Shown here: positions 1 through 64,000 of the stretch, in pieces
How the letters are laid out: every line of letters begins with the position of its first letter
How positions within the stretch are numbered: the first letter of the stretch is position 1
DNA from: an uncultured Caldilineaceae bacterium
GTDB lineage: Bacteria; Chloroflexota; Anaerolineae; Caldilineales; Caldilineaceae
Assembly (NCBI GenBank): GCA_958295915.1
Contig: OY282381.1
Coordinates: 704,722-768,721, forward strand
Direction of reading: 5' to 3'
DNA length: 64,000 nucleotides
The notes under the pieces: model-generated
The model's input: only the letters and a program-made list of their open reading frames with translations
Database searches by the model: none
Told to the model about the DNA's origin: nothing
Made by a program: the position numbers and the translations under genes

Positions 1-1
1 C

Positions 2-361
2 GTATCGCTGGGAATGATCTGTCTGGCGCTGACGCTCCCCCTCCTGCCGGCGGCGACAGGCGCTATCGGCCTGCTGGCAGTAGCCGCAGCGATGGGCGCG
101 GCCCAGGCGCTGATCTTCCCGGCGACCGTGGCCCTGATCGCCGAACAGATGCCGGCTGGCAACGTGGGGGCCGGCATCGGCCTGGCCGGCTCTCTGAAGA
201 ATGCCGGCAAAGTGGTCGGCCCGCTTCTCGGGGGGCTGCTCATCGCCGGGCTGGGGTATAGCGGGATGTTCTGGCTACTGGCCGGCGCGCTGTTGGCCGG
301 CGGCCTGGGGCTGTGTATCCAGCTCCGCTACATTCAAACTGCAGTGGCTAGTGGCCAGTAA
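2..361 (+). CDS. MFS transporter, C-terminal fragment (5' end outside window)
   Basis: The reading frame is open from the window edge to TAA at 359-361, giving about 119 residues of very hydrophobic Ala/Leu/Gly-rich sequence with about four membrane helices. Gly-rich segments (GAGIGLAGSLKNAGKVVGPLLGG) resemble the second half of drug-efflux-type major facilitator proteins. Substrate cannot be told. The last residues, TAVASGQ, are encoded by a copy of the interspersed CAGTGGCTAGTGGCCAGT repeat, which also supplies the stop codon. The native C-terminus therefore probably lay a few codons upstream. The next gene converges from the other strand. Confidence 0.75.
   Translation, partial: VSLGMICLALTLPLLPAATGAIGLLAVAAAMGAAQALIFPATVALIAEQMPAGNVGAGIGLAGSLKNAGKVVGPLLGGLLIAGLGYSGMFWLLAGALLAGGLGLCIQLRYIQTAVASGQ
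342..361. repeat. Family A interspersed repeat (CTAGTGG type)
   Basis: The sequence CAGTGGCTAGTGGCCAGT followed by AA forms the end of the upstream reading frame. It is the clearest single unit of this repeat family in the window. Confidence 0.8.
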
Positions 362-387
362 CCGCAGGGAGCGGTGGGTTTCAGTGA

Positions 388-1632
388 TCAGTGATCCCTG
401 GTTCGTGGGGTTGCGACTCTCGCCCGCCGAATTGGCGAGAACACGATCAGCGTCAACTCTAGGGCCAGCGCCAGGGCGCCGACAAACAGCGTGGCGCGCA
501 GGCCGATGGCCTCGCCCAAACTGCCGCCGATGAACGCGCCGACCGTCGCTACACTGAAAAGCGCAAATCGCCTGGCAGCGGTAGCTCGCCCCAGCAGACG
601 CACAGGCGTAATCACCTGACGCAAACTGATCTGATTGATAAAATAGAATGCACTGCCTAAACCGTTCAGGGCCAGACCTGCGGCCACGGTTACGACGCTC
701 CAGCCGGTCAGATCGGCGCCCGCAACCAGCAGACTCCCAACGAGCCACAGCAGTTTGCCCAAGATGAGCGTCGGCCCCACCTGCAGAAACTGCGCCGTTC
801 CGCCGGCAAGCAAGGCGCCCAACAGGGCGCCGCCGCCGCCGCAGGCCAGGACAATACCGATCACCGCCGGCGTAAAATTCAGTTGATCGACCAAGAACAG
901 CATCTGCACGGCTGCGGCCACAGAGCTGGCCAGCATTCCCAGACTGGATGTGATGGTAAGGATTTTCAGCATAGGCGTGCGGAGCAGCTCGTAGATCCCT
1001 TCAGCGATCTCCCGGCGGATGGAGCGCTGCGATGGTTGGGATTGCGGTTTGTCATCAGCGACGCCCCCAAGGGCCAGGGCTGATAGCAGATATGAGACGA
1101 CATCGACGAGAATCGCTTTGGGAGCGCTGAGGAGCTGCACCAGTCCACCGGCGGCCGCCGGCCCAGCGATGGAGAGCAGGGCATCGCTAATGGAAAGTTT
1201 GCTGTTGGCCTCCACCAGATCGCGCTTCTCCACCAGGGAGGGCAGTACAGAGATAGCAGCGATCTGAAAGAAGACGGTCAGCGCGCCGGCGGCGAAGGTC
1301 ACCATCCACAGGTGCAGAAATGACAGTTGGCCCAGCCACGCGGCCGCGGGGATCGAGCCGAGAGCGAGGGCCCGTCCTATATCGGCCCACACCAGAATCG
1401 GCCGGCGTCGAATGCGGTCCACCCACACACCGGCTACAAAGCCGAAGAGTAGATTGGGCAGGGAGCTGGCCGCGCCCAGCAATCCCATCTGTGAGGGTGT
1501 GGCATCCAGCAGCAACACGGCTATCAACGGCAGGGCCACGGTCGTGATCGCTGTGCCAGCGCCGGAGGTGACGTGGGCCATCCACAGACGTAGAAATGCT
1601 CGGTTTTGCCATAGATTCACGGGTTGATTCAT
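388..1632 (-). CDS. MFS transporter, EntS/MFS_3-like exporter
   Basis: A 414-residue membrane protein with twelve probable helices. The N-terminus (NLWQNRAFLRLW) and the TM2-TM3 loop motif GVWVDRIRRRPIL are typical of the MFS_3 branch (EntS, macrolide-efflux-like exporters). The start is placed at the ATG at 1632, where ATGA overlaps the TGA stop of the upstream kinase-like gene, rather than at the longer upstream extension. The overlap suggests translational coupling and one transcript with 1629-2342. Substrate is unknown; export of a small hydrophobic molecule is the family expectation. Confidence 0.85.
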   Translation of the reverse strand: MNQPVNLWQNRAFLRLWMAHVTSGAGTAITTVALPLIAVLLLDATPSQMGLLGAASSLPNLLFGFVAGVWVDRIRRRPILVWADIGRALALGSIPAAAWLGQLSFLHLWMVTFAAGALTVFFQIAAISVLPSLVEKRDLVEANSKLSISDALLSIAGPAAAGGLVQLLSAPKAILVDVVSYLLSALALGGVADDKPQSQPSQRSIRREIAEGIYELLRTPMLKILTITSSLGMLASSVAAAVQMLFLVDQLNFTPAVIGIVLACGGGGALLGALLAGGTAQFLQVGPTLILGKLLWLVGSLLVAGADLTGWSVVTVAAGLALNGLGSAFYFINQISLRQVITPVRLLGRATAARRFALFSVATVGAFIGGSLGEAIGLRATLFVGALALALELTLIVFSPIRRARVATPRTRDH

Positions 1633-2342
1633 CTGTCTACCTGCGGCTGCTCTATCGAAATCCGCTCCTGCATCCACTCCGCCACCGCGCTCGCTGTCGC
1701 CGCTACGGGCGTATTGGTCGTATCCAGCAAGGTCAGCGGAGGATTCTGTCGCGGCCCCTCCACCCGCAACCAGCGGTTGAAGTCAAGCTGCGCACGCAGA
1801 GACGATGCTTGGCTGCTTTTGCGCCAAGCAGGGCGGGCATGGAGCCGCCGGCGCAACGCCTGTTCTTCGCACACCAGTGTAAGATAGTGGGTGTGGCTGA
1901 AGTAGCGCCGCTCCACGCAGGGCTCTACATGCCCCGGCACAACGAAGCCTGCGCCGAAAAGCGCGACCTGCCGCCCACTCTGGCCGATATTTTTTGCCAG
2001 CCGCAGCCAAGTCTCGAAAAAGTCGCGATGGCCAGTCTGCGGTTTTTCAAACTCTTCCAGCCAGAGGATGTCCGCGTCCAGGAGTACAGCATCGGTGAAC
2101 CGTCCTGCCAGTTCCTGCAGCACAGCGCTCTTCCCCGCGGCGCTTGCCCCACCGATCAACAGCAGAGGCAGCCGCCGGAACGGGTGCATGTGGCCGCATT
2201 CTGGGCAGATTGCGACGGCGCGCCGCGCATCAGTCTGAACACTGCCTGGTCTGGAGGGATTGGGACGGCTACCCGATCGTGTCGGCCCAACCACCCTTTT
2301 GTCCGCTCGATAGAGGCCACAGTGGGCGCAGACGTTCATCAT
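1629..2342 (-). CDS. Zinc-ribbon plus P-loop kinase-like protein
   Basis: A 237-residue protein. The N-terminus carries two CxxC pairs (C5/C8 and C46/C49), an apparent zinc ribbon whose halves are separated by a basic Pro/Ser/Arg-rich stretch (about 17-41). A Walker A motif GGASAAGKS follows at about 64-72. The C-terminal half (DADILWLEEF, then a helical region) resembles small nucleoside/adenylate-type kinases. It overlaps the downstream MFS gene by four bases (ATGA). An SD-like GGAAG directly precedes the tandem ATGs. The substrate is not recognisable; phosphorylation of, or resistance to, a small molecule together with the exporter is inference. Confidence 0.7.
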   Translation of the reverse strand: MMNVCAHCGLYRADKRVVGPTRSGSRPNPSRPGSVQTDARRAVAICPECGHMHPFRRLPLLLIGGASAAGKSAVLQELAGRFTDAVLLDADILWLEEFEKPQTGHRDFFETWLRLAKNIGQSGRQVALFGAGFVVPGHVEPCVERRYFSHTHYLTLVCEEQALRRRLHARPAWRKSSQASSLRAQLDFNRWLRVEGPRQNPPLTLLDTTNTPVAATASAVAEWMQERISIEQPQVDR

Positions 2343-2708
2343 CTTCCATCACTGTCCTTAGCGCTTCGGCTCCGGGGTGAAACGTGCCAGTTCCTGAGTT
2401 TGCATAGTATAGAAACAGCCCGTAAAACCCAAACTACTTCAGTTTTGAGAACAAGGGCTTTGTGCTAAACTGCATAATAAGACGCGGGTGGGCATCTTTT
2501 GGCTTTGCCATAGAAGCCTACAAATTTTAGTCGTGGGAGTCGTCACCATAGCAAAGAGGGAGGGTTGAAGATTCTTGTTCTTCAATGCCTCTTTCTTTTT
2601 GGTACTGCGCGCCCCAAATACCCTAAAGAAAATGCCCGATTGGCGCCTCTGGATGCGCGTGCTCGGTCCCAGCCCAGATGACCACAAGGTAGCTATACGA
2701 AAGCAGCG
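2343..2708. other. Divergent intergenic region with long imperfect hairpin
   Basis: No coding potential of its own was found between the divergent genes. At 2553-2594 there is a composite hairpin: AAAGAGG pairs with CCTCTTT (2553-2559 / 2588-2594) and, inside it, TTGAAGA pairs with TCTTCAA (2565-2571 / 2579-2585). A run CTTTTTGG follows on the plus strand. It may be a leader or terminator structure for the MFS gene starting at 2709. Confidence 0.5.
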
Positions 2709-3950
2709 ATGAGCGGTAATAGACAGGCGCAACGGCTCGCCAGCGGGGATGTCAAGGCTGAAATGCTGACGAATACGGTATTTCTGGTGGCATTCGGGCA
2801 CTTTCTGCTGGAGCTTTTCCACCAGTATCTGCCGGTCTTCTACCCGCTCTTTCGGGCGGAGTTTGGCCTCACCTATGAACAGATCGGCATCGTTACACTG
2901 GTAGCGACGACCACGACTTCAATGGCTCAGCCGCTATTCGGCTACTTCATCGACCGCTGGGATGCCCGTCGCATCACCGCGCTCAGCGTCATCTGGCTGG
3001 GGTTGGTGATGGCTCTGGTCGGCTTCAGCAACAGCTACTGGTCGTTGCTGGTGGCGGTCGCTTTGGCCGGGTTCGGGTCAGCCTCCTTCCATCCCGCCGG
3101 CGCGTCGGTCGTCAGCAAAGCCACCGCCAGGGAAAAGACGGGGCGCGCCGTCTCGTTCTTTGCCGTCGGCGGGAATATGGGCTCGGCGGTCAGCCCGCTA
3201 CTTGTGGCGGTGGGGCTGGGGTTGTTGGGTTTGAGAGGCACTATCGTGCTGCTGCCCGTCGTCGTCGTGGCCGGCAGCTGGCTGCTTGTCGGCCTTGGGC
3301 GGGAGGGCAACGACACCCGCGAAGCGCATCGCCAGCGTCAATCTCGGGCCGGCCAGGGCTTCGCGCTGGGGTTGCTGCTGATCACCCTTGTCGCCATGAC
3401 CCGCTCCTGGTTTCAGCTCAGCCTGACGACGTATCTGCCGATCCTACTTGAGAATCGGGGGCATTCGGTCGTCTTCGGCGGGCAGATGCTCTTTATCTTC
3501 TCCCTTTTCACAGGCGTGGGCAGTCTGCTCGGCGGCATTCTGGCCGACAAGGTCGGTCGCTGTCAGGTATTGCTGGCCTGCTTCGCTCTGCTGGGTCCGG
3601 CATTCTGGCTGTACTTGCATACAAGCGGTATCGTCCATATCACCCTCACCGCTGGGATGGGATTTCTGCTGGGTTGCACCTATCCTACAGCGGTTGTCGT
3701 CGCCCAGGAGGTCTGGTCAAAGGGGCTGGCGATGGCGTCCGGTCTGGTGATGGGGCTAGGCTGGTGGCCTGGCGGTCTGGGCGCTTCCTTTAGCGGCTGG
3801 TTGGCGGATCGGTTCACGTTGGAGACAGCAATGGAAAGCCTGGTCATTGCGCCGGCTTTGGGCGCGCTGCTGATGGCGTTGTTGGCCCTGGCCTTGCGCA
3901 ATCGGGAGAGCTCTCCCGACCTGGAACTGGGCCGCGCCCCTATCCGATAG
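2709..3950 (+). CDS. MFS transporter, fosmidomycin-resistance (Fsr)-like
   Basis: A 413-residue twelve-helix transporter. The first helix region (VAFGHFLLELFHQYLPVFYP), the loop GYFIDRWDARRI and the Gly/Ser-rich fourth helix (GFGSASFHPAGASVVSK) match the Fsr branch of the MFS, whose best-known member exports fosmidomycin. The start at 2709 has no strong SD; M19 (2763) is an alternative that removes a polar N-terminal extension. The nucleoside hydrolase begins ten bases downstream, so the two are likely cotranscribed. Import or efflux of a nucleoside-like compound would fit that neighbour but is inference. Confidence 0.85.
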   Translation: MSGNRQAQRLASGDVKAEMLTNTVFLVAFGHFLLELFHQYLPVFYPLFRAEFGLTYEQIGIVTLVATTTTSMAQPLFGYFIDRWDARRITALSVIWLGLVMALVGFSNSYWSLLVAVALAGFGSASFHPAGASVVSKATAREKTGRAVSFFAVGGNMGSAVSPLLVAVGLGLLGLRGTIVLLPVVVVAGSWLLVGLGREGNDTREAHRQRQSRAGQGFALGLLLITLVAMTRSWFQLSLTTYLPILLENRGHSVVFGGQMLFIFSLFTGVGSLLGGILADKVGRCQVLLACFALLGPAFWLYLHTSGIVHITLTAGMGFLLGCTYPTAVVVAQEVWSKGLAMASGLVMGLGWWPGGLGASFSGWLADRFTLETAMESLVIAPALGALLMALLALALRNRESSPDLELGRAPIR

Positions 3951-3960
3951 GAGTTAGCTG

Positions 3961-4941
3961 ATGTCCTCTGCTTATGATTGCGCTCACACTTCACTCCCCG
4001 TATTGCTCGATGTGGACACCGGCGGCGACGACGCGCTGGCGCTGTTACTGGCTATGGCTTCGCCGGCCCTGGAGGTGCGCGGCATCACCTGTGTCGCCGG
4101 CAATCAGCGGTTGGATCAGGTTGTCACCAATACTCTGACGCTTTTGGATGCCATCGAAGCGCCGCCGGTTGCCGTAGCCGCCGGGATGGACAGGGCGATT
4201 CTCGATGCCGGGCGCGCGCCGCCGCCTCTCCACGGCAAGGACGGCATGGGCGATTTGGGTCTGCCGGCGCCCCGGCGCACAGCAATCGAGGCGCACGCAG
4301 TCGAATTTCTGCGCCGTTCACTGGCAGATGCAGCCGAGCCGTTGACCCTGATCTGTTTAGCCCCTCTGACCAATATCGCAATGCTGCTGCTGATGTATCC
4401 CCAGATAGGGGAGAAGATCGCTCGGCTCTATGTGATGGGCGGCGCCTTTGCCACGCCGGGCAACACGACGCCAGCAGCTGAGTTTAATATCCGTTGCGAT
4501 CCGGAGGCAGCCGCCATCGTTCTGCAGAGCGGTCTGCCAGTTACCCTCTACCCTTTGGACCCGTTCCGACAGGTATGGTTTACGCAGGAGGAAGGGACGG
4601 CTATGAGCCAAGCTGGGAGCATGGCGGCGTCGATCACCGGCGGCATCGTCCTGCACTACTGTCGCTATTTTGAAGCGGACTACGCCCTCATCGGCGATGC
4701 CGGCGCCGTGGCCGCGGTGATCGATCCGATGGGCGCGACGACAGAGCGCTATCCTATGCATGTGGAGCTGTTCGGCAGCGCTACCAGAGGGGCGACGGTC
4801 TTTGATCTACGCAGCGATAGGCAGCGCGAACGCGCCGGCGGCGATTGGACGCAGATCGACGTCATCACCCAAGTGGATGCAGCGCGCTATCGATGGCTGA
4901 TGGCGTCAGCTCTCGGCGCAGAGGAGATCCTTAAAGAATAG
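3961..4941 (+). CDS. Inosine-uridine preferring nucleoside hydrolase family protein
   Basis: A 326-residue protein of usual family length (about 310-330). The N-terminal metal-binding motif DVDTGGDDA lies at about 17-25, the conserved EFNIRCDPEAA segment at mid-protein, and a His in YPMHVEL near the C-terminus fits the general-acid His. The family hydrolyses the N-glycosidic bond of ribonucleosides with a Ca2+ ion, releasing base and ribose. SD AGGAG lies eight bases before ATG. It follows the MFS gene closely. The exact nucleoside is not predictable. Confidence 0.9.
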   Translation: MSSAYDCAHTSLPVLLDVDTGGDDALALLLAMASPALEVRGITCVAGNQRLDQVVTNTLTLLDAIEAPPVAVAAGMDRAILDAGRAPPPLHGKDGMGDLGLPAPRRTAIEAHAVEFLRRSLADAAEPLTLICLAPLTNIAMLLLMYPQIGEKIARLYVMGGAFATPGNTTPAAEFNIRCDPEAAAIVLQSGLPVTLYPLDPFRQVWFTQEEGTAMSQAGSMAASITGGIVLHYCRYFEADYALIGDAGAVAAVIDPMGATTERYPMHVELFGSATRGATVFDLRSDRQRERAGGDWTQIDVITQVDAARYRWLMASALGAEEILKE

Positions 4942-5065
4942 AAGTCCGCTCTTCAGCTAGGCGCGTCCCAGAATGGGAGCCCGTTTCGAACTCACCTCCG
5001 GGCACTACACTGAATTCGGCAATCCGCTGGTTTGGATACCCCAAATTGGGGCGCAACCCTTCAGC

Positions 5066-6022
5066 TTATGCCACCAGCGCCTCTGCATTGGCGTGGAAGA
5101 TCTTGTGGCGCGTCTCGGCGGGCAGGTCCAGGCCGTTTAGCAGCGTTAGCATGCGGTCGTCCAAAAAATCTCGCCCAAAGAGCAGTCGATCCTGGAACTC
5201 CAATAAGAAAACTGCGGCGGAATTCCCTTTCTGCGGAGGCGCAGGGCCGTTGACGGGTTCGCCCTGGCTATGCGACGCAGCGGTGGCCTTGCTCGCCCTT
5301 TTCACCAAGGGGGTAAAGTCTCGGGACAAGGCCGTGAGCGCGGATCCAGCGGACAGGTCGGCGTAGAGGCGCGGATAGGCGCGGAACAGGTGGAACAGTT
5401 TGCCGCCGGGCAGCACTGGTCCTTGGGGATACGCGACTTTGTCGAACTGGTCATCGCCGGAGATGTGCGCCCAGAAGCCCGGCGCGTGGCCGATGAAGGT
5501 TGTATCCGGGCAAGCCTGCAGTGCCCGCTCAAAGGCGTCGATGCTGCCGCCGTACCACCAGTCGGCGCGGGGATAGCGATGACCTGTGGGGATCGGGTAG
5601 TCGATGTGAACTGTGACCGGCAGCCCTTTCTCGCCGCAGAATTGGAAGAGCCGCAGGGCATCCGGGTTGTCGTAGAGCATGCGCAGTTTGATTTCGCCGC
5701 AGACCTGCACGCCGTGGATCTCTATCGCGGCCTGGAGCTGATCGATGGCTTCGGGACGGCGAGGGTCCGGCGCATAGCCGAGGATGAACCGTTCCGGCGC
5801 GGCCTGTTTATAGCGCAGACAGGCGCCAAAAGGTACCGGATAGGGACTGCTGCCGCCAAAGTGTATCACCGGATTACAGGCTGCCGGGTTGTACTCGTCA
5901 GGAGGGCACTCCCAGGTGAGCAGCCATGTCTTGGCGATGCCGTACCGATCCATATTCGCCAAGTACCTTGGCAGATCGTGACCGTCCCAGTCTGGGTGGT
6001 TGTGGGCGTCAATGATGTGCAT
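5066..6022 (-). CDS. Amidohydrolase-family metal-dependent hydrolase (Amidohydro_2-like)
   Basis: A 318-residue TIM-barrel protein. The metal-binding HxH is in IIDAHNHPDWDG at the N-terminus. Further His are in TVHIDYPIPTG and TFIGHAPGFW, and the acidic end-of-barrel motif appears as LLFGRDFLDD. This is the pattern of the decarboxylase/lactonase-type Amidohydro_2 family. An Ala/Ser/Pro-rich stretch of about 25 residues (KATAASHSQGEPVNGPAPPQ) before the last barrel strand looks inserted, like the other low-complexity insertions here. It converges with the nucleoside hydrolase. Substrate unknown. Confidence 0.85.
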   Translation of the reverse strand: MHIIDAHNHPDWDGHDLPRYLANMDRYGIAKTWLLTWECPPDEYNPAACNPVIHFGGSSPYPVPFGACLRYKQAAPERFILGYAPDPRRPEAIDQLQAAIEIHGVQVCGEIKLRMLYDNPDALRLFQFCGEKGLPVTVHIDYPIPTGHRYPRADWWYGGSIDAFERALQACPDTTFIGHAPGFWAHISGDDQFDKVAYPQGPVLPGGKLFHLFRAYPRLYADLSAGSALTALSRDFTPLVKRASKATAASHSQGEPVNGPAPPQKGNSAAVFLLEFQDRLLFGRDFLDDRMLTLLNGLDLPAETRHKIFHANAEALVA

Positions 6023-6082
6023 CGATTATCTCGTGGTGGCGTATGAATAGATGGGACTGAGAGCGTCGATGATGGCCATCAG

Positions 6083-6745
6083 CTATGACTGGCCGCCGGC
6101 AAAGATCAGGCTAAAGACGACGATCATACCGCAGGCCACCAGCACAACAATGAAGAGCACCGGCGCCAGAACCACGACAATCGCTCTCCCTGCGGACAGC
6201 CCATATTCCACTTTGGTGGCAAAGTAGGCGAGCGCCAACTGATAAATCAGCAGGATGAATCCAACACAGCCTCCGACCCACGGCACAAAGCCGAAGAGAG
6301 AGCTGATAATCGAGATCGGCGCGCTGAAAGTGGCGTTGAGATAGGCATAGCGCCCAAACTGCCCTTGGCCGCCCAATACGGATGCGACCAGATGCAGGAT
6401 GCCGATACCGATGACGAAAAAGATCGGGGCGATGACAATGGAACCCAGACTCACAGCGCGCATGAACTCGTCAAAAGTGCCGGTGTTTGCGATCGTTTCT
6501 ATCTGAGCGCGAGATTCCGCCGGCATCAACTCAAGCATCGGCTCCATGCCAGCCAAAGAGGACGAAAACTGTTGCTGCGCCCTCTGCAGCAGTCCGAGCA
6601 GGGCAGTGACCACCGCGGCCAGAACCACCCACACGAGAGCGGTGGTCAGGGTCGCCGACGCTTTCTGGCGTTCAGCCTCGAAGACCTCTTCACCGGGCTT
6701 GATCAGCACAGCCACCCACGTTTGGAACATCAGACGAAAGTCCAT
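6083..6745 (-). CDS. Yip1-domain integral membrane protein
   Basis: A 220-residue protein with about five membrane helices. It begins with a short amphipathic segment (MDFRLMFQTWVAVLIKPGEEVFEAER) followed by TLTTALVWVVLAAVVTALLG; this layout matches bacterial Yip1 proteins. The ATG at 6745 is preferred because AAGGAA lies seven bases upstream. Longer upstream codons read through low-quality sequence. The function of bacterial Yip1 proteins is not established. No operon partner is obvious. Confidence 0.8.
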   Translation of the reverse strand: MDFRLMFQTWVAVLIKPGEEVFEAERQKASATLTTALVWVVLAAVVTALLGLLQRAQQQFSSSLAGMEPMLELMPAESRAQIETIANTGTFDEFMRAVSLGSIVIAPIFFVIGIGILHLVASVLGGQGQFGRYAYLNATFSAPISIISSLFGFVPWVGGCVGFILLIYQLALAYFATKVEYGLSAGRAIVVVLAPVLFIVVLVACGMIVVFSLIFAGGQS

Positions 6746-7005
6746 TGTTGTTTCCTTTGCTGAGAATTTGCAGGTCTGGCTACCACAAGGGATCTGCGAA
6801 TCTGGCAACCTGGAAGTGTTCGGCTGGTCTTGAGAACCCTTCCGCATTATGCAGGATTTCTAGCCTGAGCGCAAGGAGTGCACGCCGGTGGTCAGGCCAG
6901 AAACTCACCCTCTCTTGAGACATACCCGCGCCGGACGATGCTGAGTATAGCCCCTTCGTGGTCGTAATTGCAAACTGGATGCTTTGATTGTATCCTGCAT
7001 GCATC

Positions 7006-7170
7006 ATGAGCGTAAGAGTAGATCCGTCCGGATGCAGGGCGGTTCAGGTAGAAGTCGAAGCGCCTGGCTCAATCGACGAGGTTTGGCAAGCGATCGCCAC
7101 AGGAATGAATCCAAAAAATTGGCCGATTTTACCTCCGAGCCATCTTCCAAATCATCACCTTTGCCCCTGA
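7006..7170 (+). pseudogene. 5' stub of an SRPBCC (AHSA1/START-like) protein gene
   Basis: The ATG at 7006 opens a 54-codon frame. Its residues 13-34 (AVQVEVEAPGSIDEVWQAIATG) closely follow the usual N-terminal strand and first helix of SRPBCC ligand-binding proteins. After this the sequence becomes unrelated (NPKNWPILPP) and stops at 7168-7170. The family is about 150-300 residues, so this is a truncated remnant. The transposase tail downstream suggests an insertion or deletion event broke it. Confidence 0.55.
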
Positions 7171-7230
7171 AACCTCCTCCTTTAATGCCAGTCACAATTG
7201 ATACCAAATGTTGGGTACTATACCCTGTAT

Positions 7231-7390
7231 CTATTTGAGACGGGAATGCGCAATTTGTGATGTGTTCTTGAGTGGGCCGTTGATGATCTCGATGATAGAA
7301 CGCTTACGAGAAAACAACTTGTCCTGGAGAACGATACGTCGATACAATAAAAAGTTTGGCCGAGAGCGCAAGCGGCATACCAGATCTAAA
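7231..7390 (-). pseudogene. C-terminal remnant of IS982-family transposase
   Basis: On the minus strand the translation LQDKLFSRKRSIIEIINGPL followed by KNTSQIAHSRLK ends at TAG 7231-7233. IS982 transposases end their DDE domain with a very similar run (K-RxIIE-IND-LKN-SQIEH-R). Only about 50 codons remain, with no recognisable N-terminal part or terminal repeats, so this is debris. The upstream boundary is approximate. Confidence 0.6.
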
Positions 7391-7432
7391 GGGTTCGCAC
7401 TGGTCGCAAACCGGCGCTCAGATCCCGCCAAC

Positions 7433-8329
7433 TCACGAATAGGCCCGAAGTTTCTCCTGCAGGAAGGCCACACAGCCGGGCGCCTGGGCCGGTGTCAGGC
7501 TGTGGAGCACGAGTGCGCCCTGATAGCCGCTCTGGTGGAGGCGCTTCAGGTAATAATCGTAGTCCAGCAGGCCAGTGCCAGCGGCTTCATGGCCGGCCTC
7601 GCCATCGCGGCTCAGGTCTTTGGCGTGGGCCAGAGCGATGCGGTCCCCCAGCAGAGCAAAGGCTTCGTCGAGGATTTCGCGCTGGCGATGGATCGTTCCT
7701 TTGGGGAAAACGTTGGCCCCATCCATCACAATTGTCAGCCTGTCCGAGCGCATCGTGTCCAGCAGATCGCGTGCCTTGCGGGGGGAATTCACGACATTCG
7801 ACACCTCCGGTTCGATGCCCAGCCGCAAGTTGTGTTCCTCGGCGAGGGCGAGCGCCTGCTCCATGGCGAGCAGCAGGTCTTGCCAGGCTTGCGGCGAGTT
7901 GTTCTGGGGATGATCTTGCCACATATTGTCCGGGTTGCGGGTGCCAGTGCAGAGCGTTAGCAGATCTGTGCCCAGCGCGGCTGCATGGGCCGCCAGCACG
8001 CCCAACCGACGCAGACCCTGCGCGCGCACAGCCGCATCTGGGTGAATCATATTGTAGGTACCGGAGAGGGAGGCCATTTTAATGTTGCGAGCGTCCATCT
8101 GTTTACGCGCGTGATCACACAAGACCGCATCCAGCGCGTCCGGCATATCCGAATGCGGCCTTCCCGCCAGTTCACCTGACCGCTGATTCACCTGATTGCG
8201 CTCAGGCCACACAATCCCCAGGCAGCTCGTGTTGAACTGAACATGGCGGATGCCATGGGCCGCGACCGCGTCCAATACCCCTTCCAGCGTCGGCTCTTCA
8301 AACGTGCGGGTGAAGATTCCGATTTCCAT
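7433..8329 (-). CDS. Sugar phosphate isomerase/epimerase (AP-endonuclease-2 TIM barrel)
   Basis: A 298-residue protein starting MEIGIFTRTFEEPTLEGVLD. The ATG at 8329 overlaps the stop of the upstream oxidoreductase (TGATG), so the longer open frame was not used. Metal-ligand candidates are Glu in LGIEPEVSNVV, Asp in VMDGANVF and His in ALAHAKDL, the layout of xylose-isomerase-like TIM barrels. With the coupled Gfo/Idh/MocA gene it probably acts in catabolism of a sugar or cyclitol. Such pairs are common in inositol-type pathways; the substrate is unknown. Confidence 0.85.
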   Translation of the reverse strand: MEIGIFTRTFEEPTLEGVLDAVAAHGIRHVQFNTSCLGIVWPERNQVNQRSGELAGRPHSDMPDALDAVLCDHARKQMDARNIKMASLSGTYNMIHPDAAVRAQGLRRLGVLAAHAAALGTDLLTLCTGTRNPDNMWQDHPQNNSPQAWQDLLLAMEQALALAEEHNLRLGIEPEVSNVVNSPRKARDLLDTMRSDRLTIVMDGANVFPKGTIHRQREILDEAFALLGDRIALAHAKDLSRDGEAGHEAAGTGLLDYDYYLKRLHQSGYQGALVLHSLTPAQAPGCVAFLQEKLRAYS

Positions 8330-9414
8330 CAGACGCCTCCTGTGACTGTTTCGAGGGCTACCCAACCGCCACCTGTGGCGGCGGAACGCGCAATCGCGGC
8401 CATCGTCCGCATGGCCGCCAGACCGTCGTGGACATCGGCCCCCCACTGCTCTTTGCCATGCAGAATCGTATCGGCCCAGCCTTCGAGCTGCTGCCGGTAG
8501 CCGTAGCCATCCTGGCCAAGGGGGCGGGTGTACAGATCGTTCTCGGTAGAGAAACATTCCACATGTCCGGCCTTGTGATACCAGGACAGGGGCAGACGTC
8601 CGTTGACGTTGCCGCATTCCCCATGTATGCGAAAGCCTTCTTCGAAGTCAGCGGCTACGGCAATGGTCAAGTCCAGGTGGCCCAAGCTGCCGTCGGCAAA
8701 GGCCACATCCACAAACCAGCAGCGCCGTCTGAAACGTTCCAGCAACCGGGAACGCACCTGCACGATTTCGCTCTGGGACAGGAAACGGGCTGTGTCGGTC
8801 AGATGGCTGCCGTGGGCCAACATCAGGTAACGGCGGCGGTCGGCCTTGGGGCTGCCAGGAGGGCGGAGGGCCTGCGCGCTGGTTTCGATAAGCGGTTGCA
8901 GGTTGTCGGTCATTGTGTAGCGATAGATCGAATCGTAGTACCAGAACTGGGCCGATATCAGCCCACCGATCCGCTCCTGAATGAAGTGGCGGGCATGGAT
9001 AACGCCGGGATCGAAGCGTCGGTTGTGGCCTACCTGCAGCGCCAGCCCAGAGGCAACGACCGCGTCTCGCAACGCCTCGCATTCCTCGACGGTGACACCC
9101 ATCGGCTTTTCTACCAACACATGTTTGCCGGCGTCCAGGGCCTGCAAGGCCAGCCTTACATGAAATTGATCTGCCACACCTACGATCACCGCCTCCACCT
9201 GCGGATCGGCCAGCATATCGGCGTAGCGGGTGAAACTGCGTTGGGGGCGGTGTATCGCGGCCACCCGGGCCAGCAGATCCGGCGCCGCCTCGCATAGCCC
9301 GTACAGCTCTGTATTGCGCCCCTTGCGGCAGGCGTCCAGATGACCGATCTGCGCAACCGGCCCGGCGCCAAGAACGCCAATACGAAGCAGGCGGGGTTGC
9401 TTGGGGATGGGCAT
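8329..9414 (-). CDS. Gfo/Idh/MocA family NAD(P)-dependent oxidoreductase
   Basis: A 361-residue protein. The N-terminal Rossmann motif is IGVLGAGPVAQIGH and the conserved EKPMG (the family EKP motif with the catalytic Lys) is at about 100. The C-terminal half is the usual alpha/beta dehydrogenase domain. The ATG at 9414 is chosen for the AAGGAAAA SD a few bases upstream. Its stop overlaps the start of the isomerase gene (TGATG). It likely oxidises or reduces a sugar or cyclitol hydroxyl. Confidence 0.88.
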   Translation of the reverse strand: MPIPKQPRLLRIGVLGAGPVAQIGHLDACRKGRNTELYGLCEAAPDLLARVAAIHRPQRSFTRYADMLADPQVEAVIVGVADQFHVRLALQALDAGKHVLVEKPMGVTVEECEALRDAVVASGLALQVGHNRRFDPGVIHARHFIQERIGGLISAQFWYYDSIYRYTMTDNLQPLIETSAQALRPPGSPKADRRRYLMLAHGSHLTDTARFLSQSEIVQVRSRLLERFRRRCWFVDVAFADGSLGHLDLTIAVAADFEEGFRIHGECGNVNGRLPLSWYHKAGHVECFSTENDLYTRPLGQDGYGYRQQLEGWADTILHGKEQWGADVHDGLAAMRTMAAIARSAATGGGWVALETVTGGV

Positions 9415-9451
9415 GGTCTTTTCCTTTGGGCGGGCGAGAACGATGGGAAAA

Positions 9452-9519
9452 CCAGTGGTCACCGCAGTTACTGGTTACTGGTCACTAGCCACTGGCCACT
9501 AGCCACTAGCCACTGCAGT
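9452..9519. repeat. Family A repeat, several tandem units
   Basis: The stretch holds at least four CACTAGCC/CACTGG units, such as CACTAGCCACTGGCCACTAG. It fills the gap between the esterase stop (9525) and the oxidoreductase start. Confidence 0.8.
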
Positions 9520-9524
9520 TTTGC

Positions 9525-10811
9525 TTATGCGACCAACGCCTGATAGGCCGCCACCCGGAACTCGCGGGTGATCGGGTAGTAGCCGGAGGGTATGAATTGG
9601 GCCATACATATGCCCAGCATCTCTTCCTGGGGATCGATCCAGAATTGCGTGGTGGCCGCGCCACTCCAGCCATAGATGCCCGAACTCCCCAGCGCGCCGG
9701 AGGCCGGCGCATCCACCAGCACGCTCACCCCCAGGCCGAAGCCATATCCAGACTGGAAGACGCCGCCAATATGGATGGGGATCAGCTCTGCTGGCAGGTG
9801 ATTGGTCCGCATCAGTTCGACTGTCTTGCGACCGAGCAGACGGTTGCCATCCAGGGCGCCGCCGTTGAGCAGCATCTGGGCGAAGCGCAGGTAGTCTCCA
9901 ACGGTCGAAACAAGGCCGCCGCCACCCGAGAGAAAGATCGGTGGTTTGGCGAAGCGGCTGGTTTGAGGCGCCTCTTGCAGTTCGATTTTGGCGTCAGCAG
10001 GCGCGCTGGCCTGGTCGGCGTCAGCGAACAGCCTCGTCATGGTTCTGGCATGACGCGCAAGATCTTGGTCGAAGGTGAAGCCTCCCAGCGGACAATAACA
10101 GGCGGCGAAGCGATCCAACGACTCGGCGGGCACATGGAAACCGGTTTCGGTCATGCCCAGCGGTTTGAAGATCTCCTGCTGAAAGAATTCGTCGAGAGTT
10201 TTGCCGGAAAGAACCTCGACCAGACGCCCCAGCACATCGGTCGCCAGGCTGTAGCGCCAGCGGGCGCCGGGTTGATAGAGCAGAGGTAGTGTCGCCAGCT
10301 TCTGAACCACTGTCTGCAGGGGAACGCTCTCGCGATTGCCGACGGTCTGGCGGTACAACGTTTCGACAGGGGAATCTTTGTGCCAACCGTAGCTCAGCCC
10401 ACCCGTGTGCATGAACATATCTTTGATGCTGATAGGGCGTTCCGGCGGCGCGAGGAGCAGGCCGTCAGACCGACCGCCCGCGCAGACCTGTACGTCGGCG
10501 AACTCCGGCAGGTACCTGGCCAGCGGGTCATCGAGGAGAAAATGCCCCTCCTCGAACAACATCAACGCGGCCACGGCAGTGATCGGCTTTGTCATCGAAT
10601 AGATGCGGAAGATCGTGTCCTCGGTCATGGGGCGGCCGGTTTCCCGCTCCCGGCGCCCGCTGGCGTTGCAATAGGCGATTTCGCCTTTACGGTAGATCAG
10701 ACCGAGGACGCCGGCCAGATAGCCGCTTTTCACATAGCGATCCAGCAACCTGTCCACTCGGGCCAGGCGCTGAACTGAAAATCCGACTCGTTGTGGATGC
10801 ACGGTTGTCAT
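9525..10811 (-). CDS. Serine hydrolase, class C beta-lactamase fold (EstB-like esterase)
   Basis: A 428-residue protein. The catalytic SxxK is S72-M-T-K75 in RIYSMTKPITA, and a YSL motif (WRYSLATDVLGRL) takes the YxN position. No signal peptide is seen, so it is probably cytoplasmic. These features, together with HTGGLSYGW, point to the Beta-lactamase (PF00144) esterases rather than an antibiotic-resistance enzyme. AAGGAGA lies just before the ATG. It is the last gene of the long minus-strand run that begins with ctaC, but its link with respiration is probably only positional. Confidence 0.88.
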   Translation of the reverse strand: MTTVHPQRVGFSVQRLARVDRLLDRYVKSGYLAGVLGLIYRKGEIAYCNASGRRERETGRPMTEDTIFRIYSMTKPITAVAALMLFEEGHFLLDDPLARYLPEFADVQVCAGGRSDGLLLAPPERPISIKDMFMHTGGLSYGWHKDSPVETLYRQTVGNRESVPLQTVVQKLATLPLLYQPGARWRYSLATDVLGRLVEVLSGKTLDEFFQQEIFKPLGMTETGFHVPAESLDRFAACYCPLGGFTFDQDLARHARTMTRLFADADQASAPADAKIELQEAPQTSRFAKPPIFLSGGGGLVSTVGDYLRFAQMLLNGGALDGNRLLGRKTVELMRTNHLPAELIPIHIGGVFQSGYGFGLGVSVLVDAPASGALGSSGIYGWSGAATTQFWIDPQEEMLGICMAQFIPSGYYPITREFRVAAYQALVA

Positions 10812-10855
10812 TGGATCTCCTTATGAATTACGAATTGGATACTTCCTAATTGTCC

Positions 10856-10880
10856 ACCTGAAGGGCGCTCATGTCTCAAC
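10856..10880. repeat. Short repeat CACCTGAAGGGCGCTCATG (copy 1)
   Basis: The sequence CACCTGAAGGGCGCTCATG followed by a C/T-rich tail occurs here between the MFS and esterase genes and again at 17634-17655 beside the ctaC stop. Both copies keep the same orientation. Confidence 0.6.
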
Positions 10881-10895
10881 AGGGTATGGAAGCGG

Positions 10896-12119
10896 TTAGT
10901 CTGCGGCAGCCGCGGCGGCGCTGGACATTTCAGGCTGGTCGGCGATGGGCAGGTGGACAAGGGCGGCAAAGATCCCCAGGGCGATGCCGGCCACCCAGAT
11001 GGGCATGTAGGAGCCCGAGGTATCGTAGATGCGGCCTCCCAGCCAGACCCCCACAAAGGCGCCGATCTGATGGCTGAAGAAGACGATACCGTAGAACGTC
11101 GAGAGATAACGGACGCCGAAAAACTGGGCCACGGCGCCGCTGGTGAGCGGCACCGTGGCCAACCACAAGAAGCCGATGGCCCCTCCAAAAACCAGTGCGG
11201 ATATGCGGGTGACGGGCGCCAAAAGAAAGAGCAGAATGACAACCGCCCGGCCCAGATAGATGAGGCTCAACATATAATTCTTGCGGAAGCGATCTCCCAG
11301 CCAGCCAAAGGTTATCGAGCCGAGAATATTGAAGGCGCCGACGAGCGACAGCGTAGCGGCGGCGACGAATGCCGGCAGCCCCTTATCGCCCAAATAGGCG
11401 GGCAGGTGGGCGCCGATAAAGGCTACGTGGAAGCCGCAGACGAAAAAGCCGGTGGTCAGTAGCAGATACCCCCGATGTCGCCGGGCTTTGCTCACCATCT
11501 TCATGAATGGCTCGTCTATATGGGGCTGCCGCGCGCCGTGCAGCTGTGTGCCCGGCCGCTGGGGCAGGCCGAACGCCATCAGGGCCACAAGCGCGGCGAC
11601 AGCGGCCAGCGCGTACAGCGCGCCCTGCCATCCAAGGCTGGAGAGCAAGAGCTGGGCCAGCGGTGGCACTATGAACATCCCGGCGGAGCCCATAGCTGTG
11701 ATGAGACCGAACATCCGGCTATGCTGCTCCGCCGGCGCCAGTTGCGCCACTGCGCCCAGCACGACGACGTAGGTGGTGGCGCTCAAGGCCACGCCCACCA
11801 ACACCCCAAGTGACAGCGCGAGGCCAACCGTCGTCGTCACAAGCGTTACCAGAATCAGGCCGATCGCATACAGAATCGAGCCCGCGATCACGACCCAGCG
11901 CGGCCCGATGCGATCGGAGAGGATGCCGACCAGGGGCAGGCCATATACCAAATTGTTGATGGCGATCGCAAGGCTCAGGTTCTCCCGCCCTGTTCCCAAT
12001 ACGCCTGTAATCGGCGTAAGAAATAAACCAAAACTGGCCCGAATTCCGGAGCTCAGCATCACGGCCAGGGAGGCGGAGAGAATGGCGGCGACGATGAGCT
12101 TGCGATTTCCAGCCAGCAT
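10896..12119 (-). CDS. MFS transporter (monocarboxylate/oxalate-formate-like)
   Basis: A 407-residue twelve-helix protein. The first helix (SGIRASFGLFLTPI) and the loop GILSDRIGPRWVV resemble the oxalate/formate antiporter and monocarboxylate-type MFS branch. The ATG at 12119 has AAGGAG about eight bases upstream; the longer upstream extension runs into the surf1 gene. It lies 41 bases after the surf1 stop and probably shares the oxidase transcript. Substrate not predictable. Confidence 0.85.
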   Translation of the reverse strand: MLAGNRKLIVAAILSASLAVMLSSGIRASFGLFLTPITGVLGTGRENLSLAIAINNLVYGLPLVGILSDRIGPRWVVIAGSILYAIGLILVTLVTTTVGLALSLGVLVGVALSATTYVVVLGAVAQLAPAEQHSRMFGLITAMGSAGMFIVPPLAQLLLSSLGWQGALYALAAVAALVALMAFGLPQRPGTQLHGARQPHIDEPFMKMVSKARRHRGYLLLTTGFFVCGFHVAFIGAHLPAYLGDKGLPAFVAAATLSLVGAFNILGSITFGWLGDRFRKNYMLSLIYLGRAVVILLFLLAPVTRISALVFGGAIGFLWLATVPLTSGAVAQFFGVRYLSTFYGIVFFSHQIGAFVGVWLGGRIYDTSGSYMPIWVAGIALGIFAALVHLPIADQPEMSSAAAAAAD

Positions 12120-12160
12120 CAGACACTCCTTGAAACGAAACGTAGAGGGTTCGGTGGCGC

Positions 12161-12961
12161 TCAGGCCAACTCCTCTGCCCGACGCACGACGGCGATATAG
12201 ACGACAGCGGCAATCACTGCAAAGAAAAACCATTGCAGCGCATAGCTGAAATGATTGCCTTCATTGAACGTGATGTCTGGCTCGATGCGTCGGGGCAGAG
12301 ATGTCGGATCATGGCCGTCTTCGGGAAGCAACTGCAGCGCCACCGGCGCCAGTTCATACGGCAGGGTTTGGCCGATGGCGTCAATGTCCAGTCGGAACCA
12401 GCCGCTGACCGCATCCTCCGGGATATCGGAAACTGTGCCGTTCGGGCGCCTGCGGGTCGGCTGCAGGATTCCCAGCAGGGGGCCGTCCGCCTGTTCATCG
12501 AACAGGCGCCAGGTGGCCGGGTCGGCTGCGCGTGCGGGCACCCAACCCCGATTCACCAGCACGGCTTTCTCCGAGCCGGCGATCTGTAAAGGCGTCACCA
12601 GGTAAACGCCGGGCTGGCCATCCAGATTCTGGTTTTGAATCGCCACCTGCCGTTCGCTGTCGAATGCGCCGCGCGCCACTGCCTGGCGGTAGCGTAGTTC
12701 GGTAGGGGAGAGAGGCAGTGGCGCGCCAGTCAGTTCAAAGGGCGCAGCGGACAACGCGGCGCGCCTCTGCTGGTTGATGGCGCGCCGCTGTTCCAGACGA
12801 TCCAATTGCCAGACGCCAAGGCCCGCCATCACGGCCAGCGCCAGCAAAACGATCAACGTCTTCCACCACCAGCGACGACTGAACAGGAGCGCCAACGTCG
12901 CCCAAAGAGGAGTGAACAGAACAATCTTTTTGATCTTCTCGGCTTCTGGTAATCTAATCAT
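12161..12961 (-). CDS. SURF1-family cytochrome oxidase assembly protein
   Basis: A 266-residue protein with one N-terminal membrane helix containing RRWWWKTLIVLLALAVMAGL then GVWQLDRLEQRRA, and a second near the C-terminus (YALQWFFFAVIAAVVYIAV). This two-helix layout with the GxWQ signature is diagnostic of SURF1, which helps insert heme a into oxidase subunit I. Its ATG overlaps the stop of the preceding gene by four bases (ATGA), supporting cotranslation within the oxidase operon. Confidence 0.9.
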   Translation of the reverse strand: MIRLPEAEKIKKIVLFTPLWATLALLFSRRWWWKTLIVLLALAVMAGLGVWQLDRLEQRRAINQQRRAALSAAPFELTGAPLPLSPTELRYRQAVARGAFDSERQVAIQNQNLDGQPGVYLVTPLQIAGSEKAVLVNRGWVPARAADPATWRLFDEQADGPLLGILQPTRRRPNGTVSDIPEDAVSGWFRLDIDAIGQTLPYELAPVALQLLPEDGHDPTSLPRRIEPDITFNEGNHFSYALQWFFFAVIAAVVYIAVVRRAEELA

Positions 12962-13599
12962 TGAGAACCGCAGTGGTCAGTAGTCAGCGGTTGGGTCTTC
13001 CAATAGAGCAAGCCTGCGCCGGCCATCAAAATCACAGACAGCAGAGCGCTGAGAACTGCACGCCAGGGGAACGCCTTGGGCAGTATTTCATCTTCAAAGC
13101 CCACGACCACCGGATCAAGCAGCTCCAGCCCACACGGCAAAGTAGATGACCCGTTTTCTGCGTCCCTACTCTCTCCATCTTCACAGGCCGGCGCGGCAAT
13201 ACGCACCTGCACGGACCAAATTCCTTTACTAGGCGGGGCAAAGGTGGCCGTGTAGAACAGTTTATTCAGCGCGTCATCATGGGAGGCCCTGGCGCTGAGA
13301 GTCGTGCCGCTGTCCTGATGCGCCATCTCCACGCTCACGTAGGCGTCCAGCACTGGGCCGCCAGCCAGGCCGGTGGCGTCTCCTGCGATGTTTTCCGTCA
13401 GGGCAATGATCACATGATATTCGCCCACTTGGGGCGGCTCCGGATCGGACCAGACATACACTCGGTAGGGGCCGGCCGGTTCGTTGTTCAGATGCTGGAT
13501 GCCAACGCCGCCGTGGGCCAGAACGCGTCCAGGCGACAACATACAGATCAACAGCATCAGCAGAGCGAAAAGCCTCTTCGGCCCAGCCATCTTGATCAC
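12958..13599 (-). CDS. Membrane-anchored extracytoplasmic protein of the oxidase cluster
   Basis: A 213-residue protein with a signal peptide (MAGPKRLFALLMLLICMLSPGRVLAHG), a beta-rich exposed domain (about 30-150) with two Cys (PACEDGES, LPCGLE), and a C-terminal membrane helix (VLSALLSVILMAGAGLLYW). It may be a YtkA/FixH-like domain, but this is tentative. The first codon is GTG overlapping the ctaG stop (GTGA); ATG at 13590 is an alternative. The C-terminal tail (PLTTDHCGSQ) comes from a Family A repeat copy at 12971-12990. Confidence 0.7.
   Translation of the reverse strand: MIKMAGPKRLFALLMLLICMLSPGRVLAHGGVGIQHLNNEPAGPYRVYVWSDPEPPQVGEYHVIIALTENIAGDATGLAGGPVLDAYVSVEMAHQDSGTTLSARASHDDALNKLFYTATFAPPSKGIWSVQVRIAAPACEDGESRDAENGSSTLPCGLELLDPVVVGFEDEILPKAFPWRAVLSALLSVILMAGAGLLYWKTQPLTTDHCGSQ
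12971..12990. repeat. Family A repeat at the 3' end of a gene
   Basis: CAGTGGTCAGTAGTCAGCGG, read on the minus strand, encodes the last residues of the membrane-anchored protein. Confidence 0.65.
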
Positions 13600-14504
13600 C
13601 GCTGATTCTCAAACACTGCAATCCCCACCACCGGCGGATGCGGACGACGGTAGGGGCTGGTCTTGCGCCTGCCCGCTTCCTGTTCCGCGCCCATCAAGAG
13701 GCGGGCCAGCAGCGCCAGCGCGGCGATCACGTACATCATGCTGCCGGGGATCCACATGATCAGACCGCCCCATATCTGATCGTCCATAACACTCAAGCCA
13801 TACAGCCGGGGCACTGTCTGGTAGTATGGATAGACCGGCGTTTCAGCGAAGGAGAGGGCAACGCCTAGCAGCATATTGGGTGGAATCATTGCCAGTACGT
13901 AGCCAGCCCGCATCCACAGAGCCAGTTTGGGGTGAATGCCTGGCGTCGCGCCGGTCACATGCCACCAGAAGAGCATGGCCGCGCCCAGGAAGCTGATATG
14001 CTCCAGTTCATGCACAGATTCAAAGCGCAATGCCAGGCTATAGGCGCTACTGTCGTGCCAACCGAAAAATATCAGCAGATAGAGCGGCCAAGCGACGCCG
14101 GGGCCGGTGGCCTTGCGCACGATGCGGGTCAAGGCGCGTCGCGGGCGAAAGGCGGCGGCAACGGCTACGCGCAGATCTGCGGGCAAGGCCCATAGGAAGG
14201 TCGGGAAGGGGTTTGCCAACAGCAGCAGCGGCGGCGCAATCATCACCAGCAGCAGGTGTTGCGCCATATGCACGGAAAAGAGCTGCGCGCTCACAACTTC
14301 GATAGGAGACAGGAGCGCCAAGGCCAAAACCAGAATGCCGGCCGTGTATGAGGTCAGCCGCCAACCGTTGGCAAAGCGGCCGTGGCTGCGTCTGCGCAGC
14401 CTCAGCCAACCGGCGAAATGAAGCGCTCCCAGCACAGCCAATGGCGCCAGAATCTCCAGGCGAAGATCCCAGGAAAGCAGGAGCGCTCTTGTTAGCGGAC
14501 TCAT
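13596..14504 (-). CDS. ctaG: Cytochrome c oxidase assembly protein CtaG (caa3-type)
   Basis: A 302-residue, roughly seven-helix protein. The His-containing helix VHMAQHLLLVMIAPPLLLL and the later HELEHISFLGAAMLFWWHV are typical of caa3_CtaG, which is needed for assembly of caa3 oxidase, probably in copper delivery. It follows subunit III after 83 bases filled with Family A repeats and has no visible SD: the repeat runs to within a few bases of the ATG. Its stop overlaps the next gene (GTGA). Confidence 0.9.
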   Translation of the reverse strand: MSPLTRALLLSWDLRLEILAPLAVLGALHFAGWLRLRRRSHGRFANGWRLTSYTAGILVLALALLSPIEVVSAQLFSVHMAQHLLLVMIAPPLLLLANPFPTFLWALPADLRVAVAAAFRPRRALTRIVRKATGPGVAWPLYLLIFFGWHDSSAYSLALRFESVHELEHISFLGAAMLFWWHVTGATPGIHPKLALWMRAGYVLAMIPPNMLLGVALSFAETPVYPYYQTVPRLYGLSVMDDQIWGGLIMWIPGSMMYVIAALALLARLLMGAEQEAGRRKTSPYRRPHPPVVGIAVFENQR

Positions 14505-14511
14505 TAAAAAT

Positions 14512-14593
14512 CAGTGGCTAGTGGCCAGGCGCCCGTGACCAGGAGCAGTGGCGAGTAGCCAGTAATGCAGTCACTGATCACTGTCTATCAGTG
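14512..14593. repeat. Family A repeat tract between ctaE and ctaG
   Basis: CAGTGGCTAGTGGCCAGG is followed by degenerate units (GAGCAGTGGCGAGTAGCCAGT, CACTGATCACTG). The tract fills the intergenic region and touches the subunit III stop codon. Confidence 0.75.
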
Positions 14594-15247
14594 GCCTGCG
14601 CCGATGGTTTCACCGATCAGATAGAGGGCCGGATAGAAGAAAATCCACACCAGATCCACATAGTGCCAGTAGATGGCGCAGGCTTCCACGCCCCAATGCC
14701 GTTCGCTAGAAAAGTGCCCCTTGCGCCCCAACCACCAGACGTTGAGAATCAACACCACACCGGAGAGAACGTGCAGGGCGTGCATACCGGTCATGCCGAA
14801 GACAACCGCCCCGAACACACCATCAGTGGGTTTGATATGCCCCTCTACCAGACTGGGAAACATCCCCCACTCCCAGACGACGACACCGACGAGAAAAGCC
14901 GTGCCCAATACGGCGGTAATGAGCAAGCTGATGAGAAAATCGGTGCGCTTGTTGTTGGCAATGGAGACCTCGGCCCGGTTCATGAAGTAGCTGCTCAGGA
15001 GTAGGATGACGGTGACGACCAGGCCGGCGGTCTGGCCCAGATCCGGCCGCACGATCTCACCGTGGGGGCCTCGCCAGAGATAAAAACGCGTAGCCAGCAG
15101 GGCGAGGAACAGGAACGCTTCCGAAGCGAAGAACAACCACATCCCCAATCGGTTGCGTCGCGTATTCTCCTGGTAGGTCGCCAGATCGATCTCGTGAGCG
15201 TGGCCGTGATCTTGTTCCTCGGCGTGGCCGATAGCAATGGCGCTCAT
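14588..15247 (-). CDS. ctaE: Cytochrome c oxidase subunit III
   Basis: A 219-residue protein with five to six helices. A His-rich N-terminus (HAEEQDHGHAHE) precedes the conserved first helix (GMWLFFASEAFLFLALL). The family signatures GMTGMHALHVLSG and the C-terminal WHYVDLVWIFFYPALYL are present. Subunit III supports proton uptake and stability of the A-family oxidase. It starts within the stop of the subunit IV gene (TGATG overlap). Confidence 0.93.
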   Translation of the reverse strand: MSAIAIGHAEEQDHGHAHEIDLATYQENTRRNRLGMWLFFASEAFLFLALLATRFYLWRGPHGEIVRPDLGQTAGLVVTVILLLSSYFMNRAEVSIANNKRTDFLISLLITAVLGTAFLVGVVVWEWGMFPSLVEGHIKPTDGVFGAVVFGMTGMHALHVLSGVVLILNVWWLGRKGHFSSERHWGVEACAIYWHYVDLVWIFFYPALYLIGETIGAGH

Positions 15248-15462
15248 CAGTGTTCATCCTCCGACCAGAGGCTGCGAATGTGCATGAAATAGTTGACGAC
15301 AAGAATGGCCTTCAACAGGGCCAAAATCATCATAATGGCGAAAGAGCTGAGATTCAGCGCGATATAAAACTCGACGGCTGTCAGAATGGTCAGACCGATA
15401 GCCACGAGGACACCTTCGCGATAGATGCCGGATCTGCGTTTGGTTGTACTGTGTTCGCTCAT
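15247..15462 (-). CDS. ctaF: Cytochrome c oxidase subunit IV (COX4_pro-like, CtaF)
   Basis: A 71-residue protein with two membrane helices (REGVLVAIGLTILTAVEFYIAL; FAIMMILALLKAILVVNYFMH), the form of prokaryotic subunit IV. The motif KAILVVNYFMHIRSLW is typical. It lies between subunits I and III with a TGATG overlap into ctaE, as in caa3 operons. Confidence 0.85.
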   Translation of the reverse strand: MSEHSTTKRRSGIYREGVLVAIGLTILTAVEFYIALNLSSFAIMMILALLKAILVVNYFMHIRSLWSEDEH

Positions 15463-15521
15463 TTGAGAACTCTTCTCTCGATGGCGCGGCCTTTGGGCCC
15501 GTCGGTCGTCATTTTGGATTG

Positions 15522-17405
15522 CTAATCGTCACCCGGGGTGGCCGTACTCACATAGCCGGAATCCGCCAGCCCGTAATCATAGGGTTCACCCACAACCCGC
15601 AGGGGCGCGGCAAAACTATGCTCCGGGACCGGCGAAGGAATCTGCCACTCAGGCGAACGGGAGCGCCAGGGGTTGTCGCCGGCGGCTACGCCCACCTCTG
15701 CGTTCTGGAAGAAATTCCACAGCATCAGCAGCACGCCGAAAGCAATGGCGAATCCGGCAATCGTTACAGCCAGATGCCAGCTCTCTATCTGGTAGTTGCC
15801 CAGAGATGGGTCGTAATCCGCGATGCGACGGCGCATGCCCATCACGCCCACACCCATCTGGCCCAAGGTCTGCACCCAGAAAGCCGGCGTCATAATGAAA
15901 AAGTGGATCTTGCCGAGCGTTTCATTGTACATACGCCCGGTGACTTTGGGGAACCAGAAGTATAGGGCGGCGAAGAAGGGAAATACAAACCCACCGAACA
16001 TGGTGGCATGGAAATGACCGACCACAAAGTAGGAATCGTGCAATGGGAAGTCTGTCGGCACGGTTGCCAGAATCGGGCCGCTCAACCCGCCGATAAGGAA
16101 TACGCTGATGGCGCCGAGAACAAACAGCATTGGCGTATCGAAATGAATCTTGCCGCCCCACATAGTGCCCAGCCAGCTAAAAAACTTTACGCCGGTGGGG
16201 ATGGCCACAAGCAATGTCGAGTACATGAATGGCACGCGCAATATGTCATTGTAGCCTGACACGAACATGTGGTGACCCCATACGAGAAATCCGACAATGG
16301 CGATTGCCATACTGGAGAGAGCGATCCATTTGTAGCCGAAAAGGGGTTTGCGGGAGAAGACGGGCAGCAGTTCGCTGATGATGCCCAGGCCCGGTAGCAC
16401 AAAGATATAGACTGCCGGATGGCTGTAGAACCAGAACAGATGCTGGAACAGCACCGGATCTCCGCCACCGACCAGCGGGCTGATTTCACCCAGTATGCCG
16501 CGGGGGTCGAAGAAGCCCATGCCAATGGCCCGCTGCACCGAAACCATCAGGAAACTGACGCCGATGAGCTGTGTTGCCGTAAGCTGAATCAGGCTGGTGG
16601 CAAAGACCGCCCAACAGAAGATCGGCATACGGAAGAGGCTCATCCCCTGTGGCCGCATACACAGAAGCGTAACCAGCAGGTTGAGAGAGCCTACGATAGA
16701 CGAGAGACCGATGGCGAATACGCCCAGGAAGAAGAGCTGATAGCCGATAGGGCCCCTGGCGCTCAGCGGCGGATAGGCGGTCCAGCCGGCATCCCAACCA
16801 CCGATGAACAGACTCAATAGCAGCAGCAGACTGCCCGGCACATTGAACCAGAAACCCAGCGCGTTGAGGCGAGGGAAAGCCATGTCTTCGGCGCCGATCA
16901 GCAGGGGAACCAGGTAGTTGGCCATGCCGCCGACACCCAAGAGGATGGCGAAGATCATGATCATCCCATGCATGCCGATGAAGCTGTTGTACAGGCCGAG
17001 GCCGAGAAACTGCAGACCGGCCTGAGCCAGCTCCGTGCGGAAGATCATCGCCACTGTGCCGCCTACCATCAGCAGCAATATGCCCCAGACAGTATACTGC
17101 ACGCCGATAACCTTATGGTTGTAATCGACGCTGAAGTAGCGAGTCCAGGCCGGTTTGTCCGCTGGCGGGCCATGATGCAGCGGCGTATCGATGCCTTTGG
17201 TCCACTGCAGCCAGTCATCCAGGGCGCCAACACCAAGCAGGAAGCCGATGATGCTGCAGACCGCGCCGACGGTCCACGCCGGTTCGGCGGCCCAGGCCTC
17301 CCAGCCCAGCAGCACGCGAGTGACAACGGTTAGCAGCATCCCGACGAGCATGCCCAGCGTCTGGCCGACAAGCCCGCGTGCGATTCCTAAAGAAAATAGC
17401 GACAT
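15522..17405 (-). CDS. ctaD: Cytochrome c oxidase subunit I, A2-type
   Basis: A 627-residue subunit counted from the ATG at 17405, which has GGGAGA upstream. The longer frame starts in an intergenic repeat and is rejected. Heme a ligands are H146 (MHGMIM) and H466. CuB ligands are H329 in YSHPAVY and H378-H379 in WGHHMFVSGY, and the heme a3 ligand is H464 (VGHFHATM). The Glu of the usual HPEVY is absent; YSHPxVY marks A2-type oxidases, which use a Tyr-Ser pair in the D channel. It acts in aerobic respiration at the cytoplasmic membrane. Confidence 0.95.
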   Translation of the reverse strand: MSLFSLGIARGLVGQTLGMLVGMLLTVVTRVLLGWEAWAAEPAWTVGAVCSIIGFLLGVGALDDWLQWTKGIDTPLHHGPPADKPAWTRYFSVDYNHKVIGVQYTVWGILLLMVGGTVAMIFRTELAQAGLQFLGLGLYNSFIGMHGMIMIFAILLGVGGMANYLVPLLIGAEDMAFPRLNALGFWFNVPGSLLLLLSLFIGGWDAGWTAYPPLSARGPIGYQLFFLGVFAIGLSSIVGSLNLLVTLLCMRPQGMSLFRMPIFCWAVFATSLIQLTATQLIGVSFLMVSVQRAIGMGFFDPRGILGEISPLVGGGDPVLFQHLFWFYSHPAVYIFVLPGLGIISELLPVFSRKPLFGYKWIALSSMAIAIVGFLVWGHHMFVSGYNDILRVPFMYSTLLVAIPTGVKFFSWLGTMWGGKIHFDTPMLFVLGAISVFLIGGLSGPILATVPTDFPLHDSYFVVGHFHATMFGGFVFPFFAALYFWFPKVTGRMYNETLGKIHFFIMTPAFWVQTLGQMGVGVMGMRRRIADYDPSLGNYQIESWHLAVTIAGFAIAFGVLLMLWNFFQNAEVGVAAGDNPWRSRSPEWQIPSPVPEHSFAAPLRVVGEPYDYGLADSGYVSTATPGDD

Positions 17406-17434
17406 AGATGATCTCCCGATTCGGGCATCGCAAA

Positions 17435-17475
17435 CTGCAGTTGTCAGTTTCTGGTAGTCAGTAAAACTGCCGTTA
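17435..17475. repeat. Family A degenerate repeat between ctaC and ctaD
   Basis: CTGCAGTTGTCAGTTTCTGG then TAGTCAGTAAAACTGC is a degenerate copy in the roughly 250-base gap between subunits II and I, which carries no other feature apart from the short repeat at 17634-17655. Confidence 0.5.
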
Positions 17476-17633
17476 CTCGAAACTAAAAACCAGCAGGCGC
17501 TCCGCCCGAAGTTCTCGCTGGATCGGTATGGTTGCGCGCGGCGATTCAGTTTGCCCGGTAGCAAAGGCAGGAACAGAATCGCCGGGGCTCTTCATCATCA
17601 AAGATGCTCTCATTCGACATTCCCGCCAGTTCA

Positions 17634-17655
17634 ACACCTGAAGGGCGCTCATGCC
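17634..17655. repeat. Short repeat CACCTGAAGGGCGCTCATG (copy 2)
   Basis: Second copy of the element at 10856-10880, immediately after the ctaC stop codon. Confidence 0.6.
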
Positions 17656-18375
17656 TCACTCCTGAATCTGAGCGATCTGTTCGGAATTCCAGAGGTCGAA
17701 CTCGTCGCGGGAGACAACCCGTACTGCCGCCAGCATCCCGCTGTGATTCAGGCCGCAAAGCTCCGCGCAGCGCAGTACATATTCACCGACCTTGTTCGGC
17801 GTAAAGCGCACATATGTCGTCTTACCCGGCACAGAATCCTGCTTTACGCGAAACTCCGGCACCCAAAAATTATGCAGAACATCATCCGATGTCAGGTCTA
17901 TGCGAATAGGCGTATCCACCGGCAGTACCAGTTCCTGGGTGATCGCGCCGCTTTCCGGGTATGTAAAAAGCCAACTCCACTGTCGTCCTTCGGCATTCAC
18001 GACGTATTCGTCCGGATGCGGTCTGGTGATGTCAAATAGCATGGTAGTGGAGATAACGGCGAAGTAGATGACAAAAACGCAGGGGATGACGGTCCAGGCG
18101 ATCTCCAGCGTTGTATTGCCGTGCATATGTTCTCCGTCGCCTTCATCGCCCCGGGCGCGGAAGACGATCAGGGCGTAGCACATGAAGACAACAACGAGAG
18201 CGAACAGGAACGCAATCAGCCAGATATGTTGGTCGAACAAGTTATCGATAGGCGCCGCCTGGACGACAGCCGCCTCCGGTTTGAGGAGAACGCCATCGAG
18301 CAGCCAATAGACCAGTACTGTAAAGATTACGATCAACACGGATGCGATGACAAAATGTCGACGGTTGTTCGCCAT
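17656..18375 (-). CDS. ctaC: Cytochrome c oxidase subunit II
   Basis: A 239-residue subunit with two N-terminal helices (about 8-30 and 50-72) and a cupredoxin domain. The complete CuA site is present: H168 (VLHNFWVPEF), C203, E205, C207, H211 and M214 in CAELCGLNHSGM. No cytochrome c domain is fused, so it is not a true caa3 subunit II despite the CtaG neighbour. First gene of the oxidase run; electrons enter here from cytochrome c or a cupredoxin. Confidence 0.94.
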   Translation of the reverse strand: MANNRRHFVIASVLIVIFTVLVYWLLDGVLLKPEAAVVQAAPIDNLFDQHIWLIAFLFALVVVFMCYALIVFRARGDEGDGEHMHGNTTLEIAWTVIPCVFVIYFAVISTTMLFDITRPHPDEYVVNAEGRQWSWLFTYPESGAITQELVLPVDTPIRIDLTSDDVLHNFWVPEFRVKQDSVPGKTTYVRFTPNKVGEYVLRCAELCGLNHSGMLAAVRVVSRDEFDLWNSEQIAQIQE

Positions 18376-18739
18376 AAAGTCTTTACCTCAAGAGTCCCCT
18401 GGTTGAATCGCCTCGCTTTGAAATTAAAAAGTAAGAATTAGGAATGAACCGCCCGATTCGTAATTAAATAACGAACGCTGGCATTGTACAAAAAGGCACA
18501 AAAGATGTCAAAGTTTGCATGTCCATTTGTTAAAAATAGAACGCAAAGACGCAGAGTCGCAATGATTTTCCCGGGTTTTCCTGGCGTCCTCGCGACATTG
18601 CGTTCTATTCAGAGCCAGCCGGCAGGTTGCCAAATCTATACGAAGCGGCTATATTTGAAGATGGCTACACGCAGTAAGCCGGCCAACCGATCCAAACTGT
18701 GATTGCAGGCCCGATTATGGAAGCGGGAGAATCTGTGGT
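18376..18739. other. Divergent promoter region with structured repeat
   Basis: No gene was found. At 18535-18609 a 12-base perfect inverted repeat (AATAGAACGCAA / TTGCGTTCTATT) encloses a second pairing (GTCGC 18556-18560 / GCGAC 18592-18596). The left arm contains the AAAGACGCAGAG motif that recurs inside rsmA and dinG. The region must hold promoters for ctaC (minus) and the recombinase-like gene (plus); none could be pinned down. Confidence 0.5.
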
Positions 18740-19735
18740 ATGAGTGAAAATCAGACGCCAAGGACAATATCGAACGACGCGGCGATGCGCGGCGGATACG
18801 AGGCAGCGCCGTCCGACATGCAGGTAGAGGTGGATCCCAGCGGCAGCCTGGCGCCGGCGCTGAGAGCGACCAGCGCGCTCGGCGACGCCAGCGCTGAATT
18901 TGAAGAATACATGATTCGCAAAGGCTTTAGCGAGAATACGATCAAAGCCTTTCGCAATGATCTTAAGATACTGCGCGCATTCATGGATGATTCGGCGGCC
19001 CTGCGGGAGATCCAGACCCAGCATCTTGAAGATTTCCTCAATTGGATGCAGAATCAACGCGGGCGTCCCTGTAACGCCAAGACGCTCTCGCGACGCATTA
19101 CAACGCTCAAAGTTTTCTTCGCCTGGCTGCACAATCTCGGCGCGATCGGCATGGACCCGGCTGAACCTATTATCCAGCAGTCGGTCAGAACACCGCTCCC
19201 CTCGATTTTACACGATGACGAAGTGAATCGACTCGTGCTGGTCTGCCAGGATTGGCTGTGGGATCGCGACCACTCCGATGCCCGGCCGTATGTTCTCGTC
19301 AGTCTGCTTTTGCAGACCGGCATAAAAAAGAGTGAAGCGGTCAAAATTCTGCTAGAAGACATCGAACGCTCAGATCCTCTGTCAGCGGGCGTGCTCATCC
19401 GCTACGATGAAGCCCGTTACGCCCACAAAAATCGCCAGCTGCCCCTGCATCCCAGTTTCCTGGCGCCCCTGGACCAATACCTGGCGCAGTATCGCCCTGA
19501 AAACTTTCTCTTTGAATGCACGCCCCGCAATCTGGAATATGTGCTGAACGAAGCGGGCAAACGCGCAAATATCCAACGGATGCAGGTTGGCTTCGAGACC
19601 CTTCGTTGGACCAGTACTGTACGGGATTTCAAGCGCGGGATGAAGGATGAGCAGTTGCGGCTCAAAATGGGCCTGAGCAAAGTCTCCTGGCGGGAGACCA
19701 GCCTCAAGATTCAACGGCTGACCGGGCAGATATGA
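18740..19735 (+). CDS. Tyrosine recombinase (XerC/D-like) homologue lacking catalytic residues
   Basis: A 331-residue protein. Residues about 50-150 form the SAM-like core-binding domain (EEYMIRKGFSENTIKAFRND; KTLSRRITTLKVFFAWLHN) and 155-331 the catalytic fold. The first catalytic Arg is Lys (TGIKKSEAV, about 194-202). The HxxR His is Glu (E286-T-L-R289; the Arg remains). The GH His is Leu (G311-L312). The nucleophilic Tyr is Ile (about 324). K230 of the beta-hairpin remains. Cleavage is therefore very unlikely, and a DNA-binding or structural role is more plausible. GGAGA precedes the ATG. It sits alone between divergent ctaC and convergent rsmA, with no att sites seen. Confidence 0.8.
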   Translation: MSENQTPRTISNDAAMRGGYEAAPSDMQVEVDPSGSLAPALRATSALGDASAEFEEYMIRKGFSENTIKAFRNDLKILRAFMDDSAALREIQTQHLEDFLNWMQNQRGRPCNAKTLSRRITTLKVFFAWLHNLGAIGMDPAEPIIQQSVRTPLPSILHDDEVNRLVLVCQDWLWDRDHSDARPYVLVSLLLQTGIKKSEAVKILLEDIERSDPLSAGVLIRYDEARYAHKNRQLPLHPSFLAPLDQYLAQYRPENFLFECTPRNLEYVLNEAGKRANIQRMQVGFETLRWTSTVRDFKRGMKDEQLRLKMGLSKVSWRETSLKIQRLTGQI

Positions 19736-19768
19736 TCCTACGCGGTGGCGGCGGGCGGAGAGAGTTAG

Positions 19769-20668
19769 TTATCGACATACGACATTCACGATTCTTGCCA
19801 GCGCGCCCCATTCGGGCAGGGAGAGGGTCTCTGCCCGGCGGCGGGGGTCGATGCCGGCGGCGTTCAGCCAGCCATCCGCCTGCTCCTTAGAGCAGCGCAG
19901 CCCGGCGCTGAGGCTGTTGCGCAGTTGCTTGCGCCGCTGGCCAAATCCGGCCCGCACTATGCGGAAAAAGCCGGCCGGGGGCAGATCGGCGATGGCGGGC
20001 CGGGGGCGCACATCCAGGCGCACAACGCTGCTGTCTACTTTGGGGCGGGGCAAGAAAGCGCCGGCAGGCACTCTGCGCACAGTGCGCGGCCGCGCATAGA
20101 ACTGGACACTCACCGCCAGTAACGACATCTCGCCCGGCTGGGCGACCATACGCTGGGCCACCTCCCGTTGAACCAATAAAACGGCCAGAGTGGGCGGCTG
20201 AGGGCTCTCCAGTATATGCCGCACGACCGCGCTCGTGATGTAGTAGGGGAGATTGGCGACCACTTTATACTGCGTATTGCGTATTGCGTATTGTGTATTG
20301 TGTCTCTGCGTCTTTGCACTTCGGCGTTGCAGTAGTCCGGCGGGGTCGACTTCGAGAATATCGGCGTGGACAAATGCGACATGGGGCTGATGGGCGAACT
20401 GCTCCTGTAGAATGGGAATCAGCCTCTCGTCCAGTTCCACGGCCACGACCCGGCCGGCCCGTTCCGCCAGATGGCGGGTCAACGCGCCGAGACCGGGGCC
20501 GATCTCCAGCACGGTATCGGTGGGGGTCAGATCGGCCGCGTCGGCAATGCGGGCCAGATGGGTATCGTCGATGAGGAAGTTCTGGCCGAGGGATTTCTTC
20601 AGGCCCAGATTGTGTCGGCGGACCAACTCGAAAGGAGAGGGGAGGTCGCGCCGGCTGCTGTTATTCAT
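19769..20668 (-). CDS. rsmA: 16S rRNA (adenine1518/1519-N6)-dimethyltransferase RsmA/KsgA
   Basis: A 299-residue protein. KKSLGQNFLID, the SAM motif LEIGPGLGALTRHLAE (about 55-70) and the catalytic NLPYYITS (139-146) are diagnostic. It dimethylates two adjacent adenosines in the 3' hairpin of 16S rRNA during small-subunit maturation. Residues about 114-134 (QRRSAKTQRHNTQYAIRNTQ) are an extra segment encoded by repeat sequence at about 20275-20335, between the usual DPAGLL and KVVANLPY. Its start lies inside the end of lepA (8-base overlap), indicating coupling. Confidence 0.93.
   Translation of the reverse strand: MNNSSRRDLPSPFELVRRHNLGLKKSLGQNFLIDDTHLARIADAADLTPTDTVLEIGPGLGALTRHLAERAGRVVAVELDERLIPILQEQFAHQPHVAFVHADILEVDPAGLLQRRSAKTQRHNTQYAIRNTQYKVVANLPYYITSAVVRHILESPQPPTLAVLLVQREVAQRMVAQPGEMSLLAVSVQFYARPRTVRRVPAGAFLPRPKVDSSVVRLDVRPRPAIADLPPAGFFRIVRAGFGQRRKQLRNSLSAGLRCSKEQADGWLNAAGIDPRRRAETLSLPEWGALARIVNVVCR
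20275..20335. repeat. In-frame repeat insertion in rsmA
   Basis: GCGTATTGCGTATTGCGTAT is followed by TGTGTATTGTGTCTCTGCG and TCTTTGC. The TCTGCGTCTTTGC part is the reverse complement of the GCAAAGACGCAGA motif at 18543-18555; related motifs occur at 46247-46310. The segment preserves the reading frame. Confidence 0.65.
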
Positions 20669-22529
20669 CCTCCAGACTCAGGACAGTCATAAACGCCTCC
20701 TGCGGAATCTCCACGGAGCCGACCATTTTCATGCGTTTTTTGCCAGCTTTCTGGTTTTCGAGCAGCTTGCGCTTGCGGGTAACGTCGCCGCCATAGCATT
20801 TGGAGAGCACATCTTTACGCAGGGCCTTCACATTGGCCCGGCTGATAATTTTGTTGCCAACCGCCGCCTGAATCGGCACAGCAAACAGCTGACGGGGGAT
20901 GATCTCCTTCATTTTGCTCACCATACGCTGCCCCTTGGAATAGGCGTCGTCCCGATGAATGATAACGCTGAGCGCGTCGACCGCTTGGCCGTTGACCAGA
21001 ACGTTCAGCTTGACCATATCCGAGGGCTGATATCCGTCCAGATTGTAATCCATCGACGCGTAGCCACGGGTGCGGGCTTTCAGTTCGTTGTAGAAGTCCA
21101 CAATGATTTCGGCTAAGGGTATTTGAAAGCTGAGTTCCACCCGCTTTGTATCCAGCCATGACTGATTCCTGACTCGGCCGCGGCGTTTCGTCACCAGTTC
21201 GAGAATCGGCCCGATGTATTCGGACGGTGCATAGATCTGCAGCCCGCACCAAGGCTCTTCGATGCGCTCGATTTCATTGGCGTCGGGCAAATCGGCGGGG
21301 CTTTCCAATAGGAACTCCCTGCCGTCGGCTGTCACCACTCGATAGGCTACCGATGGCGCAGTGAAGATAATGTCCAGATCATACTCCCGTTCCAAGCGCT
21401 CCTGAACGATTTCCATGTGGAAGAGGCCCAAAAAACCCAGGCGAAAACCGAATCCCAGCGCCTGGCTGGTTTCTGCCTCGAAGGTGAGCGCGCCATCGTT
21501 CAAATGCAGTTTTTCCAGGGCATCTCGCAGACCAGGGTAGTCGTCTGCATCGGTCGGGTACAGGCCGGCGAATACCATCGGTTTCATAGGCTCATAGCCG
21601 GGCAGGGGCGCCGACGCTGGGTCGGATGCGAGAGTTATGGTGTCGCCGACATCCAGATCCTGTACGCTCTTGAGGCCGGTGGCGATATAGCCCACTTCGC
21701 CAGCGGCCAGTCGGGATGCCTTTACCGGCGCCGGCGTGAGGATGCCGATCTCAATCGGGTCGATCTTCTTGCCGCCGGACATGGCCAGCAGATCCGGTTT
21801 GCCGCTGATGGCGCCGTTCACCACGCGCACGTAGGCCACCACCCCCTTATAGGGGTCGTAATGGCAGTCAAAGATCAACGCCTGCAGCTTTCCACGCGCA
21901 TCCCCCTGGGGCGGCGGCACCTGCAGAACGATTCGCTCCAGCACCTCAGCGATGTTGAGACCGTCTTTGGCGCTGATCTGGATAACATCCTCGGCCGGCA
22001 CAGCCAGAAGATCTTCGATATCCTGGGCGACCTCATCCGGCATGGCCGCCGGCAGATCGATCTTGTTCAGGACGGGTATAATTGTCAGATCCAATTCCAT
22101 CGCCGCCAAAAGGTGGGCTATCGTCTGCGCCTGAATGCCTTGAGAGGCATCCACCACCAGCACAGCGCCCTCGCAGGCCTGGAGCGCCCGCTTGACCTCG
22201 TAGGTGAAATCCACGTGCCCCGGCGTATCGATGAGGTTCATCTCATAGTCTGACGCGCTCCTCTCGGCCCAGCTGCCTCCAGCCTGGGCGCGATCTTTGC
22301 CATCCGACCGGGGAGACGACCTTGCCGCGCGGTCGCGCCGGTGGATCATCCGCACCGCGCTGGCTTTAATGGTGACCCCTTTCTCCCGCTCCAGGTCCAT
22401 CGAGTCCAGCAGCTGTTCCTTCATCTCCCGGTCGGTAACGGTACCGGTATGCTGGAGTAGACGATCGGCCAGTGTGCTCTTGCCGTGATCGATGTGAGCG
22501 ATAATGCAGAAGTTACGAATGTGGTCCAG
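20661..22529 (-). CDS. lepA: Elongation factor 4 (LepA), apparent CTG start
   Basis: A 622-residue ribosome-associated GTPase. The first in-frame ATG (22424) would remove the G1 motif. Upstream, the frame encodes LDHIRNFCIIAHIDHGKSTL, the expected LepA N-terminus, and begins at CTG 22529-22527. An in-frame TGA lies two codons further up (22538-22536) and AAAGGTGA makes a good SD before the CTG. DTPGH and NKID motifs and the C-terminal domain are intact. Residues about 66-93 (DRAARSSPRSDGKDRAQAGG and following) are an insertion in the loop before NLIDTPGH. It overlaps rsmA by 8 bases. LepA back-translocates or remodels ribosomes. Confidence 0.92.
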   Translation of the reverse strand: MDHIRNFCIIAHIDHGKSTLADRLLQHTGTVTDREMKEQLLDSMDLEREKGVTIKASAVRMIHRRDRAARSSPRSDGKDRAQAGGSWAERSASDYEMNLIDTPGHVDFTYEVKRALQACEGAVLVVDASQGIQAQTIAHLLAAMELDLTIIPVLNKIDLPAAMPDEVAQDIEDLLAVPAEDVIQISAKDGLNIAEVLERIVLQVPPPQGDARGKLQALIFDCHYDPYKGVVAYVRVVNGAISGKPDLLAMSGGKKIDPIEIGILTPAPVKASRLAAGEVGYIATGLKSVQDLDVGDTITLASDPASAPLPGYEPMKPMVFAGLYPTDADDYPGLRDALEKLHLNDGALTFEAETSQALGFGFRLGFLGLFHMEIVQERLEREYDLDIIFTAPSVAYRVVTADGREFLLESPADLPDANEIERIEEPWCGLQIYAPSEYIGPILELVTKRRGRVRNQSWLDTKRVELSFQIPLAEIIVDFYNELKARTRGYASMDYNLDGYQPSDMVKLNVLVNGQAVDALSVIIHRDDAYSKGQRMVSKMKEIIPRQLFAVPIQAAVGNKIISRANVKALRKDVLSKCYGGDVTRKRKLLENQKAGKKRMKMVGSVEIPQEAFMTVLSLEDE

Positions 22530-22842
22530 ATTCGTTCACCTTTCGGTTGGAGCGGTTCTCAAATTTGTGACGACGACCGCACGTTCAGCTGACCAACTCA
22601 TCACATTCTACCACAGACGGTGAGAAGTCGAGGCGTAGCATCGCTCACGCAAACGAAATGTATCGTAAAGCGCCGCCGGTATCGTTGAGCCAGGCCAAGG
22701 ACGAATGGATGGCAGCTTTGCTTTTGGAAGAGGGCTTACGGTAGTAACTGAGATTCTGATCTGGCATACGGGCGGCGCGTGGCTGATCGCAAAGCGGGGA
22801 GCGCCCTCTGGGCCACTCGGCATCCGATGCTGGATTGGAAAA
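22530..22842. other. Intergenic region, nothing recognisable
   Basis: No supported gene. The region should carry the lepA promoter. A 28-codon plus-strand frame at 22658-22744 is mentioned under rejected observations. Confidence 0.5.
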
Positions 22843-24312
22843 TCAGAGAGACATCTCCCAGGCGCGCGCGTTCGTTATGGCTGCGCTGCCGGCCTCGATG
22901 ACAAAACCCAGCCGGCCGCCCGGCTCATGGCGCATGGTGTAGCATTGAATGAGTTCGTCATCGATGTACAGCTCCACATGCGCCGCGCGCAACAAGAGCC
23001 GCCAGCGGGCGGGCTCGTCAGCCGAAAACCGGTAGGGCTTGGCGTCTTCCGGCTTGAACGCATAGCCATCGTACGGCCCCACCGACACGCGCCCGTCGCT
23101 TTGGGCCAGAAACAGCGTTCCTCTGTTGCCTGCTTCGCCTTCCACAAACAGCCCCGTTCCATAGAGCGGGCCCTCAGAGCCGTGTAGAGTCAGATCCGCT
23201 TCCAGGATGACCCCACGCGCTGTATTGTATTGTACCGGCAGGATAGCCAGCCCGCCGGCGGCAGCCGTCAGCCGCAACGTAGAGGATTCGAGCGAACAGG
23301 CATCGCCCTGCAAACCGTAGAGTTCGCAGCCTTCTAAAACCAGCGGCTGTTGTCTGCCCTTCAACGCCTCGTTGCCTGCCCACCAGCGCAGGCTCAGTAT
23401 GCCGGCCTCATCGCGGCGCACTGCCTTGAGGGGCGAGAAGTAGATGTCTTCAACGCCTCTATGCCCGCCGCGCGGCACCGTATGGTGATTGAGCAATAGC
23501 TCCGCGCCGCAGCGGTAGAAACGGGCGAAGTAGGTGTAGAGGTTGGGGCTACCGCTGAGCAGTGGCGGTTGCATCGGGTCGAGGCGATAGGGCCCCGCCT
23601 GCCTTTCTGCGTTTAACGCGACCATGCCGCCCTCGCCGGCGGGCAAGCGCGCGCTATGGCGCGCGCCGAGCGGCATAGCGCCGACCCCCAGCAGCATGTA
23701 GTGACGGTCGCCGATCTTTTCCACCGCGCCCACCTCGACGCGGTCTCCCCACACGCCGGTCTCGATCACCGGCGGCGCCGCGCGGAAATGGCGGCCATCA
23801 TCGGATACGACGCAGCCGGCCGTGCCGCACAGCCCCGGCGGCCCATCTTTGGCTACCGCTGTCAGGAAGCCGATGTAGCCCGCTCCATCCTCGCGTGGCA
23901 ACGCCCAGATACAGTCCCAGCGCTGGCTCGTAAAGGTGGGCTCGTCCGCGTACCAACGTGGATCAGCGCGGCAGATGTACTCCTCATCGGGCAAGCGCCG
24001 CCAGTGCAGCAGGTCATCAGACTCGGCGAAGAAGATCTCCTGGACAGCGTCGCGTTCCTCGGAGAAGTTGAGCATGAACCGATCGCCGACGCGCCAGACC
24101 ATGCCGGTGCCCAGCCAGACGGCATCGTCGGCCTTGTGGATGATGGGACCATGGTCGGCGAAGTGAACGCCGTCCGTGGATACGGCCACGCTCATGCCGT
24201 CCCAACGGACATCGGCGCGCGAGTTGTGCAGGTAGAAGAGATAGTGCTTGCCCTCATGGTAATATAGCCAGGTGTCCCACATACGAGCGACGATGCTGGG
24301 TTTGAAGATCAT
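22843..24312 (-). CDS. GH32-like glycoside hydrolase/five-bladed propeller protein
   Basis: A 489-residue protein without a signal peptide. The N-terminal half has repeated beta-propeller blades (WDTWLYYHEGKHYLFYLHN; VAVSTDGVHFADHGPIIHK; FAESDDLLHWRRL). The C-terminal 120 residues form a beta-sandwich with VELYIDDELIQCY, as in the GH32 C-terminal domain. GH32/43/68-type propellers use three acidic residues. Asp in MWDTWLYYHEG and Glu in VEVGAVEKIG are candidates, but the WMNDPNG box of true invertases is missing, so activity on fructosides is not assured. AAAGGAT precedes the ATG. The desaturase-like gene lies upstream. Confidence 0.75.
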   Translation of the reverse strand: MIFKPSIVARMWDTWLYYHEGKHYLFYLHNSRADVRWDGMSVAVSTDGVHFADHGPIIHKADDAVWLGTGMVWRVGDRFMLNFSEERDAVQEIFFAESDDLLHWRRLPDEEYICRADPRWYADEPTFTSQRWDCIWALPREDGAGYIGFLTAVAKDGPPGLCGTAGCVVSDDGRHFRAAPPVIETGVWGDRVEVGAVEKIGDRHYMLLGVGAMPLGARHSARLPAGEGGMVALNAERQAGPYRLDPMQPPLLSGSPNLYTYFARFYRCGAELLLNHHTVPRGGHRGVEDIYFSPLKAVRRDEAGILSLRWWAGNEALKGRQQPLVLEGCELYGLQGDACSLESSTLRLTAAAGGLAILPVQYNTARGVILEADLTLHGSEGPLYGTGLFVEGEAGNRGTLFLAQSDGRVSVGPYDGYAFKPEDAKPYRFSADEPARWRLLLRAAHVELYIDDELIQCYTMRHEPGGRLGFVIEAGSAAITNARAWEMSL

Positions 24313-24365
24313 AATCCGATCCTTTCCTCACCTCTTGATTCCCGATTCCATCGGATACTGCATAG

Positions 24366-25391
24366 TCATGCCGCTTCGGTCTGGATGTTGTGCCGGGCCA
24401 ACCGCTTCGCCCGCATTGTCGTGTGCGCCTCGGGAGAGCCATCGTGGCTGGTGCCGAACCAATGGTCGAACGGGAAGTCCGGTTCCCCGTAATTGCATTC
24501 GAAGTAGCGATGATGCAGCTGATGGAAATAGGAGGCGCCCGCAAGGTTGACCTTCCCCTTGACGACGACTGCCTCGAAGCCGGCGTGACCCTGCGCCGGC
24601 GTGAGCGCGGCGTGCTGCAGGTTCATGATCATGTGGATCGGGTGCGAAGGCACGATCCAGTGGATCAGGGCGCAACTGAAATAGAGAATATGCTCAAGCG
24701 GATGCATAGACAAGCCGGACCAGGGGCCGACATTGATGTTCTTGTGGTGCAGATAGTGCCCCGCCTTGTAGAGCGGCGGCCAATGCAAAAGACGATGCAC
24801 CCAGTAGAAGTGGAACAGCCGCCACAGCTGGATGGCGCAGAGCATCAGCACGAAGTAGACAGGCTGCTGCCGCGGATCCACATAGGGGATTATGCCGTTG
24901 GCGTAGGCCCAGAGCATCAGCACTTCGTAGGCCGTCCAGATTGTGCCGCCGCTGACGCAGCTCCAGAAGATGTTGTCGCCCAACTGGTTGCCCCAGAGGA
25001 ACCGGCGTTTCCCAGTCGCGGACCAATCCGAGGTGTACTTGAACTGGAAGCCTTGCGACTTGCGCGCCCACAGCCAGAGATGCCAGGCGCTGACAATGAG
25101 GATGAGCATCACCTGGTTGCGCACAAAGAGCAGAAGTATCCAGTCGGCGCGAAATGTGGTCATTTGGGACAGATCCGGCTGCAGGTAGAGCCACGTCAGC
25201 GTGGCGATCGCCATGTAAATGAAATTCCAGGGAAAGAGATAGTTGTACAGCCATTTCAACACTTCCAGCGGCTGGGGCGGCCAGGCGAATACGGGATTGG
25301 GCAACTTGGTTCCTTCTGGCTGCCAGAATCCCCGCTCATCGCGCGGCATGCCGTCGATCAGTCCATCTTTTTCGGTTCGTACGCTTGCCAT
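24366..25391 (-). CDS. Sterol desaturase/fatty acid hydroxylase superfamily protein
   Basis: A 341-residue membrane protein with about four to six helices. The di-iron His clusters are HYLHHKN, HPLEH and HQLHHRYFECNYGEPDFPFDHWFG near the C-terminus, the family pattern. It should be a membrane di-iron oxygenase acting on a lipid or sterol-like substrate. The ATG at 25391 is preferred; GGGGAGGAA lies just upstream and an earlier ATG falls inside that SD. It is flanked by sugar-metabolism-like genes, so its pathway is unclear. Confidence 0.87.
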   Translation of the reverse strand: MASVRTEKDGLIDGMPRDERGFWQPEGTKLPNPVFAWPPQPLEVLKWLYNYLFPWNFIYMAIATLTWLYLQPDLSQMTTFRADWILLLFVRNQVMLILIVSAWHLWLWARKSQGFQFKYTSDWSATGKRRFLWGNQLGDNIFWSCVSGGTIWTAYEVLMLWAYANGIIPYVDPRQQPVYFVLMLCAIQLWRLFHFYWVHRLLHWPPLYKAGHYLHHKNINVGPWSGLSMHPLEHILYFSCALIHWIVPSHPIHMIMNLQHAALTPAQGHAGFEAVVVKGKVNLAGASYFHQLHHRYFECNYGEPDFPFDHWFGTSHDGSPEAHTTMRAKRLARHNIQTEAA

Positions 25392-25550
25392 AAGATTCCT
25401 CCCCATGTTGCAATTGTCAGGTCTGTTTATTGTCAGGTCTGTTTTCAGCGAAAATCCTATCCGATTCCTAATGAGCTTTTACCTGTTGCCCTGCTCGATG
25501 TTGTCACATTTCGATGTTGTCACATTCTCTCCCTCCTCCTCGCTCTCTTC

Positions 25551-26282
25551 TCATGTGAGCTTGACCGGCACGCCCTCCAGTAAACCGTTCTCGTGCATGT
25601 CGATCCACTCGTCCATAAAGACCTTGTTCCAATGGTCGGTCAGCGGATGGTTCAACATGTCGCGGTAGACCGTCCACATGGTGACGAGCTCGTCAGCGCC
25701 GTCGCGGAAGGCGGCATGGGCCGTCTCAACCGAGCGGACGAGTGCCGCCATGACGTAGGGCCGCTGTTCCCAACCGCTGAACATCTGTACGCACTCGCGT
25801 ATCAGCTTGGTCGGATCGCCGCCCATCTCCCTGACCGGATCGCAGAACGGCAGGATGTGATCGACCCCGGTCTGGGCAACGGCCGCGGCCTGCGTCAGGG
25901 AGAAGACCGTGGTGCAGAACGTCTCGACCCCTTCTTGTTTGAGTATGCCAAAGGCCTTGAGACCGTTTAGCGTACAGGGGATCTTGAGGATGATCTGCTG
26001 CGACAGGTCGGTGAACACCTCTCCAACTGCCAGCAACTCCTCGACCGTATGGCCATCGATCTCCACGACCACCGGTTTATCGGTGATGGCCAGGTATGCC
26101 TTGATCAGGTCGATGACTGTGCCATACGGCTCGGCGTATTGATTGAGCACAACGGTGTTGGTGACGATGCCAGCGATGCCCAAAGGCATGTAGTCTTCCA
26201 ACTCTTGTGGGGGGCCGGCAAGCCAGATCGTCGGCCCACAGCCCGTAGAACGTGTTTTCGATACAGGTCCCTTCGCGTCCAT
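25551..26282 (-). CDS. Transaldolase-family protein with altered N-terminal active site
   Basis: A 243-residue protein with the Schiff-base Lys in ILKIPCTLNGLKAFG, the position of the catalytic Lys of transaldolase and fructose-6-phosphate aldolase. The family Asp in the first barrel strand (LDTA) is replaced: the segment reads IWLAGPPQELEDY. The VTTNPS motif is IVTNTVVLN. The C-terminus (VTMWTVYRDMLNHPLTDHWNKVFMDEW) fits the fold. Schiff-base chemistry may persist, but true transaldolase activity is doubtful. SD GAGGAA is present. A specialised sugar aldolase is one possibility. Confidence 0.75.
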   Translation of the reverse strand: MDAKGPVSKTRSTGCGPTIWLAGPPQELEDYMPLGIAGIVTNTVVLNQYAEPYGTVIDLIKAYLAITDKPVVVEIDGHTVEELLAVGEVFTDLSQQIILKIPCTLNGLKAFGILKQEGVETFCTTVFSLTQAAAVAQTGVDHILPFCDPVREMGGDPTKLIRECVQMFSGWEQRPYVMAALVRSVETAHAAFRDGADELVTMWTVYRDMLNHPLTDHWNKVFMDEWIDMHENGLLEGVPVKLT

Positions 26283-26322
26283 AATGAGTTCCTCGCGCCT
26301 GTTGGGAGATTGTGTTGTTTAA

Positions 26323-26430
26323 CTATGAATAGTCGCCGGGCGGCAACTCGATGACCACAAAAGTCACGATGGTAATAAAAAACAGTGTTGGTATCAGCAG
26401 CAGAATTCTTCGAACAATGAAGGCGAACAT
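26323..26430 (-). pseudogene. 5' stub of a peptide-type ABC transporter permease gene
   Basis: MFAFIVRRILLLIPTLFFIT followed by IVTFVVIELPPGDYS and TAG (26323-26325) is exactly the first helix and PPGD motif of DppB/OppB-type permeases, which normally continue for about 300 more residues. Nothing further of the gene remains downstream; a transaldolase-like gene starts at 26282. This is a deletion remnant, or less likely a 35-residue protein. Confidence 0.65.
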
Positions 26431-26697
26431 TTCGTTGTTGACTCTGCTTGTCTGGTCGGCGAGCCGGTTTCTCGCGGGGCAGAAAGTATTATATCTAATG
26501 AGGACATGGAAAGCCAAACGGCTGATTTGAAATGAGAGGAGGCGGCATAGAGTGACCAAATAGAGTAACCAATGCCGTTTTTTGCAGTTGGCGCTCAGAA
26601 GGGCGACAATGACAGCCCGACCATCTGATCAGGCAGGCTGACCTGCACGCCAGGCCTGCCGAATCGCAGAACCGGCAGAACATACCGGCAGAACAAC

Positions 26698-27498
26698 ATG
26701 TCATACAAACACCCGTTTCCGCCAATCAGACCTGCCATTACGATTGCTGAGAGCAATGAAAAGATCGCGCAGATCGATTGTCTTGAGTTGCAATGGTGGT
26801 CAGCTATACCAACCTTGCGCCATCATTCAATGCGCGCTTTCTATGAGGTGGATACGTTGGAGCTGAGCGCCGTTATCGATCTGGTCGCCACAAGCCCGGC
26901 CAAAGTCCATCAAGTGGATTGCGTAGAGATCGCCGTGAATGAATGGCCCATACGCAAAGGCTGGTATGCGCCAGGCGCGCCGCTTCTTTTCTATGCCAGG
27001 CTCGATCAGGATAAGACGAGATGGCTTGCTGTCGTCCAGATGATCGACGACAGCAAGGCGCTGTCAACCTTTCGGGATGAGGGATTCGAGGCCAACTGGG
27101 GAAAAGGCGAGAAACGCACGATCTATGATGACGGAAAATATCAGCGCCAGCCGGATGGTTCATATCGCACGACAGAGAGCCAGGGGATTGGGGCAGGAAC
27201 CTATGATGTGACAATTGGCGACAAAACGTTTCGCTGTCTGCGTGTTTTGGACACATTCTCATCACCCCCCAACGAGCATACCGAGTTGGTTGAAGCATTC
27301 ATTGAGTCCTCAGGACGCACAGCGCTCATCCGCCAGTACCTGGGCCGACAATGGGGCAGAGGAGATACGGATTGGGCCAGAAAGTATCCAGATAATGCCA
27401 AGTTGGTCATCGATGATTGTGTCTATGTGCATTGCAACTGCACGGGCAGAGCGCACGATGTCATCACAGACACCTCTCTTGGCATCGTTCTCGCCTGA
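26698..27498 (+). CDS. Conserved hypothetical protein
   Basis: A 266-residue soluble protein without membrane segments or a signal peptide. The N-terminal third has three similar VDxxEL segments (IDCLELQWW, VDTLELSAV, VDCVEIAVN). The centre (FYARLDQDKTRWLAV; ALSTFRDEGFEANWG) and the later TIGDKTFRCLRVLD and SSGRTALIRQYLGRQWGR look like a conserved domain, but I cannot name a function. The C-terminal part has CVYVHCNC. No SD is seen before 26698, so the start is uncertain; M45 (26830) is an alternative. Confidence 0.65.
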   Translation: MSYKHPFPPIRPAITIAESNEKIAQIDCLELQWWSAIPTLRHHSMRAFYEVDTLELSAVIDLVATSPAKVHQVDCVEIAVNEWPIRKGWYAPGAPLLFYARLDQDKTRWLAVVQMIDDSKALSTFRDEGFEANWGKGEKRTIYDDGKYQRQPDGSYRTTESQGIGAGTYDVTIGDKTFRCLRVLDTFSSPPNEHTELVEAFIESSGRTALIRQYLGRQWGRGDTDWARKYPDNAKLVIDDCVYVHCNCTGRAHDVITDTSLGIVLA

Positions 27499-27540
27499 GA
27501 CCTTTAGCCACCGCCACTAGCCCTGACAACTGGTATTAGA

Positions 27541-30500
27541 ATGCCAACACTCACCCTCAAACCCACGCACAAGCCCATCCGGGAATACTACGCCGCGCTC
27601 GAGCGCTTCGACCGTCTCGGCGTCAGCCATGAAAGCGCGGCGCCAGCCGCCTTTCAGACGCTGCTCGAAGCCTGCGCGCGGCAGTGCGCCTGGACCCTGG
27701 CGCCGGAACAGGCCATCGCGCCTCGTGCGCGCAGAGGCGCATCGAACACTGCGCGCAAGCGGCGCATCATAGTTGACGGCGCCCTGATCGACGATTTCCA
27801 GCTGATCCATGGCATCTGGGAAGCGAAGGATAGCCACGACGACCTGCTGACCGCAGCGCGGCGCAAGTTCGAGGCCGGCTATCCGCATGACAACATCCTC
27901 TTCCAGACGCCGCAACGCGCCATCCTGTGGCAGAACGGTCGGCAGCTGCTCGACGCCGATCTGACCGACCCGGCGCCCCTGATACAGATACTCGAAGCCT
28001 TCTTCGGCTACCGGCCGCAGGAGTACGCCGCCTGGGAGGAGGCTGTCGCGCAGTTCAAAGACAGAGTGCCGGATATCGAGCGCGGCCTGGCGCTGTTGAT
28101 CCACAAGGAGCGGCAGAGCAACCGCCGCTTTGCCACAGCCTTTGGCGATTTTCTGGACAAATGTCGCCAATCGATCAATCCGAATCTCTCTGCGGCCGCG
28201 GTCGAGGAGATGCTGATACAGCATCTGTTGACCGAGCGTCTGTTCCGCACCGTGTTCGACAACCCCGCCTTCACGCGCCGCAATGTCATCGCCAACGAAA
28301 TCGAGAGCGTGATCGACGCGCTCACATCGCAGTCGTTCAGCCGGCCTGATTTTCTCCAAGGCCTGGACCGCTTCTACGTGGCCATCGAACAGACGGCGGC
28401 CACCCTGGGTGAGTACTCCCAAAAACAGGGATTCCTCAACACCGTCTACGAGCAGTTTTTCCAGGGTTTTTCGGTCAGGGTGGCCGATACGCACGGCATC
28501 GTCTACACGCCGCAGCCGATCGTCGATTTCATGGCGCAAAGCGTTGCCCACATCCTGCAAACGGAGTTTGGGCGCTCGCTATCCGACCCCGGCGTGCATA
28601 TCATCGACCCGTTCGTGGGCACGGGCAACTTCATCGTGCGCCTGATGCGGGAGATACGCAGAACCGCGCTGGAGGACAAGTACAGGTCGGAGCTGCACTG
28701 CAACGAGGTGATGCTGCTGCCCTACTACATCGCCAGCATGAACATCGAGCATGAATTTTACGCCGCGACCGGCGCGTATCAGCCCTTTGAAGGCATCTGT
28801 CTGGTGGATACCTTCGACCTGGCGGAGGACCGACAGCTGCCGCTGTTCGCGCCGGCGAACACACAGCGCCTGAAGACGCAGAAGCAGACGCCGATGTTCG
28901 TGGTGATCGGCAATCCGCCCTACAACGTGGGCCAGGTCAACGAGAACGACAACAACAAGAACCGCAAATATGAGACACTGGACAAGCGGGTGCGCGAGAC
29001 CTACGCGCAAGATTCCAAGGCGACCAATAAAAACGCGCTCTCTGACGCGTATGTGAAGGCGATTCGCTGGGCGTCGGATCGGATTGGCGAGGAAGGGATT
29101 GTCGCCTTTGTAACCAACAACAGCTTTCTCGACGCTGTGGCCTTTGATGGCATGAGAAAACACTTGGCAGACGATTTCAACGCCCTGTATATTCTGGATT
29201 TAAGCGGGAACGTACGCAAGAATCCGAAGCTCTCAGGCACAACGCACAACGTCTTTGGAATTCAGGTCGGTGTCAGCATCAATTTTTTCGTTAAAAGGCG
29301 CGACAAGGCCAAGGCCCAAGCCGAAATATTCTACGCGCGTGTCGATGAGTTGTGGCGCAAGGAAGACAAATATCGCTACCTTGAGGCAAAGGAACAGTAC
29401 CACAACATCGAATGGCAGACGATAAGGCCGGACAAGCGGCACACCTGGCTGACAGAGGGACTCCACGCCGAGTTTGAGAGCTTTATGCCGCTGGGGAGCA
29501 AGGAAGCGAAGGCGGCCAAAGGCGAGGCGGTGGATGTGATATGCAAGACGTACAGCTGTGGTGTCAATACGGCCCGTGATGCCTGGGTGTACAATTTCAA
29601 CCGCGATGCGCTCACAGAGAACATAAAGCGAACGATTGACACCTACAATAAGCAGGTGTTCAAGTGGGAACAACGGGAAAATCAGAATGCAAACGTCGAT
29701 GATTTTGTGGCGTATGATGACAAGAAAATCAGTTGGAGTCGGGACTTAAAGGCGAAGTTGAAGCGAGGGCGCATGGCCAGATACGCTGACCACAAGCTGA
29801 GGCCATCACTCTATCGCCCGTTTACGCAATCGAACCTTTACTTTGACCGCATGATGAATGATGTCGTATATGTGTTTCCGTCCATCTTTCCTACAGCGGA
29901 GACCGAAACGGAGAATCGGGTAATTTGTATCAGTGGACTCGGAAGCAACAAACCTTTCCACACCTTGATGGCAGATATGATCCCGTGCCGTGACATACTC
30001 GAAAAGACCCAATGCTTTCCCTTCTACACCTACAACGAGGACGGCGGCAACCGTCAGGAGAACATCACCGATTGGGCCTTGGCGCAGTTCCGCAGGCAGT
30101 ACAGCGACGACACAATCGGGAAATGGGACATCTTCCATTCCGTCTACGGCCTGCTGCACCACCCGCACTACCGCGAGCGCTGCCAGGCCAACCTCAAACG
30201 CGATCTGCCGCGCCTGCCCTTTGCCCCGGACTTCCGGACTTTTGCCCAAGCCGGCGCGCGTCTGGCGCAAATCCACGTCGGCTATGAAGAGATGCCCGCC
30301 TATCCGCTGACAGTCAGCGAAAATCCGGATCTGCCGCTCGATTGGCGCGTCGAGAAGATGAAGCTGTCCCGAGACAAAACGCAGATCCGCTACAACGACT
30401 TCCTGACACTCGACGGAATCCCAGCAAAAGCTTTTGACTATCGGCTGGGCAACCGCTCGGCCCTGGAATGGGTTATCGACCAGTACCGCGTCAAGACAGA

Positions 30501-30639
30501 CAAGCGCAGCGGCATCGTCAACGATCCCAACCGTGAGGAGGATCCACAGTACATCGTCAACCTGATCGGGAAGGTGATCAGCGTGAGTCTGGAGACGGTG
30601 GAGATTGTCGAGGGCTTGCCGGCGTTGGGGACGGTTTGA
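27541..30639 (+). CDS. Type ISP/IIG-like restriction-modification enzyme without helicase
   Basis: A 1032-residue protein. The N-terminal 150 residues hold a possible nuclease core (IDDFQLIHGIWEAKD, a D...ExK pattern). A helical linker follows. The N6-adenine methyltransferase has motif I DPFVGTGNFIVRLM (about 358-371) and motif IV NPPY (about 458-461). The last 450 residues (YRPFTQSNLYFD; DWALAQFRRQYSD; FHSVYGLLHHPHY) match the type ISP specificity domain. Classical type ISP enzymes such as LlaGI also carry a translocating helicase, absent here, so it may act as a type IIG/IIL single-chain enzyme. No partner gene is adjacent. Confidence 0.85.
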   Translation: MPTLTLKPTHKPIREYYAALERFDRLGVSHESAAPAAFQTLLEACARQCAWTLAPEQAIAPRARRGASNTARKRRIIVDGALIDDFQLIHGIWEAKDSHDDLLTAARRKFEAGYPHDNILFQTPQRAILWQNGRQLLDADLTDPAPLIQILEAFFGYRPQEYAAWEEAVAQFKDRVPDIERGLALLIHKERQSNRRFATAFGDFLDKCRQSINPNLSAAAVEEMLIQHLLTERLFRTVFDNPAFTRRNVIANEIESVIDALTSQSFSRPDFLQGLDRFYVAIEQTAATLGEYSQKQGFLNTVYEQFFQGFSVRVADTHGIVYTPQPIVDFMAQSVAHILQTEFGRSLSDPGVHIIDPFVGTGNFIVRLMREIRRTALEDKYRSELHCNEVMLLPYYIASMNIEHEFYAATGAYQPFEGICLVDTFDLAEDRQLPLFAPANTQRLKTQKQTPMFVVIGNPPYNVGQVNENDNNKNRKYETLDKRVRETYAQDSKATNKNALSDAYVKAIRWASDRIGEEGIVAFVTNNSFLDAVAFDGMRKHLADDFNALYILDLSGNVRKNPKLSGTTHNVFGIQVGVSINFFVKRRDKAKAQAEIFYARVDELWRKEDKYRYLEAKEQYHNIEWQTIRPDKRHTWLTEGLHAEFESFMPLGSKEAKAAKGEAVDVICKTYSCGVNTARDAWVYNFNRDALTENIKRTIDTYNKQVFKWEQRENQNANVDDFVAYDDKKISWSRDLKAKLKRGRMARYADHKLRPSLYRPFTQSNLYFDRMMNDVVYVFPSIFPTAETETENRVICISGLGSNKPFHTLMADMIPCRDILEKTQCFPFYTYNEDGGNRQENITDWALAQFRRQYSDDTIGKWDIFHSVYGLLHHPHYRERCQANLKRDLPRLPFAPDFRTFAQAGARLAQIHVGYEEMPAYPLTVSENPDLPLDWRVEKMKLSRDKTQIRYNDFLTLDGIPAKAFDYRLGNRSALEWVIDQYRVKTDKRSGIVNDPNREEDPQYIVNLIGKVISVSLETVEIVEGLPALGTV

Positions 30640-30685
30640 GAATACAACGCATTCATCCTACCCCCGTAGGGAGGAGAAGAATCGA

Positions 30686-31618
30686 ATGAAACACGACGCC
30701 AGCAAACATCTGGTCTACCTGAACGGAGAGATGCTGCCACCGGACCAAGCCAGGATTTCGGTCTTTGATACCGCCGTCACCCTGGGTGACACCATGACCG
30801 AATCGACCCGTACCTTCGGCCATAAACCCTTCAAGCTGGAGCGACACATCGACCGTCTGTACAAATCGCTGAAAGTCAGTCGCATTGATACGGGGCTGTC
30901 ACCCGTGGAGATGAGCGAGATCACCCTTCAGGTTTTGGAGACCAATCTGCCCCATGTGCCGCCGGAGGAAGATGTCTGGATCACCCACAATGTGTCGCGC
31001 GGCATGGGGGCGGCCGCGGCAGACCCCACCCTGCAACGCTCCCCGGCCACCGTCATCATCCACACTACACCCATGATCCTGAGCGACTGGGCCAGCTTCT
31101 ACACTGAGGGCTGCCATGCTGTCACGCCGTTCAGCCGCGCCATCCCCACCCAGTCTCTCGATGCCCGCATCAAACACCGCAGCCGCCTGGCCTATACCCT
31201 GGCCGAAGCCGAAGTGAAGCTGGTCGACCCGCAAGCCCAGAGCGTCATATTGGACACCGACGGCAATGTCACGGAAAATAAGGGCGGCAACTTCTTCATC
31301 TATGCCGATGGCCGCCTGAAGACACCCCACGCCCGCGGCGCCCTGGCCGGCGTCAGTCGGGAGACGGTCTTGGAACTGGCAGCGGATCTAAGCATTCCCA
31401 CCCAGATAACCGACTTTCAACCCTACGATATCTATACGGCGGACGAGGCCTTCTTCACCAGCACGCCCTACTGTATCATGCCGGCCACAAAGTTCAACGG
31501 CCTGCCTGTAGGCGACGGCGCAGTCGGGCCCATCACCCACAGGCTGCTTCAGGCGTGGAGCGACATGGTAGGCCTGGACATCGTCGCCCAGGCCCAACGC
31601 CATGTATCAATAACGTGA
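30686..31618 (+). CDS. Class IV aminotransferase (branched-chain/D-amino acid type)
   Basis: A 310-residue PLP enzyme. The Schiff-base Lys is K163 in ARIKHRSRLAYTLAEAE, and the cofactor-binding Glu lies in DGNVTENKGGNFFI. These fit fold-type IV enzymes such as IlvE, D-amino acid aminotransferase or ADC lyase; the exact substrate is not settled by motif. The ATG at 30686 follows GAGGAGA, so the longer frame overlapping the restriction gene was not used. It converges with the methyltransferase gene. Confidence 0.88.
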   Translation: MKHDASKHLVYLNGEMLPPDQARISVFDTAVTLGDTMTESTRTFGHKPFKLERHIDRLYKSLKVSRIDTGLSPVEMSEITLQVLETNLPHVPPEEDVWITHNVSRGMGAAAADPTLQRSPATVIIHTTPMILSDWASFYTEGCHAVTPFSRAIPTQSLDARIKHRSRLAYTLAEAEVKLVDPQAQSVILDTDGNVTENKGGNFFIYADGRLKTPHARGALAGVSRETVLELAADLSIPTQITDFQPYDIYTADEAFFTSTPYCIMPATKFNGLPVGDGAVGPITHRLLQAWSDMVGLDIVAQAQRHVSIT

Positions 31619-31660
31619 GCGCTCTCCATCCGCTGGACATAGCGCGAACGTTGAGAACGC

Positions 31661-32320
31661 TTAAACCCTTTCAAATACTGTGATCTGCCAGAAATCATCT
31701 GTATCTGTATGGACCGGCTGCAAACCATTCCTGACAGCGATCGCATGCACTTCTCTGTGGGGGTGTATGTATATGCGAAATCTTTGACCCTTTAGCGCGC
31801 GTAAGGCATTGTCCAGCCCAACTCTGATGCGCGTCCACCAGGTTTCATCGGGATAGCTCAAAGCCAGATAGCGCCCGGTCTTCCTCACAGACGCGCCCAG
31901 CAACGCATGCAGATGCGGATAACAGCAGATCACCCGATCCAGGATCACTATATCAGCGGAATCGATCTCATCCGCGACAACGGTGAAGTCGCCATGCACG
32001 TATTGCGCCTGGCTACCCAAACGCAACTGCTCGCCAATCGACCGGGCGGCGGCGATGTATGCAGAGGATGCCTCTATGCCAATCACGCTGGCGGCGACGC
32101 CACGGCGCAATAGTTCATAGTGAACACCCCCAACCCCGCTCCCGATATCCAGTATACTGAACGGCCCCGGACAGTTCTCCACCAGATAGGCGATCAGGCG
32201 CGCGGCGCGTGTCTCCAATCCATCGCTTATGTAGGCGCGAGCCTCCCCGGCGGCGCGTTTTGTATCGAACGTGTTTTCAAGATCGTTGACAGTGCGCGAT
32301 CCACAGCAGACGCAGTTCAT
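31661..32320 (-). CDS. Class I SAM-dependent methyltransferase
   Basis: A 219-residue protein from the ATG at 32320, which has GGAAG seven bases upstream; an ATG at 32338 would add six residues. It starts with a CVCCGS pair that could bind metal. SAM motif I is ILDIGSGVGGVHYELL, followed by GIEASSAYIAAA and VILDRVICCYPHLHALLG, which resembles Mg-protoporphyrin or ubiquinone-type small-molecule methyltransferases. The fumarylacetoacetate-hydrolase family gene lies 36 bases upstream on the same strand. Confidence 0.8.
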   Translation of the reverse strand: MNCVCCGSRTVNDLENTFDTKRAAGEARAYISDGLETRAARLIAYLVENCPGPFSILDIGSGVGGVHYELLRRGVAASVIGIEASSAYIAAARSIGEQLRLGSQAQYVHGDFTVVADEIDSADIVILDRVICCYPHLHALLGASVRKTGRYLALSYPDETWWTRIRVGLDNALRALKGQRFRIYIHPHREVHAIAVRNGLQPVHTDTDDFWQITVFERV

Positions 32321-32356
32321 CGAGTCGCTTCCATCCATTGGGCTGGACAGCGCCCA

Positions 32357-33280
32357 TCACAGAGCCTCGACCGGATTCTCCAGAACGCCCAGACCTTCGA
32401 TCTCGCCCCGGATATGGTCGCCGGGCTGCAGCCGCACCTTTTTGGCGTGCCCTACGCCGGCGGGCGTGCCTGTGCTGAGCAGATCGCCCGGTTGCAGGGT
32501 GACAAACTGGGAGACAAAGGAGAGGGCCTCCGCGGGCGAGAAGATCATCTGGCCGGAATTGGCGTCTTGCTGCAACTGGCCATTATGCCATAGACGCATA
32601 GGCAGGCGGTCGGGTTGCGGGATTTCGTCTCGGGTCGTGATCCACGGCCCCATAGGGCCAAAGGAATCCAACCACTTGCCCACCAGCCAATCGAAGAAAT
32701 AATCCCCTTCCTGCTCGGGCAGTTCAGTGCGGAAAGTCAGCTCCCGGGCCGAAATGTCATTGAAGATAGTGTAGCCCATGATGTGCGCTTCCGCCTCGTC
32801 GGGCGTCAAATCCCGGCCGCTCTTGCCGACCACAACCGCCAGCTCCAGCTCCCAATCGGCGAAGGCGGTCGAAGGCGGGATGCGGACCGGCTGGTCTGTG
32901 GCCGTGACCGCTGTGCAGGGTTTGATGAAGAAGCGCGGGATCATCTTTTCCTTGCCCACATAGGAGCCGCCCCCCTCTTCAATGTGGCTGGCGTAGTTGC
33001 CGGCCAGACACATCAGCTTGCCAGGGCGCGGTAGAGGCGCGGCCAGGGTGACCTGATCCAGAGGCAGGCGCAGTTCCGGGTCGCCGTTCCCCTCGGCCCA
33101 CGAAATCGCGGCCTGCGCGCTCTCCAGCCCGGCCGCTCCCATTGCCAGCAGAGACAGCATATCCGTCGCCGTGTTCGGATCGCCCCGTCCGCTCGCCTGT
33201 ATACAGGCTGCCAGGTCGTAGATCTGATCTGCCACCACCACGCCGACCCGCTCGGCAGAACCATATGTCGCCAGTTTCAT
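32357..33280 (-). CDS. Fumarylacetoacetate hydrolase (FAH) family protein
   Basis: A 307-residue protein. The metal-binding acidic residues are in DWELELAVVVGKSG and FNDISARELTFR, and the C-terminal GDLLSTGTPAGVGH is the family signature. Members hydrolyse or decarboxylate dioxo-acids, or act as hydratases or oxaloacetate decarboxylases. The ATG at 33280 has AAAGGA upstream; the ORF can extend two codons to a TTG. The neighbouring Gfo/Idh/MocA gene suggests sugar-acid breakdown, but this is inference. Confidence 0.88.
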   Translation of the reverse strand: MKLATYGSAERVGVVVADQIYDLAACIQASGRGDPNTATDMLSLLAMGAAGLESAQAAISWAEGNGDPELRLPLDQVTLAAPLPRPGKLMCLAGNYASHIEEGGGSYVGKEKMIPRFFIKPCTAVTATDQPVRIPPSTAFADWELELAVVVGKSGRDLTPDEAEAHIMGYTIFNDISARELTFRTELPEQEGDYFFDWLVGKWLDSFGPMGPWITTRDEIPQPDRLPMRLWHNGQLQQDANSGQMIFSPAEALSFVSQFVTLQPGDLLSTGTPAGVGHAKKVRLQPGDHIRGEIEGLGVLENPVEAL

Positions 33281-33393
33281 CGTCAATGTCCTTTCATGGA
33301 TGCTGTGAGAAAACCATCTGCAAAGGACAGCGGCAACGCAAGTGTCCGTTCAATTCAACGCGATCCTTTGTGAATATCTGTTTTTTACCGCCC

Positions 33394-34464
33394 TCAGAGG
33401 GAGATGCGCCGCCCACTACGGCTGGACTCATAGGCCGCGTCCACAACTTTTGCCACGCGGACGGCATCCTCGCCGGTCGCCATCGGTTCACCATTTCCCT
33501 GACAGGCTTCAATGAACGCGCGCAGAAACGTCTCGCCGTGGGCGCCGCCATAGGCTGGCGACGCCGGGAAAGTGTAGTCAAATGTGCGTCTGGGGGCAGA
33601 TGCCCAGCTCGGGTGCGCGCTTTCCACATAGATACTCTGGGGCGTGCCGCTTGAGCTCCAGGTAATGCGCCCCAGACGGCCATTGATGCTGACGTAGGTG
33701 TCATAGCCAGCGCGATTGTGATACCCTTCGCCGCTCATGGTCAACATATAGCCGGCGTGCAAGACGCCGACTGCGCCAGAGCCAAAACCCAGCGAAAGCG
33801 CGGCCACATCTTCGACATCGATATCTTCGCCGCTGCGGGTGGCTATCTGGGCCGCCACCGACACGATCTCATCCTGGGTGATATGCTGGATCTGATCGAT
33901 GTAGTGGCAGCCCAGCCAGGATAGAATGCCGCCGCCGGCCTGTTCCTGATTGAAGAGCCAATGTTGGGGATTGCGCATCTGCACTTGGGTCGTAATCATG
34001 CGCATCTCCACCGAAACCAGTTCGCCGATCAATCCCCGCTCGACAAAACGACGGGCATCCTGGATCGGGGGCAAGGCGCGGTTCTGGTAAAAGACGCCGA
34101 GTTGTCGCTGGCGCCGCCTGGCCACATCGGCTACCTGTTGGCTTTCGACGGCCGTCTTGCCGATAGGTTTGTCGGTGATCAGATGCTTGCCGGATTCCAA
34201 CGCGCTGATAAAAATTGGCGGACCCAGATCGTTGCGCAGGGCCGCTACGGCAAAGGTAATCTGCTCCTGGGCCAACACGGTAGAGAGATCCGTAGTTGCG
34301 CCCCGAATTTTCTCGCCCTGGGTCTCCACGGTCGACTGAAGCAGGTTGTCGTCCGGATCCCAGAGCAGAATGCTGGCAACCTCCGGCACAGCCTGGAGTG
34401 TGCGCAGGTGTGCGAGAGAGTGGGGATGAGATAGCCCCAGAAGGGAAGCATGCACGTCGGTCAT
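33394..34464 (-). CDS. Gfo/Idh/MocA family oxidoreductase
   Basis: A 356-residue protein. It starts MTDVHASLLGLSHPHSLAHL; the usual GxGxxG is degenerate (GLSHPHS), while DKPIGKTAVESQQ replaces the canonical EKP motif (DKP). A C-terminal segment RAFIEACQGNGEPMATGEDAVRVAKVVDAAYES matches the family end. Loss of the glycine motif may mean altered cofactor binding. It is divergent from the paralogue at 35962, with the TnpB element between them. Confidence 0.82.
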   Translation of the reverse strand: MTDVHASLLGLSHPHSLAHLRTLQAVPEVASILLWDPDDNLLQSTVETQGEKIRGATTDLSTVLAQEQITFAVAALRNDLGPPIFISALESGKHLITDKPIGKTAVESQQVADVARRRQRQLGVFYQNRALPPIQDARRFVERGLIGELVSVEMRMITTQVQMRNPQHWLFNQEQAGGGILSWLGCHYIDQIQHITQDEIVSVAAQIATRSGEDIDVEDVAALSLGFGSGAVGVLHAGYMLTMSGEGYHNRAGYDTYVSINGRLGRITWSSSGTPQSIYVESAHPSWASAPRRTFDYTFPASPAYGGAHGETFLRAFIEACQGNGEPMATGEDAVRVAKVVDAAYESSRSGRRISL

Positions 34465-34541
34465 GATAGTTGTCCGTCCCGGTCTGAATGGAGTGGTGGC
34501 ATACGTCGCGCTAGCGTAAAATGGAAGAATGCGTTAACATA

Positions 34542-34567
34542 GGGAATTATGTACTTAACTGCACAAG
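34542..34567 (+). repeat. Left terminal inverted repeat of the TnpB element
   Basis: Pairs with 35927-35952, 25 of 26 bases; the only mismatch is G at the tenth base here versus A in the partner's reverse complement. Confidence 0.8.
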
Positions 34568-34710
34568 GATTTCAGCGTGTTGGATTTGCGTAGGATGTGA
34601 GTATGTGGTATCTGGGAATACTTCAAAATAGAACAGGCGGACCTGCTCCATAAGAGAGAAGCCCGTCAGTGCGGCAACACTACGGGCTATGATCCACAAG
34701 GCTATGACTT

Positions 34711-35916
34711 ATGGATACGCCCCAGCTTACCACAATCCATAAAACCTATCAAGAACGAGGCTACTGTTCGCGCCCTGGCTATGCCCGCATCTGTGAGGTA
34801 TTGCGCGCCTGTCGCTGGCTATACAATCGCCCCCTTGAATAGAGACGAGACATATACCGAGCCTGTGGCAAGGGTATGACTCTGTATACGCAGATGAAAG
34901 AACTGACCCAACTGCGGAAGGAACAACAGTTCTGGCGTGATATAGGGATAACAGTTTCTCGCGGAGTCCTGGTACGTGCAGACAGAGCATTCAAGGCTTT
35001 CTTTCGTAGGGTGAAAGCTGGGGAAAAGCCTGGTTATCCACGCTTCAAACCACATCAGCGCTATCAGTGCATCGAACTGTCAGAGGTTACACCGAGCAGG
35101 GTGAAGGGCAATCGTATCAAGGTGAAAGGATTGCCCGCTATCAGAATACGGCCCAATCGTGAATTGCCAGCTAGTAGCCAGTTGAAGGCCTTGCGGATTG
35201 GTATGCACGGGCGTATCCTGACAGTTGACCTTGTCTATGCAGAGGAACAGAACATCCTGGCGCCAGTGGATACTGTGGTAGGCATAGATGTGGGCGTGAA
35301 CGAACGCATGACCTTCAGCGATGGGGATACAGTTTCCCGTCGTATACCTGACCGTACAAAAGAGCAGAAATTACAACGCGCCATCTCCACAAAGAAGAAA
35401 GGCAGCAAGCGTAGACGAAAGACAATCGCCACTTTTGCTCGTGAGAGGCGTAGGAATACGGTGCGCAATCGCAATGAATGCCATCGGTTGACCACCGCTA
35501 TCGTGCGAAACTATCAGAAGATAGCGGTAGAAAAGTTGGCAATCAAGAACATGTCTCGTACGGGCGGAAGTCGGAAACGTGGCTTGAATCGCAGTATGGT
35601 GGAACAGACTTGGGGATTGCTATTTCAACAGTTGCGCTACAAGGCAGAATGGGCCGGTAGACAATTCGTTGAAGTTGACCCCCGCTATACATCCAAGACC
35701 TGTTCCCGTTGCGGTGAAGTAAGGAAAGAGAAGCTGGCGGTTTATCGTGTCTTTGTCTGCCCTTTGTGTGGGCATACGGAAGATAGAGATACCAACCCGC
35801 TAAGAATATTCTACGACGTGGATGGGGAATCAGGAACGAGGGGCAGGTCTGCCTGCCCTTCCCACCCACTACAACGCGGGTGGGAATATCCCGCGCAGCC
35901 GACGCGAGTCGGCTGA
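34711..35916 (+). pseudogene. tnpB: RNA-guided nuclease TnpB, interrupted by an in-frame TAG
   Basis: The frame runs from ATG 34711 through RACRWLYNRPLE to TAG at 34840-34842 (codon 44) and then continues in the same frame to TGA at 35914-35916, about 400 codons in all. Downstream of the TAG the RuvC-like triad is intact: Asp in VVGIDVGVNE (codon 193), Glu in VEKLAIKN (274) and Asp in EDRDTNPLR (358-360). The zinc ribbon CSRCGE/CPLCGH is also present. A restart at ATG 34876 would give 346 residues lacking part of the N-terminal domain. TnpB normally cuts DNA guided by an RNA from the element's right end. Confidence 0.85.
35841..35914 (+). ncRNA. Candidate omega-RNA (reRNA) scaffold hairpins
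   Basis: Three consecutive stems overlap the tnpB 3' end: GGGCAGG/CCTGCCC (35841-35847/35852-35858), TCCCACCC/GGGTGGGA (35860-35867/35878-35885) and AGCCGAC/GTCGGCT with GCGA loop (35897-35903/35908-35914). The location matches the TnpB guide-RNA scaffold, whose guide would be read from the sequence past the right end. Exact RNA limits are not determinable here. Confidence 0.5.
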
Positions 35917-35926
35917 GAAAGATATA

Positions 35927-35952
35927 CTTGTGCAGTTAAGTATATAATTCCC
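35927..35952 (-). repeat. Right terminal inverted repeat of the TnpB element
   Basis: Reverse complement of 34542-34567 with one mismatch. It contains TATAAT (35943-35948) and ends only nine bases before the ATG of the next dehydrogenase gene. Confidence 0.8.
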
Positions 35953-35961
35953 AGGTCATTC

Positions 35962-37062
35962 ATGTACAGAGCAGCGGTAATCGGTCTCGGCCGCATGGGC
36001 AGCACATTCGATGATGAGATCACCCAAGGCGGCTCGATTTTTCTCCCCTACTGCCATGCCCCCAGCTATGCAGCATCGCCCCAGGTGGAGTTGGTAGCCG
36101 GCGCGGACCCCCACCCGGAACAGGGGGCGATCTTTGCCAGGCGCTGGAACCTGTCAGAACGACGGATCTACACCGACTATCGGGAGATGTTGGCTGCAGA
36201 ACGGCCGCAGATCGTCAGCATCTGCACCACCGCGCGCCATCGGGCCGAAATTCTGCAAGATGTGATCAACGCCGGCGCCAAGGCGATCTGGTCCGAAAAG
36301 CCCTTCACCCTGAGCCTGGCTGAAGCGGATGCAGTGATAGAACTCTGCCGCCAGAAGGGCGTGATCGTAGCCATCAACTGCTCCCGACGCTGGAATCCGT
36401 TTATGACCGAGGCCCGCCGCATGGTGCAGGCCGGTGAATTGGGCGAGATTCTACAGATCACCACCTACGCCCAATGCTATCTCTCCCACAACGGCAGCCA
36501 TGCTATCGATGCCATGCGTTACCTTGTCGGGGGCGATGTGAAATGGGTCTTTGGCGAGATGGAGTCGGACGAGAAGGCGGCCACTGAGGAAGATCTGATG
36601 GGAAATGGCTATCTGGCCTTCGACAACGGAGTACGGGGGTTTCTGCGCGCGCTGCCAACCGGTCTGGCCGCCTGGGAATTTGACATTATCGGCACGGAGG
36701 GACGCATCCGCTCCCTGGCCAATGGCTTGGAAACACAATGCTATCGCTGGGTGGAAGGTGGCCTACGCAATCAGGGTCTGCCTGCGCGGGTTCCGTTCTC
36801 CTTGCCCACGAGCATTCCGGGCATGGGCCTCGCCGTGATTGCCGATCTCGTTCACGGCATCGAGACGGGTACGCCGCCCCGTTGCTCTGCTGAAGATGGA
36901 CGCAAGTCCCTGGAGATCGCCATCGCTCTGCGGGAGTCCCACCGCTTGGGCGGCCGCAGAGTGGATCTGCCGCTTGCGGACCGCTCTTTGCGTATTCTGT
37001 CCGTAGAAATCGCCCAGGATACCGTGCCCGCCCGCATTCGTCGTCAGCAAGCCGCACGGTGA
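35962..37062 (+). CDS. Gfo/Idh/MocA family oxidoreductase (paralogue 1 of tandem pair)
   Basis: A 366-residue protein starting MYRAAVIGLGRMGSTFDDE, with EKPFTLSLAEAD at about 115 as the EKP motif. It is clearly paralogous to the next gene, sharing the VIGLGRMGS..DDE start and the GRRV(D/T)LPL end. The SD is a weak AGG in the nine bases separating the ATG from the right repeat of the TnpB element, so its native promoter has probably been displaced. It likely acts on a sugar or cyclitol together with the genes downstream. Confidence 0.87.
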   Translation: MYRAAVIGLGRMGSTFDDEITQGGSIFLPYCHAPSYAASPQVELVAGADPHPEQGAIFARRWNLSERRIYTDYREMLAAERPQIVSICTTARHRAEILQDVINAGAKAIWSEKPFTLSLAEADAVIELCRQKGVIVAINCSRRWNPFMTEARRMVQAGELGEILQITTYAQCYLSHNGSHAIDAMRYLVGGDVKWVFGEMESDEKAATEEDLMGNGYLAFDNGVRGFLRALPTGLAAWEFDIIGTEGRIRSLANGLETQCYRWVEGGLRNQGLPARVPFSLPTSIPGMGLAVIADLVHGIETGTPPRCSAEDGRKSLEIAIALRESHRLGGRRVDLPLADRSLRILSVEIAQDTVPARIRRQQAAR

Positions 37063-37088
37063 CCGCAAAGTCTCAGGGAGGAACGACT

Positions 37089-38120
37089 ATGTCAGATACA
37101 ACCTATCGCGTCGCTATCATTGGCCTGGGACGCATGGGCAGCGCCATCGATGACGAATTCCCAGATACGCGCCCGCCCTACTCGGTTGCCGCGGCCTGCC
37201 GGGTCAGCGACCGTCTGCAGCTGGTAGCTGGGGCCGATATTGACGCCGACAAGCGGGCCGCGTTTTCTGCGCGCTGGGGCGTAGACGCTGTCTACGATGA
37301 CTATGTGGAGATGATTCGCCAGGAAGAGCCCGACATGGTCGCCATCTGTACACGGGGCCATCTTCATGCCGAGATGGCGACGCGGACTGCCGAGGAGGGG
37401 GTCAGGTCGATCTACTGCGAGAAAGCGATTGCCTGTTCCATGCAAGAGGCGGATGCGGTCCGCAAAGCGGTTCAGGAAAACAATACGCTGTTCAACTCAG
37501 GCGTCCTGCGCCGCTTCGACCTTCGCTACCATCAGGCGCGCGACCTGATCCAACAGGGAGAGATCGGCGAACCCCAGGCCGCGATCCACTATGCCCGCAC
37601 AAACCTGCTCCACGGCCATATCCATTCAATCGACACAGTAAGCTTTTTGTTGGGCGATCCCAAGGTGGAGAGCATCTGGGGCGAACTGAACTCCATCGAT
37701 CATCGAATTCCCGCTAATCGTCTGGACGAAGACCCGGACGGAATTTTTCAGCTGACTTTCGCCAACGGAGTCGTCGCCGCCAGCGTGCCGGCGGGCCATT
37801 GGGAGTTTGAGGTGATCGGCGATCGCGGCAGTGTGCGGGTGCTCAACAACGGCGAATCAGTGCAACTGCGTAAAGGCGCATCCGACAACCCGCGCCTCTT
37901 CGCGCAAGTCGCCGTGGACCAGGTTCCGGAACACAGCGCCACCCAATTCTGTCTGGAGGATCTGATCCTGGCCCATGAAGAAGGCCGGCCCACCTTGGGC
38001 GCGGTGGAAATCGCCCATCATCTGACCGAGGTCTGCCTGGCTCTGGCCGAAAGCCATCGGCAGGGGCGGCGCGTCACCTTGCCGCTGGAGAACCGCTCGC
38101 TCTACATTTTCCATCGCTGA
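37089..38120 (+). CDS. Gfo/Idh/MocA family oxidoreductase (paralogue 2 of tandem pair)
   Basis: A 343-residue protein starting MSDTTYRVAIIGLGRMGSAI. AGGGAGGA lies seven bases before this ATG, so the earlier GTG was not used. The family EKP motif reads CEKAIACSMQEAD: the Pro is Ala, so the nicotinamide-site loop is altered. The C-terminal LAHEEGRPTLGAVEIAHHLTE matches the family. It is 26 bases after its paralogue and 45 bases before the PhyH gene, probably one operon. Confidence 0.87.
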   Translation: MSDTTYRVAIIGLGRMGSAIDDEFPDTRPPYSVAAACRVSDRLQLVAGADIDADKRAAFSARWGVDAVYDDYVEMIRQEEPDMVAICTRGHLHAEMATRTAEEGVRSIYCEKAIACSMQEADAVRKAVQENNTLFNSGVLRRFDLRYHQARDLIQQGEIGEPQAAIHYARTNLLHGHIHSIDTVSFLLGDPKVESIWGELNSIDHRIPANRLDEDPDGIFQLTFANGVVAASVPAGHWEFEVIGDRGSVRVLNNGESVQLRKGASDNPRLFAQVAVDQVPEHSATQFCLEDLILAHEEGRPTLGAVEIAHHLTEVCLALAESHRQGRRVTLPLENRSLYIFHR

Positions 38121-38165
38121 GCGACTCGTCCCAACTGTGGCGGAAATTATACATGGAGGAACATC

Positions 38166-39008
38166 ATGCATCAAGGGAGAATTGATGACCGAGATTGGTC
38201 GAGTTTGCGCTTCGGTCAGCATATCTACCAGCTCGAAGTCGAGGGCTACACAGTCTGGCCCGATCTGCTGTCCCCGGATCATCTGGACCGCCTGCGGACG
38301 GAGACAGCGCAGCTGGATACCTTCGCGGTGGATTACAGCGTGCATCAACAGGTGTATCCGCGCGTTCAGTTTGTGGGCGGCGCCATCACCGAACTGATCG
38401 CCCACCCACCGATGATTCAATTTCTGGAACGGCTGTTTGGCGACGAGATCGTGTTCATGTCCTATGCCTATGCCCGCTCCGAACCCGGTCATCCGGGCAT
38501 CAGCATCCACACCGACGGCCAACCCTATGGTTCGCAGATCTTCGGCTACGAAGGCAGCTGTCCATGTATGGTGCGGGCGCTCTATTATCTCCAGGATTTG
38601 ACGCCGGAGGTTGCGCCCTTTCGCGTACTCCCCCACTCTCATCTGGCCATGCACGCGCACGCCAACCCCTATTTGCGCTATGAATCACACCCGGAAGAAG
38701 TGATGGTGACCGCCAGGGCCGGGTCTGCCGTGCTGCTCAACCATCGGGTCTTTCACGGCAATTTCCCCAACGAGGGCGACTATGCCCGAGAGCTATTGGC
38801 GATTGCCTATCGTCCGGCGTGGGCTGGACCGGTTGCGCCGGAAGTGGAATCGTGGCCGGCGGATGAGGTGGCAAAGCTGCCCGCAACGGTAAAACCCTTT
38901 TTTATTGATCGCAATACGCGGCGCTGGGACTATGGCGGCGGCAATAAGCCGGCCGACATGGCCCGAGAAGCCCCCGGCGTCAACCCCAGCCGATGGGAGC
39001 TGACATAG
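38166..39008 (+). CDS. Phytanoyl-CoA dioxygenase (PhyH) family protein
   Basis: A 280-residue protein. The Fe(II) ligands are H115-x-D117 (SIHTDGQPYG) and the distal His in NHRVFHGNFPN (about 193-197). An Arg about eleven residues later would bind 2-oxoglutarate. Family members hydroxylate diverse small molecules besides phytanoyl-CoA. GGAGGAAC lies just before the ATG. Gene order with two dehydrogenases suggests oxidative breakdown or tailoring of a polyol or natural product; the substrate is unknown. It converges with the PIN gene. Confidence 0.88.
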   Translation: MHQGRIDDRDWSSLRFGQHIYQLEVEGYTVWPDLLSPDHLDRLRTETAQLDTFAVDYSVHQQVYPRVQFVGGAITELIAHPPMIQFLERLFGDEIVFMSYAYARSEPGHPGISIHTDGQPYGSQIFGYEGSCPCMVRALYYLQDLTPEVAPFRVLPHSHLAMHAHANPYLRYESHPEEVMVTARAGSAVLLNHRVFHGNFPNEGDYARELLAIAYRPAWAGPVAPEVESWPADEVAKLPATVKPFFIDRNTRRWDYGGGNKPADMAREAPGVNPSRWELT

Positions 39009-39015
39009 AGAAAAA

Positions 39016-39035
39016 CCAGGGGCTAGTGGCCAGTG
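39016..39035. repeat. Family A repeat at the PIN gene 3' end
   Basis: CAGGGGCTAGTGGCCAGTGT spans the stop codon of the PIN gene and encodes its last residues on the minus strand. Confidence 0.7.
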
Positions 39036-39601
39036 TGGCGGCATGAATCGAGAATCGACTGCCACCATGTATAGAGCGGATCGCGCTCGCCAGGGATATA
39101 GCTCGCGCCTGATTGCATCTCGGCCAGCGCCGCTCGGAACACACGCCCGGGGACTGAACCCTCCTCTTCCCACAGTTTCAACAACTCCAATGTGGAGACT
39201 AGCTGTATGGATGGAGTGCGCTCCCCAAGTACCCGGCGAGCCTTGCGGTCGTCAGTTGCAACCGAGCATCCACGATGCAGGGCAAGCGCACCCGTTATGG
39301 CCTCACCATCGTCAACAAGAGCAGCCAGGTCCACAAAGGTAGCCTCCTCTTCTGGATGTTCCAAGCGCATCACTTGAATCAAGCCTTCATCCACCAGAGG
39401 AGACAAATCCACGGGCTCTCGCACTTCCTGCCCGCCGGTCGAACTCGGACGCCAGACATAGAGGGCTTCGCGCTCAAGCACATAGTCAGTGACCCTGAGC
39501 TGATAGGGTAGCGTTACAGCGATCTCTCGCAGACGGCCCGTGGCGTAAAGATTGAGGAGGCAGCTGGCGTCGAGAAGAAGGGAACCGAAGAGGCGCGTCA
39601 C
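39023..39601 (-). CDS. PIN-domain protein, putative ribonuclease toxin
   Basis: A 192-residue protein. The PIN acidic residues are D11 (LLLDASCLLNLY), D97-D98-x-E100 (LVDDGEAITGALAL) and D117-D118 (VATDDRKARRV), enough for a metal-dependent RNase site. It begins at GTG with GAGGTGAG upstream, 15 bases after the stop of the XRE-ImmA/IrrE gene, so the two are coupled. PIN genes next to XRE-ImmA/IrrE (COG2856) genes are a known toxin-antitoxin-like arrangement. The C-terminal residues lie in a Family A repeat. Confidence 0.8.
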   Translation of the reverse strand: MTRLFGSLLLDASCLLNLYATGRLREIAVTLPYQLRVTDYVLEREALYVWRPSSTGGQEVREPVDLSPLVDEGLIQVMRLEHPEEEATFVDLAALVDDGEAITGALALHRGCSVATDDRKARRVLGERTPSIQLVSTLELLKLWEEEGSVPGRVFRAALAEMQSGASYIPGERDPLYTWWQSILDSCRHTGH

Positions 39602-39616
39602 GATAACTGGCTCACC

Positions 39617-40846
39617 TCAAAAGTCCTGTCCGCTAATGCTGCTCGCGAGATCGACAGAAAGGGGCGCCACCTGTCCCTCATCAAGGAGATGCCAAGGATG
39701 GGTTAGCCTTTGGACCATTCGCCTTGCCGATACGCGGTCGACCCGTAGAAGCCGAACCAATTCGCTTTCGGTAAGCTCCCCTTCTTCGTAAGCTCGAACA
39801 GCCAGGAATTGATAGCGAAGAGGCAAGGCGCGATCGTCACGAGGATGGGGCGGCAAGCCTAATTGGTCCTGAGCTTCCCGTACCTTGAATCCTCTGTCCC
39901 GCAACCGTTCCCAGGTACCTCCTGGCAGAAGACGGAGTCCCTCGAGGCGCAGCATCATCGCTGCCACGGAGACGAAGTAGTAATGCGCGAGTCGGCAAAT
40001 CTCTGCCGCCGTGACCTTGCCATCGGCCGCGCGAGATAGTGCATTGAATCTCCGCCGCAGACCCGCAGCCGGCATGAGCATGCGACCAGCAAAGGCATCG
40101 GCGAACCGCTCTGCAGCGTGAACGCGATTGTATACGCCCAACATCGATATTTCTGACTGAAAGCGGCTCGTAAGGAAGTGGCCGTACTCGTGCGCTATCG
40201 ACCAGCGCCGTCGCTCCTCAGGATGACGGGCGTTTACAGCGATACAGCCGCCGAGCTCTTCTGTGTAGCAGAAGATGCCTGCCGCTCGAGAAGGCAGTTC
40301 GATGGAAAAGATACGAATGCCCACATCATTCTCAAGAATCTCTCTCAAGTGCCGGATCGGCCCGTCGCCAAGAGCCAGACGGTTGCGCTCGGACGAGGCT
40401 ACATCTTCCGCAGCATCTTCAGGGGCAACCCTTTCTATCGGATACTGCGGTGGGTAGTTCCACCTGAGTGACGCTCCGTTCAGGTTTTCAAGATACAGGT
40501 AGTCCTCGCACAGTCTTTGGAACTTTTGAACGCTTTGCTCCAATTCCTTCTGCACTTGTGGAGAGGCCGCGCTTGCGACGGCCGTGCGGAATTGCACCGT
40601 GAAATCCGCTATCGGTTCTCTCGCGCCAACAAGATCACGCACATGCCGACCATAGAGTCTTGACAGTTGAATGAGTTCATTGGGCCGAACTCGGCGGTCG
40701 CCCTTTTCCAGCGCGGTGATGGTGGTCCGCGCCAACCCCAAGGACTCCGCGGCGTCTTCCTGGGTAAGCCCACGAGCTTTTCGGGCCTCTCGAAGACGCC
40801 GTCCCAGCACTCTCGGGTCGGTGGATTCAAGCGTGGGTTGCTGCAT
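39617..40846 (-). CDS. XRE-family regulator fused to ImmA/IrrE metallopeptidase
   Basis: A 409-residue protein. Residues about 13-70 are a Cro/CI helix-turn-helix (LREARKARGLTQEDAAESLG; TTITALEKGDRRV). A zincin domain follows, with H219-E220-YG-H223 (SIAHEYGHFL) and a downstream Glu (AAERFADAFAGRMLMP) as third ligand. The C-terminal third is helical. Related proteins (ImmA, IrrE/DdrO-type proteases) cleave repressors under stress and often pair with toxins. TTAGGAGA precedes the ATG at 40846. It is the third gene of the four-gene operon. Confidence 0.87.
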   Translation of the reverse strand: MQQPTLESTDPRVLGRRLREARKARGLTQEDAAESLGLARTTITALEKGDRRVRPNELIQLSRLYGRHVRDLVGAREPIADFTVQFRTAVASAASPQVQKELEQSVQKFQRLCEDYLYLENLNGASLRWNYPPQYPIERVAPEDAAEDVASSERNRLALGDGPIRHLREILENDVGIRIFSIELPSRAAGIFCYTEELGGCIAVNARHPEERRRWSIAHEYGHFLTSRFQSEISMLGVYNRVHAAERFADAFAGRMLMPAAGLRRRFNALSRAADGKVTAAEICRLAHYYFVSVAAMMLRLEGLRLLPGGTWERLRDRGFKVREAQDQLGLPPHPRDDRALPLRYQFLAVRAYEEGELTESELVRLLRVDRVSARRMVQRLTHPWHLLDEGQVAPLSVDLASSISGQDF

Positions 40847-40875
40847 GGGATCTCCTAAGTCGCTACGCTGAAGGG

Positions 40876-42225
40876 TTACGGAAACGATTTCCACTCCTGC
40901 GCATAGGTGCGGTACAGCCGGATGAGACCGGCACGGGCATCGTCAGCCCCCAGATCTGCGCGCGCCACAAGCTGAGCGTGGGTCCTCGCGAGTTCAGGGA
41001 ATGAAGAAACCAATGATTGCCAAGGAACTTCAGAGTCGAGGCAGCGAGCGAGCTCGTGGGCCTGACCACGCATTACTGCAAGACCGTAGAGCTGTTTATG
41101 TCTGCCCATAGCTCGACCACTCAGCACATCATGGCGGTACTTCTCGCCTGAGTCATATTCCCCTAATCCAGCCGCGTGGAGGGACTGCCGACGGAGAACG
41201 CAGGAAGTGCAGTAGCCACATTGTGGCCGGTTGCGGATACGCTGCGGGAAGCCGTCACAGGAGACAGTGTCTTGCACCGCGTCGGCAAGCCCAGCGGGCC
41301 TCAGCGCCTTACACATCTCGGCCTTCGTATGAAATAGGAACGGGTTCCTGATGTGGATCGATTGCTCTAACGCTAGTTCAAAGAGACCTTCGGCCATCAT
41401 CAAAGAACGTGGGTGGACCCCTCTGTAGTTGTCGGCCCCGAGTTGCGTTTCATTCAGGGGCAGGTTCAGCGCTCCAATCCCATTCTCGTAAACCCATAGA
41501 GTGCCGGCGTTCGCCTGCAAAGCTGCGACTGCTCCAAATGCCAGGAAGACCAGCGCACGAGTACGCTGCCCCTTCTCTTCTCGGTGTCCCTTGGGTGGGT
41601 GTATGCCGAAGGGAACTGCTACATGCCGTACCATAGGGCTTGTTCCCAGCAATCCTCCTCGCCATGCGGACCTGATACGCTGCACCTGCGACCGCTGTAG
41701 TGTGGCCAGACGGTTGTGGGTGTACCCGGAAACCAAGATATACGACCCGCTGGGCTCTTTCCGAGCGTATGCAGCCAACCCTGCTATAGAGTCAAGGCCG
41801 CCGCTGAACAAGGAGACGGTGACTGGAGGGTCGGGTGGCAACTGGAAGAGGAAACGCTCCGATTCCGCGGGAGATGGAGCAGCTTGCCGCCTGGCAAACT
41901 GGAATGACCAGACATCCTCGCTCAGCCAGTACAGAAACTTCCGGAACTGTTGGGCCATCTCGGATTCAGTCCAGAGTCCTGGATCCCTTACTCCAACTCG
42001 AACACGGATACGACGTTGGCCAGTGCTTGCCCCTTCGAAGTCGCGCCGCGACCGCCTGTCTGCTGCGTAGATGGCCATGACCACATCCAACAAGTCCGCC
42101 ATTCTCGTCGGAAGCGCCTGACAAAACGCCCGAGACAGGTGTTCTCCGTTCATCCAATAGAAACCGCCAAGGTCGACCGGCTTGGCCCGGTCCGTGAAGT
42201 CGTATTCGTAATGCACCTGATTCAT
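40876..42225 (-). CDS. QueC/QatC-like PP-loop ATPase
   Basis: A 449-residue protein, twice the size of housekeeping QueC (about 230). Residues 1-130 form an extra N-terminal domain. The ATP pyrophosphatase loop SGGLDS is at 141-146. A zinc site is formed by C323, C336, C339 and C342 (QCGYCTSC), as in QueC. The layout of a long N-domain plus QueC core resembles QatC of the QatABCD antiphage system. QueC makes preQ0 from 7-carboxy-7-deazaguanine; defence-linked homologues may instead modify partners. It starts one base after the upstream stop. No QatA or QatD gene is adjacent. Confidence 0.82.
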   Translation of the reverse strand: MNQVHYEYDFTDRAKPVDLGGFYWMNGEHLSRAFCQALPTRMADLLDVVMAIYAADRRSRRDFEGASTGQRRIRVRVGVRDPGLWTESEMAQQFRKFLYWLSEDVWSFQFARRQAAPSPAESERFLFQLPPDPPVTVSLFSGGLDSIAGLAAYARKEPSGSYILVSGYTHNRLATLQRSQVQRIRSAWRGGLLGTSPMVRHVAVPFGIHPPKGHREEKGQRTRALVFLAFGAVAALQANAGTLWVYENGIGALNLPLNETQLGADNYRGVHPRSLMMAEGLFELALEQSIHIRNPFLFHTKAEMCKALRPAGLADAVQDTVSCDGFPQRIRNRPQCGYCTSCVLRRQSLHAAGLGEYDSGEKYRHDVLSGRAMGRHKQLYGLAVMRGQAHELARCLDSEVPWQSLVSSFPELARTHAQLVARADLGADDARAGLIRLYRTYAQEWKSFP

Positions 42226-42226
42226 C

Positions 42227-42856
42227 TCACCTATTAGGCAGGAATGCCACTGACCTGTTCATCGAGACTAGGTTCTCAGTCAGGAGATCGCTGGTAGATA
42301 CCTTCCTCGCGGCACGCCTTGGTGTCCGCAACCCTTTGGCGTCAGGGTCTCCAACCAGTTGGGCCGCGATCTTCTGAATGGCAGGCTGCATGGCGTTCTC
42401 TACTTGGGCTTGCCACCGACGCACCTCCTCATGATCCACGAATTTGCCTTCAGTGACCAACCTCGGACGTGCCCTAGCAAAGAAGTAGTGCTCAACGAGG
42501 GCTGAACACACGTCTTCAGAGAAGCGATGCGCTACGTCGCCACCAGCGAACTCCTGTGCAAGGAGGGACTTTGCAACCTTCGCCGCGATTTTGGTATGGC
42601 GGTGGCCTTCTTGGTCACGTACGATGTCGTCCAACACGCTGAAGCACTCCGTGACAGGAGCTGCGCTCGACGCTGCGACAATATGCTCTATCGCTTGAAA
42701 ACCTGGTACGCCATTTTTTTCCCGCAGCTCCCTGGCTAGAGACTGCACCAACTTGTCGTCAATTTCTTCTGGAGAAGCAGTTCCGTCCGTGACATACTGG
42801 TAGGCAGTACGCCACCCGGCCCTCAATGCTTTTTCAAAGCGGTCTTGTTCTGGCAT
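42227..42856 (-). CDS. Helical protein of unknown function in defence-like operon
   Basis: A 209-residue soluble protein starting MPEQDRFEKALRAGW, with GGAGG seven bases upstream; a longer frame lacks that SD. It is mostly predicted helix, without cysteines in metal-site spacing, catalytic motifs or membrane segments. The C-terminal 40 residues are basic (TPRRAARKVS). It is the first gene of the operon, and its stop is one base before the QueC-like start. A partner or substrate role for the QueC-like protein is possible by analogy to QatB, but no sequence link is claimed. Confidence 0.75.
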   Translation of the reverse strand: MPEQDRFEKALRAGWRTAYQYVTDGTASPEEIDDKLVQSLARELREKNGVPGFQAIEHIVAASSAAPVTECFSVLDDIVRDQEGHRHTKIAAKVAKSLLAQEFAGGDVAHRFSEDVCSALVEHYFFARARPRLVTEGKFVDHEEVRRWQAQVENAMQPAIQKIAAQLVGDPDAKGLRTPRRAARKVSTSDLLTENLVSMNRSVAFLPNR

Positions 42857-42963
42857 TGAAAACCTCCGTATCGGTAATCGCCTTACGCCAGCGACGACAG
42901 ATATCCCCAGCCGTCTCGGGCCATGAGAGAAACTGAAATGTAAACCCTCGTTCCTTTGACAAT

Positions 42964-42993
42964 ACATTATCACAATTTTCTGACAATGTCAAG
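42964..42993 (-). promoter_or_regulatory. Candidate promoter and operator of the four-gene operon
   Basis: On the minus strand TTGACA (42993-42988) is followed, 15-17 bases on, by GATAAT/TAATGT. The perfect palindrome TGACAATGTCA (42981-42991) overlaps the -35, and TTTGACAATA occurs again at 42956-42965. This is where an autoregulating XRE protein would be expected to bind. Confidence 0.45.
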
Positions 42994-43167
42994 CTATAAA
43001 CACATCAAGAGGCTCTATATGTCAGCCTGCATGCGGGTATCCAGTGGAGTAAACCGGGCCTGCCCCCGGTTTCGACATCACAATTTGATCGATAGCCGTT
43101 ACTTTCCTGATAATCCTGATTCAGGGCCGCAAGCCATCCCATAAACCGAAATACAGCCTGCATACCT

Positions 43168-43197
43168 TTGACAGAAACCCTATAGTTGGCGTACTGT
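43168..43197 (+). promoter_or_regulatory. Candidate promoter of the isochorismatase gene
   Basis: TTGACA (43168-43173), an 18-base spacer and TACTGT (43192-43197) form a weak sigma-70-like pair upstream of the gene. The palindrome CCTGCGCAGG follows at 43204-43213. Confidence 0.3.
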
Positions 43198-43242
43198 AAA
43201 GTGCCTGCGCAGGTAGATGTCAGAAGTTTTCCTGCGTATATA

Positions 43243-43254
43243 CGTTTGCAAACG
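43243..43254 (+). promoter_or_regulatory. Palindromic operator candidate CGTTTGCAAACG
   Basis: A perfect 12-base palindrome abuts the GAGGAGAG SD of the isochorismatase gene. Its form resembles LacI/GalR-type operators. A bound repressor would block initiation; no LacI-type gene is in the window. Confidence 0.35.
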
Positions 43255-43265
43255 AGGAGAGTAGG

Positions 43266-43880
43266 ATGAGCATTCCAGGCCAATCTGTCGAAGTGCCGCA
43301 GATCCCCTGGCAATCCAGAGTCGAACTGCCTGTACAGGGGAGCGCCGTCATTGTCATCGATATGCAGAACGACTTCGTCAAGGAAGGTGGCGCCCTGGTT
43401 GTGTCCGATGCATCGGCTACGCTGGACACATTGCAGGGGCTCTTGGCGCGAGCCAGGAGCGCCGGCGTGCCCATCGCCTACACCCAAGACACCCACTTCA
43501 CCGGCGATCCGGAGTGGGAAATCTGGCCGCGACATTGTGAAATGGGTACCTGGGGCTGGGAGATCGTCGCCGAGTTGACCCCGCGGAAAGAGGATCTGGT
43601 CTGTCAGAAAAGCCGCTACGATGGCTTTTATGGCACATGGTTGGAGCACTTTCTGGCCAATGTCTGGAAGGTGCGCAACCTTGTGATCGTCGGTACCGTT
43701 TCCAGCATCTGCGTGCTACACACTGCCGCCTCCGCCGGCCTGCGTTGGTATACCGTTGTCGTGCCCGCGGATGGCATCTCCGCGTTGACGGAGTTTGATC
43801 AGGCCCTCACCTTGCGGCAGGTCTCCTGGCTGTATAGCGGTAGCGTGACCAAAAGCGTCGACGCCATCTCGTTTGTATAA
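43266..43880 (+). CDS. Isochorismatase-family cysteine hydrolase
   Basis: A 204-residue protein. The catalytic triad is complete: D32 (VIVIDMQNDF), K115 (VCQKSRYDGF) and C149 (VGTVSSICVLHTAASAG). Family members include nicotinamidases, carbamoylases and ureidoacrylate hydrolases. The segment before the Lys does not identify a substrate. A strong SD GAGGAGAG lies before the ATG. The gene stands alone, with a Family G repeat between it and the helicase gene. Confidence 0.88.
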   Translation: MSIPGQSVEVPQIPWQSRVELPVQGSAVIVIDMQNDFVKEGGALVVSDASATLDTLQGLLARARSAGVPIAYTQDTHFTGDPEWEIWPRHCEMGTWGWEIVAELTPRKEDLVCQKSRYDGFYGTWLEHFLANVWKVRNLVIVGTVSSICVLHTAASAGLRWYTVVVPADGISALTEFDQALTLRQVSWLYSGSVTKSVDAISFV

Positions 43881-43895
43881 TCTCGGGCTTCGCAG

Positions 43896-43973
43896 ACTAT
43901 GATTTATATGATTATCGTGATTGAGATGATAACGACCATCATCCCCATCATAATGAATCCCACGAAATCATAG
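43896..43973. repeat. Family G repeat (CTATGATTTATATGATT type)
   Basis: CTATGATTTATATGATTATC then AT-rich CATCATCCCCATCATAATGA ending AATCATAG. Similar sequence occurs at 49801-49884 and 62891-62935. It is AT-rich against the GC-rich surroundings. Confidence 0.65.
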
Positions 43974-43991
43974 TTGAAAGGGCGGATGCCG

Positions 43992-46900
43992 ATGGACCCA
44001 CGCACATTCGTGGCGCTTGATCTGGAGACAACCGGGTTGAACCCCAAACGGGACGCCATCATTGAGTTCGGCGCGGTGCGTTTTCAGAGCGGTTCAGCGC
44101 GAGAACGCCTTACTTCCTACGTCAATCCTGGCCGTCCTATCCCTTTGCGTATTCAGCAAATTACCGGCATTCGCCCTGCTGACGTGGTCGACGCGCCCTC
44201 ACTCGAAAAGCTGACGCCAGAAATTCTGGCCTTCATCGGCGGTCGTACCGACGCAATTGTCGCCCATAGCGCCGGCTTCGATATCTCTTTCCTCAGGGCA
44301 GCCGGGGTACAGGTGCATCGACCTGTGCTGGACACATACGAACTGGCGACGATTCTGCTGCCAGCCCAGGATAGCTACAGCCTGGGTGAGCTATGTCGGG
44401 CGCTGGCGATCCCCCTGCCCACGGCGCACAGGGCCGCCCACGACGCCGAAGCCACCGCCGATCTGATGGCGCGCCTGTTGCAGGAGATCGAGGCCCTGCC
44501 CACCGCCACATTGGAGACGCTGTGCGCCGCCGGCGCAGAGAGCGACTGGGGAGCGATGCTCCTGTTCCAGGATGCTTTGCGCCGCCGACGCAGGAGCGCA
44601 TCACCACCGGCTCGAAGCGCCGTGTTTGCCCCTGCGCCAGCTATGGCCGCCCCGATAGATCTGCCATGGCCGCCCCAGGAGGAGGAGCAAGAGCGCGCAA
44701 CCGCTGACATCTCCGACAGCCTGATTGCGGACGAATTCCTGACCGCGGCCTTCGCCGAAGACGGACCGCTGGCCGCAGAGTTCGACAGGTTGGATGGCGC
44801 AACACCCCAGCAGTTGGGCATCGGCGCGCCTCTCAATAGCGCCAGATTCGAACGCCGTGACGGTCAGCTGGAGATGGCCCGTCAGGCGCTGGACGCTTTG
44901 AACCGAGGAGATCACAAAATCATCGAAGCGGGTACCGGAACTGGCAAAAGCCTGGCCTACCTGTTGCCGGCTGCAGCCTGGGCCATGGTCAACGACAGCC
45001 GGGTCGTCATCGCTACCAATACCATCCCCCTGCAAGATCAGCTTCTGGAGCGGGAGCTGCCCCGGGTGCTTCAGGCGTTGGCGGCAACGAACCCAGCAGA
45101 AGCGCGGGCTGCGTCCGCGGAGAGAGAAAGGGAAGGGCAAAGCCCGAATGGCGTCAGCCGGCCGCCTGTCCGCGCAATGGCGCTGAAAGGACGTTCCCAT
45201 TACCTGTGTACCCGACGGCTGGCCCGCTGGCTGGGAAACCGTGCCCTTTCGCCCTTGGAGTTGCGCTTCCTGGCGAAGATTCTCGTCTGGCTGCCCCACA
45301 CCCAAACCGGCGATATCAGCGAACTGGCAATGCACGACCGGCGGGAACAGGCATTGCCGGCGCGCGTCTCTTCCCTTGCGGACGAATGCAGCCCGGAGCG
45401 CTGTATGGCGTGGGTTGCCCCCGGTCAACCCAACAACATCGGCCACGAGCGCTTTTGGGATTTCTATCTGCAAGCCCATCGCCAAGCCAAATCAGCGCAT
45501 CTGCTGGTGGTCAATCACGCCTTACTGCTGGCGGATGTGGAGACGAACGGCCAGGTGCTGCCGGCCTACGACAATCTGATTGTGGACGAGGCGCACCACT
45601 TGGAGAGCGCGGCGACCGAGCAGTTTACTCAGCGCGTGGATCTCCGTACCCTGGCATCGCTGGTGACAGCGACAGAGCCAGATCGGGACGTGGCCTCGCT
45701 GCTGGCCGCTGTGGCCAATCGCACGGATCAACAGGGGCTTGCGCCACCAGGACGCTCGCAGGGGGGCGAGTCGAAGAGCGGTACGCCACATCGTTGGCTC
45801 TGGCTGGCGCGCCAGTTGGCAGCCGACCGGCGGCCATTGCAGACGAGCATCCCAGACTTCTTCAAAGCTCTGCTCGATTTTGTGCGGCGTCATAGCGAGA
45901 TGCGGCCCAAACCCGGCTATCCCCAGCGATTGGCATTGGACAACCGGATGCGTGCCCAGCCGGACTGGAGCGAAATCGAAATTAAATGGGACGAGGTCAG
46001 TATGCAGATCGGCCAACTGCTTAGCCGGCTGGCGGAGTTGGCCGACGCGCTGGACGCAGCCCACTGGTGGTTGAGGGAGCGCGCCGCAGATGTCGCGCCC
46101 TACAGGGGCGCGCCCTACACAACCGCAGATGCCGCGCCCTACAGGGGCGCGCGCTACACAACCGCAGATGCCGCGCCCTACAGGGACGCGCGCTACACAC
46201 CCTTTGCGCAGCGTGCGAAACCCGAATCGAGGGCTGAGCACGACATTGAAGGCAAAGACGCAGGGCCGCAAAAACGCAAAGAGTCAAGCCTGAAAGCAAA
46301 GACGCAAGGGGAGATGCCCGAATTGGCTGAGCGCGAAGCTGGCAGCCGATTCCTGCAGGCTCTGCACCGCGCCCATGCCAATCTGGCTGGCATGTTGCAG
46401 GTGGCGGATGATGTGATTTTGCGCCCGCTCCACATCCAGGAACAATCGGTGGCCTGGCTGGAGCTGAACGACAAAGCCGATGCAGTTATGGTGTGCAGCG
46501 CGCCAGTACAGGTGAGCGAAAAGTTGGCCGCCGATCTGTTCCGGCCCCGACGCGCGGTCGTGCTCACCGGCGCAACCCTGCAAGCCGGGGATCGCTTCGA
46601 CTTCCTGCGGGATCGGCTGGGCTGCTGGGATGCCAGCGGAACCGTCATCGACAGCCCTTTCGACTACAAGCGCAATGTATTGCTCTATATGCCCAGCGAT
46701 ATGCCGACGCCAGATCGACACAACTATCAGCAGGCGTTGGAGCAGGCGATACTGCAGACGGCGCTGGCCGCGGGCGGCAGAACGCTCGTTCTGTTTACGA
46801 GCCACAGTCAGTTGCGGGCCACCGCAGAGGCGGTCCGCGCGCCTCTGGCCGCTGCCGGGTTGCCCGTTCTCCAGCAGGGCGAGGGCAGCCGCCGCCGCAA

Positions 46901-47306
46901 CCTGCGCGACTTCCGCGCCAATCCACGCGCCATCCTGCTCGGCACGAGCAGCTATTGGGAAGGGATCGATCTGCCCGGCGAGCAGCTCGTCTGCCTGCTC
47001 ATCGCTCGCCTGCCCTTTGCCGTACCGTCGGATCCGCTCTTCGCCGCGCGCAGCCGTCTGTACGAAGATGCCTTTCACGAGTATGCTGTGCCGGACGCGA
47101 TCATTCGTCTGCGACAGGGATTCGGTCGGCTGATTCGCAGCGCAACCGATCGGGGGGTCGTCGTCCTGCTGGACAGCCGTCTGTGGCAGCGTAGGTACGG
47201 CGAGGTCTTTCTGGACGCGCTGCCCGCTTGCGCCACGCGACACAGCCCACTGTCGCATCTGGAAGAGTCGGTGCGCAACTGGCTGTCTACATCTGCACTG
47301 CAGTAA
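43992..47306 (+). CDS. dinG: DnaQ-like exonuclease fused to DinG-family helicase
   Basis: About 1104 residues from MDPRTFVALDLETTGLNPKR; a TTG at 43974 and an ATG at 43986 are alternatives. The N-terminal 3'-5' exonuclease has D10-x-E12 (LDLETTG) and HDAEATADL. The XPD/DinG helicase has Walker A GTGTGKS (about 313-321), DEAH (about 531) and QGFGRLIRS (about 1040). Only three of the four Fe-S Cys expected are visible (YLC; ECSPERC). Residues 698-741 are a threefold 13-residue repeat from Family B repeats, followed by AAAGACGCAGGG-type sequence. Further loops near 371-400 and 575-598 look inserted. Likely a DNA repair enzyme. Confidence 0.9.
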   Translation: MDPRTFVALDLETTGLNPKRDAIIEFGAVRFQSGSARERLTSYVNPGRPIPLRIQQITGIRPADVVDAPSLEKLTPEILAFIGGRTDAIVAHSAGFDISFLRAAGVQVHRPVLDTYELATILLPAQDSYSLGELCRALAIPLPTAHRAAHDAEATADLMARLLQEIEALPTATLETLCAAGAESDWGAMLLFQDALRRRRRSASPPARSAVFAPAPAMAAPIDLPWPPQEEEQERATADISDSLIADEFLTAAFAEDGPLAAEFDRLDGATPQQLGIGAPLNSARFERRDGQLEMARQALDALNRGDHKIIEAGTGTGKSLAYLLPAAAWAMVNDSRVVIATNTIPLQDQLLERELPRVLQALAATNPAEARAASAEREREGQSPNGVSRPPVRAMALKGRSHYLCTRRLARWLGNRALSPLELRFLAKILVWLPHTQTGDISELAMHDRREQALPARVSSLADECSPERCMAWVAPGQPNNIGHERFWDFYLQAHRQAKSAHLLVVNHALLLADVETNGQVLPAYDNLIVDEAHHLESAATEQFTQRVDLRTLASLVTATEPDRDVASLLAAVANRTDQQGLAPPGRSQGGESKSGTPHRWLWLARQLAADRRPLQTSIPDFFKALLDFVRRHSEMRPKPGYPQRLALDNRMRAQPDWSEIEIKWDEVSMQIGQLLSRLAELADALDAAHWWLRERAADVAPYRGAPYTTADAAPYRGARYTTADAAPYRDARYTPFAQRAKPESRAEHDIEGKDAGPQKRKESSLKAKTQGEMPELAEREAGSRFLQALHRAHANLAGMLQVADDVILRPLHIQEQSVAWLELNDKADAVMVCSAPVQVSEKLAADLFRPRRAVVLTGATLQAGDRFDFLRDRLGCWDASGTVIDSPFDYKRNVLLYMPSDMPTPDRHNYQQALEQAILQTALAAGGRTLVLFTSHSQLRATAEAVRAPLAAAGLPVLQQGEGSRRRNLRDFRANPRAILLGTSSYWEGIDLPGEQLVCLLIARLPFAVPSDPLFAARSRLYEDAFHEYAVPDAIIRLRQGFGRLIRSATDRGVVVLLDSRLWQRRYGEVFLDALPACATRHSPLSHLEESVRNWLSTSALQ
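46084..46221. repeat. Family B repeat, 3 x 39-base in-frame tandem array in dinG
   Basis: Units begin GCAGATG at 46086, 46125 and 46164, an exact 39-base (13-codon) period, each with the self-complementary core GCGCCCTACAGGGGCGC (the third unit varies by one base). The tail TTTGCGCAGCGTGCGAA is the reverse complement of the TTCGCACGCTGCGCAAA element at 58407-58423. Confidence 0.85.
46247..46310. repeat. AAAGACGCA-type repeat in dinG
   Basis: GGCAAAGACGCAGGGCCGCA, then AAACGCAAAGAG and GCAAAGACGCAAGG follow the Family B array and encode KDAGPQKRKESSLKAKTQG in frame. Related motifs occur at 18543-18555 and 20315-20327. Confidence 0.65.
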
Positions 47307-47336
47307 CCAACCATTCGCCACTGGGTTTCCCGAAAC

Positions 47337-48533
47337 ATGGCAGAACGCGGGCCTGAGGCGCACTCCGCAGATCGTCTCCGCGTCGTCCTCGACGCGGGCC
47401 CCGCAGTCCACCAGAGCGCTGGTCTGGCCCGTTATACGGAGCGTCTGGCGTCTACGCTGTGGCAGAAACATAGTGACAGAATCGATCTGACACTCTTTTA
47501 CAACAGCCACAGCGGCCACCGCCTGCCCTCCTCCCTGGAATCCATCCCATCCCGGACGGTCAGGTTGGGCCAATATTCCTGGCGTCTGGGCGCGCTGGCC
47601 TGTCAACTCCTGCGGGCGCCGCTCCTGGAACGCAGACTCCCGGCAGGTGAAGTCTACCATGCGACAGAACATCTGCTGCCCTGGTTGGCCCGCCCGACGG
47701 TCCTCACAGTGCATGATCTGATTTTCGAGCGCTTTCCCCAACACCATACCTATACAAATCGGGCCTTCTTGCGGGTAGCCATGCCGTTGTTTGTACGCCG
47801 GGCAGATGCTATCATTGCCGTCAGCCAGCACACGAAGCGGGATCTATTGGATATGTACGGCACGGCCCCGGAAAAGGTATGCGTGGTTGACGAAGGCATC
47901 GACGAATATTTCCGTCCGGCAGCCGAAAAAGACATCCGACGGGCACAAGAACAGCATTCAATCCGGCGGCCATACCTGCTGATGGTAGGCACGCTGGAAC
48001 CGCGCAAGAATCACGCGCTTGCCTTTCGCGCGTTGGCCCGCTTGAAAGCGGAGGGATGGCCTCACTGCCTCGTGATCGTTGGCGGGAGCGGTTGGCTTTT
48101 CGATTCAGCGCAGCGGCAGGTGGAAACCCTACAGCTGACGGACGATGTGATCTTTGCAGGTCGGGCGCCAGACGCAGACCTGCCGGCCCTCTACAGCGGC
48201 GCTGATTGCTTCCTCATGCCCAGCTTGTATGAAGGTTTCGGCTTCCCTGTGCTGGAGGCAATGGCCTGTGGCGCGCCGGTGGTGTGCAGTAGGGCCAGTA
48301 GCCTGCCTGACATAGCCGGAGACGCTGCCCGGTTCATAGAGCCGATGGATGATGAGGGCATGGCAGAGACAGTGCGGCAGGTGCTGTCGGATCCGAACAT
48401 TGCCGACAACATGCGCCGTTCCGGCGCGCGCCAGGCAGCGCGGTTTCGATGGCAGCGCGCCGCGCTTGAATCCGTGCACGTGTATAGCATAGCGGCAGGT
48501 TGGAAGGCGCAGCCTCCCAGCCGCCGGGCATAG
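47337..48533 (+). CDS. Glycosyltransferase, GT4-like (GT-B fold)
   Basis: A 398-residue protein. The nucleotide-sugar domain motif GTLEPRKNHALAFRAL and the ExxxxxxxE region EGFGFPVLEAMACGAPVV identify a retaining GT4 enzyme; the N-domain has HATEHLLPW and TVLTVHDLIFERFP. It starts 30 bases after dinG and opens the polysaccharide cluster. Probably adds a mannosyl or similar residue to a lipid-linked glycan at the inner membrane; donor not predictable. Confidence 0.88.
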   Translation: MAERGPEAHSADRLRVVLDAGPAVHQSAGLARYTERLASTLWQKHSDRIDLTLFYNSHSGHRLPSSLESIPSRTVRLGQYSWRLGALACQLLRAPLLERRLPAGEVYHATEHLLPWLARPTVLTVHDLIFERFPQHHTYTNRAFLRVAMPLFVRRADAIIAVSQHTKRDLLDMYGTAPEKVCVVDEGIDEYFRPAAEKDIRRAQEQHSIRRPYLLMVGTLEPRKNHALAFRALARLKAEGWPHCLVIVGGSGWLFDSAQRQVETLQLTDDVIFAGRAPDADLPALYSGADCFLMPSLYEGFGFPVLEAMACGAPVVCSRASSLPDIAGDAARFIEPMDDEGMAETVRQVLSDPNIADNMRRSGARQAARFRWQRAALESVHVYSIAAGWKAQPPSRRA

Positions 48534-48584
48534 CGGCGCCTTTCCATAATGGAGTTCCTGAAGCCAGATCGTAAGGTATGACCG

Positions 48585-49802
48585 ATGCGAATCTGCCTGG
48601 TGAGTAATGAGTATCCCCCTGCCGGCACGGGGGGAATCGCGGCGTATGTGTATGTTTTGGCCCATGGATTGGCGGCAGCCGGACAAGAGGTCACAGTCAT
48701 AGCTGGGGCCGCGCATAAACCAGTGGCTAGTGGTCAGAGGCTAGTGACCAGAAACGGCGTCGGCCACTGGCCACTGCTCGCCGCCCCCCGCAGTTCTCTC
48801 TCCTCCGCTGGCGTGATTCGACGCCAGGGGCGCGGCATCCGGACTATACTGGAACGCAGTTGGGTCGTTGACCGCACAATCGCCAGCCTTGAACACACGC
48901 AAGGACCTTTTGATGTGGTCGAAATGCCCAACTGGGGCGCAGAGGCCATCTTTTACAGTATACATCCACGCGCCCCGCTCGTAATCCGCCTTTCTACACC
49001 GCTTGCATTGGTCGATCAGTTCAAAGCCAGATCCGCAACAAGAGTAGGCTTTCGCCTGCACTGCTATTTGGAAGGTCTTCCCGCACGCCGCGCGGCCTGT
49101 ACCATTGCCCATAGCAGATTCATCACCAACTACTGCGCCAATCTCTACCGGATACCAGCCGCTACATCATATCTGATCCCGCTCGGCATCACAGCGCCGC
49201 CCGTTCCAGCGACGAAGAGCGCGGCTGATAAAGTGGTTACGATTCTATTTGTGGGCCGTCTCGAAAGACGCAAAGGAATCGACTATCTGCTGCAAGCCAT
49301 CCCACGCGTGACGCGTAGCGTGCCGCATGTAAAATTTGTTATTGCCGGCCTGGACACAGGCGATGCCCCGCAAGGGATGACCTATCAGGATTATTTTGCC
49401 AGCTTTGCCACGCGCGCGGCGCGCCAGGCAACAACGTTCTTGGGCTATGTCGAAGATAGGGCGTTGGCCCAACTGTATGCGGATTGTGACGTTTTCGTAG
49501 CGCCATCTCTGTCTGAATCGTTTGGACTTATCTACCTGGAAGCTATGGTTCGCGCCAAACCAGTGATCGCCTTCCGCACAGGCGCCGCGCCAGAGGTGAT
49601 CGAACATGGCAAGACCGGCATTCTGGTTGCGCTGAACAACAAAACCGAACTGGCGAATGCCTTGATCAAACTGGCTGAAGATATGGATATGCGCCAGGAA
49701 ATGGGAAGACGCGGCTACGACCGCGCGCGTGCGGAATTCTCCGCGCAGCGCATGATCGCCGCCACACTTGCCTGCTATCGCCAGATCAAAGCGAGACTAT
49801 GA
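48585..49802 (+). CDS. Glycosyltransferase, GT4-like, with internal repeat insertion
   Basis: A 405-residue protein starting MRICLVSNEYPPAGTGGIAAY. The donor-site motifs are FVGRLERRKGIDYLLQAI and PSLSESFGLIYLEAMVRAKPVIAF. Residues about 45-64 (AHKPVASGQRLVTRNGVGHW) are encoded by a Family A repeat at 48721-48776, inserted in frame between the first beta strands of the N-terminal domain. KPVASGQ there resembles the TAVASGQ tail of the first gene. Whether this copy is active is unclear, though the frame is intact. Confidence 0.87.
   Translation: MRICLVSNEYPPAGTGGIAAYVYVLAHGLAAAGQEVTVIAGAAHKPVASGQRLVTRNGVGHWPLLAAPRSSLSSAGVIRRQGRGIRTILERSWVVDRTIASLEHTQGPFDVVEMPNWGAEAIFYSIHPRAPLVIRLSTPLALVDQFKARSATRVGFRLHCYLEGLPARRAACTIAHSRFITNYCANLYRIPAATSYLIPLGITAPPVPATKSAADKVVTILFVGRLERRKGIDYLLQAIPRVTRSVPHVKFVIAGLDTGDAPQGMTYQDYFASFATRAARQATTFLGYVEDRALAQLYADCDVFVAPSLSESFGLIYLEAMVRAKPVIAFRTGAAPEVIEHGKTGILVALNNKTELANALIKLAEDMDMRQEMGRRGYDRARAEFSAQRMIAATLACYRQIKARL
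48721..48776. repeat. Family A repeat inserted in frame in a glycosyltransferase
   Basis: CAGTGGCTAGTGGTCAGAGG, CTAGTGACCAG and GGCCACTGGCCACTG lie inside the coding sequence without breaking the frame. Confidence 0.8.
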
Positions 49803-49884
49803 TTCATATGATCGACTATGATTTGAACGTCGATTTCATCCTGTCCATCACATAAATCAAAAAAATCACAGTCGATTCGGCACG
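49801..49884. repeat. Family G repeat between glycosyltransferase and flippase genes
   Basis: Starts TGATTCATATGATCGACTAT, continues AACGTCGATTTCATCCTG and ends AAATCACAGTCGATT. It fills the 126-base gap; no other feature was found there. Confidence 0.65.
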
Positions 49885-49928
49885 GTTTCATCTGTGATCG
49901 GCCCATCTATGCTCAGAGGGCAAACGGC

Positions 49929-51437
49929 GTGAGAGTCTTTCCCCTTGTTGCGAACAACACCTTTTGGAGCGGTCTCAATACAGTTGGGGGGCTTTCTTTA
50001 GGCCTGATCACAAATATTGTTCTCGCGCGCTTTCTTGGTCCAACAGCGCTGGGGCAATACAACTACTGGCTGTGGTTGATGGGTCTGCTGGTCTTGGTTT
50101 CCTCTCCTGGCTTACCACAAGCGATGACGAAATTCGGCGCTGAATACTTGGGTCAACAGGAGAGGCAGACGGCCGCGGCGCTCTTTGGATGGCTACTGGT
50201 GGCAGAGCTGGGGCTGGGGATTCTGGTGGGAGGAGCAGTCTTGCTGTACGCCTGGACCGCCCAGACAGCCGACTCCATTGCCCTTACTCTCATCGCTTTC
50301 TCTATTGCGCCCATTGTGGTGGAAGGGCTGTTTCTTGCCGCGGCGAAGGGCGCACAGGACTTTCGTATGCTCAGCCAAGCCAGCTTGATAGGCGGGCTTG
50401 GCTATGCCATCGGCGCCATAGCGGCCGTTTCCTTTGGCTTTGGTATCTACACCCTGCTGCTTATCTTCCTTTTGCGACGCGTCGTCACGCTCATTCTGAT
50501 TGGGTGGAAGTTGCCGACCTTGTACACTGTACGCGGCGCGCGCGCGTTCTACATCTCGCCTGGGCTGCGTCGCCGCCTCTTTCTTTACTGTCGGGATGTC
50601 ACCCTGATCCTCGTCACCAATGCCGTTCTATATGAACAATCGGAAGTCTACTTTCTGAAACGTTTCGCCACCGATGCAGAGATAGCTTTCTACAGCCAAT
50701 CTTTTCACATAGCTCTGAAAGCGATAGCCTTCCCAGCTATTTTCTCCGGGGTACTGCTTCCTGCTTTTTCCTCCCTGGGAGGGCAAAAAGACCAGAAACA
50801 GTTCAACTACCTCTATCTGTCATCGAATCGAATTGTGGCTCTGATTGCCATGCCAATCGGGTTTGGGGGCGCTGCCATGGCGCCGGCGTTCGTTTCATTA
50901 TATGGGCCTGAATTCCTGGCCATGTCTCCTATTCTTGCCATCCTGTTTGTCGGCAATATCGTCGGTTCAATTGCGTCTGTGAGCTCCTCTATGTTGTACA
51001 GTGTGGAGGAACAGCATTTCATCGTGCGATTGGGCCTGTGCATGGCGCTCCTGAATATCGCTCTCGCTTTCCTCCTGATCCCTGGCTATGGGGCGATTGG
51101 CGCGGCGTTGGCCAATTCGGGCAGCCAGGTGATCTCCGGCGTGGTGGGCATCACCTATTCCTCACGGCGTCTGCAGCTCTCCTTCCCGCTCGGTTCACTT
51201 GGCCGGGTAGCTCTGGCAGCCCTGTTCTCCGCCGCAGTTGCATGGCTCATACATGCTTGGCTTGGGAGCCTGGCGTCTGCTGTTGTCGCTGCGATTCTGG
51301 CATATCCTGTTTTGTTGCGCCTGTTCGCGGCGTTGGAGACCTCTGATCATGCCATTCTGAGCCAGCTGAGCCAGTACTTGCCCAAGAGCCTGATGCCCGC
51401 CTACCAGAGGCTCGTTCATTTTACGACCGGGATGTAG
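49929..51437 (+). CDS. Polysaccharide flippase (Wzx/MATE-MVF type)
   Basis: A 502-residue membrane protein with about fourteen helices and the N-terminal NNTFWSGLNTVGGLSLGLIT then FLGPTALGQYNY typical of Polysacc_synt flippases. It would move lipid-linked oligosaccharide from the cytoplasmic to the outer face of the membrane. The start is GTG at 49929 with only a weak SD. Central in the glycosyltransferase cluster; no Wzy-type polymerase was recognised nearby, although the GT-C protein at 61321 could act later. Confidence 0.87.
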   Translation: MRVFPLVANNTFWSGLNTVGGLSLGLITNIVLARFLGPTALGQYNYWLWLMGLLVLVSSPGLPQAMTKFGAEYLGQQERQTAAALFGWLLVAELGLGILVGGAVLLYAWTAQTADSIALTLIAFSIAPIVVEGLFLAAAKGAQDFRMLSQASLIGGLGYAIGAIAAVSFGFGIYTLLLIFLLRRVVTLILIGWKLPTLYTVRGARAFYISPGLRRRLFLYCRDVTLILVTNAVLYEQSEVYFLKRFATDAEIAFYSQSFHIALKAIAFPAIFSGVLLPAFSSLGGQKDQKQFNYLYLSSNRIVALIAMPIGFGGAAMAPAFVSLYGPEFLAMSPILAILFVGNIVGSIASVSSSMLYSVEEQHFIVRLGLCMALLNIALAFLLIPGYGAIGAALANSGSQVISGVVGITYSSRRLQLSFPLGSLGRVALAALFSAAVAWLIHAWLGSLASAVVAAILAYPVLLRLFAALETSDHAILSQLSQYLPKSLMPAYQRLVHFTTGM

Positions 51438-51445
51438 TGTTCAAT

Positions 51446-51468
51446 GCGCCTCTTTCGAGCAGAGACGC
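51446..51468. repeat. Family C palindromic repeat, left flank of GT2 gene
   Basis: GCGCCTCT, loop TTCGAGC, then AGAGACGC. It is the reverse complement of 52514-52536 with one mismatch (22/23). Confidence 0.75.
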
Positions 51469-51495
51469 AGGGATTAACAGAAAAAGGAATCTTCC

Positions 51496-52557
51496 ATGCA
51501 GCTACCCACCCTGTCGGTCGTCGTCATCACCTACCAACGCGAACAGGTCTTATGTGATACCATTGCGCGCTTGCTGTCACTCGACTATCCACGCTGGGAG
51601 CTTTTGGTCGTCGACCAGACGCGGGCGCACGAGCCGTCGACACAGTCATTCCTGCAACAGGTCTCTCCCAAGATCCGCTATCTTCGCATTCAGAAGGTGG
51701 GCATATGCCATGCGCGCAATGTGGGTATCGAGGCGGCCCGGGGCGAGCTTATGCTCTTCTGCGATGACGATATCATTCCTGACCCGAGTTTGCTTACAAT
51801 GCATGCTCGTCATTATCGGGATTCCTCGGTTGGCGGCGTCACAGGGGCTACCCATATTCAACGGCGCGACAATGCCCGAAAAGTTCGGGCTTCGCACGAT
51901 GCGCAAAGGTTGTTGACGCGCCCCTGTAGGGCGCAAAATCTGCGGCGCGCTCAGCCCTCAATGGGAGGTGGCGCCGTCGAACTCCAGCCTTTGGCGGCAG
52001 ATGGCCCTGTCTTTCTGTTACGCGGCGGGGAGGCGCGGCGCGGGCCTCCGCCCGCCACTGTGGTTGAGGCAGATAGCGCGACCGGTTGCAATATGTCATT
52101 TCGCAAGCAACTTCTGGCGCGTATCGGCGGCTTTGACGAAGGTTTCATCCACCGGGCGCACCGAGAAGAGACCGACGTCTCGCTGCGTGTGCGGGCGCTG
52201 GGCTATCGTCTCCTTTTTGATCCAGAGGCCAGAGTTGAACATCTGGTCTTCCCAGCGGGCGGAAGTCGCTCACATGCAAATCAGGACAGACAGTATACAT
52301 ATGGTTGGTTCCACAACAATGCCTATTTTTTTGGCAAGCATATGCCTCTGAAACATCTGCCCTATTTTTTGCGCTATCACCTTGGACACCTGTTGTATCG
52401 CCAGGTCTGGCAACGGCGACGAGTCATGGCCCTGTATCCGGCGCTTGCCGGGATGGCAGACGGTCTCGGACGCGGACGGAAAGCCCGACGACAGAATCCG
52501 AGCAAGGTTGCATGCGCCTCTGCTCGAAAGAGGCGCGATAGGGATAGACCCGCGTGA
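51496..52557 (+). CDS. Glycosyltransferase family 2 with repeat-derived insertion
   Basis: A 353-residue GT-A protein. The N-terminus (LPTLSVVVITYQREQVLCDT) and the metal-binding FCDDDIIPDPSLL (about 90) are typical; a later GGFDEGFIHRAHREETDVSLR holds the acceptor-site ED-like residues. Residues about 120-195 are non-canonical. Part (TRPCRAQNLRRAQPS) is encoded by a Family B copy at 51886-51960. The C-terminal ASARKRRDRDRPA is encoded by a Family C palindrome. The last codons overlap the next gene (GTGA). Confidence 0.82.
   Translation: MQLPTLSVVVITYQREQVLCDTIARLLSLDYPRWELLVVDQTRAHEPSTQSFLQQVSPKIRYLRIQKVGICHARNVGIEAARGELMLFCDDDIIPDPSLLTMHARHYRDSSVGGVTGATHIQRRDNARKVRASHDAQRLLTRPCRAQNLRRAQPSMGGGAVELQPLAADGPVFLLRGGEARRGPPPATVVEADSATGCNMSFRKQLLARIGGFDEGFIHRAHREETDVSLRVRALGYRLLFDPEARVEHLVFPAGGSRSHANQDRQYTYGWFHNNAYFFGKHMPLKHLPYFLRYHLGHLLYRQVWQRRRVMALYPALAGMADGLGRGRKARRQNPSKVACASARKRRDRDRPA
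51886..51960. repeat. Family B repeat inside the GT2 gene
   Basis: Begins GGGCTTCGCACGATGCGCAA and ends CTGCGGCGCGCTCAGCCCTC. The same two ends are found, closer together, at 61251-61290. Confidence 0.75.
52514..52536. repeat. Family C palindromic repeat, right flank of GT2 gene
   Basis: GCGCCTCT, loop GCTCGAA, AGAGGCGC; inverted relative to the copy at 51446-51468. It lies within the last codons of the GT2 gene. Confidence 0.75.
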
Positions 52558-53651
52558 ACATTGCCGTGCTATCGTTGCATTTGCCCTCGTCCCGCCGCCC
52601 CAAATGTGGTGGAGTGGCCTACGTGGCGCACCGGCTGGCCAATGCGCTCAGCCAACGGGGCCACGCGGTGACTGTTTTTTCAACCGATGAACGCCCGCCG
52701 GATGCCCGCTACCAGGTGCGGACTGTGACAGCCACCGCCACGGCGCAGCGGAGAGAGGGGTTCTCTCTCCGCTCGCTTCTCTCTCCTCTCTCTTCACTCC
52801 TTCTGAATTGGCAGATCGCCAGGCGCTACGCCGCGCAGGAGTATCGTAGTTTTGATATTATCCATGCCCATGGAGATGATGCGTTGATTTGGAATCCTGG
52901 CCCGCCCGTAGTTCGCACTTTTCATGGGGCGGCCATGGCCGAAGCCATCTATGCGACTACCTGGCGGAAACGGCTCTGGTATCTCACCTTTGCCCCGCGC
53001 GAGATCTGGGAAGCGGCGAAGGCAACAGTGGCGGTGGCGGTGAGCGCCAATACACAACGTTACATGCCTTTCATCGATCTGGTGATACCGAATTCAGTGA
53101 ATCGCCGCATATTTTATGCTGACAACAGCTCCACAACGCATCCCACCATCCTGTTTGTGGGCACGTTGGCCGGACGCAAACGTGGACAGCTGTTGCTGGA
53201 GATCTTCCAATCACAGATTCGGCCTGCTCTGCCCAGCGCGGAACTCTGGTTGGTGGCGGAACGGAGCGTGGAGACGCCTGGCGTTGTCTGCTTTCAGAAA
53301 CCAGATGAAAACACATTAGCCAATCTCTATCGCCAAGCCTGGGTTTTCTGTCTGCCCAGCGCCTATGAAGGCTTTGGCGTCCCCTATATTGAAGCGATGG
53401 CCTGTGGCACGCCCGTGGTGGCGACACCCAATGCGGGCGCGCGTGAGGTGCTGGACGGCGGCAGGTGGGGTATTCTGGCCCCTCCAACAGAATTGGGAGC
53501 GGCGCTGCTGTCACTCTTACATGATGCCCAGAAACGACAGATAGTGTCGCAGCAAGGGTTGAAGCGGGTAGAGACGTTCGCGCAGGATCGCATCGTAGAA
53601 GCCTATGAATCTCTTTTCGAAAGAACCATCCAAGGAGAAGCGAGTACATAG
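52554..53651 (+). CDS. Glycosyltransferase, GT4-like
   Basis: A 365-residue protein starting at GTG inside the previous stop (GTGA). RPKCGGVAYVAHRLANALSQ is the usual N-domain acceptor loop; LFVGTLAGRKRGQLLLE and SAYEGFGVPYIEAMACGTPVV form the donor site. Residues about 62-85 (TATAQRREGFSLRSLLSPLS) come from a CT-rich repeat (52740-52800) in a loop. Its 3' end overlaps the next gene by 47 bases. Confidence 0.86.
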   Translation: MNIAVLSLHLPSSRRPKCGGVAYVAHRLANALSQRGHAVTVFSTDERPPDARYQVRTVTATATAQRREGFSLRSLLSPLSSLLLNWQIARRYAAQEYRSFDIIHAHGDDALIWNPGPPVVRTFHGAAMAEAIYATTWRKRLWYLTFAPREIWEAAKATVAVAVSANTQRYMPFIDLVIPNSVNRRIFYADNSSTTHPTILFVGTLAGRKRGQLLLEIFQSQIRPALPSAELWLVAERSVETPGVVCFQKPDENTLANLYRQAWVFCLPSAYEGFGVPYIEAMACGTPVVATPNAGAREVLDGGRWGILAPPTELGAALLSLLHDAQKRQIVSQQGLKRVETFAQDRIVEAYESLFERTIQGEAST

Positions 53652-54750
53652 GACTCTCTTTTCTGATTGTTCCTCACTTCTCAACTTCAGAATTGCGTTG
53701 CTTACTCTGGATTTCCCGCCGCGTATTGGCGGTGTGCAACAGTATCTGTTTGAAATGAGCCGACGCATCGGGCGCCACTGTCGCCTGACTGTGGTGCTTC
53801 CCCGGGACAATCGCCCTCTGTTCAACGAAGAACCCTTCCAGCTTATCAGCGTGCCCACAAGCGCGCCCTGGCACTTTGCGCGCGTGCTGGCGATGCTGCG
53901 CCCCCATATCACTGTCGTGGGTCATGCTCACCCCAGGCTGCTTCTGGCCGCGGCTCTGTTGTCCCGGGGGCGTTACATTGCCCTTACATACGGAAATGAT
54001 TTTGAAGCCGCCCAGTCGCGGTGGCATGCCCCCGTCTTCAATCGTCTCCTGGCAGGCGCGCATCCGTTGGTGACGATTTCGCGCGCCAACGCGCAACGCC
54101 TTCAGGCTCTTGGCCTGCCTACCCCTGTGATCGTTCCCCCAGGAACGAACCCGGAGCGCTTTAGGCCAGCGGCAACTCCCCACTCGGAGCCACCGATACT
54201 ATTGACAGTTTGTCGATTGACGCCACGCAAAGGCGTCGATACTGTGTTGCAGGCATTGCCGCGTCTGCTGGAGATAGCGCCATGCCTGCAATATTGGGTT
54301 GTTGGCGACGGGCCGGCGCGTGCCGCCTTAGAGCGACTGGCGCAAGATCTTCAGGTGACGCATGCTGTGCGCTTCTTCGGCTATGTCTCCGATTCCGCTC
54401 TGCCGGCGCTCTATCGACGCGCCTCGATTTTTGTCATGCCCACGCGGATTGAACATGAAGCGGGCAGCGTGGAGGGATTCGGCATCGTCTATCTCGAAGC
54501 CAGCGCCAGCGGATTGCCTGTGGTAGCGGCCCGCAGCGGAGGCGCTGTTGAAGCAGTGCGCGAAGGAGAAACGGGGCTCCTGGCGCCGCCCAATGATCCG
54601 ACGGCCCTGGCGCGGGCCTTAGAGCGCCTGATCAACAATGCGGTGGTACGCCAGCGGCTGGGACGCGCCGGACGACGTTGGGTCGAGAGCGAAATGAATT
54701 GGGATCGGGCCGCCCGGCAGTTCCTGACCATCATGCGTGGGGCACTGTGA
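53605..54750 (+). CDS. Glycosyltransferase, GT4-like
   Basis: A 381-residue protein. The native start of such proteins would be at RIALLTLDFPPRIGGVQQYL (residue 29 here). No start codon exists there; the 28-residue extension (NLFSKEPSKEKRVHRTLFSD) covers the overlap with the previous gene and CT-rich repeat-like sequence at 53648-53692. LTVCRLTPRKGVDTVLQAL and GSVEGFGIVYLEASASGLPVV form the donor domain. The stop overlaps the next start (TGATG). Confidence 0.85.
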   Translation: MNLFSKEPSKEKRVHRTLFSDCSSLLNFRIALLTLDFPPRIGGVQQYLFEMSRRIGRHCRLTVVLPRDNRPLFNEEPFQLISVPTSAPWHFARVLAMLRPHITVVGHAHPRLLLAAALLSRGRYIALTYGNDFEAAQSRWHAPVFNRLLAGAHPLVTISRANAQRLQALGLPTPVIVPPGTNPERFRPAATPHSEPPILLTVCRLTPRKGVDTVLQALPRLLEIAPCLQYWVVGDGPARAALERLAQDLQVTHAVRFFGYVSDSALPALYRRASIFVMPTRIEHEAGSVEGFGIVYLEASASGLPVVAARSGGAVEAVREGETGLLAPPNDPTALARALERLINNAVVRQRLGRAGRRWVESEMNWDRAARQFLTIMRGAL

Positions 54751-55916
54751 TGCCCCGCCCCGTGCTGTTCGTGGATCATGCAGAAGCCTTGGGCGGCGCA
54801 GAGCGAAGTCTGCTTCTGCTTCTGACCTTTCTGGACCGCAACCGCTGGCAACCGCATCTGATCGCGCCGGCCGGCCCGCTGGCTGAGGAAGCCGCCAGAA
54901 TAGGCGTCGCCGTGCGTACGCTGGACATACCGCGTCTTCGTCGCTCCTCCCGCAGCCTGCTGGACGGCGGCGGCGTGGCGGCCAGGATCTCGGCCATTGC
55001 CCGCGCCCTCGATGTCGCGATCATCCACAGCAACACAGTGCGCGCCACAGCCTACGCGGCCCTGGCTGCCCGCCTCTCTTCACTGCCACTCGTCTGGCAT
55101 ATGCGGGACTTCTGGCTAGCGGAGGCCGAGCCAACTAAGCCAACTACCAGGTGGGCCGATCGATTGGGCAAGATCATCTTCTGCCGCATGGCCAGCCGCG
55201 TGGTAGCCAATTCGCACGCGGTCGCCGGGCGTCTGCCTTGCTCCGCCAAAGTGTCCGTCCTCTATAACGGCGTAGATCTGTCCCACTTCGATCTGTCGCT
55301 TATTGCGGCTGACAACAAAACGAATATCTGCAAGGCCGCCGGATTTCCCTCCAATGCGCCAATCGTTGGTATGATGGCCAGGGCGCGCCCGTGGAAAGGG
55401 CAGGAGACGTTTCTGCAGATGGCGGCGCAGATCACCAAAACAGCGCCACATTGTCGTTTCTTAATCGTTGGCGGCGATCCGTTTCAGGTGGAAGATGAAT
55501 ACGGGGCGCATCTGCTGGCATTGCGATCCGAGCTTGGCTTGGCGGAGTTGGCGCATTGTAGCGGCCAGTTGGCGGATGTGCGTCCGGCCCTGGCGGCAAT
55601 GGATATATTCGTGCATCCGGGCGCGCCAGAGCCTTTTGGCTTGGTCAACATCGAGGCGATGGCGTTGGGAAAACCGGTCGTGGCCTTTGCCCACGGCGCA
55701 TTGCCGGAAATTGTTGCGTCTGACGAAACCGGCCTTCTTGTTTCCCCCGGCGATGTCGCCGCCTTGGGAGAGGCTGTGTCCCAGCTTTTGCAAGCGCCCG
55801 AGGTATCCCAGCGTATGGGACGGGCAGGCCGGCAGCGCGTGGAAAAGATCTTCCGCATCGAACGCACGGTCGCAAAACTGGAAGAGATATACCAGCAACT
55901 GAGCGCGAACCACTAG
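54750..55916 (+). CDS. Glycosyltransferase, GT4-like
   Basis: A 388-residue protein starting MPRPVLFVDHAEALGGAERS, with TGATG overlap to the previous gene; a longer frame was rejected. MMARARPWKGQETFLQMAAQ and PEPFGLVNIEAMALGKPVVAF are the donor motifs. The GGAE segment suits a lipid-glycan acceptor. Its last codons and TAG lie in a Family A repeat (55910-55930). Confidence 0.87.
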   Translation: MPRPVLFVDHAEALGGAERSLLLLLTFLDRNRWQPHLIAPAGPLAEEAARIGVAVRTLDIPRLRRSSRSLLDGGGVAARISAIARALDVAIIHSNTVRATAYAALAARLSSLPLVWHMRDFWLAEAEPTKPTTRWADRLGKIIFCRMASRVVANSHAVAGRLPCSAKVSVLYNGVDLSHFDLSLIAADNKTNICKAAGFPSNAPIVGMMARARPWKGQETFLQMAAQITKTAPHCRFLIVGGDPFQVEDEYGAHLLALRSELGLAELAHCSGQLADVRPALAAMDIFVHPGAPEPFGLVNIEAMALGKPVVAFAHGALPEIVASDETGLLVSPGDVAALGEAVSQLLQAPEVSQRMGRAGRQRVEKIFRIERTVAKLEEIYQQLSANH

Positions 55917-55930
55917 CCACTGACCACTGG
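55910..55930. repeat. Family A repeat supplying a stop codon
   Basis: CCACTAGCCACTGACCACTGG; the TAG inside is the stop of the upstream glycosyltransferase. Confidence 0.75.
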
Positions 55931-55944
55931 ATTTACAGCTTCCC

Positions 55945-57069
55945 ATGCGAGTGCTGCTGCTGTACAAGGATTTTTACCCGGTTCTCGGCGGGATCGAAAA
56001 CCACATTCGCGCCCTGGCAAAGGGACTGCGGGCAGAATGTGTTGACGCCCGCGTGCTGGTTACCAACACCGGGCCGCGAACCGTGCGCCAAACCATCGAC
56101 CGCGTACCCGTGACTAAGACCGGACGGCAAGCCAACGTTCTCTCCACGCCCATCAGCCTGTCGTTTTTCGCTGAGGCGTGGCGACAAAGCCGGCGCGTAG
56201 ACATTGCCCATCTCCACGCGCCCTATCCACCTGGCGAAGTGGCCCAGCTTCTGATGGGACGCAGCAAGCGTTTTGTGATGACCTATCACAGCGACATCGT
56301 GCGTCAGAAGGTGACGGGAACGCTCTATGCGCCCCTGTTGCAGTTGGTCTTGCAACGCGCGGCTTTGATCGCTGTCTCCAGCCCAATATACATCGAGTCA
56401 TCGGCCTTTTTGCGTCGGGTGCGGGACAAATGCCGGGTGATCCATTATGGCATCGGCATGGAGCGCTTTCAAAGGACCCCTGAGATAGAGCCTGAAGCCC
56501 AGCTCCTGCGTCGCCGCTTCAATGGCCGGCCGTTGCTGCTGTTTATCGGCCGCTTGCGACACTATAAAGGTGTCGATGTTCTGATACGGGCCATGCATCG
56601 CCTGCAGAATGCCCATCTGTTGATCATCGGTATCGGCCCTATGCAGGAGGCGTGGCAGCAGTTGGCGCGCGCTGAAGGGCTGACCGACAAGCTCACATTT
56701 CTCGGCGAAAGCTCGGAGCGGGAAGCTCTGGCCGCCCGCTACGCCGCAGACGTCTTTGTGCTGCCCTCCACCAACCGGGCCGAGACCCTGGGCATCGTGC
56801 AGATCGAGGCCATGGCTTGCGGCTTGCCGGTCATCTGCACCGAGCTCGGCACAGGAACATCGTACGTCAACCGGCATGAGGAGACGGGGTTGGTGGTGGC
56901 GCCCAATCACCCAGAGGCTTTGGCAACGGCGATCAACTGTTTGCTGGCAGATCCAGAACGGCGCGCGCAAATGGGAGCCGCGGGGCTGAGGCGCGTGCAG
57001 AAGGAGTTCTCATCAGAAACGATGATCCGAAAAACGCTATCATTCTACGCGGAGGCTATACTGCAGTGA
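55945..57069 (+). CDS. Glycosyltransferase, GT4-like (alpha-mannosyltransferase-like)
   Basis: A 374-residue protein starting MRVLLLYKDFYPVLGGIENH. The N-domain MTYHSDIVRQ and the donor domain FIGRLRHYKGVDVLIRAMHR with STNRAETLGIVQIEAMACGLPVICT resemble PimB/mannosyltransferase-type GT4 enzymes. Specificity is not proven. The gene ends CTGCAGTGA, where a Family A repeat (57061-57080) supplies the last codons and stop. Confidence 0.88.
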   Translation: MRVLLLYKDFYPVLGGIENHIRALAKGLRAECVDARVLVTNTGPRTVRQTIDRVPVTKTGRQANVLSTPISLSFFAEAWRQSRRVDIAHLHAPYPPGEVAQLLMGRSKRFVMTYHSDIVRQKVTGTLYAPLLQLVLQRAALIAVSSPIYIESSAFLRRVRDKCRVIHYGIGMERFQRTPEIEPEAQLLRRRFNGRPLLLFIGRLRHYKGVDVLIRAMHRLQNAHLLIIGIGPMQEAWQQLARAEGLTDKLTFLGESSEREALAARYAADVFVLPSTNRAETLGIVQIEAMACGLPVICTELGTGTSYVNRHEETGLVVAPNHPEALATAINCLLADPERRAQMGAAGLRRVQKEFSSETMIRKTLSFYAEAILQ

Positions 57070-57080
57070 CCAGTAACCGC
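57061..57080. repeat. Family A repeat supplying a stop codon
   Basis: CTGCAGTGACCAGTAACCGC. The TGA is the stop of the upstream glycosyltransferase; the CAGTAACCGC part also follows the first gene of the window. Confidence 0.7.
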
Positions 57081-57133
57081 GAGGAGAGAGCAACACCACC
57101 TCTCACTCCTCACTTCTTTTGAACTGACCACCG

Positions 57134-58387
57134 ATGTTGCCACCCATGAAGTTGCCACCCATGAACAGTACAACGCGGATCAGCTACATCCTTGACGCCC
57201 GCGCCGCCACTGCCCACTTTCCCGGCATTGGGCGCTACGTGCGCAATCTGACATCAGCGCTGGCGCCCCAACTGGCCGCTGGCGAACATCTGACGATCCT
57301 CTGCAACCCGAGAGAAAAGAGGGAAGAGGAGAGAGAACTGAAAGGGGGTTCTCTCTCTCCTCATAGGGCTGGATCACAAGTCGAAATCAAATCCGCGGGC
57401 GCCTCCCTCTTCGGCCTGAGTCAGCAGTGGCGCATTCCTCTGCTGCTCAAGCGGCTGAGATTCGACAAACTTCACGCAACCAGAACCGATCCGCAATTTC
57501 CGATCTCCAGTTGCCCCGCTCTGTACCACAGCCCCTACTACCTCATGCCCTACCGCCCCGGCTTGCCGACCCTCCTGACCTTCTATGACGTAATCCCGCT
57601 CAGATATCCACAGAGTGTGTCGATGCGGGCCAGACTGTTGTATCGTCTGACTACAACCCTCGCCCTGCGTGCGGCAAGCCATGTGGTTGCGATCTCCGAG
57701 GCGGCCAAAGACGATCTCATGCGCTATTTTTCCGTTCCGCCCGCTCAAGTCAGCGTCACGCCTCTGGCCGTCACTACCCGGTTTCAGCCCCAACCCGCCG
57801 CCAGGGTCGAGCGCGTGCGAGGCAAGTACGCTCTGCCGGCGCGTTTTGTCTTCTATCTCGGCATCAACAAACCCCATAAAAATCTGCCGGCCCTGATCGA
57901 TGCGTACGCTCAGCTGCCTGCTCGGCACGCGCCGCCACTCGTCATCGCCGGCGCTTGGGACGAGCGCTATCCACAGGCCAGACAACGGGCGGAGCGACGA
58001 CGACTCGGCGATTCTGTGCGCTTCCTCGGCCCGGTGGACGACGCGGATCTGCCCGCCCTCTACCGGGCGGCAACCCTTTTCGTCTTTCCAAGCCTGTATG
58101 AAGGATTCGGTCTGCCGGCGCTGGAGGCAATGGCCTGCGGCACACCCGTGGCCTGCAGCAATACAGCCAGCCTGCCGGAGATCGCCGGCAACGCCTGCCG
58201 ACTGTTCGATCCACACTCTGTGACGGCAATCAGAGATGCGATTGCAGAACTGTTGGAGGACGGTTCGTTGCGCAGTAAACTTAGCGAGCGAGGATTGTCT
58301 CAGGCGAGCCGCTTTTCCTGGCGCGCGACAGCTGCCAAGACCCTGCACTGCTACCGGCTAGTAACTGCAGTGGCTGGTGGTCAGTGA
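57134..58387 (+). CDS. Glycosyltransferase, GT4-like, last of cluster
   Basis: A 417-residue protein. The first codons contain a direct repeat (TTGCCACCCATGAA twice), so starts at 57134, 57146 and 57161 are all possible; 57161 (MNSTTRISYILDARAA) fits the family best. FYLGINKPHKNLPALIDAYAQ and PSLYEGFGLPALEAMACGTPVACS form the donor site. Residues about 57-78 (NPREKREEERELKGGSLSPH) come from a GA/CT-rich repeat at 57305-57370. The tail TAVAGGQ and its stop come from a Family A repeat, paralleling the first gene's TAVASGQ. Confidence 0.86.
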   Translation: MLPPMKLPPMNSTTRISYILDARAATAHFPGIGRYVRNLTSALAPQLAAGEHLTILCNPREKREEERELKGGSLSPHRAGSQVEIKSAGASLFGLSQQWRIPLLLKRLRFDKLHATRTDPQFPISSCPALYHSPYYLMPYRPGLPTLLTFYDVIPLRYPQSVSMRARLLYRLTTTLALRAASHVVAISEAAKDDLMRYFSVPPAQVSVTPLAVTTRFQPQPAARVERVRGKYALPARFVFYLGINKPHKNLPALIDAYAQLPARHAPPLVIAGAWDERYPQARQRAERRRLGDSVRFLGPVDDADLPALYRAATLFVFPSLYEGFGLPALEAMACGTPVACSNTASLPEIAGNACRLFDPHSVTAIRDAIAELLEDGSLRSKLSERGLSQASRFSWRATAAKTLHCYRLVTAVAGGQ

Positions 58388-58394
58388 TCAGTAG
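58356..58394. repeat. Family A repeat supplying a C-terminal tail and stop
   Basis: GGCTAGTAACTGCAGTGGCT followed by GGTGGTCAGTGATCAGTA spans the end of the last glycosyltransferase gene. Confidence 0.8.
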
Positions 58395-58403
58395 GGGCAA
58401 TTC

Positions 58404-58505
58404 GGCTTCGCACGCTGCGCAAAAGTTGTGTAGCGCGCGCCACTGTAGGGCGCGATACTGTATTACGCGCCACTGTATTACGCGCCACTGTAGGGCGCGA
58501 CATCT
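58404..58505. repeat. Family B repeat with tandem CGCGCCACTGTA units
   Basis: Starts GGCTTCGCACGCTGCGCAAA, then four CGCGCCACTGTA/CGCGATACTGTA units. It fills the space between convergent genes and, read on the minus strand, encodes the C-terminal tail of the pantothenate kinase. Confidence 0.8.
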
Positions 58506-59302
58506 GCGCTGTTCAGCCGATACACTGCGCGAATGCCGGCCAGCGTCAGCCAGGGATCGAAGATGTCGATGGCAGCGGTCAATGGGGCGATAATGGAGCC
58601 GAGCCCACCGCTGGCGACGACGATGGCCGGAGCGTCGAGTTCCTGGCGGATGCGGGCCAGCAGACCTTCCACCAGCCCTGTATAGCCGAAGACAAGCCCC
58701 GACTGGAGCGCCGGGACCGTGTCCCGCCCGATAGCGGTCGGCGGCGCCACGAGCTCGACTGCCGGGAGAGCGCTGGCCTGTTCCACGAGCGCGCGCCGCC
58801 ACGCGCCCAACCCCGGCGCGATGGCCCCGCCGCAGAAGCGCCCCTCTGCGTCGACAACAGTAAACGTCGTCGCCGTCCCGAAGTCCACGGCCACGGCCGC
58901 GCCCGCTGAGCGGCTACGCACGGCCACCGCGTCCGCGATCCGGTCCACCCCGACCCGCTCTGGATGATCGACCGCCAGCGTCAGCCCCAGATTCAGTCGC
59001 TGATGCAGAACCAGTGGTTCGCGGTCCAGCATTTCCATCAGCGTCCGCCGCCACAGATCGGTCAACGGGGCTACGACGCTGCACAGGGCCGCATCCTGAA
59101 AGTCGGCGGCGCTGAATCCGCTTTCCTCCCAAAGTTGGCCTAAAAGCAGCCGGTACTCGTCTTGCGTGCGCTGTCGCTCCGTCGGCAGCCGCCAACTGGC
59201 AACGGGCGCCTGTTCCTCCTGCGCCGCGCCCTCAGAGGTATCGGAGTACGGATAGGCGCCGATGACGATATTGCTGTTGCCGATGTCGATGGTCAGAAGC
59301 AT
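58478..59302 (-). CDS. coaX: Type III pantothenate kinase
   Basis: A 274-residue ASKHA-fold kinase for the first step of coenzyme A synthesis (usual length about 255). The phosphate motifs are TIDIGNSNIVIG at the N-terminus and AVDFGTATTF at mid-protein; DRIADAVAVRS and GGAIAPGLGAW are also typical. Residues about 18-35 (PYSDTSEGAAQEEQAPVA) are an extra loop. The C-terminal ADVAPYSGA is encoded by a Family B repeat and matches the ADVAPYRGA segment in the DinG protein. Confidence 0.9.
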   Translation of the reverse strand: MLLTIDIGNSNIVIGAYPYSDTSEGAAQEEQAPVASWRLPTERQRTQDEYRLLLGQLWEESGFSAADFQDAALCSVVAPLTDLWRRTLMEMLDREPLVLHQRLNLGLTLAVDHPERVGVDRIADAVAVRSRSAGAAVAVDFGTATTFTVVDAEGRFCGGAIAPGLGAWRRALVEQASALPAVELVAPPTAIGRDTVPALQSGLVFGYTGLVEGLLARIRQELDAPAIVVASGGLGSIIAPLTAAIDIFDPWLTLAGIRAVYRLNSADVAPYSGA

Positions 59303-59306
59303 AACG

Positions 59307-59340
59307 GCAGTGGCCAGGGGCTAGTGGTCAGTGGCCAGTG
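59307..59340. repeat. Family A repeat upstream of coaX
   Basis: GCAGTGGCCAGGGGCTAGTG then GTCAGTGGCCAGTG, between coaX and the VanW gene. Confidence 0.75.
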
Positions 59341-59365
59341 GGTTTCACGAACCGCTAACCACGTA

Positions 59366-61216
59366 TCACGATTCACTGGGGGTTTCGCTGTCTTCGGCCT
59401 CTTCCTGCGGCTGGTCGGTGACGCCAGGGATCACAGTGCCCGGACCGTACAGGAACATAGCATTCCAGGGCTGATAAACGGAAACGATTGGATCTTCTCG
59501 GCTTCTGCCATTCTCGACCACCGTGCGGATCACGGTCGCTGTCATGCCCTCTTTGGCCCACTCCACCCGTTTGATCTGGCCGGGTTCCAGTGATAGGTCC
59601 TCCTGATAGACCGGATCGCCGGGCTGTTTGATGTCTGTGTACTCTGGTTCGCTGATGATCACCTCCCTGTCCGGCTTCGTGCCATAGAAGCGGAAAGACA
59701 GGATACCGGCCACACTGTCGATAACCGGCTGGATCAGCAGATACGCGCCCGAATCATTGCGGAATTTGAGGTCCACGTTCGGCGTGTAGATCGTTGCGTC
59801 CAGCCCTGGGTCGCCGTACCAGCTCACTATATAGCCGTGATTGTAACGCTCCAGAAATGGAAATCCCGCCAACAACGCGGACCGAAAGACGGTCGTGCTC
59901 ACCTGGCAGACGCCGCCCCCCACGCCAACTGCTGTTCGGTCCCCCCAAATGATGGCCGAATCTTCAAAGCCATTGGCCGCGCTCACCGCTTCAATCGTCG
60001 CATTGAAGCTGAAGACATCGCCGGGTGGAATGACGACCCCAACGAATTTGGACACGGCCACTGCGATGTTGTAAATGCGCGTGCGGTTGCTGCCGCCAAA
60101 ATAGGTCGTGCCGTTGGCAATCAGTTCCTTGATGCCCAATTCGTCCAGGCGGGTGGAATCCACGGCCGGCGGCACGGCTTCGATCGGGAGCGCGGCCAGG
60201 CGCTGGTCTGTGGTCAGAGCCTGGCGCGCCGCCTCGACAGTGAGGTCGATGTTCAGCCGCTGGCCGGCCCGGCTCGGCTGTAAGACCGACAGACGGCCAG
60301 TGGCGTCATCAAAACGCAAAAGGGCATCCTGGGCCGGGAAAAATACCTGCTCAGCCCAGCCGGCTACAACAGCGCGCAGAGCCTCTTCATTGAGAAATTG
60401 GGGATCGCCGCTCGGCGCCAGCTCCTTTAATTTTTTTGCATCCAGGGCGAACGTAATGCCTGAGGTTTCGTGCCGCAAAACAATGGGTTGGGGCAGGGCT
60501 GGAGGAGTAGAGAGGCCTGTTCCCCCTTCTGATATCGCTGTCGGCGCTTGCCGCGCAAGGGAACTCTGCGGCGGCGCAGTGGCGATGGTCTGTAACGGCA
60601 CAGTCCCGGATCGACCACTGGCCGCCTGCGCCAGAATCAGATCCGCCGTCGCAGAGATGTCCACCTCCAGGCCCGGTTGGGGTGGGAGAGAAAGTTCGCC
60701 AATCGTCATAGCGGGACGACTTGGCCGCCGTACTTCCGCGGCGGCTCTGCCGACGGCCTGGCGCACAACGCCTTCATTAATGACAATGTCTGGCGACACG
60801 GACAACCCGCCGGTGAGGGCCCGCCATTGATTTCGCAGACGCTCGACCCACCCGCCTCGACGGCCCACAAAATAGGCGCGGTTGACCGCATCGCCCAGAT
60901 TGGCTTGGGGCGCCAGCAACGTTGCGCCCAGCGCCCACTGTCGGCTCTCGTATTCGAGCAGGATCGGCGCCAGTGGATAGGGTGTCAACTCTTTGTGCAG
61001 GCGCAGCAGGGCCACTGCGCGGGTCTCCCCTCCCACCGGAACCCCGGCTACGCGCACGCCGATAAAGATGCGATCTGTGTGCCAGAACTGCCAGCCGGCG
61101 AATACACCCATCACCGCCAAAATCGCCACGCAGAGCCAGATGAGGAGAAAATCGCCACCGCGGCGGCGCCGCCGCATCGTGCGTTGGGATATGGGATAAG
61201 GGGCTGTCGAGTGCAT
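59366..61216 (-). CDS. VanW-family protein with peptidoglycan-binding-like domains
   Basis: A 616-residue protein. A basic N-terminus and one membrane helix (DFLLIWLCVAILAVMGVFAGW) anchor it with the bulk outside. Two PG_binding_4-like regions (about 50-330) precede the VanW domain, recognisable by GVGGGVCQVSTTVFRSALLAG and ERYNHGYIVSWYG, and a C-terminal G5-like segment (LEPGQIKRVEWAKEG). An alanine/proline-rich linker (ISEGGTGLSTPPALPQP) looks inserted. The VanW role is unknown; cell-envelope function is inferred. Confidence 0.88.
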   Translation of the reverse strand: MHSTAPYPISQRTMRRRRRGGDFLLIWLCVAILAVMGVFAGWQFWHTDRIFIGVRVAGVPVGGETRAVALLRLHKELTPYPLAPILLEYESRQWALGATLLAPQANLGDAVNRAYFVGRRGGWVERLRNQWRALTGGLSVSPDIVINEGVVRQAVGRAAAEVRRPSRPAMTIGELSLPPQPGLEVDISATADLILAQAASGRSGTVPLQTIATAPPQSSLARQAPTAISEGGTGLSTPPALPQPIVLRHETSGITFALDAKKLKELAPSGDPQFLNEEALRAVVAGWAEQVFFPAQDALLRFDDATGRLSVLQPSRAGQRLNIDLTVEAARQALTTDQRLAALPIEAVPPAVDSTRLDELGIKELIANGTTYFGGSNRTRIYNIAVAVSKFVGVVIPPGDVFSFNATIEAVSAANGFEDSAIIWGDRTAVGVGGGVCQVSTTVFRSALLAGFPFLERYNHGYIVSWYGDPGLDATIYTPNVDLKFRNDSGAYLLIQPVIDSVAGILSFRFYGTKPDREVIISEPEYTDIKQPGDPVYQEDLSLEPGQIKRVEWAKEGMTATVIRTVVENGRSREDPIVSVYQPWNAMFLYGPGTVIPGVTDQPQEEAEDSETPSES

Positions 61217-61250
61217 AGCGTACCCTGATTGGTAGAGTAGAGGCTATTCA

Positions 61251-61290
61251 GGCTTCGCACGCTGCGCAAAACCTGCGGCGCGCTCAGCCC
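61251..61290. repeat. Family B repeat upstream of the VanW gene
   Basis: GGCTTCGCACGCTGCGCAAA then CTGCGGCGCGCTCAGCCCTC. It is a short form sharing both ends with the copy inside the GT2 gene. Confidence 0.8.
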
Positions 61291-61320
61291 TCACCTCGTG
61301 GACGCCCAAGATGCGCCTCC

Positions 61321-62895
61321 CTACGTCCGCAACTGGGGAATACTATACAGGAAAGGGATGGCTATGTCCAGCGCGATCAGCAACAGAAATAGGGAGCCGT
61401 ACAGGACGAGGCGCATATTTTTTTCTGCGCTCCGTCTGAGCGCAGAAAGCAGGCCGGTCAGCAGCAGGCCACCGCCGGCAAGGCCAAACAGCAGAATCGT
61501 CCAGTTGTCCATAGCGCCAACGGCCATGCCCGCCGCGGCCACAAGCAGAAGCCCTCCGGCAACGATGCTGGCCCGCCTCTCCAGAACTGCCCACCAACCC
61601 ACAGCGAAAAGCAGACTCCAGGTGGGCAGAGCCGGGAAAAGATAGCGCCCCTGATGCTGGATGAAGCCCAGATTGTACCAGCCATAGGCGGCAAAGGCCC
61701 CCAGCCACAGCAGCAGCAGAGCCATCCATCCATCAGCAGGTTTGATGGGCTGTCTCAGCCAGAAAACGACTCCAACTGCCGCCATCATGGATAGGATGAA
61801 AAGGCCTGTATAGATGCGAGCGTCCATAAAAACGCCCAACCAGCCGAATACCCCCCAAAAACTCTTGGCCGTGAAATGCCAGGCCCGCTCCCAATAGGCG
61901 CCCCAGCCGTTTTCCGCAATCCATGCGGCTGTGGTCGGCTGCCCGCTCACCACTGTGTCGTGCCAGGCCAAGCCAAGAAAGTCTGTAGCGCCGTATACGA
62001 GGCTGTTGCGGATCCACAGAGGCAGGCCGAGGAGAAAGGCCGGCGTGATGAGAAGCGCGTACTGCCGACCGAGCGCCCTGACAGACAGACGACTCCCCCC
62101 AACAGACTCCGCGCCCACTACCATAAGAGCGACAGGCAGAAGGATATAGGCAGTGGCCTTGGTGAGAAAGCCGAGACCAATGAGGATCGATAGCGTGATA
62201 CAGTGTTGAATGCGCCTGTGTTGAATGCGCCTCTGCTCGCAAGAGGCGCGCTGGTGAAAGCGTGCAGTAGGATTGTCCCTTCCCTGCCCCGCATCACCCA
62301 GCCGCTGCCAGCGCAGTAGCGCCAGCGCAGCGGCGGCGATCACCAGTTCGGCCAGCGCATCGTTGTTGACCGCGGCCATCAACGCCAGGTGCATGGGCAG
62401 GAAGGCGGCGAAAGCGGCCGCGCCCAGCGCGATAACCGGTCGATCGGGAAGAACTACGCGCGCGCAGGCAAAGACCAGCAGCACGATGCCGCCGCCCAGC
62501 GCAGCATTGAACAGCCGCAAAGCCAGCAGATTGCCGCCGCTCAACCAATAGACCGGCGCGGCCAGCAGATAGTAGAGGGGTGGTTGATGAAACTCATAGC
62601 GTAGCGCTGAAACGGACAAACCCGGCGCAAACTTCTCGTCCTTCAGCCGCTGCAGATACGCTTCGTCGTAATCGCCCATCTGCAGAACTGGCCATCGCCG
62701 TTCGGTCGCCACATAGGCCACATAGTTGTAGTGGGCCGGCTCGTCCGGATTCTGCCAGGGCGGGGTCGTGAGGGCGAAAAGCGTGGCTAGGGCGCAGTAA
62801 ACGATCAGGATACAAAGTAAAGCGTAAAGGGTTAGATTCGACGGCGCGCCCGCCCGGCCTTGGCTGTGATTCGGATGATGGACAGGAAAAATCAT
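61321..62895 (-). CDS. GT-C type membrane glycosyltransferase (DUF2142/GT39-like)
   Basis: A 524-residue protein with about twelve helices. The first extracytoplasmic loop has TPPWQNPDEPAHYNYV, whose DE pair is the usual catalytic acid motif of GT-C enzymes using polyprenyl-phosphate sugars. A hydrophilic stretch of about 35 residues (RFHQRASCEQRRIQHRRIQH) at mid-protein is encoded by Family C repeats at 62204-62249 and breaks a membrane region. It likely transfers a sugar outside the membrane, possibly finishing the glycan of the nearby cluster. Confidence 0.83.
   Translation of the reverse strand: MIFPVHHPNHSQGRAGAPSNLTLYALLCILIVYCALATLFALTTPPWQNPDEPAHYNYVAYVATERRWPVLQMGDYDEAYLQRLKDEKFAPGLSVSALRYEFHQPPLYYLLAAPVYWLSGGNLLALRLFNAALGGGIVLLVFACARVVLPDRPVIALGAAAFAAFLPMHLALMAAVNNDALAELVIAAAALALLRWQRLGDAGQGRDNPTARFHQRASCEQRRIQHRRIQHCITLSILIGLGFLTKATAYILLPVALMVVGAESVGGSRLSVRALGRQYALLITPAFLLGLPLWIRNSLVYGATDFLGLAWHDTVVSGQPTTAAWIAENGWGAYWERAWHFTAKSFWGVFGWLGVFMDARIYTGLFILSMMAAVGVVFWLRQPIKPADGWMALLLLWLGAFAAYGWYNLGFIQHQGRYLFPALPTWSLLFAVGWWAVLERRASIVAGGLLLVAAAGMAVGAMDNWTILLFGLAGGGLLLTGLLSALRRSAEKNMRLVLYGSLFLLLIALDIAIPFLYSIPQLRT
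62204..62249. repeat. Family C palindrome with 15-base direct repeat, in frame
   Basis: TGTTGAATGCGCCTG/C occurs twice (62204-62218, 62219-62233) and runs into GCGCCTCT...AGAGGCGC (62227-62249). It lies inside the GT-C gene without a frameshift. Confidence 0.75.
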
Positions 62896-62935
62896 AGTCG
62901 ATCCTGAATAATCACACGAATCCTAATTCGTAATT
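62891..62935. repeat. Family G repeat at the start of the GT-C gene
   Basis: ATCATAGTCGATCCTGAATA then ATCACACGAATCC. It contains the ATG of the GT-C gene on the minus strand and leaves no clear SD. Confidence 0.5.
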
Positions 62936-64000
62936 CCCGATTCCTCCCCCAGAACATCCACGGGATCTAACTTCGTGAACAGCGGCGCCGGTTTCTGCAA
63001 CGCCTGACCGCTGGGGAGTGTTTGCGCCTGCCAGACCGCGCTGGCGTCGGTGTGGTCGTAGCGCAGGACCAGATGCGCGCCGCGCGCGTCTGCGATGGAT
63101 TCGGTATTGAGCTGGCCGAAGAGCGGTTGCCTATAGCCCAGATAGCGATGCAACTGTTCACTACTGTGGGGCAGGATCGGCGCCCACATCAGTTTCAGCC
63201 AATCGATGGCCTGAAGCGCGACGTACACAGACGTGGCCGCGGCCTGAGGATCGGTTTGAATCGCCCGCCACGGCTCCTTTTCGTTCAGGTACTGGTTCAC
63301 CCGCTGGCTCAGGCGACGCGCCGCCTGCAAGGCGGCTTTCAATTTTACTGCCTGGTACAGTCCGGCCACGCTGTCGAATCCCCCGCGGATGTCGTCCAAC
63401 AGCGCATGGTCCGTTGCGTCGAACGCGCCCGGCTGGGGTACGGCCCCGGCGAAGCGCCTATAGGCGAAGCCCAGCACCCGATTGACGAGATTGCCCCAAT
63501 TGGCCACCAGTTCGTTATTGACCCGCTCGATGAATTCCGGCCAGGTGAATTCGCTGTCGGCGGTCTCCGGCGCCATGGCCGTCAAAACATAGCGCCAGGC
63601 GTCCGGCTGAAACGCAGCCAGCACTGTATTCCAGCCGATGACATTGCCGCGGCTGGTGCTGAACTGCGCTCCCCCGAAGTTGAGGTACTCGTTGGCCGGC
63701 ACATCGTAGGGCAGGTGCAGACGCACCGGATCCGATGCCCCCGCTGTGCCCGGCAGTTGGGATGCAGGGACATCCGCAGCGGAAACTCTCCCCTGTTCGT
63801 CGTTGTAGGCCATAATCATGCCCGGCCAGATCTGCGTATGGAAAGGGATATTGTCCTTGCCGATAAAATAATAATGCCGGGCATCAGGCGACGCGTTGCA
63901 ATCCCACCACTCCCGCCACCGATTCGATGCGCCGCTCAGATTGGCCCATTCAATTGCCGCGCTCAGATAGCCCTGCACCGCGTCGTACCAGACGTAAATG
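62923..64000 (-). CDS. metG: Methionyl-tRNA synthetase, C-terminal part (5' end outside window)
   Basis: The frame is open to the window edge; about 358 residues are visible. [14 protein letters not shown] and [20 protein letters not shown] belong to the catalytic domain. The KMSKS loop reads QFSTSRGN, so the first Lys is Gln while the loop is otherwise of the STSRG type. The anticodon-binding helical domain ([31 protein letters not shown]) is complete. No C-terminal dimerisation (EMAP) domain is present: it ends soon after [11 protein letters not shown]. It charges tRNA-Met. Confidence 0.92.

Follow-up and report, generated by a model that had tools for sequence, protein, structure and literature searches.

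In-gene repeat segments of dinG, of a glycosyltransferase gene (GT2) and of a GT-C gene in an uncultured Caldilineaceae bacterium are copies of a set of short hairpin elements specific to this genome, and we give a probability of roughly 0.55 to the reading that these units move by hairpin-dependent transposition in trans. For the hairpin set itself we observed a high copy number limited to this genome, exact insertion, tandem arrays and, at one locus, inversion of the loop. The window, the whole stretch of 64,000 nucleotides that was analysed, covers bases 704722-768721 of a one-contig genome of 5,064,531 bases, whose closest named records by DinG search are Caldilineaceae MAGs (Chloroflexota). 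The comparison set consisted of 16 genomes of the same genus (17 with the present genome). Our reading covered about one quarter of the genome (1.28 Mb), 400 kb of which was picked for richness in copies; figures from an 864-kb sample are unaffected by this choice, except that the sample includes the window itself. Gene calls came from a simple hexamer method, with homology backing the named cases.

Hairpin families and their copy number

Words over-represented in 864 kb of sequence led to the hairpin families. In families A and C a unit is made up of a GC-rich stem-loop and, behind it, a short tail. The A unit, of 33 bp, is (W)MC-GCGCCTC-N9-GAGGCGC-ATTCAAC (spelled with its loop, GCGCCTC-TTTCGAGCA-GAGGCGC-ATTCAAC), and family C reads GTCGCGCC-CTACAGT-GGCGCGC-AATACAAC(CTT), with its 3' part also rendered as GTCGCGCC-CTACAGT-GGCGCGC-AATACAACCTTT. 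Family B, an imperfect palindrome of 48 bp (TGAGGGCTGAGCGCGCCGCAGGTTTTGCGCATCGTGCGAAGCCCGAAT), can hold C centrally, as it does in dinG, in GT2 and at window positions 58404-58500. Folding as single-stranded DNA gave z -3.9 for A and z -3.3 for C, and family B folded no better than shuffles (z -1.0). The A loop is found in either orientation with respect to the tail, and C forms tandem arrays with a period of ~30-33 bp and an array-specific sequence. Unit length can depart from 33 bp, since tails differ among copies and tandem periods span 30-36 bp. No terminal GTAG or CGTC tag appeared when 57 A and 37 C copies were profiled by position, compensatory stem changes were few, for which reason we make no claim that the hairpin is under selection, and an Rfam search of 124 kb returned only tRNAs and no known RNA family for the repeats.

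As the earlier note had predicted, the repeats have many further copies in the genome: 324 of family A (up to 3 mismatches) and 467 of family C (up to 2 mismatches), compared with 0-3 and 0-2, respectively, in each of the 16 sister genomes. Pattern-reversed controls in the present genome gave 0 matches for A and 1 for C, and because these are near zero, chance is excluded for both families. Outside the genus there are almost no copies of A, and the exact A or C core was not found in viral contigs. G011, G015 and other same-genus genomes hold one to three A-like hairpins each, some with compensated stems (GCGCCCC..GGGGCGC), and these are possible ancestors of the expansion. The earlier note had spoken of several unrelated families. 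Several there are, with heptad and purine repeats as a separate class, but A, C and C-in-B share a hairpin-plus-tail design.

A composite element in dinG

The dinG gene (43974..47306, + strand; Pfam RNase_T, DEAD and Helicase_C_2) encodes an exonuclease domain plus helicase and has 16 same-genus homologues. These align over DinG residues ~2-702 and ~790-1106 and not between, residues ~704-788 having no counterpart in 16/16 of them; in the alignment the linker is short in relatives versus ~85 residues here. Most of residues ~700-751 are encoded in frame by a family B element with three family C units set into it (46070..46227, +). The family search placed C matches at 46094-46190 and the B 3' end at 46204-46227, and the B 5' end, TGAGGG..AGCGCGCCGCAG, was recognised by eye. 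TRF and a direct-repeat search both detected a tandem array of 3 x 39 bp with one C hairpin per unit (~46084..46200, +). This array had been described as exact; its period of 39 bp and copy number of 3.0 stand, but copies 2 and 3 have 95% and 90% identity to the first. By its sequence, the segment is a B element with a triplicated C inside.

The remaining private DinG segment (46228..46337, +), defined by alignment, holds part of a second B 5' end together with AAAGACGCA-type sequence (family D type), which follows the array as first noticed and extends to about 46310. When each listed segment was searched against 1.28 Mb of the genome for dispersed copies, this one gave a single short match, and 0 copies were found for two further private DinG insertions located by alignment with relatives, a purine-rich one of 15 aa (45093..45137, +) and another of 19 aa (45747..45803, +). 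The AlphaFold model of DinG is of low quality (mean pLDDT 45) and served only to show that residues 702-787 have very low confidence and lie between two predicted helices.

Other sites in the window

The syntenic dinG-to-GT-C cluster, together with rsmA and lepA, was taken from sisters, and nearly every listed site was checked. Family matches located a B element with one C unit in frame in GT2 (51496-52557, +) at 51883..51960 (-), and the corresponding residues are missing from 12 aligned relatives. GT2 ends in a C-terminal tail made by a family A unit (52507..52547, -; core 52514-52536), which has dispersed copies in the 1.28 Mb, and a non-coding A unit lies 5' of the gene (51446..51468, +). 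In the GT-C gene (61321-62895, -), an A unit (core 62227-62249) and a 15-bp direct duplication stand in frame at 62203..62260 (-), and alignment with sister sequences identified the residues as private. Relatives therefore lack the DinG, GT2 and GT-C residues, the outcome on which the earlier note had staked its reading. The window also contains a family B copy without C between genes (61251..61293, -) and, in a type ISP restriction-modification gene (27541-30639, +), an A-like hairpin (27718..27740, +) at residue 59 that the gene's paralogues share.

The other proposed insertions form a mixed group. Those of unassigned type in lepA and coaX fared differently: lepA has 20 private aa over two blocks (22260..22334, -), with 0 dispersed copies in 1.28 Mb, but in coaX (58478-59302, -) only the C-terminal tail is read from the end of a C array (58429..58500, -), with 5 further private residues. 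Repeat insertions had likewise been proposed for rsmA, several glycosyltransferases and the GT-C gene, which is borne out where GT2 and GT-C carry A, B or C but not for GT3, whose private 12-aa insertion of CTCTCTCC type (52746..52781, +) has 0 dispersed copies in 1.28 Mb. Three segments are repeat-derived: a heptad repeat of CAGTGGCTAGTGG type in GT1 (48719..48752, +) and a purine-rich repeat of GAGAGAAAAGAGGG type in GT4 (~57311..57350, +), each with dispersed copies in 1.28 Mb, and TGCGTAT heptads in rsmA (20271..20300, -), with one or two short dispersed matches. They lie, however, in loops that already vary in sequence, and for the most part in length, in every relative, and the net gain in rsmA is ~4 aa. 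The heptad (CACTAGC in GT1, TGCGTAT in rsmA) and purine repeats are mostly intergenic.

Ordinary loop divergence, meaning drift of repeat-like or low-complexity sequence where loops tolerate it, with no insertion at all, fits lepA, GT3 and the two further DinG inserts, and perhaps rsmA, GT1 and GT4. For families A, B and C it is refuted by near-identical hairpins at hundreds of unrelated places and by exact empty sites, and as a general account it is very improbable.

Two gene starts are also unusual. LepA begins TNLDHIRNFC, with an ACG codon (window ~22513-22516, minus strand), versus MNLDHIRNFC in relatives, and its first ATG is 35-40 codons further downstream, indicating an unusual start codon or a sequence error. 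At the GT4 start (window 57136-57165), an exact 15-bp duplication, GTTGCCACCCATGAA, yields MLPPMKLPPMN.

Distribution of copies among genes

Among 60 A clusters in the 864-kb sample, 36 were intergenic, 18 interior and 6 terminal; the 49 C clusters divided into 25 intergenic, 20 interior, 3 terminal and 1 edge. Interior A, B or C copies were present in 35 of 703 genes (~5%) of this sample, with the ISP family excluded. One ISP restriction-modification paralogue family accounts for 6/18 interior A copies, which probably go back to a single old event. From the A counts, density per kb is ~15-fold lower within genes than between them, consistent with selection against most in-gene copies. When the same gene finder was applied to 400-kb samples of G011 and G015, the two genomes that represent the sisters in this comparison, repeat islands were intergenic in 38/42 and 69/70 cases, respectively, and the listed word families of both genomes were nearly all intergenic. 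The sisters have high-copy repeats of their own, for example GGGGCGCAGCCCC hairpins and CCACTGA heptads (L165-L184 of G011; L185-L204 of G015). Elsewhere in the present genome, locus L132 (about 1-12000) has long internal tandem or paralogous repeats, with dozens of self-matches >400 bp.

Genes with in-gene A, B or C copies include ligA (DNA ligase), dnaE (DNA polymerase III), mfd, hflX, hisF and hisA, as well as a pseudouridine synthase gene, cinA and the gene of a protein with EF-Tu-like GTPase and APS kinase domains. Some of these hosts (DNA ligase, DNA polymerase III) are presumably essential. All six reading frames are used by in-gene copies, and open reading frames pass through the insertions in many genes. 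Sister alignments were done for LigA, which has private segments, and for HisF, which has a clean insertion of ~16 residues, and the DnaE, Mfd and HflX hosts were identified by gene calling with homology support. At a second LigA site a C copy has taken the place of a loop and lengthened the protein by a net two residues, so simple insertion does not describe every case; the rsmA repeat, which replaces a loop with little net gain, also speaks against simple insertion.

Exact empty sites

Exact filled and empty paralogues were found as two pairs only, L130/L139 (intergenic) and L264/L143 (within a type ISP gene, by Pfam). In both, the filled copy is longer by 33 bp (11 codons) that comprise (W)MC, the hairpin and ATTCAAC, with identical unit ends. 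Flanks of the coding pair are 86-89% identical, and its proteins read NAQAE[PRLCSLEAHST]IFYARVDELW versus NAQAEIFYARVDELW. Neither the flank tests nor the two empty sites revealed a target-site duplication, with at most ~1 ambiguous base. A third pair, L147/L152, differs by +30 bp at ~72% identity.

At ISP residue 59, the 11-bp loop CTTGCGAGCAG of one paralogue is present as its exact reverse complement in others. The sampled quarter contains at least 10 copies or fragments of the type ISP family (window 27541-30639; L136, L142 (two), L146, L147, L245, L250, L252, L256), each with an A-like hairpin at this residue. Tail orientation differs between the chromosome halves (Fisher p 0.008 for A and 0.0025 for A+B, with the boundary picked post hoc).

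An assembly or binning artefact is scarcely credible as the source of these insertions. Genome records of the group are largely MAGs and the contamination estimate is 4.5%, but the genome is a single 5.06-Mb contig, reading frames continue through insertions in many genes, copies differ mutually, and exact empty and filled paralogues exist.

How the units may move

Fixed ends, no target duplication, a hairpin, an inverted loop and some indication of strand bias recall single-strand transposition of the IS200/REP kind as established for those families. The units would move as folded single-stranded hairpins, by IS200/REP-like single-strand transposition with an enzyme acting in trans, and we consider hairpin-dependent transposition in trans somewhat better than an even bet. 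Insertion would usually leave a gene readable because A is 33 bp (11 codons) and 5/6 frames of its consensus are open. Copies may then stay where loops and linkers tolerate extra residues.

Profile searches bear on the kind of enzyme. PF01797 (Y1/RAYT transposase) matched 0/17 genomes, with the control matched in five named genomes, and PF04986 (Y2) had no match in the genome or in the control genomes. The missing Y1 match counts against the transposition reading, as does the fact that no other mobilising enzyme came to light. The genome does contain an IS-like element with an IS605-type TnpB (window ~34539-35937; TnpB 34876-35916), which has about nine copies across the 864-kb sample. Some of these carry subterminal hairpins and one (L147) lacks them; the termini of this IS (AAGTATATAATTCC), the one whose ends were compared, are unlike A or C. 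Classical REPs moved by a RAYT (Y1) transposase, recently lost or too divergent for the profile, would agree in size, hairpin and missing target duplication, and the multicopy TnpB-type IS may formerly have had a Y1 partner. Against this stand the absence of PF01797 matches despite the working control and A and C profiles without a GTAG or CGTC tag; on both grounds we rejected membership of the RAYT/REP system and regard its past activity as improbable.

The main rival dispenses with dedicated transposition: hairpin-aided template switching between short homologies in replication or repair, followed by slippage expansion. It would account for the array-specific C units, the variable tails, the replacement of loops in LigA and rsmA with little length change, the loop inversion at an inverted repeat and the missing Y1 match (PF01797, 17 genomes). 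It accords poorly with two independent insertions that share their 33-bp ends and show no clear microhomology, and with hundreds of dispersed copies limited to one species, and we think it rather unlikely, preferring transposition of the hairpins in trans.

Three other candidates were set aside. The hairpin inside the TnpB-type IS (GGGCAGGTCTGCCTGTCCC) occurs almost solely within IS copies and is not a dispersed family. Loss of the SbcCD hairpin nuclease is not indicated as a cause, as the weak SbcD-like match is the same as in sisters. An integron attC-like origin was suggested by the A tail, where GTTGAAT fits GTTRRRY, and was dismissed by reasoning that C tails misfit and the empty-site junctions are wrong.

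Relation to known repeat systems

Likeness to the palindromic elements of Rickettsia (RPEs), as the earlier note suggested, holds in part. RPEs are ~150 bp long, encode a conserved peptide and number 44 in R. conorii (Ogata et al. 2000, reviewed in PMC10969869). As with RPEs, several palindromic families lie in frame in many unrelated genes, housekeeping genes among them, and are missing from orthologues, as found for DinG, GT2, GT-C, LigA and HisF. Unlike RPEs, whose size is about 100-150 bp, the exact insertion here is 33 bp, and only the B/C composites, of up to ~150 bp, come near; the copies number in the hundreds, six frames are used, there is no conserved peptide and the phylum is another.

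GTAG and CGTC REPs are likewise dispersed hairpins of 20-40 bp with short tails and in-gene copies, a description that A and C fit (PMC3733652). CGTC REPs, too, lack a known transposase, and intragenic REPs have been noted to favour genes of DNA synthesis and repair, DNA ligase and DnaE among them (PMC3733652). A and C differ in being untagged, no Y1 transposase was detected in the genus, and the repeats of the two sampled sisters are nearly all intergenic.

MITEs, ERIC, RUP and Correia elements are also short, non-autonomous, dispersed and sometimes in genes (PMC10969869, PMC2229807). The present units differ from them in having no target-site duplication and a single hairpin with an asymmetric tail; MITE-type elements have the terminal inverted repeats of an IS, and A and C units instead have one hairpin. 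STRR-type heptanucleotide tandem repeats are known from cyanobacteria. CACTAGC in GT1 and TGCGTAT in rsmA are similarly 7-bp direct repeats, mostly intergenic, with occasional in-gene copies, and are not the main phenomenon here (for heptanucleotide tandem repeats see PMC4692102).

The best reading is that these are REP/RPE-like frame-neutral hairpin elements. Intragenic REPs and RPEs, including the DNA ligase and dnaE bias, are already documented (PMC3733652, PMC10969869). New here are the lineage, a 33-bp unit that is untagged, the failure to detect a Y1 enzyme, the difference from two sampled sisters, and empty sites that are exact; our literature search, which took in few subscription journals, returned no paper on such elements in Caldilineaceae. 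More tentatively, a frame-neutral 33-bp unit, moved by a non-Y1 enzyme or process, may have recently colonised one Caldilineaceae species and given new segments to ~5% of its genes, some of them for enzymes of replication and repair, while the main repeats of the two sampled sisters are extragenic.

In-gene copies appear to outnumber the 44 RPEs reviewed for R. conorii. For annotators, odd loops in MAG proteins may be real repeat insertions. The genome offers a direct system for studying the spread of short palindromes where no transposase is obvious, the reasons why some lineages exclude repeats from their genes and one admits them, and the way in which proteins accommodate 11 extra residues whatever the frame.
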